NCBI GenBank assembly: GCA_947454955.1
Contig: CANGLW010000015.1
Coordinates: 1-59,756 of the forward strand
From: Comamonadaceae bacterium
GTDB lineage: Bacteria; Pseudomonadota; Gammaproteobacteria; Burkholderiales; Burkholderiaceae_C
Direction of reading: 5' to 3'
Length of the DNA: 59,756 nt
This document shows positions 1 through 59,756 of this stretch, one piece after another. The notes beneath the pieces are model-generated. The model did not search any database, was not told the origin of the DNA, and saw nothing but the letters and a program-made list of their open reading frames with translations. How positions within the stretch are numbered: position 1 is the stretch's first letter; the number at the start of each line of letters is the position of its first letter. The translations under genes were made by a program, and so were the position numbers.

Positions 1-1688
<1,688 letters not shown>

Positions 1689-1808
1689 GGGTCTTCCTTG
1701 AAACCGGTCAGGCGGCAGACCTGCTGACCGGGGTTGGCTCGTCTTGCACAGATTGTGACCCGCTGCGGGCGGATTTCTTGAGACAGATCATGCTGCAAGT
1801 GCACATAG

Positions 1809-1838
1809 AGTTTACATCATTCATAATTATTCATTCAA
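1809..1838 (-). promoter_or_regulatory. candidate sigma-70 promoter of the mutase gene
   Basis: On the minus strand TTGAAT (1838-1833) and TAAACT (1814-1809) are separated by 18 bp inside a strikingly AT-rich island of the 178-bp divergent spacer. Transcription would start near 1802. The same island contains ATAATTAT, a perfect 8-bp palindrome, and would be shared with the gntR promoter, so a GntR operator could lie here. I see no clean GntR consensus. Motif match only. Confidence 0.45.
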
Positions 1839-1854
1839 AATATTCCATCCAGCT

Positions 1855-1860
1855 TACAAT
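1855..1860 (+). promoter_or_regulatory. -10 element of gntR, possibly giving a leaderless mRNA
   Basis: TACAAT (5 of 6 to TATAAT) ends only 6 bases before the ATG at 1867, and no purine-rich ribosome-binding site precedes that ATG. If this is the -10 box, the transcript would start at or next to the initiation codon. The -35 region at the right spacing is poor, so the call depends on one hexamer. Confidence 0.35.
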
Positions 1861-1866
1861 TCGCCC

Positions 1867-2502
1867 ATGTCTGCCCTGTCCCTCGCCCCCCGCGCGCTTT
1901 ACGAAGAAGTGGCCGAACTGCTGCGCCAGCGGATCTTCCGCCGCGAGCTCGAGCCCGGCGCCTGGATTGACGAGATGCGCCTGGCCGAGGCCTACGGCAT
2001 CAGCCGCACGCCCTTGCGCGAGGCGCTCAAAGTGCTGGCCGCCGAGGGCCTGGTGACCATGAAGGTGCGCCGCGGCGCTTATGTGACCGAGGTGTCGGAC
2101 ACCGACTTGGCCGATGTCTACCACCTGCTGGCGCTCTTAGAGAGCGATGCCGCCAGTGAAGTGGCCAAGCGTGCCACGGATGCAGAGTTGAGCGAGTTGC
2201 AGACCCTGCACGTAAAATTGGAAGCGGCTTGCGGCGACCGCGAAACCTTCTTCCAAATCAACGAACAGTTCCACACCCTGCTGCTGAACATTGCCAACAA
2301 CCGCTGGCGCGACCAGATGGTGATGGACCTGCGCAAGGTCATGAAGCTCGCGCGCCACAACTCCTTGCTCAAGGTGGGACGCATGGAAGAGTCGCTGACC
2401 GAGCACCGCGCGATTTTGACCGCCCTGCTCGCGCGCGATGCCACTCAGGCTGCGCAGAGCATGCAAAACCACTTCAAAAACGGGCTGGAAGCCGCGGCCT
2501 GA
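1867..2502 (+). CDS. GntR-family transcriptional regulator, FCD (FadR) subfamily
   Basis: This 211-residue DNA-binding regulator has an N-terminal winged helix-turn-helix (about residues 8-72, with the GntR signature LAEAYGISRTPLREALKVLAAEGLV). A helical FCD ligand-binding domain follows. Likely metal/ligand residues of the FCD fold are visible: an Asp in LLESDAASE, and His residues in NEQFHTLLL, LTEHRAI and MQNHF. Such proteins usually repress neighbouring catabolic genes until an acyl-CoA or organic acid binds. It is divergent from the methylmalonyl-CoA mutase gene, so control of propionate/methylmalonate metabolism is the natural inference. Start chosen at ATG 1867, where homologous-looking sequence begins. 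Confidence 0.9.
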   Translation: MSALSLAPRALYEEVAELLRQRIFRRELEPGAWIDEMRLAEAYGISRTPLREALKVLAAEGLVTMKVRRGAYVTEVSDTDLADVYHLLALLESDAASEVAKRATDAELSELQTLHVKLEAACGDRETFFQINEQFHTLLLNIANNRWRDQMVMDLRKVMKLARHNSLLKVGRMEESLTEHRAILTALLARDATQAAQSMQNHFKNGLEAAA

Positions 2503-2508
2503 TTGGCT

Positions 2509-2538
2509 AGCTTGCTCTGGATTCAAGAGCAAGCTTTA
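2509..2538 (+). terminator. weak intrinsic terminator after gntR
   Basis: A 9-bp perfect stem (AGCTTGCTC with GAGCAAGCT, 9-base loop) begins 7 bases after the gntR stop codon and is followed by only TTTA. The inverted repeat is clear; termination efficiency is doubtful because the T tract is short. It may also serve the convergent EamA gene ending at 2553. Confidence 0.5.
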
Positions 2539-2552
2539 GCAAGCTGTTCAGA

Positions 2553-3470
2553 TCAGCTTTTCTGTTCAGTTGGCTTGCTCGAGGTTTGCGTGGCCAAAAA
2601 CACACCCGGCAAAATCAGGGCCGCGCCCATCACATGGTGCCAACCCGGTGGCTCGCTCAAAATGCCCCAAGCCACCAGCGCCCCCCACAGCGGCCCCAGG
2701 TAAAACACCACCGACACGCGGCTGGCGCCCAGTGAGCGTTGCGCCCAGCTGTAAATCCAATACGCCACCACGCCTGGCCCCAGGGCTGCGGCCACCATCA
2801 AGACCCAAGGCTGCCAACCCGGTTGCATGGCTTGCTCAAACAGCAGCTCCCACACCGTGGGCACGACGAGCGTGACCACCCCACCCCAACAGGTCAGGGC
2901 CAAACGCGCGGTGGCCGAGAGCGTGCTGGGCCAGTACTTTTGCAGCATGGCGTACACCGCCCAAGCCACCGTGCCGGCCACGATCCACAAGTCACCCACC
3001 ACAAATTGAAATTGCGCCAGGGCCAACCACTCGCCACGCACCACCACGTGCACCACACCTACCAAGGCCAGCGCGATGCCCAGCATTTGCCGCAGACGCA
3101 AGTGCTCATGTAAAAAGAGCACCGACCCCAATGAAATCAGCACCGGCGCGGCTGCGTAGATGAGTGCGATGTTCATGGCCCCGGTCGAGCGCGCACCCTC
3201 GTACACCCAGGCTCCACAGATGAACATGCCCAAAAAACCCAACACCAGGTGTTGGCGCCAATCGCGCAAAATTTGGTCGCGCTGCGCCCACAACTCTTGC
3301 CGGGCCATGATACTGAGCACCGCACCGGCCATGGCCCAACGGCCCAAAGCCAAGACGTAAGGGCCGATCACACCCGGGGCTTTGCGTGCCACCACGTAGT
3401 TGATGGCCCAAAACGCGGGAACCACCAAAATCACCCAGGCGGCCAGGCGCTGACGCTTGGCATCAGGCAT
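2553..3470 (-). CDS. EamA/DMT-superfamily transporter
   Basis: The gene encodes a 305-residue inner-membrane protein with about ten hydrophobic helices arranged as two EamA repeats (roughly residues 10-140 and 155-295). Such DMT proteins export or import small metabolites, often amino acids or related compounds; the substrate cannot be read from sequence. Typical features are AFWAINYVVARKAPG in the first repeat, YAAAPVLISLGSVLFLHE near the end of repeat one, and YLGPLWGALVAWGILSE in repeat two. Its ATG overlaps the end of dusA by 8 bp, so the two genes are probably co-transcribed, although no functional link is evident. Family assignment is secure, substrate unknown. Confidence 0.9.
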   Translation of the reverse strand: MPDAKRQRLAAWVILVVPAFWAINYVVARKAPGVIGPYVLALGRWAMAGAVLSIMARQELWAQRDQILRDWRQHLVLGFLGMFICGAWVYEGARSTGAMNIALIYAAAPVLISLGSVLFLHEHLRLRQMLGIALALVGVVHVVVRGEWLALAQFQFVVGDLWIVAGTVAWAVYAMLQKYWPSTLSATARLALTCWGGVVTLVVPTVWELLFEQAMQPGWQPWVLMVAAALGPGVVAYWIYSWAQRSLGASRVSVVFYLGPLWGALVAWGILSEPPGWHHVMGAALILPGVFLATQTSSKPTEQKS

Positions 3471-4590
3471 GCGTTGGGCTCTCGGTGTTGTGCTTGGCGC
3501 CGGCTTGCATGGCCGCTTGGGCCAAGCGCATCACCTCGTGCGGTGTGGTGTCGCGCAGGCGGTGGTCGCTCCACACCTGACGCCAGCGGCGCGAACCGGG
3601 CAAGCCGTTGTACAAGCCCAGCATGTGCCGCGCCATGTTGGACCAAGGCGTGCCAAGTGCTTGCTCGCGCACCATGTAGTCGCACATCGCCAACTCAATC
3701 TCTGCGCGCTCAAGTGCAGGGTCGGCCACACCAAAAAACGAATGGTCCCACGAGGCCAGCCACCAGGGGTTGTGATACGCCTCACGACCAACCATCACGC
3801 CGTCAAGCCGCTGCAACTGTTCATGCACCACCGCGTCTGTGGCAATGCCGCCGTTGATGGCGATGGTGAGCTGCGGAAAATCTTGCTTGAGTTGCGCCAC
3901 CACCTCGTAGCGCAGCGGCGGCACCTCGCGGTTTTGCTTGGGGCTCAGGCCCTTGAGCCAGGCATTGCGCGCATGCACGATGAACACTTGGCAACCTGCC
4001 TCGCTCACCGCGCCCACAAAGTCGCGCACAAAGCCGTAGCTCTCCACCTTGTCAATGCCAATGCGGTGCTTGACGGTCACCGGCACATCCACCACGTCCA
4101 CCATGGCTTTCACACAGTCGGCCACCAACTGCGGCTCGTTCATCAGGCAAGCGCCAAACGCGCCGCGCTGCACCCGCTCGCTGGGGCAACCGCAGTTCAG
4201 GTTGATCTCGTCATAGCCCCACTGCGCGCCCACTTTAGCGGCGCTGGCCAAATCGGCTGGCTCGCTGCCACCGAGTTGCAAGGCCACCGGGTGCTCTTCG
4301 GGGTTGAAACGCAGATGCCTGGGCACATCGCCATAGTTGATGGCGCCTGCGTTGACCATCTCGGTGTAGAGCAAGGCGTGCTTGGAGAGCAAGCGGTGCA
4401 GGTAGCGGCAGTGCCTGTCGGTCCAATCCATCATAGGGGCCACCGACAAACGCCAAGGCGTGAAGCCGCTCACAGTCTTTGCAGACAATGCAGCCACTGG
4501 CATGGGGTCAACAGGAGCGCTTGGATGGGTCAAGGGGCGAAAAAGCTCGGACGGGTTGAGGCGGGGCTGAGGGTGACTTGAAGCAGACAA
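3463..4590 (-). CDS. dusA: tRNA-dihydrouridine(20/20a) synthase DusA
   Basis: This FMN- and NADPH-dependent enzyme reduces uridine in the D-loop of tRNA. The 375-residue frame contains the DusA start signature SVAPMMDWTDRHCRYLHR, the active-site segment NLNCGCPSERVQRGAFGACLM with the catalytic Cys, and VTVKHRIGID and INGGIAT, which belong to the TIM-barrel FMN site. The protein has about 50 residues ahead of the conserved domain; an internal ATG at MPVAAL (4503) would give a more usual length. The 3' end overlaps the downstream EamA gene. It is divergent from fnr across a 277-bp spacer. Confidence 0.93.
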   Translation of the reverse strand: MSASSHPQPRLNPSELFRPLTHPSAPVDPMPVAALSAKTVSGFTPWRLSVAPMMDWTDRHCRYLHRLLSKHALLYTEMVNAGAINYGDVPRHLRFNPEEHPVALQLGGSEPADLASAAKVGAQWGYDEINLNCGCPSERVQRGAFGACLMNEPQLVADCVKAMVDVVDVPVTVKHRIGIDKVESYGFVRDFVGAVSEAGCQVFIVHARNAWLKGLSPKQNREVPPLRYEVVAQLKQDFPQLTIAINGGIATDAVVHEQLQRLDGVMVGREAYHNPWWLASWDHSFFGVADPALERAEIELAMCDYMVREQALGTPWSNMARHMLGLYNGLPGSRRWRQVWSDHRLRDTTPHEVMRLAQAAMQAGAKHNTESPTHA

Positions 4591-4673
4591 AAGTCAAAGT
4601 TCAGCGGTGCAGCCGCTATTTTAGTTGGAGACGCTTTGGCGCTCTGAACAAAGAAACATTGATGATTCACAAG

Positions 4674-4698
4674 AAAGAGGCTCTGCGGCCTCTTTTTT
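4674..4698 (+). terminator. strong intrinsic terminator in the dusA-fnr divergent spacer
   Basis: AAAGAGGC pairs perfectly with GCCTCTTT (8 bp, 6-base loop) and is followed by further T residues reading rightward. It lies between two divergent genes and ends no annotated gene, so it should terminate a short rightward transcript that starts in about 4591-4650. The minus-strand tail is less T-rich. The hairpin is plain; the RNA it ends is hypothetical. Confidence 0.7.
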
Positions 4699-4867
4699 AT
4701 TTGTGAGATCGCTATCAAAAAGTGACTCGCTGGCGCGCCAACGTGGTTGTCCTTGTGAATTGTCAATGGCGTCGCCTTGCTGCATGTCTACCGTAAACCT
4801 GTCTGTCCAATCTCAGAACAGATGCAGGTCTCCTCTGGAGGCTTGATGTCCAACACAAGGAACTGCC

Positions 4868-5662
4868 ATGAGCTTCAATTCACAACCCCATGCCAGCCCA
4901 CCCGCAACGGGCCTGCCAAGCCAGGTGGTGAGCTTTCAGTCGTCGCGCGCCGGCTACCTGGCGCCCAGAATTGCCTGCAACACCTGCAACATGCATGAAC
5001 TGTGCATGCCGGTGGGCATGAGTTTTGAAGAAGTGGAAAAACTCAACGAACTCATCTCGGTGCGCAAGCGGGTCAAGCGTGGTGCTGCGCTGTACCGCAG
5101 CGGCGAAGAGTTCTCGGCGCTTTACGCCATACGCACCGGATTTTTCAAAACCGTGGTGAACGCCGAAGACGGGCATGAACAGGTGACCGGCTTCCAAATG
5201 GCTGCCGAGGTCTTAGGACTGGACGGCATCAACACCAACCGGCACACCTGCCACGCCATCGCCTTGGAAGACTCGGATGTGTGCGTGGTGCCCTTTGGCA
5301 AACTTGAAGAACTCGCCCACGACCTACCGGTCTTTCAGCGCCAGATCCACCGCATGATGAGCCGAGAAATTGTGCGCGAGCACAGCGTCATGCTGCTCTT
5401 GGGCAGCATGCGGGCCGATGCCAGGCTGGCTGCATTTTTGATTGACATGGTGCAGCGCCTGCACAGCCGAGGTTACTCCAGCCACGAGTTGGTGCTGCGC
5501 ATGACGCGCGAGGAAATTGGCAGCTTCTTGGGCCTCAAACTTGAAACGGTGAGCCGCATGTTTTCCAAGTTTGTCGAGGAAGGGATCATTGAAGTCAAGC
5601 AACGTCATGTGGTGATCGTCGAGCCCGAAGCCCTGAACGCCATCGTGCATCACCATCCTTGA
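4868..5662 (+). CDS. fnr: FNR-type oxygen-responsive transcriptional regulator (Crp/Fnr family)
   Basis: This 264-residue cytoplasmic regulator has an N-terminal cyclic-nucleotide-like fold and a C-terminal HTH. The cluster-binding cysteines match FNR: C37-x2-C40-x5-C46 and C139 (in DSDVCVVPF), so it should carry an oxygen-labile 4Fe-4S cluster and be active without oxygen. The recognition helix reads LGLKLETVSRMFSKF, with the E-x2-S-R arrangement that contacts TTGAT half-sites. The start is ATG 4868, preceded by AAGGA about 6 bases upstream. A universal stress protein gene with a perfect FNR box follows, a pairing comparable to fnr-uspE of enteric bacteria. Confidence 0.95.
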   Translation: MSFNSQPHASPPATGLPSQVVSFQSSRAGYLAPRIACNTCNMHELCMPVGMSFEEVEKLNELISVRKRVKRGAALYRSGEEFSALYAIRTGFFKTVVNAEDGHEQVTGFQMAAEVLGLDGINTNRHTCHAIALEDSDVCVVPFGKLEELAHDLPVFQRQIHRMMSREIVREHSVMLLLGSMRADARLAAFLIDMVQRLHSRGYSSHELVLRMTREEIGSFLGLKLETVSRMFSKFVEEGIIEVKQRHVVIVEPEALNAIVHHHP

Positions 5663-5667
5663 AGGAA

Positions 5668-5681
5668 TTGATGTGCATCAA
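5668..5681 (+). promoter_or_regulatory. perfect FNR box upstream of the universal stress gene
   Basis: The sequence TTGATGTGCATCAA is an exact match to the FNR/ANR consensus TTGAT-N4-ATCAA. Its centre (5674.5) would be at -41.5 for a start near 5716, the normal class II activator position, leaving a short leader to the ATG at 5738. It begins 6 bases after the fnr stop codon, so the stress gene can be driven by FNR on its own promoter. Confidence 0.88.
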
Positions 5682-5737
5682 ATCAGCGCCCCATCTTTGG
5701 CCCTAAGCTGAAGCCATCCAAGCCACAGGAGATTGAT

Positions 5738-6181
5738 ATGTACCAAAAAATTCTCGTTCCCACCGACGGCAGCACGCTGTCGAAAAAAGCCGTGGTGCAC
5801 GCCATCGGCCTAGCCCACATCAGCAACGCAGAGCTGGTGGTACTTAAGGTCATCCCGCGTTACCCGGTGAGTTATTTCGAGGGTGGCATGTCCTTGCCTG
5901 CCGCTGAAATTGGCGACATTGAAAACCAATGGGCAGCCCACGCGCAAGGCATTGTGGAGGCCGCAGTCAAGCTGGCCAACAAGCAAGGTGTGCAAGCCAA
6001 GGGGGTGACCGTGAAATCAGACGTGGTGAGCGAAGCCATCATCAGCGCTGCCAAAAAACACAAATGCGATTTGGTGGTGATGGCCTCACACGGCCGCAAG
6101 GGCGTGAAGCGCTTGTTGCTGGGCAGCGAAACCCAGCATGTGCTGACTCACTCGCACACCCCCGTGCTGGTGTTGCGCTGA
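5738..6181 (+). CDS. universal stress protein (UspA family)
   Basis: This 147-residue cytoplasmic protein starts MYQKILVPTDGSTLSKKAV and ends with ASHGRKGVKRLLLGSETQHVLTHSHTPVLVL. The latter is the UspA nucleotide-binding loop (G-x2-G-x9-G-S type, with the first Gly replaced by Ala), so ATP binding is plausible but not certain. Such proteins bind ATP or act as dimeric stress factors in starvation or anaerobiosis. The start is well supported by the AGGAG sequence just upstream. The FNR box 57 bp upstream predicts induction under low oxygen by the product of the adjacent gene. Confidence 0.93.
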   Translation: MYQKILVPTDGSTLSKKAVVHAIGLAHISNAELVVLKVIPRYPVSYFEGGMSLPAAEIGDIENQWAAHAQGIVEAAVKLANKQGVQAKGVTVKSDVVSEAIISAAKKHKCDLVVMASHGRKGVKRLLLGSETQHVLTHSHTPVLVLR

Positions 6182-6199
6182 GGTGTTGAAGGGTTAGCC

Positions 6200-7741
6200 T
6201 CAGGCGAACAAAGCTTTGTGTTGGTCGCGCAGCAGGTTCTTCTGCACCTTGCCCATGGTGTTGCGCGGCAAGTCGGCCACCACAAAGCACTTCTTGGGAA
6301 TCTTGAAGTTGGCCAAGCGTGACTTCAAGCTGGCCACCACCGCCTCGGGGCTGATGGTTTTACCGGGCTTGCACACCACCACGGCCACACCCACCTCGCC
6401 AAAGTCGGGGTGCGGCACGCCCACCAAGGCGCTCTCGGCCACCTCAGGCAGCTCGTTGATGTAGCCCTCAATTTCAGCGGGGTACACGTTGTAGCCGCCG
6501 CTGATGATCAGGTCTTTGGAGCGGCCCACAATCACCACATAACCGCGCTCGTCAACCTTGCCCACATCACCGGTTTTGAAGTAACCGTCTGCGGTGAACT
6601 CTTCTTTGGTTTTCTCGGGCATGCGCCAGTAACCGGCAAACACATTCGGGCCTTTGACCTGAATGCCGCCAATCTCACCGACCGGCAAGGCTTGGCCATC
6701 ATCGCCCTGCACTCGCAACTTCACGCCAGGCAAGGGGAAGCCCACCGTGCCGCCACGGCGCTCGCCCTGCTTGGGGTCGTAGGGGTTGGAGGTGAGCATG
6801 ACCGTCTCGCTCATGCCGTAACGCTCCAGAATCGTGTGGCCGGTGCGCTCTTGCCATTCGTTGAAAGTTTCGGTCAGCAAGGGTGCTGATCCCGCGACAA
6901 ACAAACGCATGTTGCGCACCACGTTGTTGGTCAGGCCCGGCTCGGCCAACAAACGCACATACAGCGTGGGCACGCCCATGAACACGGTGGCACGCGGCAT
7001 GACCTCGATGACTTTCTTCGGGTCGAACTTGCTGAGCCAAATCATCTTGCTGCCATTGATGAGCGCACCATGCAGCGCCACAAACAAGCCATGCACGTGG
7101 AAGATGGGCAGCGCATGGATCAGCACATCCCCGCCCTGCTTGGGCGTGCGCCAGCCCCAATAGGTTTGCAGCACCTGGGCGTTGCTCAGCATATTGCCGT
7201 GCGAGAGCATGGCGCCTTTGGAGCGGCCGGTGGTGCCGCTGGTGTACAAAATCGCGGCCAAGTCATTGCCTTGGCTTTGCGCCACAGTGTGCTTGTCCGA
7301 GCAGTTGGCGGCGCGGTCCAGCAAGGTGCCGGTGCGGTCGTCATCCAAGGTGAACACATACTCGGTGCCGGCCTTGAAGGCCAGCTTGCTGACCCAGCCG
7401 AAGTTTTTGCCTGAGCACACCACCACCGCGGGTTCAGCGTTGGCGATGAAGTATTCCATCTCCGCACTTTGGTAGGCGGTGTTGAGCGGCAAGAACACAT
7501 AGCCAGCGCGCAGCGTGGCCAGGTACAGCATGGCGGCCTCAACTGATTTTTCCACTTGCACCGCAATGCGCGAACCGGCTGGCAACTCCAGGTGTTGCAG
7601 CAGGTTGGCCATCATGGCGGTGGCGCGGTCAAGATCGCGCCAGCTGTAGTTCAGGCCGTTGTCGGTTTCAATGGCAACCGCATCCAGGTCTTTGGGGAAA
7701 GCAGCGCGCAGAGCGGCAAACAGGTTGTGGTTCATGGTCAA
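6200..7741 (-). CDS. matB: malonyl-CoA synthetase (malonate-CoA ligase)
   Basis: The 513-residue ANL-superfamily enzyme activates malonate with ATP and CoA to malonyl-CoA. The P-loop-like A3 motif YTSGTTGRSKG is at residues 166-176. Other motifs are MGVPTLYVRLL (MatB-like substrate pocket), ERYGMSETVMLTSNP (A5), DGYFKTGDVGKVDERGYVVIVGRSKDLIISGGYNVYPAEIE (A7-A8, given by parts across about 390-430) and PRNTMGKVQKNLLR, which carries the C-terminal catalytic Lys. The start codon overlaps the upstream crotonase gene by 4 bp (ATGA), and a malonyl-CoA decarboxylase is in the same operon, which strongly supports malonate as substrate over other short dicarboxylates. Confidence 0.9.
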   Translation of the reverse strand: MTMNHNLFAALRAAFPKDLDAVAIETDNGLNYSWRDLDRATAMMANLLQHLELPAGSRIAVQVEKSVEAAMLYLATLRAGYVFLPLNTAYQSAEMEYFIANAEPAVVVCSGKNFGWVSKLAFKAGTEYVFTLDDDRTGTLLDRAANCSDKHTVAQSQGNDLAAILYTSGTTGRSKGAMLSHGNMLSNAQVLQTYWGWRTPKQGGDVLIHALPIFHVHGLFVALHGALINGSKMIWLSKFDPKKVIEVMPRATVFMGVPTLYVRLLAEPGLTNNVVRNMRLFVAGSAPLLTETFNEWQERTGHTILERYGMSETVMLTSNPYDPKQGERRGGTVGFPLPGVKLRVQGDDGQALPVGEIGGIQVKGPNVFAGYWRMPEKTKEEFTADGYFKTGDVGKVDERGYVVIVGRSKDLIISGGYNVYPAEIEGYINELPEVAESALVGVPHPDFGEVGVAVVVCKPGKTISPEAVVASLKSRLANFKIPKKCFVVADLPRNTMGKVQKNLLRDQHKALFA

Positions 7742-8583
7742 AAAGCAGGTTGTCGTTTGTTCAAAAAGGCATCAATGCCCTCGCGATGCTCATCGCTGGC
7801 GGCATAGGTGTAGGCTTGGCTCAACAGGTTCGCTACCGATTCAGTAGCATCAGAACTTGATGCATCAAGGCTGATGTAAGGGTTGAGTGCACGAAAGGTT
7901 TGCTTGTTCAGGCGTGCTGCCTGGGGTGCTAAGGCGCACAGGCGCTCCACACGACGCGCCACCTCAAGCTCCGAGCCACTGCTGCTGCCTGGCAAAAGCG
8001 CACTCAAAAAACCACCCGCATGCAAGGTGGTCGCGTCAAACACCGCAGCCTCCAGCAAAACTTGGCGTGTCAACGTGGCACCGAGTTGGCTGAGCACCAG
8101 GGCGGCTTCGCGCGGGGCCATGGGGAAACCCAGCTTGGCAATGGGCGCGCCGAATTTGGCATTCAACGTCGCCAGGCGGATGTCGCAGCAGCTGGCGATT
8201 TCTAAACCAGCGCCCATGCAGTTGCCCTCAATATGGGCGACCACCGGCACATCACAGGCCAGCATGGCCTTGAGGCCACCCCACACCTCCACCTCATGGA
8301 AGTGGCGCAGTGCGGCTTCATCAAATCGGAACGCCGGGTACTCTGAAATGTCCCCACCTGCACAGAAGTGCCCGCCATCACCGCGCACCACCACGCAACG
8401 CAGCGAGGGGTTGTCTTGCAAGCCTTCAAAGACTTCACGCAGCTGTCGCCACATCACGCGCGACATGGCGTTGAGCTTGCCGGGGTGGCAAAGCACCACC
8501 TGCGCCACGGGCCCTTCAATGCAAAGTTGAACTTGCCCTTTGGAGGTGGCGGCAGAGGTGGTGGGGGTCATCATGCCGGGCAT
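7738..8583 (-). CDS. enoyl-CoA hydratase/isomerase family protein of the malonate operon
   Basis: About 281 residues of crotonase fold. The oxyanion-hole segments GGHFCAGGDISEY and EGNCMGAGLEIASCCDIRLA are present, including the first catalytic Glu (LEIAS). The position of the second catalytic Glu of hydratases (PEI.LG) reads PIAKLG here, so simple enoyl-CoA hydration is doubtful; isomerase, hydrolase or decarboxylase activity is possible. The start chosen, ATG 8583, overlaps the TctC stop codon as TGATG; a longer frame begins at 8625 but would lie inside the upstream gene. It sits between the receptor and matB genes, so it probably handles a CoA ester derived from malonate or a related acid. 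Confidence 0.85.
   Translation of the reverse strand: MPGMMTPTTSAATSKGQVQLCIEGPVAQVVLCHPGKLNAMSRVMWRQLREVFEGLQDNPSLRCVVVRGDGGHFCAGGDISEYPAFRFDEAALRHFHEVEVWGGLKAMLACDVPVVAHIEGNCMGAGLEIASCCDIRLATLNAKFGAPIAKLGFPMAPREAALVLSQLGATLTRQVLLEAAVFDATTLHAGGFLSALLPGSSSGSELEVARRVERLCALAPQAARLNKQTFRALNPYISLDASSSDATESVANLLSQAYTYAASDEHREGIDAFLNKRQPAF
7832..7848. repeat. GCTA-N9-TAGC dispersed motif in the crotonase gene
   Basis: GCTAC-CGATTCA-GTAGC, an extended 5-bp inverted repeat, lies in coding sequence near the 3' end of the malonate-operon crotonase. Confidence 0.7.
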
Positions 8584-9581
8584 CAATCCAGCTTGGCACC
8601 CGAGGCCTTGACCACCGCGGCCCAACGCTTGATTTCGTTGTTGATGAATTGCCCAAACTGGGCCTGGTTCATGTTGGAAAACTCAGCACCCTGGTTGGCC
8701 CAGACCTGCTTGGCCTCGTCCGACAAACCGGCCTTGCGGATTTCTTCGATCATGCGGGCCTGGATGTCAGCAGGCGTGCCCTTGGGCGCCCAGATGCCGT
8801 ACCAGGTGGTCACGGTGTAGTCGGGCAAGCCCACTTCGGCCGCGCAAGGCACATCGGGGAAGGCCGGGTTGCGTTTGTTGCCCGAAACCATCAGCGCCTT
8901 GATGCGGCCGCTCTTGATGTGGGTGGCCGACGAGCCCAGACCATCGAACATCATGTCCACATTGCCAGAGATCAGGTCTTGCAAAGCAGGGCCTGCACCG
9001 CGGTAAGGAATGTGGGTGATGAAGGTGTTGGTTTGTTGCTTGAACAATTCGCCCGCCAAATGGTGCGAGGTGCCACCACCGGCCGAACCGTAATTGAGTC
9101 GACCCGGGCTGGATTTGACCTGCGCCAAAAACGCCTTGTAGTCACCCGGCACCCGCTGTGGGTTGACCACCAAAACCTGAGGCACCACAGCCACCAAGGC
9201 CAGGGGAATCAGGTCACGCTCCAGGTTGTAATCAAGCTTGGGGTACATGCTCGGGGCGATGGTGTGGTGCACCGCGCCCATGAACAGGTTGTACCCATCA
9301 GGCGCAGCCTTGGCGGCAATGCCCGCACCCAAGGTGCCGCCTGCGCCACCGCGGTTGTCGATGATGAGCTGCTTGCCGGTGAGCTTGGAAAACTGCGCCG
9401 ACAAAGGACGGGCAAATGCATCGGTGCCTCCACCTGCGGGGAAAGGCACGATCATGGTGACCGGCTTGGTGGGCCAAGACGAAGCCTGGGCCATGGCCGG
9501 CGAAACATGCAGACCCAAACCAGCTGCGGCGGATGCAGCGCCAAAGCCCAGCAGCTGCCGACGTGTGTAGTGTTGGTTCAT
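8583..9581 (-). CDS. tripartite tricarboxylate transporter receptor (TctC/Bug family)
   Basis: A 332-residue periplasmic solute-binding protein. The N-terminus has a twin-Arg-like segment (YTRRQLLGFGAASAAAG) followed by AMAQA, so export by Tat is possible. The Bug signatures WPTKPVTMIVPFPAGGGTD and IDNRGGAGGTLGAG are clear, as are the later GSAGGGTSHHLAGELF and VPYRGAGPALQDL-type loops (here IPYRGAGPALQDL). No TctA/TctB membrane genes occur in the window. Located between the decarboxylase and crotonase genes, it most likely captures malonate or a similar dicarboxylate in place of the MatC carrier of rhizobia; the ligand is inferred only. Confidence 0.92.
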   Translation of the reverse strand: MNQHYTRRQLLGFGAASAAAGLGLHVSPAMAQASSWPTKPVTMIVPFPAGGGTDAFARPLSAQFSKLTGKQLIIDNRGGAGGTLGAGIAAKAAPDGYNLFMGAVHHTIAPSMYPKLDYNLERDLIPLALVAVVPQVLVVNPQRVPGDYKAFLAQVKSSPGRLNYGSAGGGTSHHLAGELFKQQTNTFITHIPYRGAGPALQDLISGNVDMMFDGLGSSATHIKSGRIKALMVSGNKRNPAFPDVPCAAEVGLPDYTVTTWYGIWAPKGTPADIQARMIEEIRKAGLSDEAKQVWANQGAEFSNMNQAQFGQFINNEIKRWAAVVKASGAKLD

Positions 9582-9596
9582 ATCAGTCTCCTTTTT

Positions 9597-11111
9597 TTAA
9601 AAGTGAAGATCGGTCACATCCCCAGACGCGGGGATTTGTCCATTGGCCAGTTGCTGCCGGTGTTTGTTGATGCGCTTGAGGTCGTAGAGGTAATTCACCA
9701 TCAAACCAAACGACTGCTTGATGCCCTTGTTAGAGAGGTCCCCCGCCCAATTGATGCGCTCAACGCGGGCACCATTGCCCAGGTGAAAACGCGCCACGGG
9801 GTCGATGGGTTTGTCATCTACCAATTCTTTGCTGAGGTACTGTGCAGCACAACGCATGAGCATGCGACGCACCGGCGACTTGGCATCGAGGTTCTGCGGT
9901 TTATCTGCGGCGCTGAGCAAGTGCTCGGGGCCTGGGGGCTCAAAGCCCACCACGCGGCCGAGTTCTCGACGCTCTTTGTCACTGAGTTGCTCGAGCATGC
10001 GCGCCGCGTTTTTGACCAACCAGCCGCGCAAGCCTGGGATGGGTGACAAGGTGGCAAAGGTTTTGAGGCGCGGGAAATCAGCCCGCAGCGTATCGACCAC
10101 CCGCTTGATGAGCGAGTCGCCAAAACTCACGCCCTTCAAACCGGTTTGGGTGTTGCTGATGCTGTAGAAAATCGCATGCGTGGCTTTGTTCAAGTCAGCC
10201 ACGGCTCCGCTCTCATCGAGCAGCGGGGTCACCGCGCCAGCCAACTCATCAAGAAGGGCCACTTCCACAAAAATCAAGGGCTCGTCGGGCAGGCGGGGAT
10301 GGAAAAAACCATAGCAGCGACGGTCGCTGTCCAAGCGGTTTTTCAGGTCAGCCCAGCTGCGGATGTCATGCACCGCTTCGTACTTGATGAGCTTCTCGAT
10401 CAGCGAGGCCGGCGAGTCCCAGCTGATGCGGCGCAGCTCTAAAAAGGCCACATCAAACCAGGTGGAAAACAGGGCTTCGAGCTCAGCATCCAAAGCCAGC
10501 AAGCGCTTGTCTGACTTGAGCTCGGGCAGCAACTCGGCACGCAGGTCCACCAGAAAGCGCATGCCTTCGGGGAAGACCGCAAAGCGTTGCAGCAAGCGGG
10601 TGCGGGGTGAGTAAAAAGCTTTGCGCAGCTTGACCTCGGCCGCACCTTCTTCGCTGGTGCCCAGGGCAGCTTCGTACTGGTCGCGGGCTTGTTTGAGTTT
10701 GGCCGGGTCAGGGGCAAACTGTTCGCTCATGAGCAGCCAGCAGTCGCGCCGCTCTTCGGCGGTGGCCCGCGCGTACCAACCGGCCACGCCCTTGGCGCGC
10801 TTGCCCGCTTCAATCTCGCTGAGCTGGCTGTCCACAATGGCTTGAAGCTCATTCAAGGTGCGGCGCAGCACACGGGGTGACAGGGCTTCTTCGGTGTGGC
10901 GCAAGGTGCCATCTAAGCGCTCGCGCATGCTACGCAGCATCTGGCTGGATGTGATGCCGCCCTCCAGGTCTTTGACCGGTTTGGCGCTGTGCTGCAGGGC
11001 TTTGGGTGAATCTACTTCGCGCAGGGCTGCGCCGGCCTTGGTGGGGGCCGTGTCTTGGCTAGGGGGGCGCAGGCGGGAAACGCTGCGCGAAATCCATCCG
11101 GGGGTGTCCAT
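9597..11111 (-). CDS. matA: malonyl-CoA decarboxylase
   Basis: The 504-residue protein converts malonyl-CoA to acetyl-CoA and CO2. The C-terminal catalytic domain has FYSISNTQTGLKGVSFGDSLIK, FATLSPIPGLRGWL and HLGNGARVERINWAGDLSNKG, which hold the conserved Ser and His of the family; the N-terminal half (about 80-200) is the helical tetramerisation part. It is the first gene of a four-gene minus-strand operon (decarboxylase, TctC receptor, crotonase, malonyl-CoA synthetase), spaced 15 bp from the receptor gene. Together they import malonate, activate it and decarboxylate it to acetyl-CoA. No MatR-type regulator adjoins the operon. Confidence 0.93.
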   Translation of the reverse strand: MDTPGWISRSVSRLRPPSQDTAPTKAGAALREVDSPKALQHSAKPVKDLEGGITSSQMLRSMRERLDGTLRHTEEALSPRVLRRTLNELQAIVDSQLSEIEAGKRAKGVAGWYARATAEERRDCWLLMSEQFAPDPAKLKQARDQYEAALGTSEEGAAEVKLRKAFYSPRTRLLQRFAVFPEGMRFLVDLRAELLPELKSDKRLLALDAELEALFSTWFDVAFLELRRISWDSPASLIEKLIKYEAVHDIRSWADLKNRLDSDRRCYGFFHPRLPDEPLIFVEVALLDELAGAVTPLLDESGAVADLNKATHAIFYSISNTQTGLKGVSFGDSLIKRVVDTLRADFPRLKTFATLSPIPGLRGWLVKNAARMLEQLSDKERRELGRVVGFEPPGPEHLLSAADKPQNLDAKSPVRRMLMRCAAQYLSKELVDDKPIDPVARFHLGNGARVERINWAGDLSNKGIKQSFGLMVNYLYDLKRINKHRQQLANGQIPASGDVTDLHF

Positions 11112-11201
11112 GCAAAGTACCTCGAAGTCGACCCATTATGGTCGGTCTATTAGGGTAAAACCGGAGGGCTACTTGCGTAAAAACACTTAAAGACCCAGCG
11201 C

Positions 11202-12011
11202 TCAATCAGGTCTGCGGCTGGCCCATGCATACAGGGCCACACCGCCCAAGACCATGGGCACACACAGCCACTGCCCCATGCTCATGCCCAGGGACAACAA
11301 GCCCAAATGCGCATCGGGCTCCCGGAAAAACTCTGCAGTGAAGCGCATCAGGCCATAGCCCAGCAAGAACACCGCACTGACCTGCCCTGTTTTGCGAGGT
11401 TGACGGGCATACAGCCACAGCACCACAAACAACAACAGCCCCTCCAAGGCAAACTGGTAAACCTGCGAGGGGTGGCGGGGTAAGTGGGTGCCGCTGCCAG
11501 GAAACACCATGCCCCAAGGCAACGCGGGATCGGCCAGGCGGCCCCACAACTCCCCGTTGATGAAGTTACCCACCCGCCCTGCGGCCAAGCCGGTGGGTAC
11601 ACAGGGCGCGATGAAGTCGGTCACTTGCAACCAGGGCTTGCGGCGCGAATACGCAAACCAGGCCATGGCGGCAAACACCCCCAGCATGCCGCCGTGAAAG
11701 CTCATGCCGCCTTGCCAGACTGCAAACATCTCCAAGGGGTGGGCCGCGTAATACGCGGGCTTGTAAAACAGGCAGTAGCCCATACGCCCGCCCAACACCA
11801 CGCCCAGCACGCCCAAAAACAACACGTCTTCAACGTCTTGCTTGCGCCAGGCTTGGTCACCGCTCAAACCGCGGTAGTTGGGGTGTTGCAAACGGCGCAG
11901 GCCAAAAAACAAAAACAGGCCAAAGGCCGCCAGGTAAGTCAGGCCGTACCAGTGGATGGCCAGAGGCCCGAGCTGCAAGGCCACCGGGTCGATCTGAGGA
12001 TGTGTGAGCAT
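11202..12011 (-). CDS. lgt: prolipoprotein diacylglyceryl transferase Lgt
   Basis: This inner-membrane enzyme transfers diacylglycerol from phosphatidylglycerol to the lipobox Cys of pre-lipoproteins. The 269-residue protein has about seven hydrophobic helices and the Lgt signature [14 protein letters not shown], with HGGMLG upstream (catalytic His region) and the RHPSQVYQ segment. ATG 12011 gives [23 protein letters not shown], the typical N-terminus; a longer frame from 12041 adds ten unlikely residues. It is divergent from ilvD, a common arrangement in Burkholderiales. Confidence 0.95.
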
Positions 12012-12096
12012 GGCGCTGATTGTGCCGCAGCCCCAGCCCATGAAAGTCTGCGCGGCCTCAACTGTCTTCTAGGCATCACCCACAAGCCCTGAAAGG

Positions 12097-12125
12097 TTTT
12101 GGGCACATGCCGGGGCGCTTACACT
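12097..12125 (+). promoter_or_regulatory. weak candidate promoter of ilvD
   Basis: TTTTGG (12097-12102) and TACACT (12120-12125) are 17 bp apart upstream of the preferred ilvD start at 12169. The -10 box matches at 4 of 6 positions and the -35 box is poor, so this is only a pointer within the lgt-ilvD divergent spacer. Confidence 0.25.
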
Positions 12126-12168
12126 TTGGGTTTTTGCGCCTGTGGGCGTCAACCTACACAAAATCGCT

Positions 12169-13863
12169 ATGGAAACCAAACCGATCCAGATCAACCGTCG
12201 TTCGGCCAACATCACCGAAGGCAAATCGCGCGCGCCCAACCGTTCCATGTACTACGGCATGGGCTACAAAGAGTCTGACTTTGGCAAGCCCATGGTGGGC
12301 GTGGCCAACGGTCACAGCACCATCACTCCTTGCAACTCTGGTCTGCAAAAGCTGGCGGATGCCGCGATTGCCGGCATTGAAGAAGCCGGCGGGAACGCGC
12401 AGGTGTTTGGCACCCCCACGATTTCTGATGGCATGGCCATGGGCACCGAAGGCATGAAGTACAGCCTGGTGAGCCGCGAGGTCATCAGCGACTGCATCGA
12501 GACCTGTGTGCAGGGCCAATGGATGGACGGCGTGGTGGTGGTGGGCGGCTGCGACAAGAACATGCCTGGCGGCCTGATGGGCATGCTGCGCGCCAATGTG
12601 CCGGCCATTTATGTGTACGGCGGCACGATTCTGCCCGGCCACTACCAGGGCAAAGACCTCAACATCGTGAGCGTGTTCGAAGCTGTGGGCGAAAACGCCG
12701 CTGGCAAATTGAGCGACGAAGACCTCAAGCAAATCGAGCAACGCGCCATTCCCGGCACGGGTTCTTGCGGCGGCATGTACACCGCCAACACCATGTCCAG
12801 CGCCTTCGAAGCCCTGGGCATCTCCCTGCCCTTCTCGTCCACCATGGCCAACCCCCATGACGAGAAAATGAACTCGGCCAAAGAGTCGGCCAAGGTGCTG
12901 ATCGAGGCCATCAAAAAAGACATCAAGCCGCGCGACATCGTGACCCGCAAATCCATCGAGAACGCGGTGGCTGTGATCATGGCCACCGGTGGTTCGACCA
13001 ACGCGGTGCTGCACTTCTTGGCCATTGCCCACGCAGCCGGTGTGGAATGGACGATTGATGACTTTGAGCGCGTGCGCCAGAAAACCCCGGTGATTTGTGA
13101 TCTGAAGCCCAGCGGCAAATACCTGGCTGTGGACCTGCACCGCGCTGGTGGCATCCCCCAAGTCATGAAGGTCTTGCTCAACGCGGGCTTGCTGCACGGC
13201 GACTGCATCACCATCACCGGCCAAACGATTGCCGAGGTGCTCAAAGACATCCCCGACCAGCCCCGCGCTGACCAGGATGTGATTCGCACCATCGACAACG
13301 CGATGTACAAGCAAGGCCACCTGGCCATCCTCAAGGGCAACCTGAGCCCTGAAGGCGCTGTGGCCAAAATCACCGGTCTGAAAAACCCGGTCATCACCGG
13401 CCCCGCCCGTGTGTTTGACGACGAGCAGTCGGCCCTCAAGGCGATTCTGGATGGCAAGATCAAAGCGGGCGACGTGATGGTCTTGCGCTACCTTGGCCCC
13501 AAAGGCGGCCCAGGCATGCCTGAAATGTTGGCACCTACCGGCGCGCTGATTGGTGCGGGCTTGGGTGAGAGCGTGGGCTTGATCACCGACGGCCGCTTCT
13601 CTGGCGGCACCTGGGGCATGGTGGTGGGCCACGTGGCGCCTGAGGCTGCGGTGGGTGGCACGATTGGTTTGGTGCACGAGGGTGACAGCATCACCATCGA
13701 TGCACGCCAGTTGCTGCTCGAACTCAATGTGCCTGAAACCGAGGTTGCCAAGCGCCGCGCATCTTGGACAGCCCCCGAGCCGCGTTATACCCGTGGTGTG
13801 CAAGCCAAGTTTGCCCGCAACGCGTCGACCGCCAGCAAGGGTGCTGTGCTGGACGACTATTGA
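12169..13863 (+). CDS. ilvD: dihydroxy-acid dehydratase
   Basis: This iron-sulfur enzyme dehydrates 2,3-dihydroxy acids to 2-oxo acids in valine, leucine and isoleucine synthesis. About 564 residues from ATG 12169 (an in-frame ATG/GTG-region start at 12142 adds nine residues). Cluster cysteines are visible in [20 protein letters not shown] and [23 protein letters not shown] and [14 protein letters not shown] are further ILVD/EDD family motifs. The length fits the bacterial short IlvD group with a 2Fe-2S or 4Fe-4S cluster. A 91-bp spacer separates it from the cytochrome c gene downstream. Confidence 0.96.
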
Positions 13864-13954
13864 TCAAAAAGGACGGCCATTGGGGTGGTTGTCCTGTCAT
13901 GCGCATCTGCGTGAATTTTTTAAAGTATTGTTTTTAACCTGGAGATTGATTGTG

Positions 13955-14257
13955 ATGAAACGCGTTTTGTTCACCACCTTGGCTTTGGCCATGAGTGCCC
14001 CCGTGTTGGCCGACCAAGCTTTGGCCACGTCCAAAAACTGCTTGGCCTGTCACGGTGTGGCCAACAAGGTGGTGGGACCAGCCTTCAAAGACGTGGCTGC
14101 GAAATACGCCAGCGACAAAGGTGCAGTGGACATGCTGGCCGGCAAAATTCAAAAAGGCGGCGGCGGCAACTGGGGAGCGATTCCTATGCCTGCCAACGCA
14201 CAAGTCAACGACGCTGAAGCCAAGAAATTGGCCGCTTGGGTCTTGTCATTGAAATAA
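13955..14257 (+). CDS. small monohaem cytochrome c (c551/c552-like)
   Basis: 100 residues with a Sec signal ([19 protein letters not shown], cleaved after about residue 19) and a mature domain of roughly 80 residues. The haem c motif CLACH is near residue 29-33 and the sixth ligand is probably the Met in AIPMPAN. This is the class I cytochrome c551/c8 type, a periplasmic electron shuttle. GGAG lies 10 bases upstream of ATG 13955; GTG 13952 is the next-best start. A strong terminator follows at 14309. It resembles the cytochrome at 18899-19234 (both end with an N/VWG..PMPA segment), suggesting interchangeable periplasmic carriers. Confidence 0.93.
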
Positions 14258-14308
14258 GCGCTAAGCCCTGTGGGGCTTGATGTTATTGATCCTGAAAAAG
14301 GAGCAAGC

Positions 14309-14335
14309 AAAAAGCCTGCTGATGCAGGCTTTTTT
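14309..14335 (+). terminator. strong intrinsic terminator after the cytochrome c gene
   Basis: AAAAAGCCTGC and GCAGGCTTTTT form an 11-bp perfect stem with the 4-base loop TGAT, followed by one more T. It lies 51 bp after the stop codon and only 8 bases before the IS left end, so it also insulates the element. Confidence 0.92.
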
Positions 14336-14343
14336 GTGGGCGC

Positions 14344-14370
14344 TGACCCGTCCTGCCAGAGGTTGACACC
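14344..14370 (+). repeat. IS3-family left terminal inverted repeat
   Basis: 27 bp whose outer 12 bases (TGACCCGTCCTG) and inner 10 bases (GGTTGACACC) match the complement of the right end; the five central bases differ. Confidence 0.93.
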
Positions 14371-14396
14371 TTTTCTTGAAAGAAAAGGCAAGTCAA

Positions 14397-14789
14397 ATGG
14401 AATCAGGCATCAAGAGAACTCAGAAGGATTACACGCTGGCTTTTAAACTGGCTGTGGTGGAGCAAGTAGAAAAAGGCGAGCTGACCTACAAACAAGCGCA
14501 ACTGCGTTATGGCATTCAAGGTCGCTCCACGGTGTTGGTGTGGATGCGTAAGCATGGACGCCAAAGCTGGAGTATTGAGGCATCATCGGCAGCCATGCCC
14601 CGAGACAAAACACCCATACCTCTGACACCCGAGCAGCAAATCAAGGCCTTGCAAGTTCAACTCAAGGAGGCCAACGAGAAGGCCCAGTTGTTCGAGGCTG
14701 TACTGGACGTCCTGAAGAAGGACTACGGGGTGCGCGTCGTAAAAAAGCCTTTGGGCAAGTCCTCGCACAGCAACTCGTCCAAGGGCTGA
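14397..14789 (+). CDS. IS3-family transposase OrfA (helix-turn-helix part)
   Basis: About 130 residues from ATG 14397 (the open frame extends upstream to a TTG at 14376). The N-terminal HTH is seen in YTLAFKLAVVEQVEKGELTYKQAQLRYGI and IQGRSTVLVWMRKHG. A leucine-zipper-like coiled coil follows (IKALQVQLKEANEKAQLFEAVLDVLK, about residues 80-110). It binds the IS ends and represses transposition when made alone. Its 3' end carries the A6G slip site that gives the OrfAB fusion. Confidence 0.93.
   Translation: MESGIKRTQKDYTLAFKLAVVEQVEKGELTYKQAQLRYGIQGRSTVLVWMRKHGRQSWSIEASSAAMPRDKTPIPLTPEQQIKALQVQLKEANEKAQLFEAVLDVLKKDYGVRVVKKPLGKSSHSNSSKG
14741..14747 (+). other. programmed -1 ribosomal frameshift site A6G
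   Basis: A-AAA-AAG is positioned in the orfA frame exactly as the X-XXY-YYZ slippery heptamer requires. A -1 slip continues without a stop through KKAFGQVLAQQLVQGLSVKRACRHMG into orfB, so the fused transposase OrfAB is produced as in IS3-family elements. Confidence 0.9.
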
Positions 14790-14791
14790 GT

Positions 14792-15658
14792 GTGAAGAGG
14801 GCTTGCCGCCATATGGGGGTGAGTCGCCAAGCTTACTATCAGGGCCAGCGGCGTCACGCCCAGCGTGAGAGTAGAAGCCAGGCAGTGGTGGGGTTGGTGC
14901 GAGATTGGCGTGTACGACAGCCCCGGCTGGGCACACGCAAGCTGCACCATGTGCTGCGTGAACCTCTGGCGCAGGCGGGCATTGAACTGGGGCGCGATGC
15001 GATGTTTGATGTGCTGCGCAACGCTGGCATGCTGGTGCCGCAGCGACGGGCGTATCACAAGACCACTGAGAGCCATCACCGGTTTCGCCGCCACCCGAAC
15101 CTGCTCAAGGCGGGGGAACAGCAACTGTGCGCTACAGCCAGCGAGCAGGTATGGGTGGCTGACATCACGTACCTGCCCACGAACGACAAGTTCGTTTACT
15201 TGAGCTTGGTCACTGATGCCTACTCGCGCAAGATCGTGGGTTGGCATGTGCACGACAGTTTACAAACCGAGCCGGTGGCACAAGCCTTGAAGATGGCCTT
15301 ACGCGCGCGTCAAAGCGATCAACGCTTGGTGCATCACTCGGATCGGGGCATCCAGTACTGCTCGAACTATTACCAAGCCATTCATCGGCGCCACGGCCTG
15401 CTGTGCTCAATGACCGATGGCTATGACTGTTACCAAAATGCGCTGGCCGAGCGGGTCAACGGCATCCTCAAAGGCGAGTTGCTGTTGCAGCGCCCAGCTG
15501 ATCTGGAGCAAGCAAGGCGGATGGTGCGAGAGTCAGTGCAGATCTACAACGGCGAGCGCCCTCATTTATCGCTGAAAATGCAAACGCCCGATGTGGTACA
15601 TCGGGCGTCTTTGGCCGACATCCGTCGGCTGAGATCACCGTCCCAGGTGTCAACCTAA
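14792..15658 (+). CDS. IS3-family transposase OrfB (DDE integrase domain)
   Basis: The 288-residue catalytic part is normally made as an OrfAB fusion by -1 frameshifting; a GTG at 14792 opens the separate frame. It has an HTH_21-like segment (LGTRKLHHVLRE), then the rve catalytic core with the DDE residues in WVADITYL, HHSDRGIQY and NALAERVNGILKGELL. A C-terminal YNGERPHLSLKMQTP motif is typical of the family. No frameshift or stop interrupts it, so it is probably functional. Confidence 0.95.
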   Translation: MKRACRHMGVSRQAYYQGQRRHAQRESRSQAVVGLVRDWRVRQPRLGTRKLHHVLREPLAQAGIELGRDAMFDVLRNAGMLVPQRRAYHKTTESHHRFRRHPNLLKAGEQQLCATASEQVWVADITYLPTNDKFVYLSLVTDAYSRKIVGWHVHDSLQTEPVAQALKMALRARQSDQRLVHHSDRGIQYCSNYYQAIHRRHGLLCSMTDGYDCYQNALAERVNGILKGELLLQRPADLEQARRMVRESVQIYNGERPHLSLKMQTPDVVHRASLADIRRLRSPSQVST

Positions 15659-15672
15659 TTCAGGACGGGTCA
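15646..15672 (-). repeat. IS3-family right terminal inverted repeat
   Basis: It is the inverted copy of the left end, overlaps the last codons of orfB (ending at 15658), and is followed directly by the duplicated target CGC. Confidence 0.93.
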
Positions 15673-15685
15673 CGCTCGCTATGCC

Positions 15686-16573
15686 TTAGCGTGAGGGTGC
15701 AGCCTCTTCGGCAGGATCCACATACACCGTGCCGCCAAACTTCAATGCGGTGTGGTCGCGTGAAGATTGGAACAAGGGGAAGAACATTTGGTGGTACCAA
15801 CGCTCAGCACCAAACAGCTTGTCGTCGATCAGCCCGACGCGCTCGGGGTAATGGCGGGTGATGTGAGCGCTGCCAAAAATCATGTCCCAGATGAACAACA
15901 AATTACCGAAGTTGCCTTTGTAATGCCCCACCCCATCGGCGTTGGTAATGGCGTGGTGTGCCCAATGCGTGGCGGGTGTGGAAATGGTGCGCTCCAACAC
16001 CCACATGACAGGACGCAAAGCGGGGATACGGTAAAGCGGCTCGTCCCAGCGCCAGGCACAGTGCGCGCCCATGATGACGGCCAGCTTGCACACCACATAC
16101 AAGGCGTACACATAGCCGCCCACCCCCAGGTACAACAAACAACCTGCGAACCACAAGCCGGGCATCATCAGGTAGTAAAAGAAATTGTTGCGGAAGGTCA
16201 CGCGGATGCTCATGTACTGCGCCGAATGGTGCGCGCGGTGAAGTGGCCACAACAAGGGCGTGTGCGAGAGGCGGTGCCACCAGTACTGGGTGAGGTCGTC
16301 CGCCAAAATCAACACCCCCACCATGGCCCACCAAGGCCAGTCTGACAGCACGCCCTTGTAAGCAGGTGCCAACCAGTTGCCCAGTTTGCTGGTGACCAAA
16401 ATCGCCAAGGGCTGGGTGATGGCCAGGAGGCTCAAGAACATGAAGAGCTCAAGCTTGGTGTCATTGGCCGTGGCATGCACGGTTTTTTGGTAACGCCGGC
16501 TGGTGTACTCCATCAGGGCAAAGCCCACGATCAACGACAAAACAAGGATGTTCTGAACCTGGTTTGCTTGCAT
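15686..16573 (-). CDS. sterol desaturase / fatty acid hydroxylase superfamily membrane protein
   Basis: A 295-residue integral membrane protein with four or so hydrophobic helices. The di-iron histidine motifs of the superfamily are complete: YWWHRLSHTPLLW (HxxxH), HRAHHSAQYM (HxxHH) and HWAHHAITNADG (HxxHH). Such enzymes hydroxylate or desaturate lipids using O2 and an electron donor; substrate is not predictable. The IS element ends 13 bp from its stop codon but leaves it intact. A GCTA-N9-TAGC repeat (16577-16593) lies directly before its start. Confidence 0.9.
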   Translation of the reverse strand: MQANQVQNILVLSLIVGFALMEYTSRRYQKTVHATANDTKLELFMFLSLLAITQPLAILVTSKLGNWLAPAYKGVLSDWPWWAMVGVLILADDLTQYWWHRLSHTPLLWPLHRAHHSAQYMSIRVTFRNNFFYYLMMPGLWFAGCLLYLGVGGYVYALYVVCKLAVIMGAHCAWRWDEPLYRIPALRPVMWVLERTISTPATHWAHHAITNADGVGHYKGNFGNLLFIWDMIFGSAHITRHYPERVGLIDDKLFGAERWYHQMFFPLFQSSRDHTALKFGGTVYVDPAEEAAPSR

Positions 16574-16576
16574 GCT

Positions 16577-16593
16577 GCTACCTTTTTGTTAGC
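16577..16593. repeat. GCTA-N9-TAGC dispersed motif
   Basis: Imperfect palindrome with AT-rich centre, 4 bp upstream of the desaturase start codon; one of five copies in the window. Confidence 0.7.
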
Positions 16594-16668
16594 AACAATT
16601 TAAGGTGTTTATCAACCTCCAGTCAGAGGGTAAACACCCATAAAGGAAGAGCCAAATGACTTGGAGGT

Positions 16669-17613
16669 TCAGGCCTGCGCCGCGAGTGCGCCTTGCACCA
16701 GCATGGCAGCAGCCAGGTCTTCCAACGCGGTGCCCACCGACTTGAACACGGTGCGCTCTGGCGCGTGCGCTCGGCCCAGATGTTCACCGCGACACAGCGA
16801 TGCCAAATCAGCCCGCACATCTTGCGCGGTGATAACCCCACTGGCCAACGGCCCGAGCAAATCGCCACTTTTCTTCAAGGCCTCAGGCGTGTCCACAAAC
16901 AAAGACGCACCTGCAAAACAAGCGTCATCGACCTCACGCATGGTCGGGGTGAAGCTGCCGATCAAATCCAGGTGCGAACCAGGCTGCAACCACGCACCAC
17001 GCACCACCGGTGTGCTGGCCAAGGTGGCGCAGCTGATGATGTCCGCCTCTTGCACCGCGTCTTGCAAACTGTGTACCGCCTGTGCTTCAAAGCCCTGGGC
17101 TTGCCACAACTGGGCCAAACGCTGCGCTTCTTCCGCTCGGCGTGCCCACACCGAAATGCGCTTCACATCACGCACCGCGCGATAAGCCTGGGGCAACAAA
17201 GCCGCCACACGCCCAGCACCCACCACCAACAAATGCTGTGCATCTTGGCGCGCCAGGTAAGACGCGGCCAATGCAGAAGCTGCCGCGGTGCGGCGCAAGG
17301 TGAGCTCATCGCCATCCATCACGCACAAAGGCACCCCTGTGACCGCATCGTGCAAAAGATAGCTGGCATGCAAACCAGGCAGGCCGCGCGCAGCGTTGGC
17401 CGGGCTCATGTTGATGACCTTGACCCCATAAAACTGCCCCACCACCCAAGCAGGCATGAGCATGGTGGTGAGGACTTCACCACCCGGTGTGTCGATGGGC
17501 AAGATCTGCCGTGCAGGCACGTCGCAACCTTGCGCAAACAAAGCACGCAAAGCAGGCACAAGTTGTTCAAAGGGCAAAGCCCGGGCGATGGTGGCAGCAT
17601 CTATCACGCGCAT
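16669..17613 (-). CDS. ornithine cyclodeaminase / mu-crystallin family protein
   Basis: The 314-residue NAD(P)-dependent enzyme belongs to a family including ornithine cyclodeaminase, alanine dehydrogenase and delta-1-pyrroline-2-carboxylate reductase. Visible are PARQILP and FYGVKVINMSP (substrate-binding Arg and Lys), DGDELTLRRTAAASALAASYLAR, the dinucleotide loop LLVVGAGRVA, and HLDLIGSFTPTMREVDD with the catalytic Asp. Ligand choice cannot be settled from sequence. It stands between the desaturase and the alpha/beta hydrolase on the same strand, with its own spacing and an upstream terminator, so it is probably a separate unit. Confidence 0.88.
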   Translation of the reverse strand: MRVIDAATIARALPFEQLVPALRALFAQGCDVPARQILPIDTPGGEVLTTMLMPAWVVGQFYGVKVINMSPANAARGLPGLHASYLLHDAVTGVPLCVMDGDELTLRRTAAASALAASYLARQDAQHLLVVGAGRVAALLPQAYRAVRDVKRISVWARRAEEAQRLAQLWQAQGFEAQAVHSLQDAVQEADIISCATLASTPVVRGAWLQPGSHLDLIGSFTPTMREVDDACFAGASLFVDTPEALKKSGDLLGPLASGVITAQDVRADLASLCRGEHLGRAHAPERTVFKSVGTALEDLAAAMLVQGALAAQA

Positions 17614-17651
17614 GGATGAGCTTCCTCAAAAGTGCGGTCATCATAAGACGC

Positions 17652-17678
17652 AAAAAAAGCGCCACCGAAGTGGCGCTT
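17652..17678 (-). terminator. strong intrinsic terminator after the secreted alpha/beta hydrolase
   Basis: Reading leftward, AAGCGCCAC and GTGGCGCTT form a 9-bp perfect stem with the loop TTCG, followed by seven T residues. It lies 17 bp after the hydrolase stop codon. Confidence 0.93.
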
Positions 17679-17694
17679 GCTGGCATCGGAAAAA

Positions 17695-18723
17695 TTACTT
17701 CTTGCCGTCCAGAAAAGTTTGCACTTCTTGCATGAGCTTGGTGCGGTTTTTCTCCAGCACGATGGCGTGGGTGCCCTCACCCAGAATCACGTGCTTCTTC
17801 TCGGGCGAATTCACGATCTTGGGAAAGAGTTCTTGTGCCATGTACAGCGGGGTGTCTTGGTCCCACTCGGCGATGATGAGCATCACCGGCACACGAATGT
17901 CTGCGGGGTCGTAGGTGGGCTTGTTGTTCATCCAATACTCACCCAGGTCTTTGATGACGCCATTGGGCGCACGCACCACCGCTGGGGTTTGCTTGGCGCC
18001 TTCAGCGTCTGACACCATGTTGGAAGACCACCATTGCTCGAACCACGCCGAGGGGCTGATCTCTTCAACTTTGGCATCTGGAATACCGCGGATGCCGCGT
18101 GAACGGGCCGAGTCTTTTTGCACGGTGCGGTAAGCACCTGAGCCAGCTACTGGGGGTGGAGCTTTGACAATCCACAACGGCGCATAAAGCACCAGCTTGT
18201 TGATCTTGTCGTTGTTTTGCGTGGTGTAACCCGCCGTGGTGGTGGTGCCCCAAGACCAACCCACCAGGTTGATTTTGGCCACGCCGCGGCGCTGACGGAT
18301 GAAGTCCACCGCGGTGCCGATGTCTTTGATGGCATCGGCTGTGGTGGCAAAGGGCGGGTTGGCCGATGAAGGCTGGCTCATGGACGCAGGGCGTGTGGAC
18401 AAGCCGTAGCCACGCACATCCACCAGGTAAGCGTCATAGCCGAGTTGCGCCACGTACTCCATCCAGCTGCCGCCGGGCAAGTTGATGTCGAACGCGGTTT
18501 CAGACGGGTAAGTGGCACCGTGCACAAACAGCACCACCTTGTCGCCGGTGAACTTGGTTTGGCTGGCCAAGTGCTTGTTGCGCACATAAATTTTCACCCC
18601 GGGCAACTCGGTGTCCAGGTTGAACTCGTTGGTGGTGATTTTCGGGTCGGCCGCAAAGGCCAGAGAGGTCAGCAAAGCCAGGCACAACAGGCCAAGCTTG
18701 CGGGCAATGCAGGTGAATCTCAA
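17695..18723 (-). CDS. secreted alpha/beta hydrolase
   Basis: About 342 residues from a TTG start at 18723, which is preceded by AAGGAGA at the right distance; the longer frame to 18804 gives a poor N-terminus. It begins with a signal peptide (RKLGLLCLALLTSLAFA, cleavage near residue 24) so the enzyme should be periplasmic. The catalytic triad is readable: nucleophile Ser in GWSWGT, Asp in AEWDQDTP and His in GEGTHAIV. The oxyanion segment is VLFVHGATYPSE. It shares strand and neighbourhood with the cytochrome c and the 720-residue haem protein and may hydrolyse an ester or lactone made by them; this role is inferred. Confidence 0.88.
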   Translation of the reverse strand: MRFTCIARKLGLLCLALLTSLAFAADPKITTNEFNLDTELPGVKIYVRNKHLASQTKFTGDKVVLFVHGATYPSETAFDINLPGGSWMEYVAQLGYDAYLVDVRGYGLSTRPASMSQPSSANPPFATTADAIKDIGTAVDFIRQRRGVAKINLVGWSWGTTTTAGYTTQNNDKINKLVLYAPLWIVKAPPPVAGSGAYRTVQKDSARSRGIRGIPDAKVEEISPSAWFEQWWSSNMVSDAEGAKQTPAVVRAPNGVIKDLGEYWMNNKPTYDPADIRVPVMLIIAEWDQDTPLYMAQELFPKIVNSPEKKHVILGEGTHAIVLEKNRTKLMQEVQTFLDGKK

Positions 18724-18839
18724 AGCAGTCTCCTTCTTGTTGACGGCCACAACAGCCAGAACCACCACGCTACGCTTGCAGCTTGTGCATGGCAATGGGG
18801 ACAACCATCAACACCGCCGCCGGCTGTCACCTGGGCGAT

Positions 18840-18863
18840 AAAAAACCGCCCGAAGGCGGTTTT
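18840..18863 (-). terminator. intrinsic terminator after the cytochrome c gene
   Basis: Reading leftward, AAAACCGCC-TTCG-GGCGGTTTT forms a 9-bp stem with a UUCG tetraloop followed by further T residues, 35 bp past the cytochrome stop codon. Confidence 0.92.
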
Positions 18864-18876
18864 GTAAAAACGCAAG

Positions 18877-18892
18877 ACGGGGCATGCCCCGT
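18877..18892. repeat. 16-bp perfect palindrome ACGGGGCATGCCCCGT
   Basis: An uninterrupted GC-rich palindrome 7 bp beyond the cytochrome c stop codon and just before the terminator. It may be a second RNA hairpin or a protein site; nothing else identifies it. Confidence 0.6.
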
Positions 18893-18898
18893 TGCGAA

Positions 18899-19234
18899 TC
18901 AACGCGGTGGCGCGCCTTTGAGCACCCACGTCACCAAGGTCTTGATCTGTTCATCAGGCACTTGGTTGTGGGCTGGCATGGGCACCCTGCCCCACACGCC
19001 AGCACCGCCGTTTTTGATTTTCAAAGACAAGACCGCGGCTGCATCCGCCTGGTCTTTGTACTTGTCGGCCACCGCCTCGAAAGACGGTCCCATCAGCTTG
19101 GCCTTGGCGTTGTGACAAAACATACAACCCAGCAAATTGGCCTGGCCGGCCGCTGCAGCATTGTCTTGCGCAGCTGCCATGCCACTGGCCATCAGGGTGC
19201 TCACACCCAGCAAAAGAGTAGCAATCGTTTTCAT
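18899..19234 (-). CDS. monohaem cytochrome c
   Basis: 111 residues with a Sec signal (MKTIATLLLGVSTLMASGMAAA, cleaved around residue 22) and one haem c motif CMFCH near residue 37-41. The distal ligand is probably the Met in RVPMPAH. It is of the same class as the 13955-14257 cytochrome and should move electrons in the periplasm. It begins 22 bp after the stop of the 720-residue haem protein gene and is surely co-transcribed with it, so it is the likely electron acceptor of that protein. Confidence 0.93.
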   Translation of the reverse strand: MKTIATLLLGVSTLMASGMAAAQDNAAAAGQANLLGCMFCHNAKAKLMGPSFEAVADKYKDQADAAAVLSLKIKNGGAGVWGRVPMPAHNQVPDEQIKTLVTWVLKGAPPR

Positions 19235-19256
19235 GGCTTAGAAACTTTCCTTAAAC

Positions 19257-21419
19257 TCAGTTCGCCAGTGGGTGAGGACGCATTTGAACCTTGAAGACTT
19301 TAGGACGTGCCTCGGTGCCGCCTTCGCCATGGAAGTTCGCGCGGGTGCCTGAGGTGGTCCAGAAGCCGCGGCCTTTCCAGCCGGCTTTGGGGTTGTCGAT
19401 GCGACCGTCAGCGTTCTTGGTGAAGAAGCCCAAGGGGTAAGGCACGCGCAGGCTGACCCACTCACCTTTGACCAAAGCCAACAAGGCTTCGCCGCCATTG
19501 GTCAGCGCAATCGGCACGTCCTTGCCCAAGCCCAAGGCGTTGTCCACGTCCACAGCAATGTAGTAAGCGTGTTCAGCGCTGCCATTGGGGTCGTTCACGT
19601 TCTTGAACTGAGGGCCAGGGAAGCGGTGGATGGTCCAACCTTCGGGGCAATGCTTGCCTGTGGCTGCAGCCGCACCGGTCATCGGGCCTTTGCACTTGCT
19701 GCGGTCAAAGCTTGACATCTGGCCGCTGGAGAGCACCGACCACACCACGCCTTTGGAGTCGATGTCCAAGCCGCGCAGACCATAGTAGCCCTCTGGCGGC
19801 TGGAAGATTTCAGCCAAAGCGGTGTTGGTCGGGTCGCTGCCGGGGATCATGCGGATCAAGAAGCTGGGTTGGTCCACGCGTGAGAAGCCCACGTCCATGG
19901 ACTGGCCCCACACCGAGTTGTCCAGCGGGCTGGTTTGCACGCCGTAAAAACCGGTCATCACACGCTTGTCTTTGCTCGCGTCTTCGGGTTGGCCCAGGTC
20001 GGTGTAGGCATCACGTTTGCCGTTGCCGTTGAAGTCCAACACGATGGGGGTCCAGCCTTGCGACTTTTCCTCATCTTTGGTTTCCAGGTATTTCTTGGTG
20101 TCGAGCCAACCCACAGCACTGAAGCCTGGGCCGCCGGCACTGGTCCACAAGATGTTGTTCTTGTCACGCGAGAAATACAGGTGGTGGGTGGTGAAGCAAG
20201 TGCTGATGAGCGACCACTCTTTTTTGGCTGGGTCGTACATCGAGAGCTGACGCACCGACTCGTTCAAAGGCAGCACCTTGGCCGAGGGGTGTGAAGAACC
20301 TGCTTTGCAGAAGTCAGGGTTGGCAAAGGGGCGCACACGGGCCGAGAACCACACGCGACCGGCTTCGTCCATCACGTTGTTGTGGATGCTGGTGTGGCCG
20401 TCCCAAATGGCTTCATCACCCCAGTAAGCGGAAGGACCTTTGGGCTGTTCTTTTTGACCGAACAATTTCGGGTCGCGGTAGGGGTGCACCACCTCGCCAG
20501 CTTTGTGGTTGACCGGGTCCAGGTAAGGCACGCGGTCGGTGGACTCTTCAGGTGAGCCCCAGAACAAACCGTTGGGGTTGATGCGGCCATTGCGCTTGTC
20601 AGACGACACACCATCGTGCAAGTAGTACTTGGCGTTGGAGTAGTCCCACATGGTATAGACCGCGTTGCGCTCCACGCCTTGCGGACGCTTGGGTTTGTCA
20701 AAAGGCAGTGCGCCTTTTTCAATCTTGTCGGTCCAATCGGCGAACAACTCCAGGCCTTTATCAGGACCGAGGCGACCGAGGGCCACACCCATGTAAGCCA
20801 TGGCTTGACCGGCTTGGGTACGGTGTGCCCAGGCCAGGAAAGAATCGCCATTGGCTTTCTTCTTGTAGAAATCAGACATGGTGCGCATGCCTTCAGAGCC
20901 CAGCGCGTGGCAGGACTGGCAGCTGTTCTTGACGGTGTCGACCCAGTAGGACTGTTTTTTCAAGTTGGTGGGAATACCGTTGCCCTTGTCACCCGTGCCT
21001 GGAAAGTCAGACTCTTTGGGGATGTCGAGCAAGGTGTACCAGTACATGCCGGGGTAGTACTGCGCAGCTGATTTTTCATCGGGCGCGATCACGGCTTTGA
21101 GGTCGAGTTGTTGACCAGGCTTGGCGGTCACCTTGGGCGAGTCGACCAGGCCATAGCCACGCACCCACACCTGGTAGTTGGCCGAAGGCATCTCGGGCAA
21201 GAGGTAGCGGCCCTTGTCATCGGTCACCACAATCTTAGCGAACTTGGTGGGCAGGTCTTTGGTTTCAGCAATGACCCACACGCCAGCCTCCGGACCTTGC
21301 GGACCAGTGACCACGCCGCCGATGTCTTTCTTCGACACATTGACCGCAGGGCCGGCATGCGCCAGGCCAGCCAAACACGCTGCGAACAGCGCCGATAAAA
21401 CCCATACTTTTCTTTTCAC
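19257..21419 (-). CDS. secreted haem c protein with carboxypeptidase-regulatory-like domain and probable beta-propeller
   Basis: 720 residues. A Sec signal (to AHA, residue 22) is followed by an Ig-like/CarboxypepD_reg-type domain (about 30-110: GVVTGPQGPEAGVWVIAET, DDKGRYLLPEMP). A single haem c site, CQSCH, is at residues 167-171. The rest (about 240-700) has repeats of the form G-x-VWFS, NILWTSAGG, NSVWGQS and GVVWSVLSSG that recall virginiamycin-lyase-like beta-propellers. I do not know a characterised member. The layout suggests a periplasmic redox enzyme or electron-transfer scaffold. It leads an operon with a cytochrome c and is divergent from membrane and hydrolase genes that may share its pathway. 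Function unknown. Confidence 0.85.
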   Translation of the reverse strand: MKRKVWVLSALFAACLAGLAHAGPAVNVSKKDIGGVVTGPQGPEAGVWVIAETKDLPTKFAKIVVTDDKGRYLLPEMPSANYQVWVRGYGLVDSPKVTAKPGQQLDLKAVIAPDEKSAAQYYPGMYWYTLLDIPKESDFPGTGDKGNGIPTNLKKQSYWVDTVKNSCQSCHALGSEGMRTMSDFYKKKANGDSFLAWAHRTQAGQAMAYMGVALGRLGPDKGLELFADWTDKIEKGALPFDKPKRPQGVERNAVYTMWDYSNAKYYLHDGVSSDKRNGRINPNGLFWGSPEESTDRVPYLDPVNHKAGEVVHPYRDPKLFGQKEQPKGPSAYWGDEAIWDGHTSIHNNVMDEAGRVWFSARVRPFANPDFCKAGSSHPSAKVLPLNESVRQLSMYDPAKKEWSLISTCFTTHHLYFSRDKNNILWTSAGGPGFSAVGWLDTKKYLETKDEEKSQGWTPIVLDFNGNGKRDAYTDLGQPEDASKDKRVMTGFYGVQTSPLDNSVWGQSMDVGFSRVDQPSFLIRMIPGSDPTNTALAEIFQPPEGYYGLRGLDIDSKGVVWSVLSSGQMSSFDRSKCKGPMTGAAAATGKHCPEGWTIHRFPGPQFKNVNDPNGSAEHAYYIAVDVDNALGLGKDVPIALTNGGEALLALVKGEWVSLRVPYPLGFFTKNADGRIDNPKAGWKGRGFWTTSGTRANFHGEGGTEARPKVFKVQMRPHPLAN

Positions 21420-21605
21420 GTTATGTCCTCTGCAGTTGCCAAAAATGTTGGAAAGGACAATCTAGGCGCAATTGATCAAAAGCGCACGCGGGATTTCCCT
21501 ATAAGTTGTAGGCACATTATTTTTAACAATGAATGTGTTGAAAATGAAACCTCAAAGATGTGCAGCAAGTTGCTGCGCACGTCCTGATGTCTTGACTACA
21601 ACCAC
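21420..21605. promoter_or_regulatory. divergent control region of the haem-protein cluster
   Basis: The 186-bp AT-rich spacer separates the leftward haem protein gene from the rightward membrane-protein operon. It contains ACATTATT facing AATGAATGT (21512-21534), an imperfect inverted repeat with one unpaired base, and TTGATCAA near 21471. These could bind a regulator, but no regulator gene is adjacent and no clear sigma-70 promoter stands out. Confidence 0.4.
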
Positions 21606-22112
21606 ATGAGCCCTCTGTACGATCTCTTCTCTGAAAATGCGTTCTGGACACTGCTGCTCATCCTTCACGGCTTGCTGGCCGTGGCCTTGCTGGGTGCGTT
21701 AACCCATCAAGCGATGGCCGTTGCTTGGCCCCTTCAACGCGGCCAGTTGCCTGCTGACTTTGTAAGTCGATTCCGCGCCGTGGCTGCGCCGCGTTACGCC
21801 AATGCGGTGTGCATTTTGTGGGTCTTGTGCTTTGTGTTGGGTGGCTGGATTTACGCGCAGTACCGCATCACGGTGCGCATCCCGATTGAGCAACAAGAGT
21901 TCTTCAAAACACTGGGTGCGTTTGAACTCAAAGAACACCTGGCCGTCTTTGGCCTGGGCTTGCTGCCCTTCTACCGTTACTTGTGGCGTTTTGCAAATAC
22001 AGCGAGCGACCTGGTCGCGCGCAAGTGGATCACCGTCTTTTTGTGTGCGGTGTGCTGGTACACCTTTTTGGCAGGTCATGTGGTCAACAATGTTCGGGGG
22101 TATGGTTCATGA
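21606..22112 (+). CDS. membrane protein with four helix-associated histidines (cytochrome b-like?)
   Basis: 168 residues with four hydrophobic segments (about 13-38, 64-88, 108-127, 140-160). Histidines H21, H34, H111 and H158 lie in or near them, a spacing that could hold haem b, but I cannot match a named family with certainty. It resembles small membrane partners of secreted redox proteins. The next gene overlaps its stop codon (ATGA). First gene of the rightward operon and divergent from the haem c protein, it may link that protein to the quinone pool. Confidence 0.7.
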   Translation: MSPLYDLFSENAFWTLLLILHGLLAVALLGALTHQAMAVAWPLQRGQLPADFVSRFRAVAAPRYANAVCILWVLCFVLGGWIYAQYRITVRIPIEQQEFFKTLGAFELKEHLAVFGLGLLPFYRYLWRFANTASDLVARKWITVFLCAVCWYTFLAGHVVNNVRGYGS

Positions 22113-22468
22113 GCACAGAGTTCGAGCCCACAGGTTCTGAGCGTCAGCGCGTGTTTGCGTTGGTGTTCGCGCCTTGCGTGGCGCTGTTGTATTGGGTCAG
22201 CGACGTGTGGCGTTTTCCTACCTTCAGTTACTACCCAGCCAGTGGTCTGTACACATGGGGTTGGACACCATCCACACCCGATGACGGCCCGGCCATGTAC
22301 TGGTACGGGTGGATCGTCACCTCGGCCCTGGGTGCCGCGTTGATCGCAGGCTTGGTGAGCGCATTGCCTGCGTCCGTGACGCGCAAGATCCCCGCATCGT
22401 TGTCTTGGTTGGTGCCCACCCTGCTGGTGCCTGCCATGTTGTATTCCCTCAAGTTTTATTGGCGCTGA
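22109..22468 (+). CDS. three-helix membrane protein of unknown function
   Basis: 119 residues from the ATG that overlaps the previous stop. Three hydrophobic segments (about 15-34, 67-87, 95-116) are joined by a periplasmic-looking loop rich in Trp, Tyr and Pro (FPTFSYYPASGLYTWGW). No family recognised. The 4-bp overlap with the four-helix protein implies translational coupling and probably one membrane complex. Confidence 0.7.
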   Translation: MSTEFEPTGSERQRVFALVFAPCVALLYWVSDVWRFPTFSYYPASGLYTWGWTPSTPDDGPAMYWYGWIVTSALGAALIAGLVSALPASVTRKIPASLSWLVPTLLVPAMLYSLKFYWR

Positions 22469-22489
22469 AGTGCGCAAGGCTCAACAACC

Positions 22490-22861
22490 ATGAATCATGT
22501 GCGTACTTTGGCAGCGTTGCTGGCCTGCCTGATAGCCTGCCCTGTGTGGGCCGGTGGCGTGGACGAAAACCCCGGTGACGATACCGGCAAAGAAGGCCCT
22601 GCCTTTTTTGGTTTTGTGCGTGAAGAACGTGGCTCCAACATCGGGCGAGCTACCGTCACCCTGCAACCCAAATCAGGCAGCGCAGTCAATGTGCAAGCCA
22701 ACATCATGGGCGTTTACCGCACCCATGTGAACCCGACGGCTAAAGCCGACGATGTCACCATCACCTGCAGCAAAGCCGGTTACAAACAAACCCGGGTGGT
22801 GCGTCGCGCATCAACCTCTGGGCGCGTGGTTGAAACCGACTGCATGATGCAAAAACTTTGA
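22490..22861 (+). CDS. small secreted protein with Ig-like carboxypeptidase-regulatory-type fold
   Basis: 123 residues: a Sec signal (MNHVRTLAALLACLIACPVWA, cleaved near residue 21) then one beta-sandwich-like domain (GFVREERGSNIGRATVTLQPK, GVYRTHVNP, KAGYKQTRVV). The pattern resembles the N-terminal domain of the 720-residue haem protein across the divergent spacer. Two Cys in the mature part (TITCSKAG, TDCMMQ) could form a disulfide. It may be an accessory or docking subunit. Its stop overlaps a TTG start of the amidohydrolase frame. Confidence 0.72.
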   Translation: MNHVRTLAALLACLIACPVWAGGVDENPGDDTGKEGPAFFGFVREERGSNIGRATVTLQPKSGSAVNVQANIMGVYRTHVNPTAKADDVTITCSKAGYKQTRVVRRASTSGRVVETDCMMQKL

Positions 22862-22872
22862 CCCTGCCGGCC

Positions 22873-24549
22873 ATGCCTGCCTGGCTTGCCCGCTCACTTG
22901 CCCTGTGCCTGAGCGCATGGGTGCTGGCAAGCAACGCGCATGGCACGGCCGACACGGTGTTGCTCGGTGGCCAGGTGCTGCAATTCGACGGGCCGCCTGC
23001 ACAGGCTCTGGCCATCCAGGGCGAGCGCATTGTGGCCGTGGGCACCGACGCACACATCAAGTCATTAGCTGGCCCCCACACTCGCCAGATAGCACTGCAA
23101 GGCCGCACCGTCATCCCGGGTTTGATCGACTCGCACATCCATGCCATCCGTGCGGGCTTGACTGAGATGACCGAGGTGAGTTGGATCGGGGCTGCCTCGA
23201 TTGAAGAAGGCTTGGCGCGACTGCGCGAAGCTGCGCACCACCAGCCTGCAGGCAGCTGGTTGATCGTCGCGGGTGGTTGGACGGAAAACCAATTCAAAGA
23301 AAAACGTCGCCCCACCCAAGAAGACATTGCCAAGGTCAGCCCTGAGCACCCTATCTACATCCAATGGGCTTACAGCGGGCTGATGTTGTCGCCGCTAGGG
23401 CTAGAAAAATCAGGGCTCTTGCAACAGGCTGAATTAGCTTCGCACCTCACACCCGAACGTGACCCACAAGGCCGTGACACCGGTTGGTTGTTGGGCACCG
23501 CGCGCACCGTGAGCGATGTGTACAACCTGCTGCCCCGCCCCAACAGCCAAGCGCAAGCGCAAGGTGTGAAGCAGTTTTTTCAAAAGCTCAGCGCACTGGG
23601 TGTGACAGGCGTGATTGACCCCGGTGGTTACAACCTGCCCATGGACGCTTATGAACCGCTGCAAGCGGTGTGGCGCACACAGGGTTTACCGGTGCGTGTG
23701 GCCTTCAGCATCTCTGCGCCCAGGCGCGGTCATGAGTTGGAAGACTTTGCCAAGCTCACCGCGCTGCTGCCCATGGGCCTGGGCAACGCCAGCTTGAAAT
23801 TCAATGGCTTGGGTGAGAACGTCACTTGGGGCATGTACAACAACGAAAAGCCCACCGCGGACGATGAAGCTGGTTTGACCCAAGTCTTGCAGTGGGCTGC
23901 TGCGCGTGGCTTGGGGGTGACCTTCCACTGGAACACCGAAGACAACGTGGCGCACCTGCTGCGCGTGCTGGAAGCGGTGCATGCACAAACACCGCTGCAA
24001 AGTTTGCGCTGGTCGATTGCGCACCTCAACAACGCGTCTGTCGACACGCTCAAGCGCATGAAGGCGATGAACATCGGCTGGCTGGTGCAAAACGCCAGCT
24101 ACTACCAATACCCGCAGTTCGAAAAAAAATACGGCGTGAAAGCTGCGCACATGCCACCCATCAGCACCGCTTTGTCACTGGGCTTGAGCGTTGGTGCTGG
24201 TACCGATGCCCACCGCGTGATGAGCTACAACCCTTTTGTCGCTGTGCAATGGCTGATGGACGGTCGCACGGTGGATGGCCAAACCACACGGCAAGGGCAT
24301 GAGCTGCTGGACCGCATGCAAGCTTTGAGCCTCTACACCCGCGGCAGCGCCTGGTTCGCGCATGACGACGCGCAGCGTGGCGAATTAAAACCCGGTTACT
24401 TGGCCGACCTGGCGGTGCTGGACCAAGATTATCTGCGCATGCCTGAGCAAAAAATTCACACCTTGCGCTCTTTGCTCACTATGGTGGGTGGGCAGGTGAA
24501 GCACGCTGCAGGCCCCTACGCACAACAACAGACTTCAACACAACCCTGA
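22873..24549 (+). CDS. exported amidohydrolase, YtcJ-like (amidohydrolase 3 family)
   Basis: About 558 residues from ATG 22873; a TTG at 22858 would overlap the previous stop and is an alternative. The N-terminus is a signal peptide (ARSLALCLSAWVLASNAHG), so it is unusual for this family in being periplasmic. Metal ligands: HxH in GLIDSHIHAIR, His in WSIAHLNNAS, and the C-terminal GAGTDAHRVMSYNPFVAVQWLM with Asp/His. The family hydrolyses amide or cyclic bonds of diverse small molecules. Placed between the secreted small protein and a second alpha/beta hydrolase, it probably acts on the cluster's substrate or a product. Confidence 0.87.
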   Translation: MPAWLARSLALCLSAWVLASNAHGTADTVLLGGQVLQFDGPPAQALAIQGERIVAVGTDAHIKSLAGPHTRQIALQGRTVIPGLIDSHIHAIRAGLTEMTEVSWIGAASIEEGLARLREAAHHQPAGSWLIVAGGWTENQFKEKRRPTQEDIAKVSPEHPIYIQWAYSGLMLSPLGLEKSGLLQQAELASHLTPERDPQGRDTGWLLGTARTVSDVYNLLPRPNSQAQAQGVKQFFQKLSALGVTGVIDPGGYNLPMDAYEPLQAVWRTQGLPVRVAFSISAPRRGHELEDFAKLTALLPMGLGNASLKFNGLGENVTWGMYNNEKPTADDEAGLTQVLQWAAARGLGVTFHWNTEDNVAHLLRVLEAVHAQTPLQSLRWSIAHLNNASVDTLKRMKAMNIGWLVQNASYYQYPQFEKKYGVKAAHMPPISTALSLGLSVGAGTDAHRVMSYNPFVAVQWLMDGRTVDGQTTRQGHELLDRMQALSLYTRGSAWFAHDDAQRGELKPGYLADLAVLDQDYLRMPEQKIHTLRSLLTMVGGQVKHAAGPYAQQQTSTQP

Positions 24550-24568
24550 ATCAACAAGGAGACAACTC

Positions 24569-25480
24569 ATGGCAACCACCTGGACCGGCGGCGAAGAACA
24601 TTGGACCCACAAGGGCGATGTCAAATTATTTCTCTGGCATCGCAAAGCCGCTGCCAACGTGCCTTTTGCGGGCACCTTGTTGTTTGTGCATGGCTCGTCC
24701 ATGGCCTCACAACCCACGTTTGATTTGACCGTGCCTGGCCGCCCCGATTCGTCGGCCATGCAGTGGTTTGCCGAGCGCGGCTTTGACACCTGGACGGTGG
24801 ACCATGAGGGCTATGGGCGCTCAAGCAAACACCGCGAGATCAACTGCGACATCAGCAACGGCGCCGATGACCTCAAGGCCGCCACCGATTACATCCACAG
24901 CCTCAAAGGCCCGGTGAAATTCGATGTGTACGGCATTTCCTCAGGCGCCTTGCGTGCGGCCATGTTTGCAGAGCGCCACCCCGAACGCGTGAACAAGTTG
25001 GCCTTGGATGCGTTTGTGTGGACCGGCGAAGGCAGTCACACCTTGGAGAACCGCCGTAAGAAACTGCCAGAGTTTCTGGCAAAAAATCGCCGTCCGATTG
25101 ACCGCGCTTTTGTACAAAGCATCTTCGACCGCGACCACCCTGACACGGCCGACCAAGCCACCATCGAAGCCTTTGCCCAAGCCATTTTGACGCTGGACAG
25201 CTCCATGCCCACCGGCACCTATGTGGACATGTGCTCTAGGCTGCCTGTGGTGAACCCCGAGAAAATCAATGTGCCCACTTTGATTTTGCGTGGCGAGTTC
25301 GATGGCATTGCCAGCTTTGAAGACTTGATCGCTTTCTACGGCAAGCTGCCTCACGCGAACAAACAATTCAGCGTGATGAAAGGCATCTCGCACGCCAGCT
25401 TTCAGCAGAAGAATTACAAAATGGTGTACCACCTGCTGCACAGCTACCTGACCATGCCCGAGCCGGTCTACGTGGGCTGA
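24569..25480 (+). CDS. alpha/beta hydrolase (cytoplasmic)
   Basis: 303 residues, no signal peptide, so it should act inside the cell. The catalytic residues are readable: HGSSMAS (oxyanion hole), nucleophile Ser in YGISSGALRAA, Asp in RGEFDGIAS and His in GISHASFQ. AAGGAGA lies just upstream of ATG 24569. It starts 19 bp after the amidohydrolase and is followed 3 bp later by a TctC gene, so it belongs to the same operon. It may split an ester or C-C bond in the imported intermediate; substrate unknown. Confidence 0.88.
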   Translation: MATTWTGGEEHWTHKGDVKLFLWHRKAAANVPFAGTLLFVHGSSMASQPTFDLTVPGRPDSSAMQWFAERGFDTWTVDHEGYGRSSKHREINCDISNGADDLKAATDYIHSLKGPVKFDVYGISSGALRAAMFAERHPERVNKLALDAFVWTGEGSHTLENRRKKLPEFLAKNRRPIDRAFVQSIFDRDHPDTADQATIEAFAQAILTLDSSMPTGTYVDMCSRLPVVNPEKINVPTLILRGEFDGIASFEDLIAFYGKLPHANKQFSVMKGISHASFQQKNYKMVYHLLHSYLTMPEPVYVG

Positions 25481-25483
25481 GCC

Positions 25484-26455
25484 ATGACACGCTCCACATG
25501 GACACGTTGGCTCTGTCTGGTTATGGGTTTGTGCATACCCGTCATCAGCACAGCGCAGACCTACCCCACCAAGGTGGTCAAAATCATTGTGCCCACCGCG
25601 CCTGGTGGCTTCACCGATGTGGTGGCCCGACTGGTCGGGCAAAAGCTCTCGGCAAGTTTGGGCCAACAGGTGGTGATAGAAAACAAACAAGGCGCGGGCT
25701 CGACCATCGGTGCTGATGCGGTGGCCAAGGCTGCGCCCGATGGCCACACCTTGTTGATGAGCTCGACCACCCATGTGCTGGGCCAAGCGGTGTATGGCCG
25801 CTTGCCTTATGACCCGATCAAGTCCTTCACGCCAGTGGCCAAGCTGGTGGATTCGGCGTATGTGCTGGTGGTCAACACCAAGACCGATTTCAAGACGGTG
25901 CAAGACCTGATCAACTTCGCCCGCACACACCCCGAGCAAATTCACTACGCCTCTTCGGGCAATGGCAGTTCGCAGCACCTCATGGGCGCCATGTTCTGCG
26001 CGATGACCAACGTCAAACTCAAGCATGTGCCTTACCGCGGCAGCGCCGGTGCCACCACCGACTTGCTGGCCGGTGTGGTGGAGACCAGCTTTGCGGGTCT
26101 GCCCAATGTCTTGTCCTTGATTCAGCAAGGCAAGCTGCGCGCCTTGGCGGTCACCACCGCTAAGCGCATTGAGCAGCTGCCCGATGTGCCCACCTTGAGT
26201 GAGGCCGGGGTGAGTGGCTATGACGCGTCCATTTGGCTCGCCTTGTTAGCACCAGCTGGCACACCGCCTGAGATCGTGCAGCGCCTCAACAAAGACCTGA
26301 TGCGCAGCATGACCAGCACGGATGCCAGCAAGACCATGTTCGATGTGGGCGTGAGCCTGTCATTGCTCAGCCCGGCAGACACGGGCGAGATGATGGTGAG
26401 TGAGATGCAACGTTGGAGCAAAGTGATCCGCGACAACCACATCAAACCGGAGTGA
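25484..26455 (+). CDS. tripartite tricarboxylate transporter receptor (TctC/Bug family), first of a tandem pair
   Basis: The 323-residue periplasmic binding protein has a Sec signal (WLCLVMGLCIPVISTAQT, cleaved near residue 25). Bug motifs are YPTKVVKIIVPTAPGGFTDVVAR, IENKQGAGSTIGADAVAKA and VPYRGSAGATTDLLAG. Its ATG lies 3 bp after the hydrolase stop. TctC proteins commonly bind organic acids, including aromatic carboxylates. There is no TctAB membrane pair in the window, so it would have to use one encoded elsewhere or act as a sensor. Confidence 0.92.
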   Translation: MTRSTWTRWLCLVMGLCIPVISTAQTYPTKVVKIIVPTAPGGFTDVVARLVGQKLSASLGQQVVIENKQGAGSTIGADAVAKAAPDGHTLLMSSTTHVLGQAVYGRLPYDPIKSFTPVAKLVDSAYVLVVNTKTDFKTVQDLINFARTHPEQIHYASSGNGSSQHLMGAMFCAMTNVKLKHVPYRGSAGATTDLLAGVVETSFAGLPNVLSLIQQGKLRALAVTTAKRIEQLPDVPTLSEAGVSGYDASIWLALLAPAGTPPEIVQRLNKDLMRSMTSTDASKTMFDVGVSLSLLSPADTGEMMVSEMQRWSKVIRDNHIKPE

Positions 26456-26480
26456 TGGCCGATTGACTAGGAGTGAACGC

Positions 26481-27443
26481 ATGAGAATCTCTCTTCTCTT
26501 GGGTGCTTTGCTGTGCTGCTTAGGTCTGGCACAGGCCCAAACCACGAACTTTCCGAACAAGCCGGTACGCATCATCGTGCCCTTCCCTGCGGGTGGCTCG
26601 GCAGACACCTTGGTGCGTGTGGTGGGACAAGGTTTGACGCGCCGCTGGAACCAGTCGGTGGTGATCGACAACCGCCCAGGCGGCGGCACGGTGATTGCCG
26701 GTGCGTTAGCGGCCAAAGCGCCTGCTGACGGCTACACCCTGCTGGTGATCGCCAACAGCTTGACCATCAACGCCAAGCTGCGCACCAACCTGCCCTACGA
26801 TGCCCTCAAAGCTTTTGACCCGGTGGCCATGCTGGTGCATTCGCCTCAGGTGATCGCGGTGAACAGCGCCAGCCCTTACAAAACCCTGGCCGAACTCTTG
26901 AACGAGGCCAAAGCCAAACCTGGCAGCCTGACCTATGCCACGGTAGGGCCGGCCACCACGCAGCACATCGCAGGTGAATCGTTCAAACGACTCACCGGCA
27001 CCGACTTCACTTACGTGGCATACACCGGTGGGGCTTTGGCGGCCAACGCGGTCTTGGGTGGCCATGTGAACATGGTGCTGACCAACTTGAGCGAGGTGGT
27101 TGGCATGCTCGAGGCCGGCAAGCTTCGACCTTTGGCGGTGACCACCCGCGAACGGCTCGATGCGCTGCCGCAAACACCCACCGTGATGGAATCAGGCTAC
27201 AAAGACTACGAAGCGGTGGTGTGGTTTGCCTTGGGCGCACCCGCAGGCACGCCACCTGACATCGTTCAAAAGTTGTCTGAAGACCTGCGTGCCACCTTGG
27301 CCGAACCCGACATCAAACAAAAGCTGGTGGGTGCGGGCCTGTACCCTGCGTTTCAAGGCCCCGCTGCGCTGGCCAACCACATCCAGCAAGAGTACCAACG
27401 CTACAGCCGCGTGATCGACGAGGCGCGGATCAAGCTGGACTGA
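26481..27443 (+). CDS. tripartite tricarboxylate transporter receptor (TctC/Bug family), second of a tandem pair
   Basis: About 320 residues. ATG 26481 is preceded by AGGAG at the right spacing; the frame opens further up at TTG 26463. The signal peptide is MRISLLLGALLCCLGLAQA. Motifs: FPNKPVRIIVPFPAGGSADTLVR, IDNRPGGGTVIAGALAAKA and VAYTGGALAANAVLGG. It clearly belongs to the same family as the preceding gene but is not a recent duplicate, so the pair probably binds different ligands. Confidence 0.92.
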   Translation: MRISLLLGALLCCLGLAQAQTTNFPNKPVRIIVPFPAGGSADTLVRVVGQGLTRRWNQSVVIDNRPGGGTVIAGALAAKAPADGYTLLVIANSLTINAKLRTNLPYDALKAFDPVAMLVHSPQVIAVNSASPYKTLAELLNEAKAKPGSLTYATVGPATTQHIAGESFKRLTGTDFTYVAYTGGALAANAVLGGHVNMVLTNLSEVVGMLEAGKLRPLAVTTRERLDALPQTPTVMESGYKDYEAVVWFALGAPAGTPPDIVQKLSEDLRATLAEPDIKQKLVGAGLYPAFQGPAALANHIQQEYQRYSRVIDEARIKLD

Positions 27444-27473
27444 GCGCTTCACCGCTGAGGACCAGACCCTGTG

Positions 27474-27503
27474 CAGGCCGCACCATTACAGTGGTGCAGC
27501 CTG
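27474..27503. other. long hairpin after the second TctC gene
   Basis: CAGGC-x-GCACCA and TGGTGC-x-GCCTG pair around the loop TTACAG, 11 base pairs with one mismatch. There is no T tract, so it may be a transcript-stabilising or Rho-type end rather than an intrinsic terminator. GGTGCA...TGCACC repeats occur again just downstream. Confidence 0.45.
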
Positions 27504-27672
27504 TCTACTTTGGTGCATCGCAAAGTCTGAATGCACCTGACAGGGCACATGCAGCGCCAGCCACGCGCGCGTCTACCCTGCAGCTGGATCAACTTGAATT
27601 GGGCATGAAGGTTGCTAACTCTTTAACGAGACGACCCTTGTTTCGATTCCCTCATTTTGAAAGGTTGACCAC

Positions 27673-28806
27673 ATGACCAAGCCGTTGATTGGCCAAGACA
27701 CATCCAGCAGCGCCCCCGCTACAGCTCGCCGTCACCTCCTGAAATTAGGTGTGTTGGGCGCGACCGCAGCGGCGGTTGCCAAACCTGCGTTTTCTCAAGT
27801 CGGCCCCAACATCCGTTGGCGCCTGGCATCGAGCTTTCCCAAGAGCTTGGACACCATTTACGGTGGCGCTGAGGTGTTGGCCAAACGCTTGAGCGAAATC
27901 ACCGGCGGTAAATTTCAAATCAGCGTGCACGCTGCTGGCGAATTGATGCCGGCTTTCGGTGTGGTGGATGCTTTGCAAACCGGCTCCATCGAATGCGCAC
28001 ACACCGCGTCTTACTACTTTGTGGGTAAGAACCGTGCCTTCGGCTTTGAAACCACCCTGCCCTTCGGCCTGAACCAGCGTCAACAAAACGCCTGGATCTA
28101 TTACGGCGGCGGCCTGCAACTGGTGCGCGATTTTCTGCGCGACTACAACATCGTCAATTTCCCCGGCGGTAACACTGGCGTTCAAATGGGCGGTTGGTTC
28201 AAGAAGGAAATCAAAACGCTGGCCGACCTCAAGGGCATGAAAATGCGCATCCCCGGCATCGGTGGCGAGATCATGTCCAGGCTGGGTGCGGTGCCCCAAC
28301 AGATCCCTGGTGGCGAGATTTACCAAGCGCTTGAAAAAGGCACGATCGACGGCGCCGAGTGGGTGGGCCCCTATGACGATGAAAAACTGGGACTGTACAA
28401 AGTGGCCAGCCACTACTACTACCCCGGCTGGTGGGAAAGCAACTCCATGTACTCGTTCTATGTGAACGCCAAGGCATGGGAGTCATTGCCCAAGGATTAC
28501 CAGGCTGCGTTCGCTGCGGCTGCTGCTGAAGCCAACATCGACATGATGGCCGAGTACGACTTCAAAAACCCCACCGCTTTGAGACGCTTGGTGGGCAACG
28601 GTGTGAAGCTGCATGCTTACAGCACCGAGATCATGAAGGCCGCACAAACCTCTGCCTTTGAGTTCTACGCTGAAGAGTCAGAGAAGAACCCAGCGTTTCG
28701 CAAGATCTATGAGCCCTGGCTCAAGTTCCGCAACGACATCTTGGTGTGGCACCGTTTTGCTGAGAACACGTACAGCAACTTCGTGTTCAACAACCCCATC
28801 AAGTGA
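27673..28806 (+). CDS. TRAP transporter substrate-binding protein (DctP family), Tat signal
   Basis: The 377-residue periplasmic receptor starts at ATG 27673 and has a twin-arginine signal (ARRHLLKLGVLGATAAA, ending FSQ near residue 42). Family segments: IRWRLASSFPKSLDTIYGGAEVLAKRL, LADLKGMKMRIPGIGGEIMSRLGAVP and GTIDGAEWVGPYDDEKLGLYK, the last holding the substrate-contact region of the TAXI/DctP fold. It resembles the mannitol/haloaromatic or keto-acid-type TRAP receptors, but no ligand can be named. No DctQ/DctM genes are nearby, so this receptor is orphaned here. A strong terminator follows. Confidence 0.92.
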   Translation: MTKPLIGQDTSSSAPATARRHLLKLGVLGATAAAVAKPAFSQVGPNIRWRLASSFPKSLDTIYGGAEVLAKRLSEITGGKFQISVHAAGELMPAFGVVDALQTGSIECAHTASYYFVGKNRAFGFETTLPFGLNQRQQNAWIYYGGGLQLVRDFLRDYNIVNFPGGNTGVQMGGWFKKEIKTLADLKGMKMRIPGIGGEIMSRLGAVPQQIPGGEIYQALEKGTIDGAEWVGPYDDEKLGLYKVASHYYYPGWWESNSMYSFYVNAKAWESLPKDYQAAFAAAAAEANIDMMAEYDFKNPTALRRLVGNGVKLHAYSTEIMKAAQTSAFEFYAEESEKNPAFRKIYEPWLKFRNDILVWHRFAENTYSNFVFNNPIK

Positions 28807-28843
28807 TACCAACAGGCGCCTTGAGCGCCTGGGTCGAGACCAA

Positions 28844-28873
28844 AAAAAAGCACCCAGAATCTGGGTGCTTTTT
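28844..28873 (+). terminator. intrinsic terminator after the TRAP receptor gene
   Basis: AGCACCCAG pairs with CTGGGTGCT around AAT, with A-rich and T-rich flanks that lengthen the stem (AAAA/TTTT). It works in the rightward direction and ends 5 bp before tRNA-Cys, and also bounds the leftward tRNA transcript. Confidence 0.92.
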
Positions 28874-28878
28874 CATTT

Positions 28879-28952
28879 TGGAGGCGCGGGCCGGAGTCGA
28901 ACCGACCTACACGGATTTGCAATCCGGTGCATAACCGCTTTGCTACCGCGCC
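28879..28952 (-). tRNA. tRNA-Cys (GCA)
   Basis: The 74-nt cloverleaf includes the encoded CCA (28881-28879). Acceptor stem GGCGCGG/CCGCGCC, anticodon loop TTGCAAA with anticodon GCA, T arm GGTTCGACTCC. It is separated from tRNA-Gly by 37 bp holding a strong terminator hairpin. Confidence 0.97.
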
Positions 28953-28955
28953 GTG

Positions 28956-28983
28956 AAAAAAGGGAAGCGTTTGCTTCCCTTTT
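28956..28983 (-). terminator. terminator hairpin between tRNA-Gly and tRNA-Cys
   Basis: Reading leftward, AAAAGGGAAGC and GCTTCCCTTTT pair over 11 bp around AAAC and are followed by TT. It looks like a full intrinsic terminator placed inside the two-tRNA unit, 6 bp after the tRNA-Gly CCA and 3 bp before tRNA-Cys. Confidence 0.88.
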
Positions 28984-28989
28984 CAAAAC

Positions 28990-29065
28990 TGGAGCGGGAA
29001 AAGAGTCTCGAACTCTCGACCTCAACCTTGGCAAGGTTGCGCTCTACCAACTGAGCTATTCCCGC
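28990..29065 (-). tRNA. tRNA-Gly (GCC)
   Basis: The 76-nt cloverleaf includes the encoded CCA. Acceptor stem GCGGGAA/TTCCCGC, D arm GCTCAGTTGGTAGAGC, anticodon loop with GCC, and T arm with GTTCGAGAC. A perfect TATAAT box lies 15 bp upstream. Confidence 0.97.
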
Positions 29066-29079
29066 GTTTCAAGCCTTAA

Positions 29080-29085
29080 ATTATA
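29080..29085 (-). promoter_or_regulatory. -10 box of the tRNA-Gly promoter
   Basis: A perfect TATAAT on the minus strand places the start at about 29073, 8 nt before the mature tRNA. The -35 region is weak. A GC-rich CGGG discriminator-like run precedes rather than follows it. Confidence 0.7.
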
Positions 29086-29125
29086 GCCCGAAAATTTCCG
29101 GTTTGCAGGCCAAGGCTAAAAAATT

Positions 29126-31558
29126 TCAGTGCTTGATGTCCCCCGCCGCTGGCGCCTGGGTGGTAGCGGCGCGCACGGCCGCGGCGGCCACTTCCTCGTC
29201 AGTCAAGGGGGTGGGCTTGCGCTCCAGCGCAATTTCCAGCACCTTGTCGATCCATCGCACCGGCACGATCTCCAAGCCCGCTTTCACGTTGTCTGGAATC
29301 TCCTGCAGGTCTTTGGCGTTCTCTTCAGGAATCAGCACGGTTTTGATGCCGCCACGCAGCGCTGCCAACAGCTTTTCCTTCAAGCCACCAATGGCCGTGA
29401 CCTCACCACGCAAGGTGATCTCACCGGTCATGGCCACATCACCGCGCACCGGAATACCCGTGAGCGCCGACACAAAGGCTGTGGTCATGGCAGCACCCGC
29501 ACTGGGGCCGTCCTTGGGCGTAGCCCCATCGGGCACGTGGATGTGCACATCTTTTTTCTCAAAGTACTCGTCAGGAATGCCCAGCATGCGTGAGCGGCTG
29601 CGCACCACGGTGCGGGCAGCTTCAACGGACTCTTTCATCACATCGCCCAGCGAACCTGTGCGGGTGATGACACCCTTACCGGGCATGAGCGCGGCCTCGA
29701 TGGTCAGCAAATCGCCACCCACCTCGGTCCAAGCCAGACCGACCACTTGGCCAATTTGGTTTTGCTGCTCGGCACGGCCGTAGGTGAACTTGCGCACACC
29801 CAAAAAGTCGTTGAGGTTGTCGACATTCACATTGACCGTGGCCTTCATGGTGGCCAACTGCAAGCCCTTGACCACCTTGCGGCAGATCTTGGAGAGCTCA
29901 CGCTCGAGCGAACGCACACCGGCTTCGCGGGTGTAGTAACGCACCACGTCGCGCACCGCGTCTTCGGTCACCAAAATTTCGCCGTCTTTCAGACCATTGT
30001 TCTTGATCTGCTTGGGCAACAAATAGCGTTGGGCGATGTTGACCTTCTCGTCTTCGGTGTAGCCCGCCAAGCGGATCACTTCCATGCGGTCCAACAATGC
30101 CGGCGGGATGTTCATGGAGTTCGAAGTGGCCACGAACATCACATCGCTCAGGTCAAAGTCGACCTCCACATAGTGGTCGGCAAACTTGTTGTTTTGCTCG
30201 GGGTCGAGCACCTCCAGCAAAGCGCTGGATGGGTCACCACGGAAGTCGGTGCCGAGCTTGTCGATCTCATCGAGCAAGAACAAGGGGTTGCGCGTGCCCA
30301 CCTTAGAGAGCGATTGCAACACCTTGCCTGGCATGGCGCCAATGTAGGTACGGCGGTGCCCGCGGATTTCCGCTTCATCACGCATACCACCCAAGGCCAT
30401 GCGCACGTACTTGCGCCCTGTGGCCTTGGCAATCGATTGACCCAGCGAGGTCTTACCCACACCAGGTGGGCCAACCAAGCAAAGAATGGGTGCCTTGACC
30501 TTGTCCACGCGCTGCTGCACAGCAAGGTATTCAAGGATGCGGTCTTTGACCTTGTCCAGACCAAAGTGGTCCTCGTTGAGCACTGTCTCGGCATTGGCCA
30601 GGTTGTGCTTGATCTTGGTTTTGCTGGCCCAAGGCAGGCCAATCAAAGCGTCGATGTAGTTGCGCACCACGGTGGCCTCGGCCGACATGGGCGACATGAG
30701 CTTGAGCTTTTTGAGCTCGCTCTCAGCCTTCTTCAAAGCCTCTTTGGGCATCTTGGCCGACTTGATCTTTTTCTCGATCTCCTCGATGTCAGCGCCCTCT
30801 TCGCCCTCACCCAATTCTTTTTGGATGGCCTTGACCTGCTCGTTCAAATAGAAGTCGCGCTGGTTCTTTTCCATCTGGCGCTTCACACGCCCGCGAATGC
30901 GCTTGTCCACATTCAAAATGTCGACCTCGCGCTCAATTTGCTCGTAGAGGTTTTCCAGGCGCTCTTTCACACCAGAGATGGACAACACCATCTGCTTGTT
31001 CTCAAGCTTGAGCGGCAAGTGCGCAGCAATCGTGTCGGCCAGGCGGCCGGCATCGTCAATGCTGGCGATGCTGGTGAGGATTTCCGGCGGGATTTTTTTG
31101 TTGAGTTTGACGTACTGGTCAAACTGCTGCATCACCGCACGGCGCAGGGCTTCCACCTCGCTGGCAGCATCGGGCACGCCCGCTTCTTCGGCCACCAGCA
31201 CCGGGGTCACATTGGCGGTGAAGTGCTGCTCGCCTTCTTCAATTTTGTTGACGTTGGCACGCTGCTGACCTTCGACCAACACCTTGACAGTGCCATCGGG
31301 CAGTTTCAGCATTTGCAAAATGGTCGAGACGCAACCCACATCGAACATGTCCGAGACTTGCGGCTCGTCTTTGGCGGCGGCTTTCTGGGCCACCAGCATG
31401 ATGCGGCGCTCGGCCTCCATCGCGGCTTCCAAAGCCTTGATGCTTTTGGGGCGCCCCACAAACAGTGGGATCACCATGTGGGGGAAGATCACCACGTCAC
31501 GCAAAGGCAACAGTGGCAATTCGAGGGGGGTGGCTGGCAAATTGGGATGTCCGGACAT
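29126..31558 (-). CDS. lon: ATP-dependent protease Lon (endopeptidase La)
   Basis: The 810-residue cytoplasmic AAA+ serine protease degrades misfolded and regulatory proteins. The N-terminal LAN domain (about 10-205) begins LPLLPLRDVVIFPHMVIPLFVGR. The AAA+ part has Walker A GPPGVGKTSLGQS and the segment LFLLDEIDKLGTDFRGDP (Walker B). The C-terminal protease domain shows KDGPSAGAAMTTA with catalytic Ser and GGLKEKLLAALRGG with catalytic Lys. Usual length. A sigma-32-like promoter precedes it, as expected for a heat-shock gene. Confidence 0.97.
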   Translation of the reverse strand: MSGHPNLPATPLELPLLPLRDVVIFPHMVIPLFVGRPKSIKALEAAMEAERRIMLVAQKAAAKDEPQVSDMFDVGCVSTILQMLKLPDGTVKVLVEGQQRANVNKIEEGEQHFTANVTPVLVAEEAGVPDAASEVEALRRAVMQQFDQYVKLNKKIPPEILTSIASIDDAGRLADTIAAHLPLKLENKQMVLSISGVKERLENLYEQIEREVDILNVDKRIRGRVKRQMEKNQRDFYLNEQVKAIQKELGEGEEGADIEEIEKKIKSAKMPKEALKKAESELKKLKLMSPMSAEATVVRNYIDALIGLPWASKTKIKHNLANAETVLNEDHFGLDKVKDRILEYLAVQQRVDKVKAPILCLVGPPGVGKTSLGQSIAKATGRKYVRMALGGMRDEAEIRGHRRTYIGAMPGKVLQSLSKVGTRNPLFLLDEIDKLGTDFRGDPSSALLEVLDPEQNNKFADHYVEVDFDLSDVMFVATSNSMNIPPALLDRMEVIRLAGYTEDEKVNIAQRYLLPKQIKNNGLKDGEILVTEDAVRDVVRYYTREAGVRSLERELSKICRKVVKGLQLATMKATVNVNVDNLNDFLGVRKFTYGRAEQQNQIGQVVGLAWTEVGGDLLTIEAALMPGKGVITRTGSLGDVMKESVEAARTVVRSRSRMLGIPDEYFEKKDVHIHVPDGATPKDGPSAGAAMTTAFVSALTGIPVRGDVAMTGEITLRGEVTAIGGLKEKLLAALRGGIKTVLIPEENAKDLQEIPDNVKAGLEIVPVRWIDKVLEIALERKPTPLTDEEVAAAAVRAATTQAPAAGDIKH

Positions 31559-31583
31559 GGTGTGACCTTTGATTACCCGTTGA

Positions 31584-31611
31584 ATATGGTGAGCATCACA
31601 GGAATTTCAAT
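31584..31611 (-). promoter_or_regulatory. sigma-32 (heat-shock) promoter of lon
   Basis: On the minus strand ATTGAAA (31611-31605) and CACCATAT (31591-31584) are 13 bp apart. They match the RpoH consensus CTTGAAA-N(11-16)-CCCCATNT at 6 of 7 and 7 of 8 positions. Transcription would begin near 31577, 20 bp before the lon ATG. Confidence 0.75.
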
Positions 31612-31678
31612 CCTGAAATGCATAAACATGACCCGCTTTGATGACCATCAAAGCAGACCATGACCGCAGTGACAGAGC

Positions 31679-32950
31679 TCAAGCTTTTTTAGCCGTTTCC
31701 CGGTAGACCATCAGAGGCGGTTTGTTCTCCTCGATGGTCGACTCTTCGATCACCACACGCTCCACATTGGCGCTGTTGGGCAATTCGAACATGGTGTCGA
31801 TGAGCGCGTGCTCCAGAATCGAGCGCAAGCCGCGCGCGCCGGTTTTACGCGCAAGCGCTTTGCGGGCAATGGCTTTGAGGGCGGTGGGGCGAATCTCCAA
31901 CTCCACACCTTCCATGCCCAGCAACTTGCCGTACTGCTTGACCAAAGCGTTTTTGGGCTCGGTCAAGATTTGCACCAGCGCGTCTTCGCTCAGTTCAGCC
32001 AAGGTGGCCACCACCGGCATACGACCGACCAACTCAGGAATCAAACCGAACTTGATCAGGTCTTCGGGCTCAATCTCTTTGAACACCTCGGTCAGGCTGC
32101 GCTCTTGCTTGCTTTTGACGGCGGCGCCAAAACCAATGCCTGAGGACTCGGTGCGGTTGTTGACCACCTTTTCCAGGCCGGCAAACGCGCCACCACAAAT
32201 GAACAAGATGTTGGTGGTGTCGATCTGGATGAAGTCTTGGTTGGGGTGCTTGCGCCCGCCTTGCGGAGGCACGCTGGCCTGGGTGCCTTCAATCAGCTTG
32301 AGCAAAGCCTGCTGCACGCCCTCGCCCGACACATCACGGGTGATCGAAGGGTTGTCAGACTTGCGCGAAATTTTGTCGATCTCGTCGATGTACACAATGC
32401 CGCGCTGCGCTTTGTCCACTTCGTAGTTGCAACTTTGTAGCAACTTTTGGATGATGTTCTCAACGTCCTCGCCCACATACCCGGCTTCGGTCAAGGTGGT
32501 GGCATCGGCCATCACAAAGGGCACATTGAGTTGGCGCGCCAAAGTTTGGGCCAACAGCGTTTTGCCTGAACCGGTGGGGCCGATGAGCAAGATGTTGCTC
32601 TTGGCCAGTTCCACGTCGTCCTTCTTGGCTTTTTCTTTGTGGGCCAGGCGCTTGTAGTGGTTGTAAACCGCCACGGCCAGCGAACGCTTGGCGGCTTCTT
32701 GGCCGATCACATAGTTGTCGAGGTTGGCCTTGATGTCGGCCGGCGTGGGCAAATCGCCTTTGATGTCTTTGCCATCAGGCTCGGTCGAAGCAGGCAACTC
32801 GTCACGGATGATTTCATTGCACAACTCAATGCATTCATCACACACAAAGACCGACGGCCCCGCGATGAGCTTTTTGACCTCGTGCTGGCTCTTACCGCAG
32901 AAAGAGCAGTACAAGGTTTTTTCGCTGGAAGAGCCTTTTTTCTCGGCCAT
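31679..32950 (-). CDS. clpX: ClpX, ATP-binding unfoldase of the ClpXP protease
   Basis: About 423 residues from ATG 32950 ([19 protein letters not shown]); a frame extending to 32992 is not needed. The N-terminal C4 zinc finger is CSFC...CDEC. The AAA+ domain has [12 protein letters not shown] (Walker A), [10 protein letters not shown] (Walker B), and the IGF-type loop with [10 protein letters not shown] that contacts ClpP. The sensor-2 GARGLRSI is near the C-terminus. It lies between clpP and lon, all leftward, and feeds unfolded substrates to ClpP. Confidence 0.97.
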
Positions 32951-32990
32951 GGGGTCTATGCCTTTTGTCGGTGTTTTCGCAATATTAACC

Positions 32991-33017
32991 AATTTAAAGG
33001 GGCACCTGGTGCCCCTT
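32991..33017 (-). terminator. hairpin between clpP and clpX (attenuator or terminator)
   Basis: Reading leftward, AAGGGGCAC and GTGCCCCTT pair over 9 bp with a 3-base loop and are followed by TAAATT. It stands 13 bp after the clpP stop and could lower clpX expression relative to clpP. Confidence 0.65.
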
Positions 33018-33029
33018 GTGTCGCTGCCG

Positions 33030-33659
33030 TTATGGACGCTTGGCGATCACCTGGTCCACCAGGCCGTACTCTTTGGCCTCATCGGCTGACAGGTAGTAGT
33101 CGCGCTCGGTGTCGCGCTCAATCTTTTCCAGCGGTTGACCGGTGCGCTCAGCCAAGATTTTGTTGAGCTGCTCGCGGGTTTTGAGGATCTCGCGAGCGTG
33201 AATTTCAATCTCAGTGGCCTGGCCCTGGGTGCCGCCCAAAGGCTGGTGAATCATGACCTTGGAGTTGGGCAGCGAGAAACGCTTGCCCTTGGCACCCGCG
33301 GCCAGCAAGAAAGCGCCCATGCTGGCAGCCATGCCGGTGCACAGAGTGGACACATCGGGCTTGATGAAGTTCATGGTGTCAAAAATCGCCATGCCCGCGC
33401 TCACCGAACCGCCAGGGGAGTTGATGTAAAACGAGATGTCTTTGTCGGGGTTCTCGCTCTCGAGGAACAGCAGCTGGGCCACCACCAGGTTGGCGGTTTG
33501 GTCGTTGACCGGACCGACCAGGAAAATCACACGCTCTTTGAGCAGGCGCGAGTAAATGTCATAGGAACGCTCACCACGGCCAGACTGTTCGATGACCATG
33601 GGGATCATGCCCAGGGCCTGGGTATCAAGAGGGCTGTGGGCGTTGTGAGGGAAGTTCAT
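33030..33659 (-). CDS. clpP: ClpP proteolytic subunit
   Basis: 209 residues. The catalytic Ser lies in [11 protein letters not shown], the His in [10 protein letters not shown], and the Asp in the ETDRDYYL-type segment (here [15 protein letters not shown]). The N-terminus [30 protein letters not shown] is characteristic, with a short propeptide before it. It forms a 14-mer proteolytic chamber with ClpX and ClpA. Its ATG is preceded by GGAG. Located downstream of tig, 140 bp away, with a hairpin between. Confidence 0.97.
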
Positions 33660-33741
33660 GAGGGCTCCAAATACGTGTGTATGACAGCTACTGTAGCGAA
33701 TTTAGGAGGCCCTTTTGAAAATCAGGCCTCACAAAGCAAAT

Positions 33742-33780
33742 GGGGCTTGTTGCCAAGACATCAAGTCTGGCACAAGCCCC
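33742..33780 (-). terminator. hairpin between tig and clpP
   Basis: GGGGCTTGT pairs with ACAAGCCCC (9 bp), extended inward by GCC/GGC and AGAC/GTCT with two single-base bulges. The leftward tail (ATTTGCTTTG) is only moderately T-rich, so partial termination is likely. Confidence 0.65.
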
Positions 33781-33799
33781 GCTTGATCAAGCCTTGAGT

Positions 33800-35113
33800 T
33801 TAGGCTGATTGACCCATCAACTCGTCGAAGGACAAGGCTTTTTCGGTCACTTTGGCCAGGGACAAGACGTAGTTGGTGACGTTGTTTTCAATCACCACCG
33901 CTTCCACCTCGGCCAGACGACGGTTGTCGCTGTTGTACCAACGCACCACATCGGCCGGTTGCTCGTAGCTGGCAGCCAACTCTTCAATGTGGTCCTTGAT
34001 CTGCTCGGCCGTGGCTTGCAGGTTCTGTGTCTTGACCAACTCGGCCACCACCAGGCCCAAACGCACGCGGCGCTCAGCTTGGGGGCGGAAGAGTTCTTCG
34101 GGGATGGGGGCTTTGTCAGCGTCTTTGATGCCGCGGGCCTTGAGGTCAGCGCGGGCGCCTTCGGCCATGCGGTCGAGTTCGGCTTGCACGGTGGCCTTGG
34201 GCAGGTCCAGCTCGGCTTTGGCCACCAGGGCGTCCATCACCGCTTGCTTGTTGCGGCCCAGCACGCGGGCAGACACTTCACGCTCAAGGTTTTTCTTGAT
34301 GTCAGCGCGCAAGGCCTCGACCGTGCCTTCAGTGATGCCCAAAGACTTGGCCAGCTCAGCGTTGACTTCGGGCAAGTTAGCCACTTCCACTTTGTGCACA
34401 GTCACCAGGAAGTCGGCGGTTTTACCAGCCACGTCTTTGCCATGGTAGTCCGCAGGGAACGCCAGGGGGAAGGTGGTGCTCTCACCAGTTTTCATGCCGC
34501 GCACAGCGTCTTCAAACTCTTTGAGCATCTGGCCTTCGCCCACCAGGAACTGGAAGCCTTCGGCTTTGCCGCCTTCAAAGGGTTCGCCATCAATCTTGCC
34601 TTCGAAGTCCACGGTCACGCGGTCGCCATCAGCAGCAGCTTCGGCAGCGGGGCGCTGGGCAAAGGTGCGACGCTGCTTGCGCAGGATGTCGAGGGTTTTG
34701 TCGATGGCCGCATCGCTCACCTCGGTGGCAATTTTTTCCACTTCAGCGGTGCTCAGGTCACCAATTTTGACTTCGGGAAACACTTCAAACACTGCATCGA
34801 AGGTCACTTGGCCTTCAGGGGCGCCTTCTTTTTCGGTGATTTTGGGCTGGCCGGCCACGCGCAATTGCGCTTCATTGGCGGCCACAGCAAACGCCTCGCC
34901 CACTTTGTCGTTCAAAACTTCGTAATGAACAGAATAACCATAGCGCTGGGCCACCACATTCATGGGCACTTTGCCCGGGCGAAAACCGTCCATCTTGACG
35001 GTACGGGCCAGACGTTTGAGGCGGGAATCGACTTCGGTCTGGATGGTGCTCAAAGGCAGGGCCAAGGTGATCTTGCGCTCGAGTTTTTCCAGGGTTTCAA
35101 CGGTAACGGCCAT
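33800..35113 (-). CDS. tig: trigger factor
   Basis: The 437-residue ribosome-associated chaperone and peptidyl-prolyl isomerase has the N-terminal ribosome-docking signature MDGFRPGKVPMNVV (about residues 41-54), a central FKBP-like PPIase domain (about 155-245, GDRVTVDFEGKIDGEPFEGGKAEGF in part) and a long helical C-terminal chaperone domain. It is the first gene of tig-clpP-clpX-lon, a conserved order in proteobacteria. Normal length and no anomalies. Confidence 0.97.
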   Translation of the reverse strand: MAVTVETLEKLERKITLALPLSTIQTEVDSRLKRLARTVKMDGFRPGKVPMNVVAQRYGYSVHYEVLNDKVGEAFAVAANEAQLRVAGQPKITEKEGAPEGQVTFDAVFEVFPEVKIGDLSTAEVEKIATEVSDAAIDKTLDILRKQRRTFAQRPAAEAAADGDRVTVDFEGKIDGEPFEGGKAEGFQFLVGEGQMLKEFEDAVRGMKTGESTTFPLAFPADYHGKDVAGKTADFLVTVHKVEVANLPEVNAELAKSLGITEGTVEALRADIKKNLEREVSARVLGRNKQAVMDALVAKAELDLPKATVQAELDRMAEGARADLKARGIKDADKAPIPEELFRPQAERRVRLGLVVAELVKTQNLQATAEQIKDHIEELAASYEQPADVVRWYNSDNRRLAEVEAVVIENNVTNYVLSLAKVTEKALSFDELMGQSA

Positions 35114-35178
35114 GACAGATGCACTCCTAACAAATAACCCGCCATTGTAACTGAGGGGGTCGGGTCAGGGGCACGCCT

Positions 35179-36588
35179 TCAAGCCAGCAGTTTTTCCTCG
35201 AAACGCACCACGTCTTCCTCGCCCAGGTAGCTGCCCGACTGCACCTCGATCAAGGTGCACGGCATCTGGCCCGGGTTGTAGAGCCGGTGTTTTTGGCCTG
35301 CAGCAATGTAGGCGCTGCGGTTGGGGGTCATCACAATGTCTTGGTCGCCGGTGGCAATGTGGGCCAAACCGCTGATGACCACCCAATGCTCGCTGCGATG
35401 CTCATGCAACTGCAGGCTCAGGCTGGCGCCGGGCTTGATGTGCAGTGAGCGGATCTTGAAACCCGGGCTTTCGTGAATCAGGTGGTAGCTGCCCCAGCTG
35501 CGGTGCACCACGTTGGCCGACTGGTAAGCCGAGCCTTGAGAGCGCAGCTGCGCCAACAGACTGCCCAGCTTGGGGGCGTACTGCTTGTCTGCGACCAAAA
35601 TTGCATCCGGGGTGTCGACCACCAACAGGTTGTCCACCCCCACCACCCCCACCGGTCGGCCTTGCGCCTGGACCGTGCAGTTGCTCGAACCGTCCAGCAT
35701 CACCGTGCCGTGGCTGCGGTTGCCTTGCGCATCTGGCATGGTGAGTTCACCCAGCTCAGCCCATTGGCCGATGTCAGACCAAGCCATGTCGCAAGTGACC
35801 AAGGCCACCTGCGATGAGGCTTGAAGCACCGCCTCTTCAATAGACACATGCGGCAACAGCCCAAAGGTTGAGGCGTCTAACACCAGCTGAGAGACGCCGC
35901 GCCCACTGGATGCCCGCGAGTGTTGCAAACAGTTCTGCACGGCAGCCACCAATTCAGGCGCATGCGCCGAGGCTTGCCCCAACAATGTTGCAGCACTCAC
36001 GCAATAAATGCCGGTGTTCCACACATGGTGGCCGCTGGCCGCCATGACTTTGGCTTGCGCCAAATCAGGTTGGGTATGCAGTCGGGTGACGCGCTGGTCT
36101 TTCAGTTCAAAGTAGTCATACGCCGTTTCAGGCCCAGTGGGCTTCACACCCAGGGCCACCCACTGCCCCTGCTCGGCCATGCTGAACGCCTGGGCCATGG
36201 CGGCTTCAAACACATCCTGACGTTCAATCAAGTGGTCGGCTGGCAACACCAACATCAGGGCATCACCGCCGTGGGTTTGCGCGACCTGTAAGGCCGCGGC
36301 GATCAAGGCCGCAGCTGTCCCGCGCCCCACCGGCTCCAAAATAAAGTTGGTGGGCACGGTGCGGGCATTGACCTCGCGGTACTCGTCCTCGCTGCTGAAA
36401 AAAAGTTCGCGGTTGGTGACCGTGAGCACCTCGGTGAGCCCAATGAGATGGTGGCCACGCAAGAATGCTTTTTGCAGCAAGGTCTGGCCGTCGTTCAAGC
36501 GAATGAAGGCCTTGGGCTGAGCTTCACCAGGCTTAGGCCAGAAACGGAAGTTCGGATCACCGCTGAGGATGGTCTGGATCAGTTTCAC
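35179..36588 (-). CDS. ManC-like bifunctional GDP-mannose pyrophosphorylase / mannose-6-phosphate isomerase with degenerate transferase motifs
   Basis: 469 residues, close to the family's usual 470-480. The C-terminal type II isomerase cupin is complete (SLSLQLHEHRSEHWVVISG, YIAAGQKHRLYNPG, TLIEVQSGSYLGEEDVVRFEE). The N-terminal nucleotidyltransferase keeps PVGRGTAAALIAAA-like and HVWNTGIY segments. However, its loop GGSGTRLWP reads GDPNFRFWP, and the FVEKP motif reads LHTQP, losing residues that bind nucleotide and sugar phosphate. It may supply mannose phosphate only, or use an unusual substrate. It is next to exopolysaccharide genes and likely serves that locus. Confidence 0.8.
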   Translation of the reverse strand: MKLIQTILSGDPNFRFWPKPGEAQPKAFIRLNDGQTLLQKAFLRGHHLIGLTEVLTVTNRELFFSSEDEYREVNARTVPTNFILEPVGRGTAAALIAAALQVAQTHGGDALMLVLPADHLIERQDVFEAAMAQAFSMAEQGQWVALGVKPTGPETAYDYFELKDQRVTRLHTQPDLAQAKVMAASGHHVWNTGIYCVSAATLLGQASAHAPELVAAVQNCLQHSRASSGRGVSQLVLDASTFGLLPHVSIEEAVLQASSQVALVTCDMAWSDIGQWAELGELTMPDAQGNRSHGTVMLDGSSNCTVQAQGRPVGVVGVDNLLVVDTPDAILVADKQYAPKLGSLLAQLRSQGSAYQSANVVHRSWGSYHLIHESPGFKIRSLHIKPGASLSLQLHEHRSEHWVVISGLAHIATGDQDIVMTPNRSAYIAAGQKHRLYNPGQMPCTLIEVQSGSYLGEEDVVRFEEKLLA

Positions 36589-36701
36589 AGCAAGCGGCTT
36601 TCAAGAGCGAAGTGAAGGATGAGGGGCATGCGCAGCAGTTTAAAAATCTGGGGCTGCATCAAGGGCATGAAAAGCCACGCAATGCGTGACCAGTTGGCGC
36701 G

Positions 36702-38015
36702 CTAACCCGGTTGACGCACAAAGGCACGACCATTCCAAATGCTGAAGCCAAAGCGCTTGGCACGCAAAGCTTCAATCAAGTCTGACAAAGCTTGGGCTGT
36801 CACATCATGGATGTCGTGCAGCAACACAATGCCGCCGTCCATCTCTTCTGCGGCTTTGAGGGTGTTGTCCACCAATTGCTGGGGCGTCTTGGCGTCCCAA
36901 TCCCGGCTGTCGATGTTCCAGAACAGGGGGTACAAGCCAGCGTCTTCGATGGCAAGCAAGGTTTTGTAGTCTGAGTCGCCATAGGGCGGGCGGAAAAACC
37001 GTGTTTGGTTTTTAGAACCCTGGCTGGCTTTGCTGATGAAACGCTGGGCCGAGGTGATTTGTGTGCGAGCCGCTTCGAACGCAAGTTTGGACATATTGGG
37101 GTGCGAGTAGGTATGGTTTGCCACCACATGCCCCTCTTTGAGCAAGCGCTCCTGAATTTGTAGCGTGGTTTTCACGTTTTCAGAGCCGATGTGATCCCCA
37201 TCAAAGATCGAGCCCAACTGAAAAAACATGGCCTTGACCTTGTGGCGTTTGAGCACATCCAAAATGATGGGTGTGTTGCTCATGTGCGGGCCATCATCGA
37301 AGGTCAGTACCACGGTTCTGGGCGGCACGTTCAGGTCCAAGTCGGCATAGGTCTTGAACATCTCTTTCTTCGACGCCACGCGCTCAAAATCTTGTTCAGC
37401 GCGGCCCCAACGCTGCACCAACTCCGCCAGGTTCATGTCTTTGAAGGCAGGTGCTTCGGTGATTTTCAAAGGGTCGGCAGCTTGCAACAGCGTGTCATAC
37501 GTCAAAGACTTTTGTCGCGCGTTTTTGAGTTGCAACAGCAAGCCCGGGGAAAGATCAGATTGAAAATACACCTCCTTGAGCACCCTGGCGTAGGCCACAT
37601 GATCGAGGTCACTCACCATGGTGGCTTGCAAGCGCTCGAAAAACAGGCTGAGCAATTCTGAACGTTCGCTGAAGGAGTAAGACACCAGGTCAATGGCCAG
37701 TCGGTGTGACTCCATCTTGTGTTGAAAGTCCACAAACTTCGCGATGGACTTCAAACGCTGATCGGCAGGTCGCGTCACCAAGGCGGCCGTGAGGAACATG
37801 TGCTCCAGCCAGTACTGGCGCAGCAAATCAAGTTTGTAGGTGATTGAAGCCTGCTCATTTCTCACCAATGGTCGCAAGTCCTTCACTTCAGAATGCTTGG
37901 CTTGTGCTTGCGCAAGGCTCGGTGGCAAACACGCCAGCAAGCACACCACCAGCCCCAAGAAGCCGCTTTGAAGAACTGACAGACGCCACGCCCTGGCAAA
38001 GATGTGTGTGACCAT
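36702..38015 (-). CDS. secreted polysaccharide deacetylase (NodB/PgaB-like domain)
   Basis: About 437 residues from ATG 38015 with a signal peptide (ending SLAQAQA). The first half (to about 240) is a helical region without recognised family. The C-terminal half is a carbohydrate esterase 4 fold: TFDDGPHMSNTP (metal Asp pair), HTYSHPNMSKL (H-x4-H), RFFRPPYGDSDYKT and LLHDIHDVTAQ. It should remove acetyl groups from a GlcNAc-type polymer in the periplasm. The GH18-like gene starts 12 bp away on the other strand. Gene position suggests it is the deacetylase of the neighbouring synthase. Confidence 0.87.
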   Translation of the reverse strand: MVTHIFARAWRLSVLQSGFLGLVVCLLACLPPSLAQAQAKHSEVKDLRPLVRNEQASITYKLDLLRQYWLEHMFLTAALVTRPADQRLKSIAKFVDFQHKMESHRLAIDLVSYSFSERSELLSLFFERLQATMVSDLDHVAYARVLKEVYFQSDLSPGLLLQLKNARQKSLTYDTLLQAADPLKITEAPAFKDMNLAELVQRWGRAEQDFERVASKKEMFKTYADLDLNVPPRTVVLTFDDGPHMSNTPIILDVLKRHKVKAMFFQLGSIFDGDHIGSENVKTTLQIQERLLKEGHVVANHTYSHPNMSKLAFEAARTQITSAQRFISKASQGSKNQTRFFRPPYGDSDYKTLLAIEDAGLYPLFWNIDSRDWDAKTPQQLVDNTLKAAEEMDGGIVLLHDIHDVTAQALSDLIEALRAKRFGFSIWNGRAFVRQPG

Positions 38016-38027
38016 GGATAACCTGCA

Positions 38028-39128
38028 ATGAATCGGACTAAATCGCACCTCTTGATGATTGTCGTCCTGTGCGTCGCGCTCTTAAGCCCGCAATTGGGGC
38101 GCACTCAAGGGGCTTCTCAACTCTGGGGCTACGCGGCCTGGTGGTTGCCCGAGGGTTGGAAAACCGTGCCGCTGGAACACCTGCAACGGGTGGTGTTTTT
38201 CCAAATAGAAATCGAGGCCGATGGACGCTTAGACAAGCGCCATGGGTGGCCGCAAGACTGGTCGGACTTGATCGCACAAACCCGCGCCAAAGGGGTGCCG
38301 CTGGACCTGGGACTCTCACTGCTGGACTTGCACACGTTCAACCAACTCTTTGGCAGCGAGGCAGCCACACAACACCTCTTGGCCCAAGCCACCGCTTTGC
38401 TGGACCACCCGGCGGTGAGTGGCTTGCACATCGATGTGGAAGTGCATGTGAATGATGGTGCCACCTCCGCTGCGATCAAGCGGTTTCGCTATTGGTTGGC
38501 TGAACTGACCAAGCGCATGAAGCAAGGTCCACGTGAGCGAATGCTGTCGGTGTTTTTACCAGCCGGTGACTACGCCTTGATTTACGACAGCGCCAGCCTG
38601 GCCCTGGTGGATCGGGTGGTGCTGCAAGGTTATGACGTGCATTACAAAGGTGGCCCCAACGCTGGCCCCCTCTCCCCTTTGCGTGGCAACTACTACACCA
38701 ATTGGGAAAAACTGGTGACCATGAGCGATGAACTCAAGGTGCCGCGCCACAAAGTCATCATGAGTTTTCCGCTCTATGGCTATGAGTGGGATGTGCCCGA
38801 CTGCACGCGCTTTGGCGCCCACCGCGGCGAGAGCCGCTACACCGCCTTGCGTCCGGTGGACCCCGACAAACTGCCCGACTTCAAAGTGGATGTGCAAACA
38901 CGCGTAGCCGCGCATGGCAGCCGCATGGACCTGGAAAGCGGCTCGATGAGCTACCAACTCAGCAACCCGCAAGGCGGTTGCACCGTGGGCTGGTACGAGG
39001 GGGAGGACAGTCTGGTGCTGAAATCAGCCTGGGCACGCTTGCAGGGTTTGCAAGGCCTGGCGTTTTTTGCCCTGGGTTACGACCACGGCCTGACCGTGCG
39101 CCGTGTCATGCCAGCGCCTCTTCGATGA
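38028..39128 (+). CDS. secreted glycoside hydrolase family 18-like protein
   Basis: 366 residues, with a signal peptide (LLMIVVLCVALLSPQLGRTQG). The chitinase-like TIM barrel is suggested by LQRVVFFQIEIEADG, GVPLDLGLSLLD and the catalytic-type segment GLHIDVEVHV (D-x-E). Later VLQGYDVHY and IMSFPLYGYEWDVPD fit GH18 strands. It probably cleaves or binds a GlcNAc-containing polymer, a role played in PgaB by a fused glycosidase domain. It is the only rightward gene in the locus, converging on the 68-residue membrane protein and head-to-head with the deacetylase. Confidence 0.78.
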   Translation: MNRTKSHLLMIVVLCVALLSPQLGRTQGASQLWGYAAWWLPEGWKTVPLEHLQRVVFFQIEIEADGRLDKRHGWPQDWSDLIAQTRAKGVPLDLGLSLLDLHTFNQLFGSEAATQHLLAQATALLDHPAVSGLHIDVEVHVNDGATSAAIKRFRYWLAELTKRMKQGPRERMLSVFLPAGDYALIYDSASLALVDRVVLQGYDVHYKGGPNAGPLSPLRGNYYTNWEKLVTMSDELKVPRHKVIMSFPLYGYEWDVPDCTRFGAHRGESRYTALRPVDPDKLPDFKVDVQTRVAAHGSRMDLESGSMSYQLSNPQGGCTVGWYEGEDSLVLKSAWARLQGLQGLAFFALGYDHGLTVRRVMPAPLR

Positions 39129-39144
39129 GGGCTTAGACCGAGGT

Positions 39145-39351
39145 TCAGGGCTTAGGCATCACACCAGGCTTGTAGCGGGTGATGAAGATGGGTTGGTAGT
39201 GCACAGGCTGGCGCGGTGCGGGCGCCTTGAGCTTGTTGCTGGGTTTGCGCCGGTCACGCAAACGAAAGGCCATGTAAGCAGCCACAGCCACCAGCAAAGT
39301 GCCGATGGTGGCCACCAAGATCACCGTGGCGAGTAAGGACAAGAGTTCCAT
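39145..39351 (-). CDS. small single-helix membrane protein (PgaD-like position)
   Basis: 68 residues with one long hydrophobic helix (residues 5-30) and a basic, Pro-rich cytoplasmic tail. The start codon overlaps the stop of the glycosyltransferase (TGATG), implying coupled translation. PgaD of E. coli is also a small membrane partner that activates PgaC, so this is a candidate functional equivalent, but no sequence signature confirms it. Confidence 0.65.
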   Translation of the reverse strand: MELLSLLATVILVATIGTLLVAVAAYMAFRLRDRRKPSNKLKAPAPRQPVHYQPIFITRYKPGVMPKP

Positions 39352-40700
39352 CAGAGTTTTCCTTCACGTTGTAATTTACCCCAACCCATGGCGGTGCCCC
39401 GCCACTCTTCCACCGTGGCCAGGACCTTGGCCACATCGATGATGGTGATGTAGAAGGTCCGAAAGGCCAGCGAATACCAAATGAGACCCGCCTCTTCTTC
39501 CTCCACCACCACGCAGTAGCTGGCAGAAATCAAATCAAGCACGGTGAGTTGCAGCCACCAAAAAAACATGAGCGAGACCATGCCGTAAGTCACCCCGATG
39601 TAGGCAAAAAACACATTGCCCAGCACGGTGGAGATGGGCCAAACCACGCCCTCAAACAGCATGTACCAAAGGATGAAGCAGTTGATGCCCGCCTTGCCCG
39701 GGCGCCACAAAGCCCAGCGGTGTTTGCGGGTGGCTTGCAAAATGCCACGCGTCCAGCGGTAGCGTTGCTTGAGCAAGTCCAGCAAACGGCTGGGCGTTTC
39801 CACCAGGGCCACGGCTGATGGTTCGTACGCAATGTGCCAACCGCGCATGAGCAGCTTCAAGGTCAGGTCGCAGTCTTCGGCAAAGGTGTCTTGGTCGTAA
39901 CCACCTACCTCTTGCAACACCGATTTACGAAACACACCGAGTGGCCCGGGGATGATGTTGACCGAGCGCATGAAGCTTTGCGCCTTGCGCGCCATGGCCA
40001 GGCCTTCCACATATTCAAGCGCTTGCACCCGCGTCCATATGTTCTCGCGGTTGTACACCTTCACATTGCCCGCGACTGCACCGATGCGCGGGTCTTCAAA
40101 ATGGCGAATGCAAGCGCGCAAGGTGTTAGGCGAGAGCTTGGTGTCGCCATCCATGTTGAGTATGAACTCACCGCGCGCGTGCATCATCCCGCTGTTCAAG
40201 GCATCGGCCTTGCCACCGTTTTTCTTGGTGATGACACGCACCGGCACAAAACGGCTGGCACGCGCAGCGGCCAGGGCTTTGTCGTAGGTGTCGTCGGTCG
40301 AGCCATCGTCCACCACCAATACCTCGTAGTTGGGGTAGTCCAGCACCAGCAAAGAGGCAATGGCTGCCTCAATCACTGGGCCTTCGTTGTAGGCCGGTAC
40401 CACCAGGCTGATCAAGGGAAAGGTCGCGTCTTGCGGCTCCACATGCCGTGCCTGACCCTTGAGGTGGTCAAGGTGCTCTAAAAACGAATAGAGGATGAGC
40501 ACGCCATAGCGCACAAACAAAATACCCAGAAACACCAGCAGGTAAAGCGAGATGAATTGCAACACCGTATCACCCATGAGCAGCTCGATGGAAGGCGCGA
40601 TGTTGGCCCGCACAGCCGAGTAGGCATACACCGAGACCAGCAGCAACAGGGCCAGCGCCGAGAGCGCATACAGGTAGCGCTTGGACTGGTGCATCACCAA
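39351..40700 (-). CDS. processive family 2 glycosyltransferase, PgaC/IcaA-like
   Basis: The 449-residue inner-membrane synthase has two N-terminal helices, a GT-A domain and three or more C-terminal helices. Motifs: VVDDGSTDDTYD (first Asp), MDGDTKL (DxD), FAEDCDLTLKL (TED-like base) and QRYRWTRG (QxxRW). This is the set for processive synthases making poly-beta-1,6-GlcNAc, chitin or similar. No PilZ domain follows, unlike BcsA, so c-di-GMP must act through a partner. It overlaps its upstream neighbour by 7 bp. Confidence 0.88.
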   Translation of the reverse strand: MVMHQSKRYLYALSALALLLLVSVYAYSAVRANIAPSIELLMGDTVLQFISLYLLVFLGILFVRYGVLILYSFLEHLDHLKGQARHVEPQDATFPLISLVVPAYNEGPVIEAAIASLLVLDYPNYEVLVVDDGSTDDTYDKALAAARASRFVPVRVITKKNGGKADALNSGMMHARGEFILNMDGDTKLSPNTLRACIRHFEDPRIGAVAGNVKVYNRENIWTRVQALEYVEGLAMARKAQSFMRSVNIIPGPLGVFRKSVLQEVGGYDQDTFAEDCDLTLKLLMRGWHIAYEPSAVALVETPSRLLDLLKQRYRWTRGILQATRKHRWALWRPGKAGINCFILWYMLFEGVVWPISTVLGNVFFAYIGVTYGMVSLMFFWWLQLTVLDLISASYCVVVEEEEAGLIWYSLAFRTFYITIIDVAKVLATVEEWRGTAMGWGKLQREGKL

Positions 40701-42217
40701 AGCTTTTCGACGTTGACGTTCACAAAAGAAGCACGGTATGCGGCATCGTCACGTCTATTGGCCAAGGTGGTGGCGTTGATGCCCAAGGCGTAGTCGGGGC
40801 TGAGCCAGCGTTTACCTGCCAGCGATGCACTCCAGGCCGGGCCACCGTCGCCATACAACTTGTTGCCGGCTTGAGCGCTGGCAAACAGGCTCCAGTTCTC
40901 GGCCTCCCAAGACTGGCTGACCCCTAAGCTGGCCGTGCCGTAGCCGCTGGTGGGCGACCAGTAATCGGGGGTGTTGACCTGGGCGTTGCGGGTGTCGGTC
41001 ACCACAAAGGTTTTGAAGCCTGGCCCGAGCGGTCGCCAAGCTGGCGTGAACTTGATTTGCGAGGCCAGCAGGCTGTTGCTGTCCGACACCTGGTAGGCGT
41101 TGGCGCTGAGCGCGAACTCACCCCAGCGGCCGTCTGAGGTGTGGTCCAAGCCCAATTGGGTGGCGCTGTGGCGCGCAGCGATCGACCGGGCGCTGTAGTT
41201 GAGCGCGCCCCAATTCACACGCGACAAGGTGGCGTAGGTGGCCCCATCAGTAAGCTTGAGACGCACACCACCAAAAATTTGTGTATCGGGTGCAGTTTGC
41301 AAGTCCAAGTGCAAGCGCGGTGCAAAGCGCAAATCGAGCGCCTCATAACGCAGACCCAGGCTTTTGTTTTGGGCCTGCTGATAAGGCGCGAAACCAGGTA
41401 AGGCATCGGCCGAACTTTGCACACCACGCGCCTCCACCGCATAAATGCGCAGGCCCGTGCTGTTGCGCCAGGTGTGCATGGCCGTCAGGTTGTCAAACAC
41501 CAAACCCTGGTTGTCTTGGGCACGCCCCAAGCCAAGCACAGTGCTGGGTCGCAACTGGCGCGACGCCAGGGTCAAGCCAATGCGGGCATCTGCGTTACCG
41601 GGGGCCACGGCCAAGACCTGTTGGTAAGCCGGCGCGGCCAGTTCCTGGCGGCCACGCCAACGCTCGGCATTGGCCAAGCCCAATCGGGCCGCGGCATCAA
41701 AGGGCGTGAAAAACAAACTGCGGTAATACGGCAAGGCCTGATCGGTCTTGCCCGTCCAAGCCAAGGCATTGGCCAAACGCAAGCGTTGCTCTTGGGTCAG
41801 CACCACCCCGCTTTGCACCAGCTTGAGCCCTTCGCTGGCGGCTTGGGGGTACTTTTCTTGCAGGTAGAACTTGTCGAAATCTGCGCTGCGTGCGGATGCG
41901 CCAGCGTTACCGTTGGACTCGGGCTCCAGGCTTTGCGCACGCACAGCTTGGGTGAAGGTGGGCGCCACCAAGCCCCCAGGCTTGACCGCGCCGCCCACCA
42001 CCGGCGGGCTCGGCGGCACATTGGTCGGCGGCAAGGCACGGGGTTTGAGTTGCAGCTCATCAGGCAACACAAAGGCAGGGCCGGTGGGCTGCGGAAACAT
42101 CGAGGCCAGGTTGCCCGCAATGCGCAGGTTCAAGCTCTCGGTGCCAGAAGTCTGGGCGTGCAAACCAGCTGCACACAGCAGGGTCAAACCGGGCAAGAGG
42201 CGCGCGACGAACAACAT
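40694..42217 (-). CDS. outer-membrane export protein with TPR segment and beta-barrel (PgaA/BcsC-like)
   Basis: 507 residues with a signal peptide (LLPGLTLLCAAGLHA). A TPR-like helical stretch at about 115-220 (YPQAASEGLKLVQSG, RLRLANALAWTGKTDQALPYY) is followed by many amphipathic beta strands up to an aromatic C-terminus (VNVNVEKLW), as in outer-membrane barrels. The TPR region is much shorter than in PgaA or BcsC. It lies between the BcsE-like and synthase genes and presumably exports the polymer. Confidence 0.8.
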   Translation of the reverse strand: MLFVARLLPGLTLLCAAGLHAQTSGTESLNLRIAGNLASMFPQPTGPAFVLPDELQLKPRALPPTNVPPSPPVVGGAVKPGGLVAPTFTQAVRAQSLEPESNGNAGASARSADFDKFYLQEKYPQAASEGLKLVQSGVVLTQEQRLRLANALAWTGKTDQALPYYRSLFFTPFDAAARLGLANAERWRGRQELAAPAYQQVLAVAPGNADARIGLTLASRQLRPSTVLGLGRAQDNQGLVFDNLTAMHTWRNSTGLRIYAVEARGVQSSADALPGFAPYQQAQNKSLGLRYEALDLRFAPRLHLDLQTAPDTQIFGGVRLKLTDGATYATLSRVNWGALNYSARSIAARHSATQLGLDHTSDGRWGEFALSANAYQVSDSNSLLASQIKFTPAWRPLGPGFKTFVVTDTRNAQVNTPDYWSPTSGYGTASLGVSQSWEAENWSLFASAQAGNKLYGDGGPAWSASLAGKRWLSPDYALGINATTLANRRDDAAYRASFVNVNVEKLW

Positions 42218-42226
42218 GGATCAACC

Positions 42227-44260
42227 TCAGTGGGGGGACTGATGGGTGGGCAAAGCCTGTAGCATCTTTTGCAACAAGGCCGCGGTGTTGGGCTCATCAA
42301 AACGCGGCGATGCGCTGGCACCAACCCAAGCTGGGTGGATGGGTTGGTTCAAAGCCACCTGCCCTTCGGCCTTCGCCTGCCATGGGTGCGACCAGGGGTC
42401 TGCATCAGCTGTGACCACCGGGGCGATGGCGGCGGCCTCGTGCCCTGCATGCAAGTGACTCAAGGGTGTGCCGTGCGGCGAGCTGATCAAGGCGGTGTAA
42501 GACGGGTTCTCAACGTCTGTCATGGCAGGCTCATGCAACTCAGGCTGAGCCAGATGCGCAGCTTGCAACATGCTTGCCGCTTGCACCTCTGCATACACCG
42601 CCATCTGAGGTTCCATCTGCGTTTGCGGTTGGGGCTCGGGCACAGGCGGTGTGTGAGGCAAATCGCGGTTGGCCAAGGCCTGGGGGCTGGGGCCCAAGTG
42701 CTCAGGCAAATCGTTGGGGAAGTGGTAGCCCTGCACACTGAGTGAGAGCTGTCGGGTTTGTTGCAAGATCGAGGCGTTGTTGCTCAGCACCCCAGGCTCT
42801 TGGAAACCTTCGCGTGTGGCCGGTGGCATGACCTTGGCCCACACCTGCGAGAGTTGGTCGGGCGGGCAACCGCAGAAAAAGAAATAACAGTTCACGCCGT
42901 CGGTGGTGAACAAGTCGCCTTGGCGGTGCACCTGCACCGTCTTGAGCAAAGCCAACACCTGGTCTGGCGACACGAGGGGCGCTATCACCAGGCTGGAGGG
43001 CACATTGAGTTGGTTCAAACGCTCCACCACCTGCAAAACCTCACTGCAAAAACTGCTGGGGTGGGCATACCCCATGCGCGAGGGCGTGGTGACGTTGAGC
43101 AGGGCTTGTTCAAAATCAATAGCAAGATCGCGACTGAATACCTGGCCTTGCAGCGATTCGAGCATCAAGAGCATGCGCGCCTCGGTCATGTCGCGGTGCA
43201 GAATCAAATTAGCGCCTAAGCGCAGCAACAACACTTCGTTGGCATAGCGCAAAGACATGTCGCGCTCCACCACCACGATGCGTGCGCGACGGCCCAAGGA
43301 CAAACGCAAAGCGTGCACCGACTCAGCCAAGCCACGCAAACTCTGACCAGGCTTGAAGCACAAGAGCACGGTGGGTGTGGGCGAGCCCATCGCTTCGCGC
43401 AGGATGGTCATGACCGATTCGGTCTTGGACCATTGCCCGGGCACCATCTGGCTCAAGGTGTCGAGCTGGTTGTCCAGGTAGTAGTAATCGTTGCTTTGGC
43501 CCTCGGTCTGCCGTCCCTCAAAGCCGGCACCCTTGATCAGCCCGGCACCAGCCTCAGGTGCTGTGGGCTGTACCTGGTACCAACCGTTGTCCAAAATGCT
43601 CAAGGCAAAGTCTTTGGCCGCCACCGTGCCTGAGGGCGATTGCCAGTATTCAAAGCGCAGGTTCAAACCATCGTTGTGACCGCCTAAGCGCGCAATGCCA
43701 CGCAGGCTGTCCATCAAACCATTCAAGCACGCAGCAGCCCCGGGCACGGCTGCCACACGGGTGAACACCAAAAGCATGGTGATGCCTTGCGCGCGCGCCC
43801 AATGGCTCAGCACCTCCGCCTGGCCTGAAGCCAAGCCCATGTCGTGCAGGCTCAGCAAATCATCGGCCTGGTCCACCACCAAGAGGCTGTCGCGGGGCAG
43901 ACCGAAATGCTCCAGCTCTTGCACAAAAGCGGGCGTGCCATGACGAAAAATTTTCTTGGTGAAGTCGGTCTGCTGCTGAAACACTTGCAAGCGCCCGGTT
44001 TGCACCGCGTCTTCGGTGGCAGACAAACCCAACTGCGCCAGCCGCTCCAGCCAAGGCTGCGGGGGGGTGGCCAACAAAAGGCTGGTGAGCAAACCCTGAT
44101 CGAGGGCGCCACTCAAACTGGCGGTCAGCAAAGGGAAGCGTGCGGGCGGTGTGTCCACCACCAGGGCGTACACGCCACCGGGCGAGAGGATGTCGATCGC
44201 CTCAGGCAGGTCTTGCACATGCAAGCGCAAACTCGGCGTAGCGGTTGAAGTGAAAACCAT
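42227..44260 (-). CDS. BcsE-like c-di-GMP-binding protein (GIL domain)
   Basis: 677 residues, cytoplasmic. The N-terminal part (LSPGGVYALVVDTP, GLPRDSLLVVDQADDLLSLHD, NLRFEYWQSPSGTVAAKDFAL) resembles a RecA-like BcsE module. The middle region (about 300-400) carries a GIL-type pattern: IVVVERDMSLRYANEVLLLRLGANLILHRDM. The last 150-200 residues are Pro/Gln/His-rich and look disordered. BcsE normally tunes cellulose synthesis in bcs operons; here it heads an operon with a Pga-type synthase. Whether it binds c-di-GMP is inferred from the family. Confidence 0.78.
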   Translation of the reverse strand: MVFTSTATPSLRLHVQDLPEAIDILSPGGVYALVVDTPPARFPLLTASLSGALDQGLLTSLLLATPPQPWLERLAQLGLSATEDAVQTGRLQVFQQQTDFTKKIFRHGTPAFVQELEHFGLPRDSLLVVDQADDLLSLHDMGLASGQAEVLSHWARAQGITMLLVFTRVAAVPGAAACLNGLMDSLRGIARLGGHNDGLNLRFEYWQSPSGTVAAKDFALSILDNGWYQVQPTAPEAGAGLIKGAGFEGRQTEGQSNDYYYLDNQLDTLSQMVPGQWSKTESVMTILREAMGSPTPTVLLCFKPGQSLRGLAESVHALRLSLGRRARIVVVERDMSLRYANEVLLLRLGANLILHRDMTEARMLLMLESLQGQVFSRDLAIDFEQALLNVTTPSRMGYAHPSSFCSEVLQVVERLNQLNVPSSLVIAPLVSPDQVLALLKTVQVHRQGDLFTTDGVNCYFFFCGCPPDQLSQVWAKVMPPATREGFQEPGVLSNNASILQQTRQLSLSVQGYHFPNDLPEHLGPSPQALANRDLPHTPPVPEPQPQTQMEPQMAVYAEVQAASMLQAAHLAQPELHEPAMTDVENPSYTALISSPHGTPLSHLHAGHEAAAIAPVVTADADPWSHPWQAKAEGQVALNQPIHPAWVGASASPRFDEPNTAALLQKMLQALPTHQSPH

Positions 44261-44385
44261 GACGGATCAGCAAGCACCTAAGGGTTGAACCCATGACCCG
44301 GCGGCGCACTTGCACGGCCCGGCTGCCAGACGCGCACACGCGCACGTCTGACCATGGATCTTTGGGGAAAATGATAGGGGTGCAG

Positions 44386-44427
44386 GTGCTTGGGCTAAGC
44401 ACGGTAATGCACCCGCGCAAGGGTGCA
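44386..44427. other. two tandem hairpins in the bcsE-like leader / after tRNA-Leu
   Basis: GTGCTT-GGGCT-AAGCAC (44386-44402) and TGCACCC-GCGCAA-GGGTGCA (44408-44427) adjoin in the 207-bp spacer. They may end the tRNA-Leu transcript or regulate the downstream mRNA. Neither is followed by a good T run reading leftward, so the role is unclear. Confidence 0.45.
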
Positions 44428-44467
44428 ATTTGCTTTTTCAGAGGGCCGGGTTGCGCTTGGTGCGCCG

Positions 44468-44554
44468 TGGTGCGACTGACTGGACTCGAACCAGCACATC
44501 CTTGCGGACGACAGGACCTAAACCTGTTGCGTCTACCAATTTCGCCACAGTCGC
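44468..44554 (-). tRNA. tRNA-Leu (UAG)
   Basis: An 87-nt class II tRNA with encoded CCA. Acceptor stem GCGACTG/CAGTCGC, anticodon loop containing TAG, a long variable arm (GTCCGCAAGGAT) and T arm GGTTCGAGTCC. Confidence 0.97.
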
Positions 44555-44603
44555 AAATTGAAAACAGCGCCATTGCAGCGCTGTAGGTCCGAGTTGAATT
44601 CTA

Positions 44604-44633
44604 CCCTCCCCCGGCGTGCGCCTGCGGGGAGGG
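44604..44633 (-). terminator. hairpin after the RND permease gene
   Basis: CCCTCCCC pairs with GGGGAGGG (8 bp, 14-base loop) 16 bp after the permease stop codon. The leftward tail is TAGAATTC, poor in T; TAGAAT may instead be the -10 box of tRNA-Leu. Confidence 0.55.
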
Positions 44634-44648
44634 TTGGGCTTGTACGGT

Positions 44649-47600
44649 TCAGACGATGCCCGGTGTATCGCGCTTCACACGGAACCAAGCCGCGTACATG
44701 GCCGGCAAGGCCAGGAGCGTGAGCAAGGTGGCCACGATCAAGCCACCCATGATGGCCACAGCCATCGGCCCCCAGAACACGCTGCGCGAGAGCGGAATCA
44801 TGGCCAGCACAGCCGCGGCAGCGGTGAGCACGATCGGGCGTAAACGACGCACGGCAGATTCCACTATCGCCTCCCAGGCGGGCACACCCATGGCACGGTC
44901 TTGCTCGATCTGATCGATCAAAATCACCGAGTTGCGTTGGATCATGCCCATCAAGGCAATCACGCCCAGCAGGGCCACAAAGCCAAAAGGTCGGTCCAAC
45001 ACCAGCAAGGCACCGGCCACACCCGCAATGCCCAAAGGCCCGGTGATGAACACCAGCAAAGCACGGCTGAAGCTTTGCAGCTGCAACATGAGCAAGGTGA
45101 AGGTGATGAACAGCATGATGGGCATGCCCGCGGCAATCGAGGCCGAGCCTTTGCTGGACTCTTCCACCGCGCCGGCCACTTCAATGCGGTAGTTGCTCAT
45201 GCCCGCAGCGTGCCACTTGGCTTCCAGGGTTTTGAGCTCGGGCAACAAGGCCATGGTCACCGTCGCACCCTGCAAGCCTTCCACAATATCGCTTTGCACG
45301 GTGATGGCGTAATCACGGTTCTCGCGCCACATCACACCAGGCTCCCACGTGAACACAGGCTTGGCAATTTGCGTGAGCGGAATGGCTTTGCCTGATGCCG
45401 TGGGCACATACGCGTTGCCAATGTCGGTGATGGCCTGGCGCTCATCGAGCGGCTGACGCAACACGATGTCAATCAGGTTGATGCCATCACGGAATTGCCC
45501 CACCACATTGCCACTGAGGATGGTGCGCGAAGCTTGGGCGATGGACTGGCTGCTCACACCCAGCACGCGGGCTTTGGCCTGGTCCACTTCCAAACGGATG
45601 ACTTTGACGGCCTCGTTCCAGTTGTCGTTCACGCCGCGGGTGTTGGGGTTTTGGCGCATCGCGGCCTTGACCTCATCAGCCCGCGCGCGCAGCACCGCCG
45701 GATCAGCACCCACCACACGGAACTGCACCGGGTAAGGCACAGGCGGGCCATTGGGCAGCAACTTCACACGGCCACGAACCTCTGGAAACTCTTGCGCCAA
45801 CAAGGCTGGTAGCTTGATGCGCAGGCTCTCACGCACCTTCAAGTCTTTGGGCACGATGATGAACTGGCTCACATTGGTCTGTGGGAAGACTTGATCAAGC
45901 GGCAGGTAAAAACGCGGCACGCCCGAGCCCACCCAGGTGCTGACGGTCTCCACACCCGGCTCTTGCAAGAAACGCTGCTCGACTTGTTTGGCCAGCGCTT
46001 CGTTGCTGGCAAACGAGGTGCCCTCGGGGAACCAAATGTCCACCAGAATTTCAGGGCGGCTCGAATCTGGAAAGAACTGCTGTTGCACCTTGCCCATGCC
46101 CACAATGCCCAAGGCAAAGGTGAGCACCGTGGCGCCAATGGTGATCCAGCGGTGGGCCACACACCAGTTCACCGCCGCGCGAAAGCGCGTGTAAAACGGG
46201 CTGTCAAACAACTCATGCGGCTGCGCCTCAGGCGCGGCACCGTGGCCATGCACTTGCTCGAGCGCGGCCACATGGGGCGGTGCTTTGAGCAAGAGCTTGC
46301 CTAAGTAAGGCACGAAGTACACCGAGACGAACCAAGACAAGACCAAGGCAATCACGGTGACTGCAAAAATGGCGAAGGTGTATTCACCGGTGACTGACTT
46401 GGCAATGCCAATGGGCAAAAAGCCAGCTGCGGTGATGAGCGTGCCGGTCAACATGGGCATGGCGGTGAGCTCATAAGCGAAGGTGGCCGCGCGCACCTTG
46501 TCGTAGCCCTCCTCCATTTTGCGCACCATCATTTCCACCGCGATGATCGCGTCATCCACCAACAAACCTAGCGCGATGATGAGCGAGCCCAAGGAAATTT
46601 TGTGCAGGCCAATGCTCCAGTAGTTCATGGCCAAAAACGTGACAGCCAACACCAAAGGAATCGTGATGCCCACCACCAAGCCGGGGCGGATGTCGATGTA
46701 ATAACGGCGCCACAGCGGCTGCACACCAGCCCGCTTATGAAAGCCCAGCGCGACAAAACTCACCGCCAGCACAATCACCACCGCTTCAATCAAGACGCTG
46801 ACAAATTCATTGACCGACTTGGCCACCGCACGCGGCTGGTCTTGCAGCTGCACCAGCTTGATGCCAGCGGGTAAGTTTTTCTCAATCTCTGCGAATGCGG
46901 TTTTCAAGGACTTGCCCAGGGCAATGATGTCGCCACCCTTAGCCATGGACACGCCCAACGAAATCACCTCTTGCCCCTGGTGGCGCACCTTGACCTGCGG
47001 CGGATCGATGTAATCGCGCTTGATGGTGGCAATGTCGCCGAGCTTGAACTGCGCGCCATTGGCAGCGCGAATCGGCATCAAGGCCAGTTGTTGGGCCGAA
47101 GCAAATTGCCCGCCCACACGCACCTGCACCGCATCCAGCGGGGTTTGCAACACACCCGCACCTTCGACCGCGTTTTGCTGCCCCAGTTGGTTGAGCACCT
47201 GGGTGAAATCCAGGCCGAGTTGCGAGAGGCGTTTTTGCGAGATCTCGATATAGAGCTTTTCGTCTTGCACGCCAAACAACTCGACCTTGGCCACGTCGTT
47301 CACGCGCAAGAGTTTTTGGCGTACCTCATCGGCAAACACCTTGAGTTCAGCGTAGGTGAAACCATCGGCCTGCAAGGCGTAAATCACGCCGAAGACATCG
47401 CCAAATTCATCGTTGAAAAACGGCCCTTGCACACCCATGGGCAAGGTGTAGCGCATGTCGTTGATTTTTTTGCGCACCGTGTACCAAACATGGGCCACCT
47501 CGTTGGCCTTGGACGAGTCTTTGATCTGGAAAATGATCTGCGACTCACCGGGCTTGGAATACGAGCGAATTTTGTCGGCGTAAGGCACCTCCTGCAGGGT

Positions 47601-47822
47601 GCGCTCGAGCTTGTCGGTGACTTGCTCAGCCACCTGCTGCGCGGTCGCACCAGGCCAATAGGTGCGCACCACCATGGCACGGAAAGTAAAAGGCGGGTCT
47701 TCGTCTTGGCCGAGCTGAAAGTAAGAAGCCAGCCCCAAGACCATCAACACCACCATCAGGTAACGGGTGAGCGCCGGGTGGTCCAGCGCCCATTTGGAAA
47801 GGTTGAAACGCGAACTCATCAC
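44649..47822 (-). CDS. RND efflux pump inner-membrane permease
   Basis: The 1,057-residue proton-driven exporter has the RND layout: helix 1 (about 18-38), a large periplasmic loop, six helices (about 335-545), a second periplasmic loop and six more helices. Family motifs include DEDPPFTFRAMVVRTYWPGAT near the N-terminus, GLLVDDAIIAVEMM in helix 4 (the proton-relay Asp pair) and a symmetric MIQRNSVILIDQIEQD in helix 10. The adaptor gene upstream overlaps by 4 bp. Substrates may be drugs, solvents or metabolites. No outer-membrane channel gene is adjacent. Confidence 0.94.
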   Translation of the reverse strand: MMSSRFNLSKWALDHPALTRYLMVVLMVLGLASYFQLGQDEDPPFTFRAMVVRTYWPGATAQQVAEQVTDKLERTLQEVPYADKIRSYSKPGESQIIFQIKDSSKANEVAHVWYTVRKKINDMRYTLPMGVQGPFFNDEFGDVFGVIYALQADGFTYAELKVFADEVRQKLLRVNDVAKVELFGVQDEKLYIEISQKRLSQLGLDFTQVLNQLGQQNAVEGAGVLQTPLDAVQVRVGGQFASAQQLALMPIRAANGAQFKLGDIATIKRDYIDPPQVKVRHQGQEVISLGVSMAKGGDIIALGKSLKTAFAEIEKNLPAGIKLVQLQDQPRAVAKSVNEFVSVLIEAVVIVLAVSFVALGFHKRAGVQPLWRRYYIDIRPGLVVGITIPLVLAVTFLAMNYWSIGLHKISLGSLIIALGLLVDDAIIAVEMMVRKMEEGYDKVRAATFAYELTAMPMLTGTLITAAGFLPIGIAKSVTGEYTFAIFAVTVIALVLSWFVSVYFVPYLGKLLLKAPPHVAALEQVHGHGAAPEAQPHELFDSPFYTRFRAAVNWCVAHRWITIGATVLTFALGIVGMGKVQQQFFPDSSRPEILVDIWFPEGTSFASNEALAKQVEQRFLQEPGVETVSTWVGSGVPRFYLPLDQVFPQTNVSQFIIVPKDLKVRESLRIKLPALLAQEFPEVRGRVKLLPNGPPVPYPVQFRVVGADPAVLRARADEVKAAMRQNPNTRGVNDNWNEAVKVIRLEVDQAKARVLGVSSQSIAQASRTILSGNVVGQFRDGINLIDIVLRQPLDERQAITDIGNAYVPTASGKAIPLTQIAKPVFTWEPGVMWRENRDYAITVQSDIVEGLQGATVTMALLPELKTLEAKWHAAGMSNYRIEVAGAVEESSKGSASIAAGMPIMLFITFTLLMLQLQSFSRALLVFITGPLGIAGVAGALLVLDRPFGFVALLGVIALMGMIQRNSVILIDQIEQDRAMGVPAWEAIVESAVRRLRPIVLTAAAAVLAMIPLSRSVFWGPMAVAIMGGLIVATLLTLLALPAMYAAWFRVKRDTPGIV

Positions 47823-49027
47823 TTCGCTGCCTTGGGCGCTTCAGGAGCAACTGCCGCAGGAGCTGCAGCGTTAGTTGCTGGTGTGGCTGGTGGTGTGGCT
47901 GCTGGTGTTCTCTCTTGGTACAGGCTCACCTTCTGCCCGGGTGAGAGCACATGCACACCGGCACGCACCACCACTTGGCCGGGGCGCAAGCCCGACTTGA
48001 TGACCGCCAAATTGCCGTCGGCCGTTTCAACCTCAACCACCTGAGAGGCCACGGTCATGGTGGTGGTATCCAGCACCCACACCGTGCTTTGGCCGCCTTC
48101 TTGGCGCAGTGCGCTGGTGGGCAGTTTGATGACGGCTGTACCCACCACCACGCCCGCACGGGCGCCGCCCTGCGGTACGATGGTCACGGTGGCCCCTAAG
48201 GGTGCTTGCACATCAGGCAAAGCCACCTTGATGGCGAAGGTGCGGGAAACAGGGTCGGCACTGCCAGAAATTTCGCGCACCTTGCCGCTCATGCCTTGTG
48301 CTGCACCCCAAAGCTGCACGGCCACCACTTGGCCCACGCGCCAGTTGCTTAACTTGTCTTCAGGCACCGCAAACACCGCATCGCGCGCGCCATCTTGGGC
48401 CAAGCGCACCACCGGCATACCGGCAGCCACCACTTGGCCGGGCTCTGCTTCGATGGCGGTCACCACGCCCGCGGCATCAGCCACCAAGCGGGTGTAGGCG
48501 GCCTGGTTGCGTTGGCTGCTGAGTTGGACCTGGGCTTGGTCCAGCTGAGCCTGCGCGGCTTTGAGCGTGGTTTCGCGTCGCTCAAATTCCGCTGCAGAAA
48601 TGAAGTTTTTATCCAGCAGTTCTTTGAAGCGCTTGAGGTCGGCAGCCGCCAGATCACGGTTGGTCAGCGCGGCTTGCACCTGGGCCTGCGCGGCGTCGCT
48701 GGCCAAAGCGTAATCTTGCGGGTCCAGCTCGGCCAGCACTTGGCCAGCCTTCACGCGCTCGCCGTTCTCCACCAGGCGGCGGGTGATCTTGCCAGGCACG
48801 CGAAAACCCAAGCGCGACTCCACCTTGGCGCGCACCTCACCGGCAAATTCCGCGGTGGCTTGCAAGGACCCTTCACCCACCGTCAGCACGCGGACCGCAC
48901 GCACCGGTTCAGCCACGGGCTCAGGTTTAGAGCATGCCGCCAAAGCCCCCATGAGACCGAGCAGCAAGCCACCACGCCAAAGTTGAACAACAAAAGGCAC
49001 AGACGTGCCAGGGGCCAAGCGATTCAT
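47819..49027 (-). CDS. RND efflux periplasmic adaptor (membrane fusion lipoprotein)
   Basis: 402 residues, with a lipoprotein signal whose lipobox is LAAC (GALAACSKPEP), so Cys32 or nearby becomes lipidated. Then comes the biotinyl-lipoyl-like half-motif FAGEVRAKVESRLGFRVPGKI, a helical hairpin (about 120-180), a second lipoyl half (VVTAIEAEPGQVVAAGMPVVRLA) and beta-barrel domains. The C-terminal about 25 residues are Ala/Pro-rich. It bridges the permease and an outer-membrane channel. A palindromic operator precedes it. Confidence 0.93.
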   Translation of the reverse strand: MNRLAPGTSVPFVVQLWRGGLLLGLMGALAACSKPEPVAEPVRAVRVLTVGEGSLQATAEFAGEVRAKVESRLGFRVPGKITRRLVENGERVKAGQVLAELDPQDYALASDAAQAQVQAALTNRDLAAADLKRFKELLDKNFISAAEFERRETTLKAAQAQLDQAQVQLSSQRNQAAYTRLVADAAGVVTAIEAEPGQVVAAGMPVVRLAQDGARDAVFAVPEDKLSNWRVGQVVAVQLWGAAQGMSGKVREISGSADPVSRTFAIKVALPDVQAPLGATVTIVPQGGARAGVVVGTAVIKLPTSALRQEGGQSTVWVLDTTTMTVASQVVEVETADGNLAVIKSGLRPGQVVVRAGVHVLSPGQKVSLYQERTPAATPPATPATNAAAPAAVAPEAPKAAK

Positions 49028-49062
49028 GGGGAATCCTGATGTGAGAACGGGGAGAAAGTCAG

Positions 49063-49086
49063 ATTAATGACCGAATGGTTATTAAT
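49063..49086. promoter_or_regulatory. near-perfect palindromic operator upstream of the RND genes
   Basis: Arms ATTAATGACC and GGTTATTAAT (9 of 10 complementary) flank GAAT, centred 47 bp from the adaptor ATG. Length and symmetry fit TetR/AcrR-type repressor sites common on efflux promoters, yet no tetR-like gene adjoins. Confidence 0.65.
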
Positions 49087-49161
49087 TTACCCAAAACGAG
49101 CGCGGCTGTCAAATCGTTCGCTGATCTATGGCATGGCTCAGATGCGTCAAAAACGAACGCC

Positions 49162-49178
49162 GCTATCAAATGAATAGC
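49162..49178. repeat. GCTA-N9-TAGC dispersed motif
   Basis: Copy with the longer arms CGCTAT/ATAGCG in the spacer between the Cys-rich gene and the efflux operator. Confidence 0.75.
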
Positions 49179-49194
49179 GACACAGCTGGTTCAG

Positions 49195-49356
49195 CTATGG
49201 TTGATCGTCAGATTCGGCTTGATGCTCTGGCGCAGAGGCTTGGGACGGCTCAGGCATGAAGCACATCTTTTCACCGTCCCAGCGTTGGCCGCACCAACAC
49301 AGCCCTTCGGCGTTGATGATGCAAGTGCCTGTGCCGCAGCAGCGTTCGTCTTCCAT
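49195..49356 (-). CDS. 53-residue cysteine-rich protein (CWC motif)
   Basis: A short frame from ATG 49356 to TAG 49195. It has six Cys in the first 32 residues: the start MEDERCCGTGTC, then a CWC triplet (residues 20-22) and KMCFM. This pattern suggests a metal or Fe-S binding knuckle and recalls the family of small CWC proteins, though I cannot confirm membership. It begins 7 bp after the stop of the DUF2805-like gene, so they form one leftward unit. The coding sense is supported by its position, spacing and Cys pattern. Confidence 0.65.
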   Translation of the reverse strand: MEDERCCGTGTCIINAEGLCWCGQRWDGEKMCFMPEPSQASAPEHQAESDDQP

Positions 49357-49362
49357 GGTGCT

Positions 49363-49629
49363 TTATCGTGGGATTCGGTGGTTGGCTTGGTGGCGCTCGC
49401 CAGAGCGCATGCTCTCAGGCCGCAAAACAGCGTGTTTGGTTTGGCGCCCACGCATGCGTTCACGCCACATGCGAAATGAGCCGGCCTTCATGAGGCGGCG
49501 CATCAAAAACACCACAGCCGATTCGTTCAAACCAAACTGCTGTTCAATCGCCTCAAAGGGCGTGCGGTCCTCCCACGCCATCTCGATGATGCGGGACAGA
49601 TCTGCCTCGGTGAGCTCAGGTGTCGACAT
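49363..49629 (-). CDS. DUF2805 / TIGR03643-like small basic protein
   Basis: 88 residues from ATG 49629 (MSTPELTEADLSRIIEMAWEDR); a longer frame upstream would enter the hpnC promoter. Family pattern: TPFEAIEQQFGLNESAVVFLMRRLMKAGSFRMWRERM, an HTH-like helical segment, then a basic tail. Function unknown. It is divergent from hpnC by 76 bp and co-directional with the Cys-rich protein gene. Confidence 0.75.
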   Translation of the reverse strand: MSTPELTEADLSRIIEMAWEDRTPFEAIEQQFGLNESAVVFLMRRLMKAGSFRMWRERMRGRQTKHAVLRPESMRSGERHQANHRIPR

Positions 49630-49705
49630 GCCTGCCATTGTGGCGCAAGCCACCAAGCTTTGCCGCTCTAGGGGCATCCCTGCGGGATCAAGCACAATCC
49701 CTCGC

Positions 49706-50611
49706 ATGAGCCCTGCGCCCTCCTCATCTGCTGCCCCTGCGGTGCAACCCATCACCCACTATGAAAACTTTCCGGTGGCCTCGTGGTTGTGCCCACCGGC
49801 ACTGCGCGCGCCGATTGCGGCCATCTACCACTTCGCCCGCACCGCCGACGACCTGGCCGATGAAGGCGATGCGAGCGCCGAGCAACGACTGGTCGACTTG
49901 AAGGACTACCGCGCCGATCTGTTGGCGACACACGCCTGGGCTTCTTTATCCCACGAACAGCGTGATGCAAAAAACATAGCACCCAGTTCACGCTGGCCAG
50001 AGGTGTTTGGCCCCTTGGCGTGCGTCATGGCGAGCCACGCCCTGCCTTTGAATTTGCTGGACGATTTGCTCGATGCATTCGCGCAAGATGTGCGCAAAAC
50101 CGCTGCCGCGCAAGGCTATGAGACCCAGGCTGAGTTGCTGGACTATTGCCGCCGCTCGGCCAGCCCAGTGGGCCGCTTGCTGCTGCATTTGTATGGCGTG
50201 CAAAGTGATGCCGCCCTGCGCATGAGTGACGACATTTGCACCGCGCTGCAACTCATCAACTTCTGGCAAGACCTGAGCGTGGACATCCCGCGCGGCCGGC
50301 ACTACCTCACGCAAGAGGCTCGCGAAAAACACGGCGCCAGCCCAAGTGACATCGAAGCGCAGCACCTCACACCCGCCGTTGTTGCCATGATTTCCGAGCA
50401 AACCGACCTGGCCCGAACACTCATGCTACGGGGCGCACCACTGGTTCACCAAGTGCCTGGCCGCGCAGGTTGGGAGCTGCGCCTGGTGGTGCAAGGTGGC
50501 TTGCGCATTCTGGACAAGGTGCAGGCCCTGCAGGGCCACAACCTCACGCGGCGGCCCAAACTCAAAGCCTGGGATGTGCCCCCGATGCTGTGGCGCGCTG
50601 TCGTCATGTGA
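49706..50611 (+). CDS. hpnC: HpnC, squalene synthase family (hydroxysqualene-forming)
   Basis: 301 residues from ATG 49706; the frame is open further upstream but only this start avoids the divergent gene. The prenyl-diphosphate synthase motifs are HFARTADDLADEGD (first Asp-rich) and INFWQDLSVDIPRGRHYL (second). HpnC converts presqualene diphosphate to hydroxysqualene. It begins the hpnCDE operon and is followed 28 bp later by hpnD. Confidence 0.92.
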   Translation: MSPAPSSSAAPAVQPITHYENFPVASWLCPPALRAPIAAIYHFARTADDLADEGDASAEQRLVDLKDYRADLLATHAWASLSHEQRDAKNIAPSSRWPEVFGPLACVMASHALPLNLLDDLLDAFAQDVRKTAAAQGYETQAELLDYCRRSASPVGRLLLHLYGVQSDAALRMSDDICTALQLINFWQDLSVDIPRGRHYLTQEAREKHGASPSDIEAQHLTPAVVAMISEQTDLARTLMLRGAPLVHQVPGRAGWELRLVVQGGLRILDKVQALQGHNLTRRPKLKAWDVPPMLWRAVVM

Positions 50612-50639
50612 ACCCAATACACATGGGAGAATCCAAAGC

Positions 50640-51479
50640 ATGACACCGCAAGCGTACGTTCAAGAGAAGGCCGCGGCCTCGGGCAGCAGCTTTTATTACG
50701 CCTTTTTGTTTTTGCCCCCGCAGCGGCGTGCGGCCATCACCGCGTTTTACGCCTTCTGCCGCGAGGTGGACGATGTCGTGGACGAAACCACCGACATGGG
50801 CGTGGCCCACACCAAGCTGGCCTGGTGGCAAACCGAGGTGCACCAGGCCTTTGCCGGCAAGCCCAACCACCCGGTCATGCAAGCGCTCATGCCCTTGGCG
50901 GGCGAGCACCACATCGAAGAAAGCCACCTGCAAGCAGTGATTGAAGGCTGCCAGATGGACCTGGCCCAAACCCGTTACCTGGACTTTGCCGGCCTGCAGC
51001 GTTACTGCCATTTGGTCGCCGGCGTGGTGGGTGAAGTGGCTGCGCAAATCTTTGGTCAAACCCAAGACCAAACCACCGCTTACGCCCACAAACTCGGGCT
51101 GGCGTTTCAGCTCACCAACATCATTCGCGATGTGGGTGAGGACGCCCTTCGCGGGCGCATTTACCTGCCCATCGATGAGCTGCAGCGTTTTGATGTGAAA
51201 GCCCAAGAGCTGCTGCAACGCGAGTATTCACCGCGCTTCACCGAGCTCATGCGCTTTCAGGCCCAGCGTGCCCACGCGCTTTACGACGAAGCCTTGGGCT
51301 TGCTGCCCGCGGTAGACCGCCGCGCGCAAAAACCGGGCTTGATGATGGCCAGCATTTACCGCACCTTGCTGCGAGAAATAGAGCGCGACAACTTCCAGGT
51401 GCTGCACCAACGCGTGAGCCTGACCCCGCTGCGCAAGCTCTGGCTGGCCTGGAAGATGCAGGCCTTGGGCCGCCTGTGA
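50640..51479 (+). CDS. hpnD: HpnD, presqualene diphosphate synthase
   Basis: 279 residues from ATG 50640, preceded by GGGAGA. The enzyme joins two farnesyl diphosphates into presqualene diphosphate. Asp-rich motifs are FCREVDDVVDETTD and LTNIIRDVGEDALRGRIYLP. The reaction precedes that of HpnC. Its stop overlaps the GTG start of hpnE, so the three genes are translationally linked. Confidence 0.94.
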   Translation: MTPQAYVQEKAAASGSSFYYAFLFLPPQRRAAITAFYAFCREVDDVVDETTDMGVAHTKLAWWQTEVHQAFAGKPNHPVMQALMPLAGEHHIEESHLQAVIEGCQMDLAQTRYLDFAGLQRYCHLVAGVVGEVAAQIFGQTQDQTTAYAHKLGLAFQLTNIIRDVGEDALRGRIYLPIDELQRFDVKAQELLQREYSPRFTELMRFQAQRAHALYDEALGLLPAVDRRAQKPGLMMASIYRTLLREIERDNFQVLHQRVSLTPLRKLWLAWKMQALGRL

Positions 51480-52855
51480 AGCTCGCGGTCATCGGAGCGG
51501 GTTGGGCCGGCTTGAGCGCCGCCCTGCAAGCCACACGACTGGGCCATCACGTCACTGTTTTTGAAGCCTCGCGCACCCTGGGTGGACGTGCCCGCGCGGT
51601 GCCCGTGAGCTACACCCATGGCACGCAAGAACACCACTGGTTGCTGGACAACGGCCAGCACATCTTGATTGGCGCGTACAGCCAAACCCTGGCCTTGATG
51701 CAATGTGTGGGCACCCCCGGCACTGACCTGCTGCGAACACCTTTGACCCTGCTCTACCCAGATGGCCAAGGTTTACGCTGCCCAGACCTGAGCCGGTTCG
51801 CTACGAATTCCATAGCAACGCAGCAAATCCTTTCCTTGCTGGAAGTGGTCTTGGGCATCACACGTTTGCCCTGGCGCCTCTCAGAGCGCTGGGCATTGAT
51901 CGCGCGTGCCATGCGCTGGCGCCAGCAACAATTCACCTGCGCACCAAACTTAAGCGTGGCAGACATTTGCGAAGGTTTGCCGCAACGGGTTCTTGAAGAA
52001 TTCATCGAGCCGCTGTGCGTGTCCGCACTCAACACACCCCCCTCAAAGGCCAGCGCGCAAGTGTTTTTGCGGGTCTTGCAAGACGCCTTGTTGGGCACGG
52101 CTGCTCAAGACGCCCAGGCTTGGGGACTGCCCAGTCACATGCTTTTACCGCGTACCGATTTGGGCCACCTGTTCCCCGAGCGCGCAGCGCAAGCCCTTGT
52201 CCAAGCGGGCGCCAAACTGCATACTGGTGTACGCGCGCAACTGGCCTACGCCAAGCAGGGCCACACGCCTCAGGGCTGGCAAGTTCAAGGTGAAGATTTC
52301 GATCAAGTGATCCTGGCCACATCGGCCTCAGATGCCGTCAAGTTGCTTGATGCGGCTAAGCAAGATGCTCCTGAAAACATAGCACATTACATTCAATGCT
52401 GGCAGCACATCACCCAGGCTTTGGCCTATGAGCCCATCGCCACGGTGTATGCCTATGCACCCGAAGCACGCTTGCGCGCGCCGATGCTGGCCCTGCACAG
52501 CAGCGCCGAGCACCCAGCGCAGTTTGTGTTTGACCGCGGGCAATTGCAAAGTGACCCGGCAGACACCCAACATGGTCTGCTGGCCTTTGTGGTCAGCGCC
52601 AGCCGGGGCGATGCCGCCACGCTGCAAGCGCAGGTGTTGAACCAAGCACGCGCACAACTGGGCTTGGAACTCACACCCGTCAAAACCTTGGTGGAAAAAC
52701 GCGCCACCTTTGCCTGCACGCCTGGTTTGCAGCGACCCTGCGCCACCGTTGCACCTGGCTTGATCGCGTGCGGCGACTACATCGCTGGCCCCTACCCCGC
52801 CACGCTGGAAGGCGCTGTGCGCAGTGGTCTGCATGCGGTTGATCTGCTGAGCTGA
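51476..52855 (+). CDS. hpnE: HpnE, hydroxysqualene dehydroxylase
   Basis: The 459-residue FAD-dependent amine-oxidase-fold enzyme converts hydroxysqualene to squalene. The nucleotide-binding signature is AVIGAGWAGLSAALQATRLGHHVTVFEA at the N-terminus and the C-terminal FAD segment is IACGDYIAGPYPATLEGAVRSG. It starts with GTG overlapping hpnD (GTGA). No squalene-hopene cyclase gene follows in the window, so squalene may be cyclised elsewhere or used for carotenoid-like products. A GCTA-N9-TAGC motif lies inside the gene. Confidence 0.93.
   Translation: MKLAVIGAGWAGLSAALQATRLGHHVTVFEASRTLGGRARAVPVSYTHGTQEHHWLLDNGQHILIGAYSQTLALMQCVGTPGTDLLRTPLTLLYPDGQGLRCPDLSRFATNSIATQQILSLLEVVLGITRLPWRLSERWALIARAMRWRQQQFTCAPNLSVADICEGLPQRVLEEFIEPLCVSALNTPPSKASAQVFLRVLQDALLGTAAQDAQAWGLPSHMLLPRTDLGHLFPERAAQALVQAGAKLHTGVRAQLAYAKQGHTPQGWQVQGEDFDQVILATSASDAVKLLDAAKQDAPENIAHYIQCWQHITQALAYEPIATVYAYAPEARLRAPMLALHSSAEHPAQFVFDRGQLQSDPADTQHGLLAFVVSASRGDAATLQAQVLNQARAQLGLELTPVKTLVEKRATFACTPGLQRPCATVAPGLIACGDYIAGPYPATLEGAVRSGLHAVDLLS
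51800..51816. repeat. GCTA-N9-TAGC dispersed motif inside hpnE
   Basis: The copy sits within coding sequence and is read in frame, so it does not disrupt hpnE. Confidence 0.7.
52364..52380. repeat. near match to the GCTA-N9-TAGC motif
   Basis: GCTC replaces GCTA with the same 9-base spacing to TAGC, inside hpnE. Confidence 0.4.
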
Positions 52856-52952
52856 AGAGCGGTCAGAAACCCAGGACCTGCTGTAAGCCCGCATAGCACT
52901 GCAACAAGGGCCGGTGTAAGCTCAAAAGCCAACGCCAAAACGAGGAGACCGC

Positions 52953-55343
52953 GTGAAAAAAATCATCATCCGCCTGGGCTTGGGCCTGCTGGTGCTGCTG
53001 CTCTTGGTGGCAGGCGGCTTGACCTTGCATGTGCGCGGCAAGCTGCCTCAGCGCAGCGGGCAACTGGCCCTGGACGGCTTGCAAGCGCCGGTGCAAGTGG
53101 CGTTTGATGAACGTGGCGTGCCGCATATTTCTGCGGCCAACGAGGCCGACCTCTACCGTGCCCTGGGCTATGTGCATGCCCAAGACCGGCTGTTTCAAAT
53201 GGAGCTTATGCGCCGCTTGGCGCGCGGTGAGTTGGCCGAGGTACTTGGCCCCAAGTTGCTGGAGACCGACAAGCTGTTTCGCACCCTGGGCTTACGCGAA
53301 CATGCTGCCAAAACCTGGCCCACCATCGACAAAGCACACCCTGCCGCCCTGGCACTGCAAGCGTATTTGGGCGGGGTGAATGCCTACCAGGCCAGCCACG
53401 CCCGCCCTTTGGAATTCGAGGTGCTGGGCATCGCACCGCGCCCTTTCACGCCTGAGGACACGCTGGCCATCAGCGGTTATTTGGCCTACAGCTTTGCCGC
53501 TGCCTTTCGCACCGAGCCGGTGCTCAGCCAAGTGCGCGACCAACTGGGTGCTGCCTACCTCAAGGTGTTTGACCTGGCCTGGCATGAAGACGGTGTGCTG
53601 GGCAACACCCAAGCACCTCAACCACAGGCCCTGAACTGGCACGGCCTGAACCATTTGGCGCGTGTGAGCGACGAAGTCACACGCATCGGTGGTCTGCCCC
53701 TGTTTGAGGGCAGCAACGCCTGGGCAGTGAGTGGCCCATTGACCACCAGCGGCAAACCGCTGTTGGCAGGTGACCCGCACATTGGTTTTAGTTTGCCAGC
53801 CGTTTGGTACGAGGCGCATTTGCAAAGCCCAGGCTTTGAGTTGTACGGCTACTTTCAAGCCCTCAACCCACTGGCTCTGCTGGGCCACAACCCGCGCTTT
53901 GGCTGGTCGCTCACCATGTTCCAAAACGACGATGTGGACCTGATTGCCGAGAAAGTGAACCCGGCCAACCCCAAACAGGTGTGGGTCAACGGCGCTTGGG
54001 CCGACTTGCAAGAACGCAGCGAGACCATCGCCGTCAAAGGCCAGGCGCCGCACCAGTTCACGGTGCAGCGCAGCCCGCACGGCCCCATCCTCAACCCGGC
54101 TTTTGAGGGCCTGGGCAGCACGCCAGTGGCCATGTGGTGGGCGTTTTTGGAAAGCGAAAACCCTTTGCTCCAAGCCTTCTACGAACTCAACCGCGCCGAC
54201 ACCCTGGACAAAGCACGCCACGCGGCCAGCCTCATCCACGCCCCGGGCTTGAACGTGGTGTGGGCCAACGCGGCCGGTGACATCGGCTGGTGGGCCGCGG
54301 CGAAAGTGCCCTTGCGCCCAGCCCATGTGCAGCCTGCTTTGATTCTGAATGGCGCCACGGAAGACGCCGACAAAACCGGCTGGCAAGACTTTGCGCTCAA
54401 CCCGCAAGAAGAAAACCCGGCACGCGGCTACATTGCCTCCGCCAACCACCAGCCCCACAGCGAGACCCCGGTGGCGGGCTACTACAACCTGAGCGACCGC
54501 GCGCGCCGCCTGCACCAGGCCTTTGAGAAAACAGACAGCAAATGGAGTGTTGAGCGTGCCCAAACCCTGCAGCTTGATTCGGGCTTTGACTACCCCAAGC
54601 GCGTGCTGCAGCCCCTGGCTGAAGCGCTGACCCAAGCCGCCCAAAACGATGCCGAGCGCAAACAGGTGGCCAAGCTTTTAGCTTGGAATGGCGACCATGC
54701 CTTGCAAAGCGTGCCCGCCACTTTGTTCAACCAGTTTCTGTACGAACTGCTGCGCGCCGCCATGGCCGATGAGCTGGGCGACGAAGCCTTCAAAAACCTG
54801 CTGCGCACCCGCGCGGTGGACCACGCCCTGCCCCGCCTGGCGGCAGACGCCACCTCCCCCTGGTGGGACAAGCGTGGCACCGAGGCGCGCGAAACCCGCC
54901 AGGACATCGTCACCCAAGCCTGGCGCAACACGCTGGCCCATTTGCAAACCGAGTTTGGTGCTGACATGGCCACCTGGACTTGGGGACGCGCCCACACCCT
55001 GACCCACAAACACCCGCTGGGCCAGCAAAAGCCTTTGGACAAGATCTTCAATGTGGGGCCTTTCCCCGCGCCCGGTGGGCATGAAACGCCCAACAACCTC
55101 TCGCACGTGATTGGCCCTGCACCCTGGGCGGTGACCTACGGGCCGTCCACCCGCCGCGTGGTGGACTTTGCACAACCCGAAAAAGCCCAGGGCATCAACC
55201 CGGTGGGGCAAAGCGGTGTGTGGCCCGATACGCACTACGCCGACCAGGCCGGCATTTACATGGCGGGCAAAACCGTGCCGCAGTGGATCGGTGCGGATGT
55301 GGCTGCGCACACCCGCAGCACCTTGCAACTTGTGCCTCGGTGA
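52953..55343 (+). CDS. penicillin acylase family N-terminal-nucleophile hydrolase
   Basis: 796 residues starting at GTG 52953, with GAGGAG upstream. An N-terminal helix (6-25) anchors or exports it to the periplasm. It is a self-cleaving precursor: the nucleophile is Ser254 in LFEGSNAWAVSG, preceded by Gly253, where the alpha and beta chains would separate. GDPHIGFSLPAVWYE and NDDVDL are typical of the beta chain. These enzymes hydrolyse amides such as acyl-homoserine lactones or beta-lactams. The ligand is unknown; quorum-signal degradation is one possibility. Confidence 0.9.
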   Translation: MKKIIIRLGLGLLVLLLLVAGGLTLHVRGKLPQRSGQLALDGLQAPVQVAFDERGVPHISAANEADLYRALGYVHAQDRLFQMELMRRLARGELAEVLGPKLLETDKLFRTLGLREHAAKTWPTIDKAHPAALALQAYLGGVNAYQASHARPLEFEVLGIAPRPFTPEDTLAISGYLAYSFAAAFRTEPVLSQVRDQLGAAYLKVFDLAWHEDGVLGNTQAPQPQALNWHGLNHLARVSDEVTRIGGLPLFEGSNAWAVSGPLTTSGKPLLAGDPHIGFSLPAVWYEAHLQSPGFELYGYFQALNPLALLGHNPRFGWSLTMFQNDDVDLIAEKVNPANPKQVWVNGAWADLQERSETIAVKGQAPHQFTVQRSPHGPILNPAFEGLGSTPVAMWWAFLESENPLLQAFYELNRADTLDKARHAASLIHAPGLNVVWANAAGDIGWWAAAKVPLRPAHVQPALILNGATEDADKTGWQDFALNPQEENPARGYIASANHQPHSETPVAGYYNLSDRARRLHQAFEKTDSKWSVERAQTLQLDSGFDYPKRVLQPLAEALTQAAQNDAERKQVAKLLAWNGDHALQSVPATLFNQFLYELLRAAMADELGDEAFKNLLRTRAVDHALPRLAADATSPWWDKRGTEARETRQDIVTQAWRNTLAHLQTEFGADMATWTWGRAHTLTHKHPLGQQKPLDKIFNVGPFPAPGGHETPNNLSHVIGPAPWAVTYGPSTRRVVDFAQPEKAQGINPVGQSGVWPDTHYADQAGIYMAGKTVPQWIGADVAAHTRSTLQLVPR

Positions 55344-55379
55344 CGACACCAAGGTTTTGGTGACGCGTTAAAAGTGCCC

Positions 55380-55404
55380 GAAAGCCTTGCTTATCATGGC
55401 TTTC
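55380..55404. terminator. possible bidirectional terminator between the acylase and the HAD gene
   Basis: GAAAGCC pairs with GGCTTTC (7 bp) around an 11-base loop, with TAGCTATCATTTTTC after it. Weak stem and long loop, between convergent genes. Confidence 0.35.
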
Positions 55405-55410
55405 TAGCTA

Positions 55411-56106
55411 TCATTTTTCAAGTAATCTGCACAAATGCCCCATGTCGCTCACCGTCACATGGGGCTGGGCATCGTGCGCCCAGTCTTTGCCGTCGCGGTT
55501 CACCCAGGCGGTTTGCATGCCGGCATCCAAAGCGCCCAACACGTCCATGGCTGCGTCATCGCCCACATGCAGCACTTCGTGCGGCTGCACCCCGGCAGCC
55601 GCAGCCCCGGCGTGGAAAATTTTCACATCGGGCTTGCCTGAGCCAAAGTCTTGCGCGCTCAAACCCGCTTTGAAAAACCGCCCGATGCCCACCTGATGCA
55701 CATCAGCGTTGCCGTTGGACAGGGCCACCACCGGGTAACGCTCGCTCAGCCAGGCCAGGGCGGCCAGGCTGTCCTCGTACAAGTCCACCCGCATGCGCTC
55801 GGTGATGAACACCCGGTAGGCGTCCTCCACCAGGGTCGTGTCCTCCCCCTGGCGGGTCAGCCCCAGGCGGATGACCTCGCGGCGCAGGGTGCCCAGGTCA
55901 TGGCCAATGTCGGGGCGGGCCGCCTGCACCGCTTGGCGCAGGGCCAGGCGCTGGGCGGGGTCGGCAAAGACCGCGGCGGTTTTGGGGGCGCGAGGGGTGA
56001 GCCAGGCGCTCATGGCGGCCTCTGAACGGACGATCACCGGGCCAACAGGCCACAAAGTGTCGTCCAAATCCAGGGTAATGGCCTTGATGTGTCGAATCTC
56101 AAGCAT
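55411..56106 (-). CDS. HAD-superfamily hydrolase
   Basis: About 231 residues from ATG 56106 (MLEIRHIKAITLDLDDTLWP). The nucleophile motif is DLDDTLWP, motif II VALSNGNADVH, motif III GSGKPDVKIF and the acidic motif HVGDDAAMD, which are all required HAD residues. These enzymes remove phosphate from small metabolites; substrate unclear (phosphoglycolate- or nucleotide-like). A frame upstream to 56127 would overlap the hemH ATG as CATG, so the internal start is preferred. Confidence 0.88.
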   Translation of the reverse strand: MLEIRHIKAITLDLDDTLWPVGPVIVRSEAAMSAWLTPRAPKTAAVFADPAQRLALRQAVQAARPDIGHDLGTLRREVIRLGLTRQGEDTTLVEDAYRVFITERMRVDLYEDSLAALAWLSERYPVVALSNGNADVHQVGIGRFFKAGLSAQDFGSGKPDVKIFHAGAAAAGVQPHEVLHVGDDAAMDVLGALDAGMQTAWVNRDGKDWAHDAQPHVTVSDMGHLCRLLEK

Positions 56107-56125
56107 AGGTGCGAGAGAATAGCGC

Positions 56126-57214
56126 ATGGCTTTTAATTCCGAACCATCGTATTCCCACGGTCAAGTGCCCAAAACCGCCATCGTTTTATGCAACCTGGGC
56201 ACCCCCGACGCCCCCACGGCCAGCGCGCTGCGCACCTATTTGGCCGAGTTTTTGGGCGACCACCGGGTGGTAGAAATCCCCAAACCGATTTGGTGGCTGA
56301 TCCTGCATGGCATCATTTTGCGCATCCGGCCCGCCAAATCGGCGGCCAAGTACGCCAGCATTTGGCTGCCTGAGGGCTCGCCCCTGAAGGTATGGACCGA
56401 GCGCCAAGCTCAGGCGCTGCAAACCCATCTGCAGGCGCAGGGCCACCATGTGATGGTGCGCTACGCCATGCGTTACGGCTCGCAGTCCATCCCTTCGCAA
56501 ATGGACGAACTCAAGGCCGAGGGCGTGACCCGGGTGCTGGTGCTGCCGGCTTACCCGCAGTACTCGGCCACCACCACGGCCAGCGTGTTTGACGCCTTCT
56601 ACACCTGGGCACGCAAAGTGCGCTTGATTCCCGAGCTGCGCTTTGTCAACAAATACCACGACCACCCCGGCTACATCGCCGCACTGGCCCAAACCATCCG
56701 CGCCCAATGGGCCGTGCGTGGCCAGCCCGACAAGCTGGTGATGAGTTTTCACGGCGTGCCCGAGCGCACCCTGCAGCTGGGCGACCCCTACCACTGCGAA
56801 TGCCTGAAAACCGCGCGCCTGCTGGCCGAGGCCCTGGGCCTTGAAAAGCACCAGTACAAGGCCACCTTCCAGTCGCGCTTTGGCAAGGCCAAGTGGCTGG
56901 AGCCCTACACCGAACCAACGTTGGTGCAGATGGCCGAAGACGGTGTCAAGCGAGTGGACGTGGTGTGCCCTGGATTCACCAGCGACTGCCTGGAAACCCT
57001 GGAAGAAATTGCCCAGGAAGCGCAAGAAGCGTTTTTGACGCACGGCGGCGAAGTGTTTCACTACATCCCCTGCCTGAACGCCGATGCCACCTGGGTGCAA
57101 GCCCTGGGTGACATCGCTTTGCAGCACATGGGTGGCTGGGACTTAGGACCGGCTGACCAGACCGGCTTGTACGCCTCGCGTCAGGCGGCACTGGCTTTGG
57201 GCGCCAAGGACTGA
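56126..57214 (+). CDS. hemH: ferrochelatase
   Basis: The 362-residue enzyme inserts Fe2+ into protoporphyrin IX as the last step of haem synthesis. Family blocks: AIVLCNLGTPDAPT at the start, LPAYPQYSATTTASVFDAF, VMSFHGVPERTLQLGDPYHCEC (catalytic His) and CPGFTSDCLETLEEI. It is divergent from the HAD gene across only about 20 bp and followed by hslR, as usual in Burkholderiales. It supplies haem for the several cytochromes c and the H-NOX protein in the window. Confidence 0.96.
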   Translation: MAFNSEPSYSHGQVPKTAIVLCNLGTPDAPTASALRTYLAEFLGDHRVVEIPKPIWWLILHGIILRIRPAKSAAKYASIWLPEGSPLKVWTERQAQALQTHLQAQGHHVMVRYAMRYGSQSIPSQMDELKAEGVTRVLVLPAYPQYSATTTASVFDAFYTWARKVRLIPELRFVNKYHDHPGYIAALAQTIRAQWAVRGQPDKLVMSFHGVPERTLQLGDPYHCECLKTARLLAEALGLEKHQYKATFQSRFGKAKWLEPYTEPTLVQMAEDGVKRVDVVCPGFTSDCLETLEEIAQEAQEAFLTHGGEVFHYIPCLNADATWVQALGDIALQHMGGWDLGPADQTGLYASRQAALALGAKD

Positions 57215-57240
57215 TAAGCCCTGTCAATATTGCATGTTCA

Positions 57241-57257
57241 GCTACCTGATTGATAGC
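57241..57257. repeat. GCTA-N9-TAGC dispersed motif
   Basis: GCTA and TAGC with the 9-base spacer CCTGATTGA, just before the hslR start codon. Confidence 0.72.
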
Positions 57258-57262
57258 AAAGC

Positions 57263-57661
57263 ATGATGTCGGTGCGCATCGATAAATGGCTGTGGGCGGC
57301 GCGGTTTTACAAAACCCGCTCGCTGGCGGTGGACGAGATCAACAAAGGCCGGGTGCAAGTGAACCAGGCCGATGTGAAGCCCTCACGCGAGGTGCGCGCT
57401 GGCGACATGGTGAGCCTGCGCCAGGGCCACACCGAGCGCACGGTGCAAGTGCTGGGCGTGAGTGAGTCACGCGGCCCCGCACCGGTGGCCCAGCAGCTTT
57501 ACGCTGAAACCCCCGAGAGTATTCAAAAACGCGAAGCAGCGGCCGAGCAACGGCGCGTGGCCGCTGAGCCCGCGCACAGCCTGGAGCACGGGCGCCCCAC
57601 CAAGCGCGATAGGCGCGCCCAAAACGCCTGGAACGAACGCTGGAGCGCCTCGCTGGACTGA
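57263..57661 (+). CDS. hslR: S4-domain RNA-binding heat-shock protein 15 (HslR)
   Basis: 132 residues; the S4 domain at residues 4-70 shows RIDKWLWAARFYKTRSLAVDEINKGRVQVNQADVKPSREVRAGD. Hsp15 binds 50S subunits carrying stalled nascent chains. The C-terminal half is basic and rich in Arg/Glu. ATG 57263 is followed by a second ATG, both usable. It follows hemH in the same direction with a GCTA-N9-TAGC element between. Confidence 0.92.
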   Translation: MMSVRIDKWLWAARFYKTRSLAVDEINKGRVQVNQADVKPSREVRAGDMVSLRQGHTERTVQVLGVSESRGPAPVAQQLYAETPESIQKREAAAEQRRVAAEPAHSLEHGRPTKRDRRAQNAWNERWSASLD

Positions 57662-57667
57662 AGGATT

Positions 57668-58855
57668 TCAGTGTCGCGGTGTTTGCTTGCGCGCCACGCG
57701 GTTGGCAATCGCCCAGCGGTGCACTTCAGAAGGGCCGTCGTAAATGCGAAATGCACGCAGCTCTTTGAAGATTTTTTCTACCACCGTGAGGTCAGTCACG
57801 CCTGAGCCGCCCAGCACCTGCACGCAACGGTCAACCACCTGGTAGAGCTGCTCGGACACAAACACCTTGGCCATGCTCGACTCGTGGCGCGCGTGCTCGC
57901 CCTGGTCCAGGCGCCACGCCACATCCAAAATCGACAAGCGGCACATGTGCATGGCAATCTCATTGTCGGCCAGCATGAAGCCCACGCCCTCGTGCTCAAT
58001 GAGCGGCTTGCCAAAACCAGTGCGCTTGGCGGCGTAGGACGAGGCGATGTCGTGCGCGCGTTGCGCCGCACCAAGCCAGCGCATGCAGTGCGTCAGGCGC
58101 GCGGGCGCCAGGCGAATTTGCGCATAACGCAAGCCCTGCCCCACCTCGCCAATCACGTCGTCGCGGTGCACACGCAGGTTCTCAATTTTGATGTGCCCGT
58201 GCCCGCCGGTGAAGCTCGAGTCGATCGTGTTCATGATGCGATCGATGCGAAAGCCCGCCTGCGGCAAAGGCGCAAAGAACATGGTGGGGCCCAGCTCCTG
58301 CGCGCCATCAAACGCGCGCGCCATGATGATCGCAAAGCCAGCGTTTTCTGCGCCGGTGATGAGCCACTTCTCGCCGTTGATCACAAAGTGTTCGCCGTCT
58401 TTGTCAGCCCGCGTGGCCAGCTGCCCCGGGTCTGCGCCCGCACCCGGGTGGGGTTCGGTCATGGCAAAGCAGGAGCGCACTTGCGCAGTAGCCAGGGGGC
58501 GCAAGAACTTCTCTTTTTGCACCTCATTGGCCACCAACTCCAGCATGTGCATGTTGCCCTCATCGGGTGCGGCGCAATGCATGGCAATGGGGCCGAGCAT
58601 GGAGTAGCCCGCCGCTTCAAAAACGATAGCACGCTGCACATGGCTCAAGCCCAGCCCACCGTAATGGGGCGAGACATGGGGGGCCAGCAAACCAGCGCTA
58701 CGCGCCAGGCCGTTGAGTTCTTGGCGAAGCTCGTCGCTGGGGCCGTGCGAGCTCAAACGGGCATCTTGTTCGTAAGGAATGATGTGTTCCCGCACAAAGG
58801 CACGGGTGCGGTCGCGCAGCTCAACATCAGCGGGGGCCATTGTGAAATTGATCAT
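57668..58855 (-). CDS. acyl-CoA dehydrogenase
   Basis: The 395-residue flavoenzyme introduces a double bond between C2 and C3 of an acyl-CoA. The fold shows an N-terminal helical domain, FAMTEPHPGAGADP (beta-barrel start, FAD/substrate), WLITGAENAGFAIIMAR, RTGFGKPLIEHEGV, and a C-terminal YDGPSEVHRWAIANRV typical of the ACAD10/11-like group. No fatty-acid-chain assignment is possible. It converges with hslR (6 bp between ends). It is not near obvious partner genes. Confidence 0.9.
   Translation of the reverse strand: MINFTMAPADVELRDRTRAFVREHIIPYEQDARLSSHGPSDELRQELNGLARSAGLLAPHVSPHYGGLGLSHVQRAIVFEAAGYSMLGPIAMHCAAPDEGNMHMLELVANEVQKEKFLRPLATAQVRSCFAMTEPHPGAGADPGQLATRADKDGEHFVINGEKWLITGAENAGFAIIMARAFDGAQELGPTMFFAPLPQAGFRIDRIMNTIDSSFTGGHGHIKIENLRVHRDDVIGEVGQGLRYAQIRLAPARLTHCMRWLGAAQRAHDIASSYAAKRTGFGKPLIEHEGVGFMLADNEIAMHMCRLSILDVAWRLDQGEHARHESSMAKVFVSEQLYQVVDRCVQVLGGSGVTDLTVVEKIFKELRAFRIYDGPSEVHRWAIANRVARKQTPRH
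58613..58629. repeat. near match to the GCTA-N9-TAGC motif
   Basis: GCTT replaces GCTA, with the same 9-base spacing to TAGC, inside the acyl-CoA dehydrogenase gene. Confidence 0.4.
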
Positions 58856-59226
58856 GGGTTCTCCGTTATCGCGGGCAGTTTAGCCAGCGCCTTCGCATCC
58901 GCTTGTCACCGGCTTGTCAGGCAGCCCTCAGAAGCGGCTTTCAGAAGCACCTAGGTGACAGCTTGGCTGGCGATCGATCGGGTTGGGTCTGGATGGGCGG
59001 GGGATGGCATGTGTGAAACCTCGTGGGCAAGCCACCCACGAACTGACACTTAAATGTCTAAAACACTAAAAACGATAAAAACGGATCAAGCAGGGCTGAC
59101 AAACCAGCGCTAGGAGGCCGTTCCCCTCTGAGAGTCGCATTTCAAAATTCATCGTGAGACGGGCTTCAGTGCCGAGATTTGCTTGAGAATTTATCAAATG
59201 CAGATCTTCCAACACTTAGCTCACCG
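58856..59226. other. 371-bp spacer without recognisable genes
   Basis: No plausible short gene, tRNA or strong hairpin is seen. The right half is AT-rich (runs such as AAACACTAAAAACGATAAAAACGG) and probably holds the promoters of the two divergent genes on either side. Confidence 0.6.
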
Positions 59227-59756
59227 ATGATCGGCATCATCCCGCGCCTGTGGGTGCACACCCTGCGCCAAATCGGCATGCCAGAGCAAGTCGCGCAAGT
59301 TTTGGCGGCGGTTGGTCATCCGGCCCATTTTGAATACGCCTTAGACCAACCCTACACCGACGCCGAATGCGCAGCCTTGATGCAGGCCAGCCAAGATGTA
59401 CTGGGTTTGGGGGAGGACGTGCTTTTCACCGCCTTTGCCCGCACCTTCATGCAAGACAGCCTGCAACGCTGGCCGGTTTGGTTTGAGATGTCGCCCACCG
59501 CACGAGACTTTTTGGAGCGCCAGCCACGCATCCACGACCGCTTCAACCGCAGCCTCAACCGCCGCGACATCCACACCGGGCCTGTGAGCCCCAAATTCGA
59601 GGTCACGTCCGCACCCAACGGCTTGCAGGTGTTTTACCGCTCACCCAACAAACTTTGCCGCCTCTACATGGCCATGGCCCGCGAACTGCTGACGCACTAC
59701 CAGGACCACCACGCGACCTTGCATGAGCCGCGCTGCATGCACCGAGATGACGAGGC
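59227..59756 (+). CDS. H-NOX (haem NO-binding) domain protein, C-terminus beyond window
   Basis: 176 codons are visible from ATG 59227 with no stop. The N-terminus is of the HNOB type (MIGIIPRLWVHTLRQIG). The proximal haem His is likely the one in RQPRIHDRFNRSL. The Y-x-S-x-R haem-propionate motif reads YRSPNKLC, with Asn where Arg is normal. EPRCMHRDDE near the edge looks like the terminal Cys-rich part. The sequence may continue into a histidine kinase, GGDEF or other output domain. No partner genes are visible. It probably senses NO or O2 as a soluble cytoplasmic protein. Confidence 0.8.
   Translation, partial: MIGIIPRLWVHTLRQIGMPEQVAQVLAAVGHPAHFEYALDQPYTDAECAALMQASQDVLGLGEDVLFTAFARTFMQDSLQRWPVWFEMSPTARDFLERQPRIHDRFNRSLNRRDIHTGPVSPKFEVTSAPNGLQVFYRSPNKLCRLYMAMARELLTHYQDHHATLHEPRCMHRDDE

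Follow-up and report, generated by a model that had tools for sequence, protein, structure and literature searches.

The ten genes between positions 17,695 and 27,443 of the window, by which we mean the whole stretch of 59,756 nucleotides analysed here from a Comamonadaceae bacterium, raise the question whether they form a natural unit and, if so, what such a unit may do. A first-pass annotation had taken the interval as one periplasmic oxidation and hydrolysis system. All ten genes were found open in the ORF list of the window. The haem-propeller protein, cytochrome and membrane pair on which that proposal was built were borne out by Pfam, the CxxCH motif, an AlphaFold2 model and the reading frames, and the exported amidohydrolase, cytoplasmic hydrolase and two receptors were likewise matched in Pfam. 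Signal peptides of the block proteins were read by eye. The features are as follows:

17654..27636, no strand: whole block without counterpart at the same site in a close species (flank comparison with genome G1046)
17695..18723, minus strand: ABH1, exported alpha/beta hydrolase outside the conserved core (Pfam Abhydrolase_1, 60.1 bits; start and Shine-Dalgarno sequence by eye)
18899..19234, minus strand: small monohaem cytochrome c with signal peptide (Pfam PF00034, 29.5 bits, cut-off 21.3)
19257..21419, minus strand: P720 (720 residues), predicted carboxypeptidase-regulatory/Ig domain at about 33-110, cytochrome c domain at about 115-252 and seven-bladed propeller at about 253-713 (Pfam, alignment, AlphaFold2 model)
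21420..21605, no strand: intergenic region separating the divergent P720 and memA genes, containing the imperfect inverted repeat tgtgcagcaagttgctgcgca (by eye)
21606..22112, plus strand: memA, four-helix membrane protein (alignment of 24 rows, fold search)
22109..22468, plus strand: memB, small membrane protein with a 4-base overlap with memA (ORF list)
22490..22861, plus strand: small secreted Ig-like protein (carboxypeptidase-regulatory, under the gathering score; Pfam, alignment)
22858..24549, plus strand: exported Amidohydro_3 metal-dependent amidohydrolase (Pfam PF07969, 248.9 bits, cut-off 29.7)
24569..25480, plus strand: ABH2, cytoplasmic alpha/beta hydrolase (Pfam Hydrolase_4, 72.7 bits)
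25484..26455, plus strand: TctC-type solute receptor 1 (Pfam PF03401, 242.8 bits, cut-off 27)
26463..27443, plus strand: TctC-type solute receptor 2 (Pfam PF03401, 232.3 bits, cut-off 27)

The boundaries of the block were set by comparison with G1046, a closely related congeneric species and the one genome testable, in which both flanks lie 248 bp apart as opposed to 9,983 bp in the window (17654-27636), the flanks of the two species being 82.2% and 87.2% identical. These boundaries take in the ten-gene interval and no further listed gene, so that the interval is a natural unit. The OCD gene (16669-17613) and the fatty-acid hydroxylase gene (15686-16573) upstream and the DctP gene (27673-28806) downstream were considered as members and rejected because they belong to the flanks retained by the close species. 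Between this one species pair, presence or absence of the block is all-or-none, and the block is an accessory unit, probably horizontally acquired. It is this pattern alone that ties ABH1, ABH2 and the TctC genes to the remainder. As the first-pass annotation had supposed, the gene set corresponds to no named pathway that we could trace: Pfam, NCBIfam and the PDB hold no name for P720, memA or memB, and no paper on the set was among the literature matches listed.

P720 is predicted, from its sequence and the model, to be a secreted three-domain haem protein. The Ig-like regulatory-type domain and the CQSCH site noticed earlier both stood up: the carboxypeptidase-regulatory N-domain of the window copy scores 25.4 bits, under the Pfam gathering score of 32.3, and was matched at E<=0.1 in 62/62 aligned relatives, and there is one CxxCH (C167-H171). 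C167, C170, H171 and M210 are invariant in the same 62 relatives, so that P720 has the CxxCH and distal methionine of class-I cytochromes c, with M210 as putative axial ligand; Pfam cytochrome models matched these relatives weakly (PF13442 in 15/62, PF00034 in 2/62). HMM searches and structure prediction, which had been proposed as checks on this protein, returned no Pfam family above cut-off for P720 and a seven-bladed propeller model (mean pLDDT 91.9, pTM 0.90), supporting a propeller that had initially been guessed from repeats. The strand order of the model, read by eye, gives seven four-strand blades, the last one closed by strand 253-259. Within the propeller, H268, H346, H413, Y492 and Y619 occur in all 62 relatives and R549 in 61 of them, and in the model these six residues would form a ring where the innermost strands begin. 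No redox cofactor site besides the haem was identified in P720. Searches of the PDB gave no full-length match, and sequence searches of solved structures yielded nothing usable.

The closest kin of P720 are, by profile comparison, shorter cytochrome-Vgb proteins and not PQQ enzymes. The hhalign probability for P720 against the cytochrome-Vgb family is 99.8% (E 1.6e-27), the one member of that family searched against the PDB hits structures of virginiamycin B lyase (E 1.5e-28), and 5/6 of the shorter relatives scanned lie above the cut-off of the Pfam lyase family PF24684 (2qc5, 2z2n). P720 shares with this family the propeller type and blade motif, and the seven blades by which Vgb proteins are recognised are present in its model, with strands read by eye. 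This kinship, together with a Foldseek match to the propeller lactonase 7ris (E 3.5e-06), would suit a Vgb-type lyase or lactonase in which the haem is regulatory or structural, a reading that we regard as very unlikely. P720 adds cytochrome c and Ig domains and fails the PF24684 cut-off: the window protein has no match at E<=1, and among the relatives the family was found in 1/62 (E 0.048). In L022, the single shorter relative compared, two lyase blade histidines align with Arg and Tyr. According to excerpts of PMC8916777, the polar Mg and substrate residues of Vgb lyases lie in blades 6-7. On the PF24684 counts and the replaced blade histidines, the identity of P720 as a Vgb lyase was not accepted.

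In quinohaemoprotein alcohol dehydrogenases (PF01011 with cytochrome c), too, a secreted propeller is joined to a c-type cytochrome, and these enzymes carry out periplasmic oxidation, as may P720. P720 differs from them in having its cytochrome between the Ig domain and the propeller. PF01011 and PF13360 were absent from the seven families matched at E<=0.1 in the 62 relatives, and a PQQ quinoprotein identity was rejected since no PQQ family was matched. The best Foldseek match of P720 by E-value is a chain of another haem enzyme, hydrazine synthase (5c2v_B, E 6.7e-08), but with a TM-score of 0.26 over P720 and 10% identity the likeness is at fold level only.

At least 526 stretches encoding P720 relatives were found among the 595 pattern-matched stretches listed for the genome collection, where one gene may yield two stretches. 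According to record titles, the best 80 relatives come from Proteobacteria, Acidobacteria, Rokubacteria and Gemmatimonadetes, mostly as MAGs, and presumably also from Bacteroidetes, as read from genus names. The sole annotated record of a relative examined is named as a regulatory-domain protein, without function. None of 33 pattern-matched stretches from viral contigs encoded a relative; among 72,556 plasmid records P720 was found once (Microvirga ossetica), with different neighbours, and memA was not found in the plasmid collection. Gene calls in the relatives were plain longest-ORF calls, which are noisy in high-GC DNA, and one ORF cluster in the relative loci (c4) was read as ORFs antisense to P720 and set aside.

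The membrane genes next to P720 are coupled, as had been noticed, memA and memB overlapping by 4 bases. In memA, H21, H34, E107, K109 and E110 are invariant in 24 rows, and H158 is present in 22/24, with Tyr in the other two. No match above cut-off to DUF420/CtaM, CtaA or cytochrome b561 and no significant fold match was obtained for memA. Weak Pfam hints were spread over 17 families (DUF420 in 4/24 members, best E 0.18; COX15-CtaA in 1/24, E 0.012), and the non-significant Foldseek matches (best E 0.31) were cytochrome oxidase chains, which we take to be subunit III, STEAP1 and cytochrome b561. Because no family or fold match was significant, haem binding by memA is a guess from its conserved histidines. 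No Pfam match was found for memB, and in the small Ig protein C93 and C118 are invariant in 9 rows.

We then looked at whether these genes travel together. memA, together with memB, lies near P720 in 12/83 relative loci; the small Ig protein accompanies them in 11 of these 12 (the sequence of L011 stops short of it), as does the Amidohydro_3 amidohydrolase in 9/12. The latter also adjoins memA in 7 of another 14 memA loci. The order P720, memA, memB, Ig protein, amidohydrolase recurs in other genomes, and of the proposed conservation as a unit this part was upheld. Homologues are in part scattered independently of each other, as 71/83 P720 loci have no memA within the available DNA, which contig ends shorten in many cases. 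The divergent layout noted earlier holds for the window and for a further locus (L113) but is not general: of the 12 loci with linked memA, 11 have P720 first and the membrane genes in the same orientation. The membrane set of L060 is found 9 kb upstream. When the linked rows were mapped on a tree of 70 rows, 8 changes were required, of which well-supported branches force at least 5, against a mean of 15.4 for shuffled labels; the linked rows are clustered, and part of the P720-memA linkage is therefore shared descent.

Linkage was complemented by co-occurrence, with 50 of the 83 P720 loci (47 genomes) as input for the memA search. memA was found at an unlinked site in 13/42 P720 genomes without linked memA, in L112 and L113 adjoining a second P720. 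It occurred in 0/78 class genomes (G250-G327) searched at equal depth (Fisher p = 2.9e-07) and in 1/368 genomes at lower depth (p = 2.7e-13); in the broad lower-depth samples, of which class and phylum sets overlap in genomes, at most nine candidates were scored per genome, as opposed to every candidate in P720 genomes and in the 78 class genomes. Two genomes outside the 78, G461 and G579, were deliberately added to the full-depth repeat. In G461, the single background genome with memA, this gene is lined up with those for a cytochrome-Vgb protein and for an exported flavin amine oxidase. memA was detected at full depth neither in G579, which has two P720 copies, nor in G277, which has a partial P720. 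As these two genomes lack memA, and 29/42 unlinked P720 genomes, many of them MAGs of unstated completeness, gave no memA match either, memA is not obligatory.

That the neighbourhood arose by chance, a rare P720 standing beside ordinary receptors and hydrolases, would fit the many P720 loci without memA and the variable hydrolases and receptors described below. The recurrent gene order, an unlinked memA co-occurrence that exceeds background even when search depth is equal, and the absence of the whole block from the close species make this extremely improbable, and for P720, memA, memB, the Ig protein and the amidohydrolase chance was rejected on these grounds.

Neither the TctC receptors nor the two alpha/beta hydrolases are conserved together with P720, and as fixed members of the unit the first hydrolase and the receptors had to be given up. 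TctC genes occur in 20/83 P720 loci at variable positions, ABH2 relatives in 3/83 (L012, L013, L036), and no clear ABH1 orthologue was found in the 83 loci, where three weak matches fall on ABH2 relatives. Relatives of the small cytochrome adjoin the P720 gene in L009-L013 only (5/83). ABH1 did prove to be an exported alpha/beta hydrolase, as first described, but its start is probably the TTG at 18723, with AAGGAG ahead, and not 18804, and its grouping with the cytochrome gene is doubtful: a terminator seen by eye between the two genes, and partly recovered in a terminator scan with a total near that of shuffles (16 versus 12.8), indicates that ABH1 is probably its own transcription unit. In the intergenic region between P720 and memA, one promoter-like site was called on the minus strand (21544-21516), by a scan whose total is no higher than in shuffles (3 versus 2.4, near-equal counts).

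The membrane trio may not carry electrons at all. It is found with propeller cytochromes of two classes, P720 and those of Vgb type, whichever enzyme adjoins, and memA, memB and the Ig protein could be maturation factors inserting haem or metal into these proteins. Oxidase haem maturation involves DUF420 and CtaA proteins, and the weak hints of memA towards DUF420 and COX15-CtaA and its folds resembling cytochrome oxidase, STEAP1 and cytochrome b561 point the same way, but none is significant. With 29/42 unlinked P720 genomes lacking a memA match, P720 is apparently producible without memA, and we consider a maturation role unlikely.

A second concern is whether P720 itself is the enzyme. PQQ alcohol dehydrogenase genes lie near P720 relatives in 5/83 loci (L045, L046, L056, L067, L073) and in L152, counted in P720 loci alone and identified by Pfam (L046, L056, L152) or tblastn (L045, L067, L073), in keeping with periplasmic oxidation as their setting. 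L046 also encodes a GMC oxidoreductase (Pfam), and in L091 a flavin amine oxidase gene stands between a cytochrome-Vgb gene and memA. P720 could be an electron relay and docking protein whose haem is reduced by separate periplasmic dehydrogenases of the PQQ alcohol, flavin amine or GMC type. Excerpts of PMC9396064, PMC10611581 and PMC12224317 provide a precedent in flavin amine dehydrogenases that use a cytochrome as electron acceptor. NicA2 passes its electrons to CycN. This pair models the L091 variant, an exported flavin amine oxidase adjoining a cytochrome, and differs from the window block, which has no such flavoenzyme. To our knowledge, CycN has no propeller. The relay is a real though minor possibility; the window block has no dehydrogenase of a known kind, including these three families, and the invariant histidines and other axial residues of the propeller go beyond the apparent needs of a relay.

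Taken together, we lean, tentatively, towards an unnamed accessory catabolic system for periplasmic oxidation and hydrolysis, with P720 as core, memA, memB and the Ig protein, and often the amidohydrolase. We infer its substrate and steps as follows. The substrate, an organic compound and perhaps an amide or ester, would bind over the propeller face of P720, and its oxidation would take place at the ring of His, Tyr and Arg residues or beside it. The electron would pass to the P720 haem (H171/M210) and on to the small cytochrome c, and would enter the membrane either via memA/memB or through the usual respiratory chain. Cleavage of the product would fall to the amidohydrolase and hydrolases, and the TctC receptors might bind it for uptake. 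Both receptors lie above the cut-off of the tripartite tricarboxylate transport family (PF03401), but no TctA/TctB-like permease gene was seen by eye among the block ORFs. The polyvinyl alcohol degradation set consists of PVA dehydrogenase, cytochrome c and oxidised-PVA hydrolase, and similarly brings together a haem dehydrogenase, a cytochrome and a hydrolase; its propeller belongs to another family, and the block adds the membrane pair and the amidohydrolase. We think it quite unlikely that P720 represents an undescribed class of haem-c enzyme, in which a Vgb-type propeller would oxidise its substrate without PQQ or flavin, at a metal or radical site at H268, H346 and H413, and deliver electrons to a memA/memB pair unrelated to known acceptors.

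The association of the P720 family with a membrane trio and periplasmic enzymes gives this family a testable function. If it is true that the propeller itself is the catalyst, P720 would represent a new haem-enzyme architecture.

The ORF listing of the window, which is contig 15 of a 2.78-Mb genome, returned all ten genes that the first-pass annotation had placed between 17695 and 27443, and family assignments were made with Pfam. The genes on the two strands are as follows:

19257-21419, minus strand: P720, the secreted 720-residue haem-propeller protein
minus strand: small cytochrome c
minus strand: ABH1, exported alpha/beta hydrolase
21606-22112, plus strand: memA, membrane protein
22109-22468, plus strand: memB, membrane protein overlapping memA by 4 bases
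22490-22861, plus strand: small Ig-like secreted protein
plus strand: exported Amidohydro_3 enzyme
24569-25480, plus strand: ABH2, cytoplasmic alpha/beta hydrolase
plus strand: two TctC receptors

A terminator is likely to separate the small cytochrome c gene from ABH1. P720, memA and memB had no Pfam match above the cut-off and no match in NCBIfam (for memB, the ORF in its frame was scanned from an upstream start), and no name for these three families was found in Pfam, NCBIfam, the PDB or the literature searched. The divergent region between P720 and memA contains an imperfect inverted repeat identified by eye (approximately 21555-21580), a putative regulator site.

Comparison with the close species G1046 of the same genus defined the limits of this gene set. 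Both flanks were present in G1046, the left (15698-17653) at 82.2% and the right (27637-32455) at 87.2% identity, but were separated by 248 bp compared to 9,983 bp in the window, and the additional sequence comprises exactly the ten genes. On the basis of this one genome, the ten-gene block is one unit. Among the 21 genus genomes searched, the left flank occurred only in the window's own genome and G1046. Within the genus, 26 genomes were searched for P720 and the window's own was the single positive; the protein was found in 3/250 of the family sample and in 3/369 of the class sample, one of the latter being partial and both counts including the window's genome. Gain of the block by transfer is the simplest reading; alternatively, the block may have been lost in G1046. 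The genes of the block resemble the window in base composition. Outside the missing block, a transposase pair (14376-15658, plus strand; HTH below cut-off and rve integrase core by Pfam, IS3-like as read here) is located left of fatty-acid hydroxylase and OCD genes. Directly to the right, a DctP-type receptor gene (27673-28806, Pfam) is retained in G1046, as is the flank bearing two tRNA genes (28882-28952 and 28993-29065, minus strand), which lie between this orphan receptor and lon, some 1.2 kb from the block.

Relatives of P720 were encoded by at least 526 of 595 pattern-matched stretches of the genome collection, of which the best 80 were retained. In 62 aligned sequences, C167, C170, H171, M210, H268, H346, H413, Y492, C576, C591, Y619 and H697 were invariant and R549 was retained in 61; three more distant rows (G130, G221 and Microvirga) have Leu at H697. 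The AlphaFold2 model (mean pLDDT 91.9, pTM 0.90) consists of an Ig-like sandwich (~33-110), a helical cytochrome domain (~115-252) and propeller strands. Grouped by eye, these strands would form seven blades with the ring closed by strand 253-259, in line with the propeller proposed earlier. In the model, the innermost strand of blade 2 begins with H346, that of blade 3 with H413 and that of blade 4 with Y492; R549 and Y619 occupy the second position of the innermost strands of blades 5 and 6, respectively, and H268 immediately precedes the innermost strand of blade 1. These residues may meet on the propeller axis. Foldseek gave 970 matches, and none of the top 50 covered the full protein; among those listed, the best E-value was 6.7e-08 (hydrazine synthase, 5c2v_B; query TM-score 0.26) and the top query TM-score 0.33.

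Several P720 loci also encode members of a shorter family, c9, with Ig domain, propeller and, in most members, CxxCH, which match Pfam Vgb_lyase. A profile comparison between P720 and c9 (probability 99.8%, E 1.6e-27, 450 columns) extended over all three domains, which makes P720 a long branch of a cytochrome-Vgb superfamily. Lyase chemistry is doubtful, as two blade His of virginiamycin B lyases are replaced by Arg and Tyr in the one c9 member compared with the lyase structures. The c9 profile identified nothing beyond P720 in the window's genome. The region upstream of P720 in L060 (734-9184) encodes three paralogues of cytochrome-Vgb type, of which one lacks CxxCH, together with a monohaem cytochrome, memA, memB and the Ig protein, and an NMT1 receptor.

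The gene set was only partly conserved across 83 P720 loci (L006-L088): memA, memB, the Ig protein and often the amidohydrolase recur; ABH1, ABH2, the TctC receptors and the small cytochrome are not conserved partners. Both membrane genes were found in 12 loci (L007-L013, L022, L060, L069, L074, L076), together with the Ig protein in 11 (the sequence of L011 stops short of its position) and the amidohydrolase in nine; at 11 of these 12 loci, P720 precedes the membrane genes and is co-directional with them, while it is divergent in the window and in L113. At the other 71 loci, many clipped by contig ends, memA was missing from the available sequence. On the P720 tree (70 rows), linkage requires 8 changes, each a gain or a loss, and well-supported branches make at least 5 of them necessary; the mean for shuffled labels is 15.4, so that memA linkage is also clustered by descent. 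TctC matches occurred at variable positions in 20/83 loci, ABH2 relatives in three and the window-type small cytochrome in five, and ABH1 had no clear orthologue. Other recurring neighbours, with control regions not counted, were an NMT1 receptor (L060, L071, L119 and L122, 46-54% identical to the L113 copy), an exported BD-FAE hydrolase (L009, L012, L013, L113) and PQQ dehydrogenases (L045, L046, L056, L067, L073, L152). In L152 (G579), two PQQ alcohol dehydrogenase-like genes (Pfam), and a third by eye, lie within ~10 kb of the P720 relative, which a zinc alcohol dehydrogenase-like gene adjoins. An HbpS/GlcG-like gene occurs near P720 in L009, L012 (1807-2313, by Pfam), L013 and L027.

In 47 P720 genomes, reached through 50 of the 83 loci, memA was present in the five linked genomes. 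Of the remaining 42, 13 had memA, in two cases beside a second P720 copy (L112, L113), and 29 gave no match. Excluding the window's own, the background was 1/368 in the class sample (p = 2.7e-13 for the difference from the P720 genomes) and 0/397 in the phylum sample. As at most nine candidates per genome were scored in the background and all in the P720 genomes, 78 class genomes were re-searched at full depth and none had memA (Fisher, 13/42 against 0/78, p = 2.9e-07; 11/42 against 0/78, p = 3.7e-06). The P720 genomes span several phyla and the background is not taxonomically matched to them, so the size of the ratio calls for caution. Two background P720 genomes, G579 and G277 (P720 partial), lacked memA. 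At 14 further memA loci, memB was labelled in 12, Ig in nine, amidohydrolase in seven, c9 in three and P720 in two. G461 (L091, 6420-11073), not among the class-sample P720 matches (three candidates scored per genome), has a variant unit without P720, in which genes for a c9 protein and an exported flavin amine oxidase precede memA, memB and the Ig gene. Thus, the trio of memA, memB and Ig protein accompanies both kinds of propeller cytochrome, with varying enzymes.

The model of memA has four long helices (mean pLDDT 86.6), with conserved H21 and H34 in helix 1, E107, K109 and E110 in helix 3 and H158, Tyr in two of 24 rows, in helix 4. A fold search gave nothing significant (best E 0.31); the weak matches included cytochrome oxidase chains (subunit III as read here), STEAP1, cytochrome b561 and unrelated helical proteins. 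Binding of haem or quinone by memA is a guess.

The best-supported reading of the block is a unit for periplasmic oxidation and hydrolysis. P720, as catalyst or relay, would accept electrons, either directly from a compound or from a dehydrogenase partner, and hand them onward via its own haem. Two enzymes, the amidohydrolase and, in the G461 variant, the flavin amine oxidase, faintly hint at a nitrogen-bearing substrate. In kind, the block would be a periplasmic oxidation system with a cytochrome.
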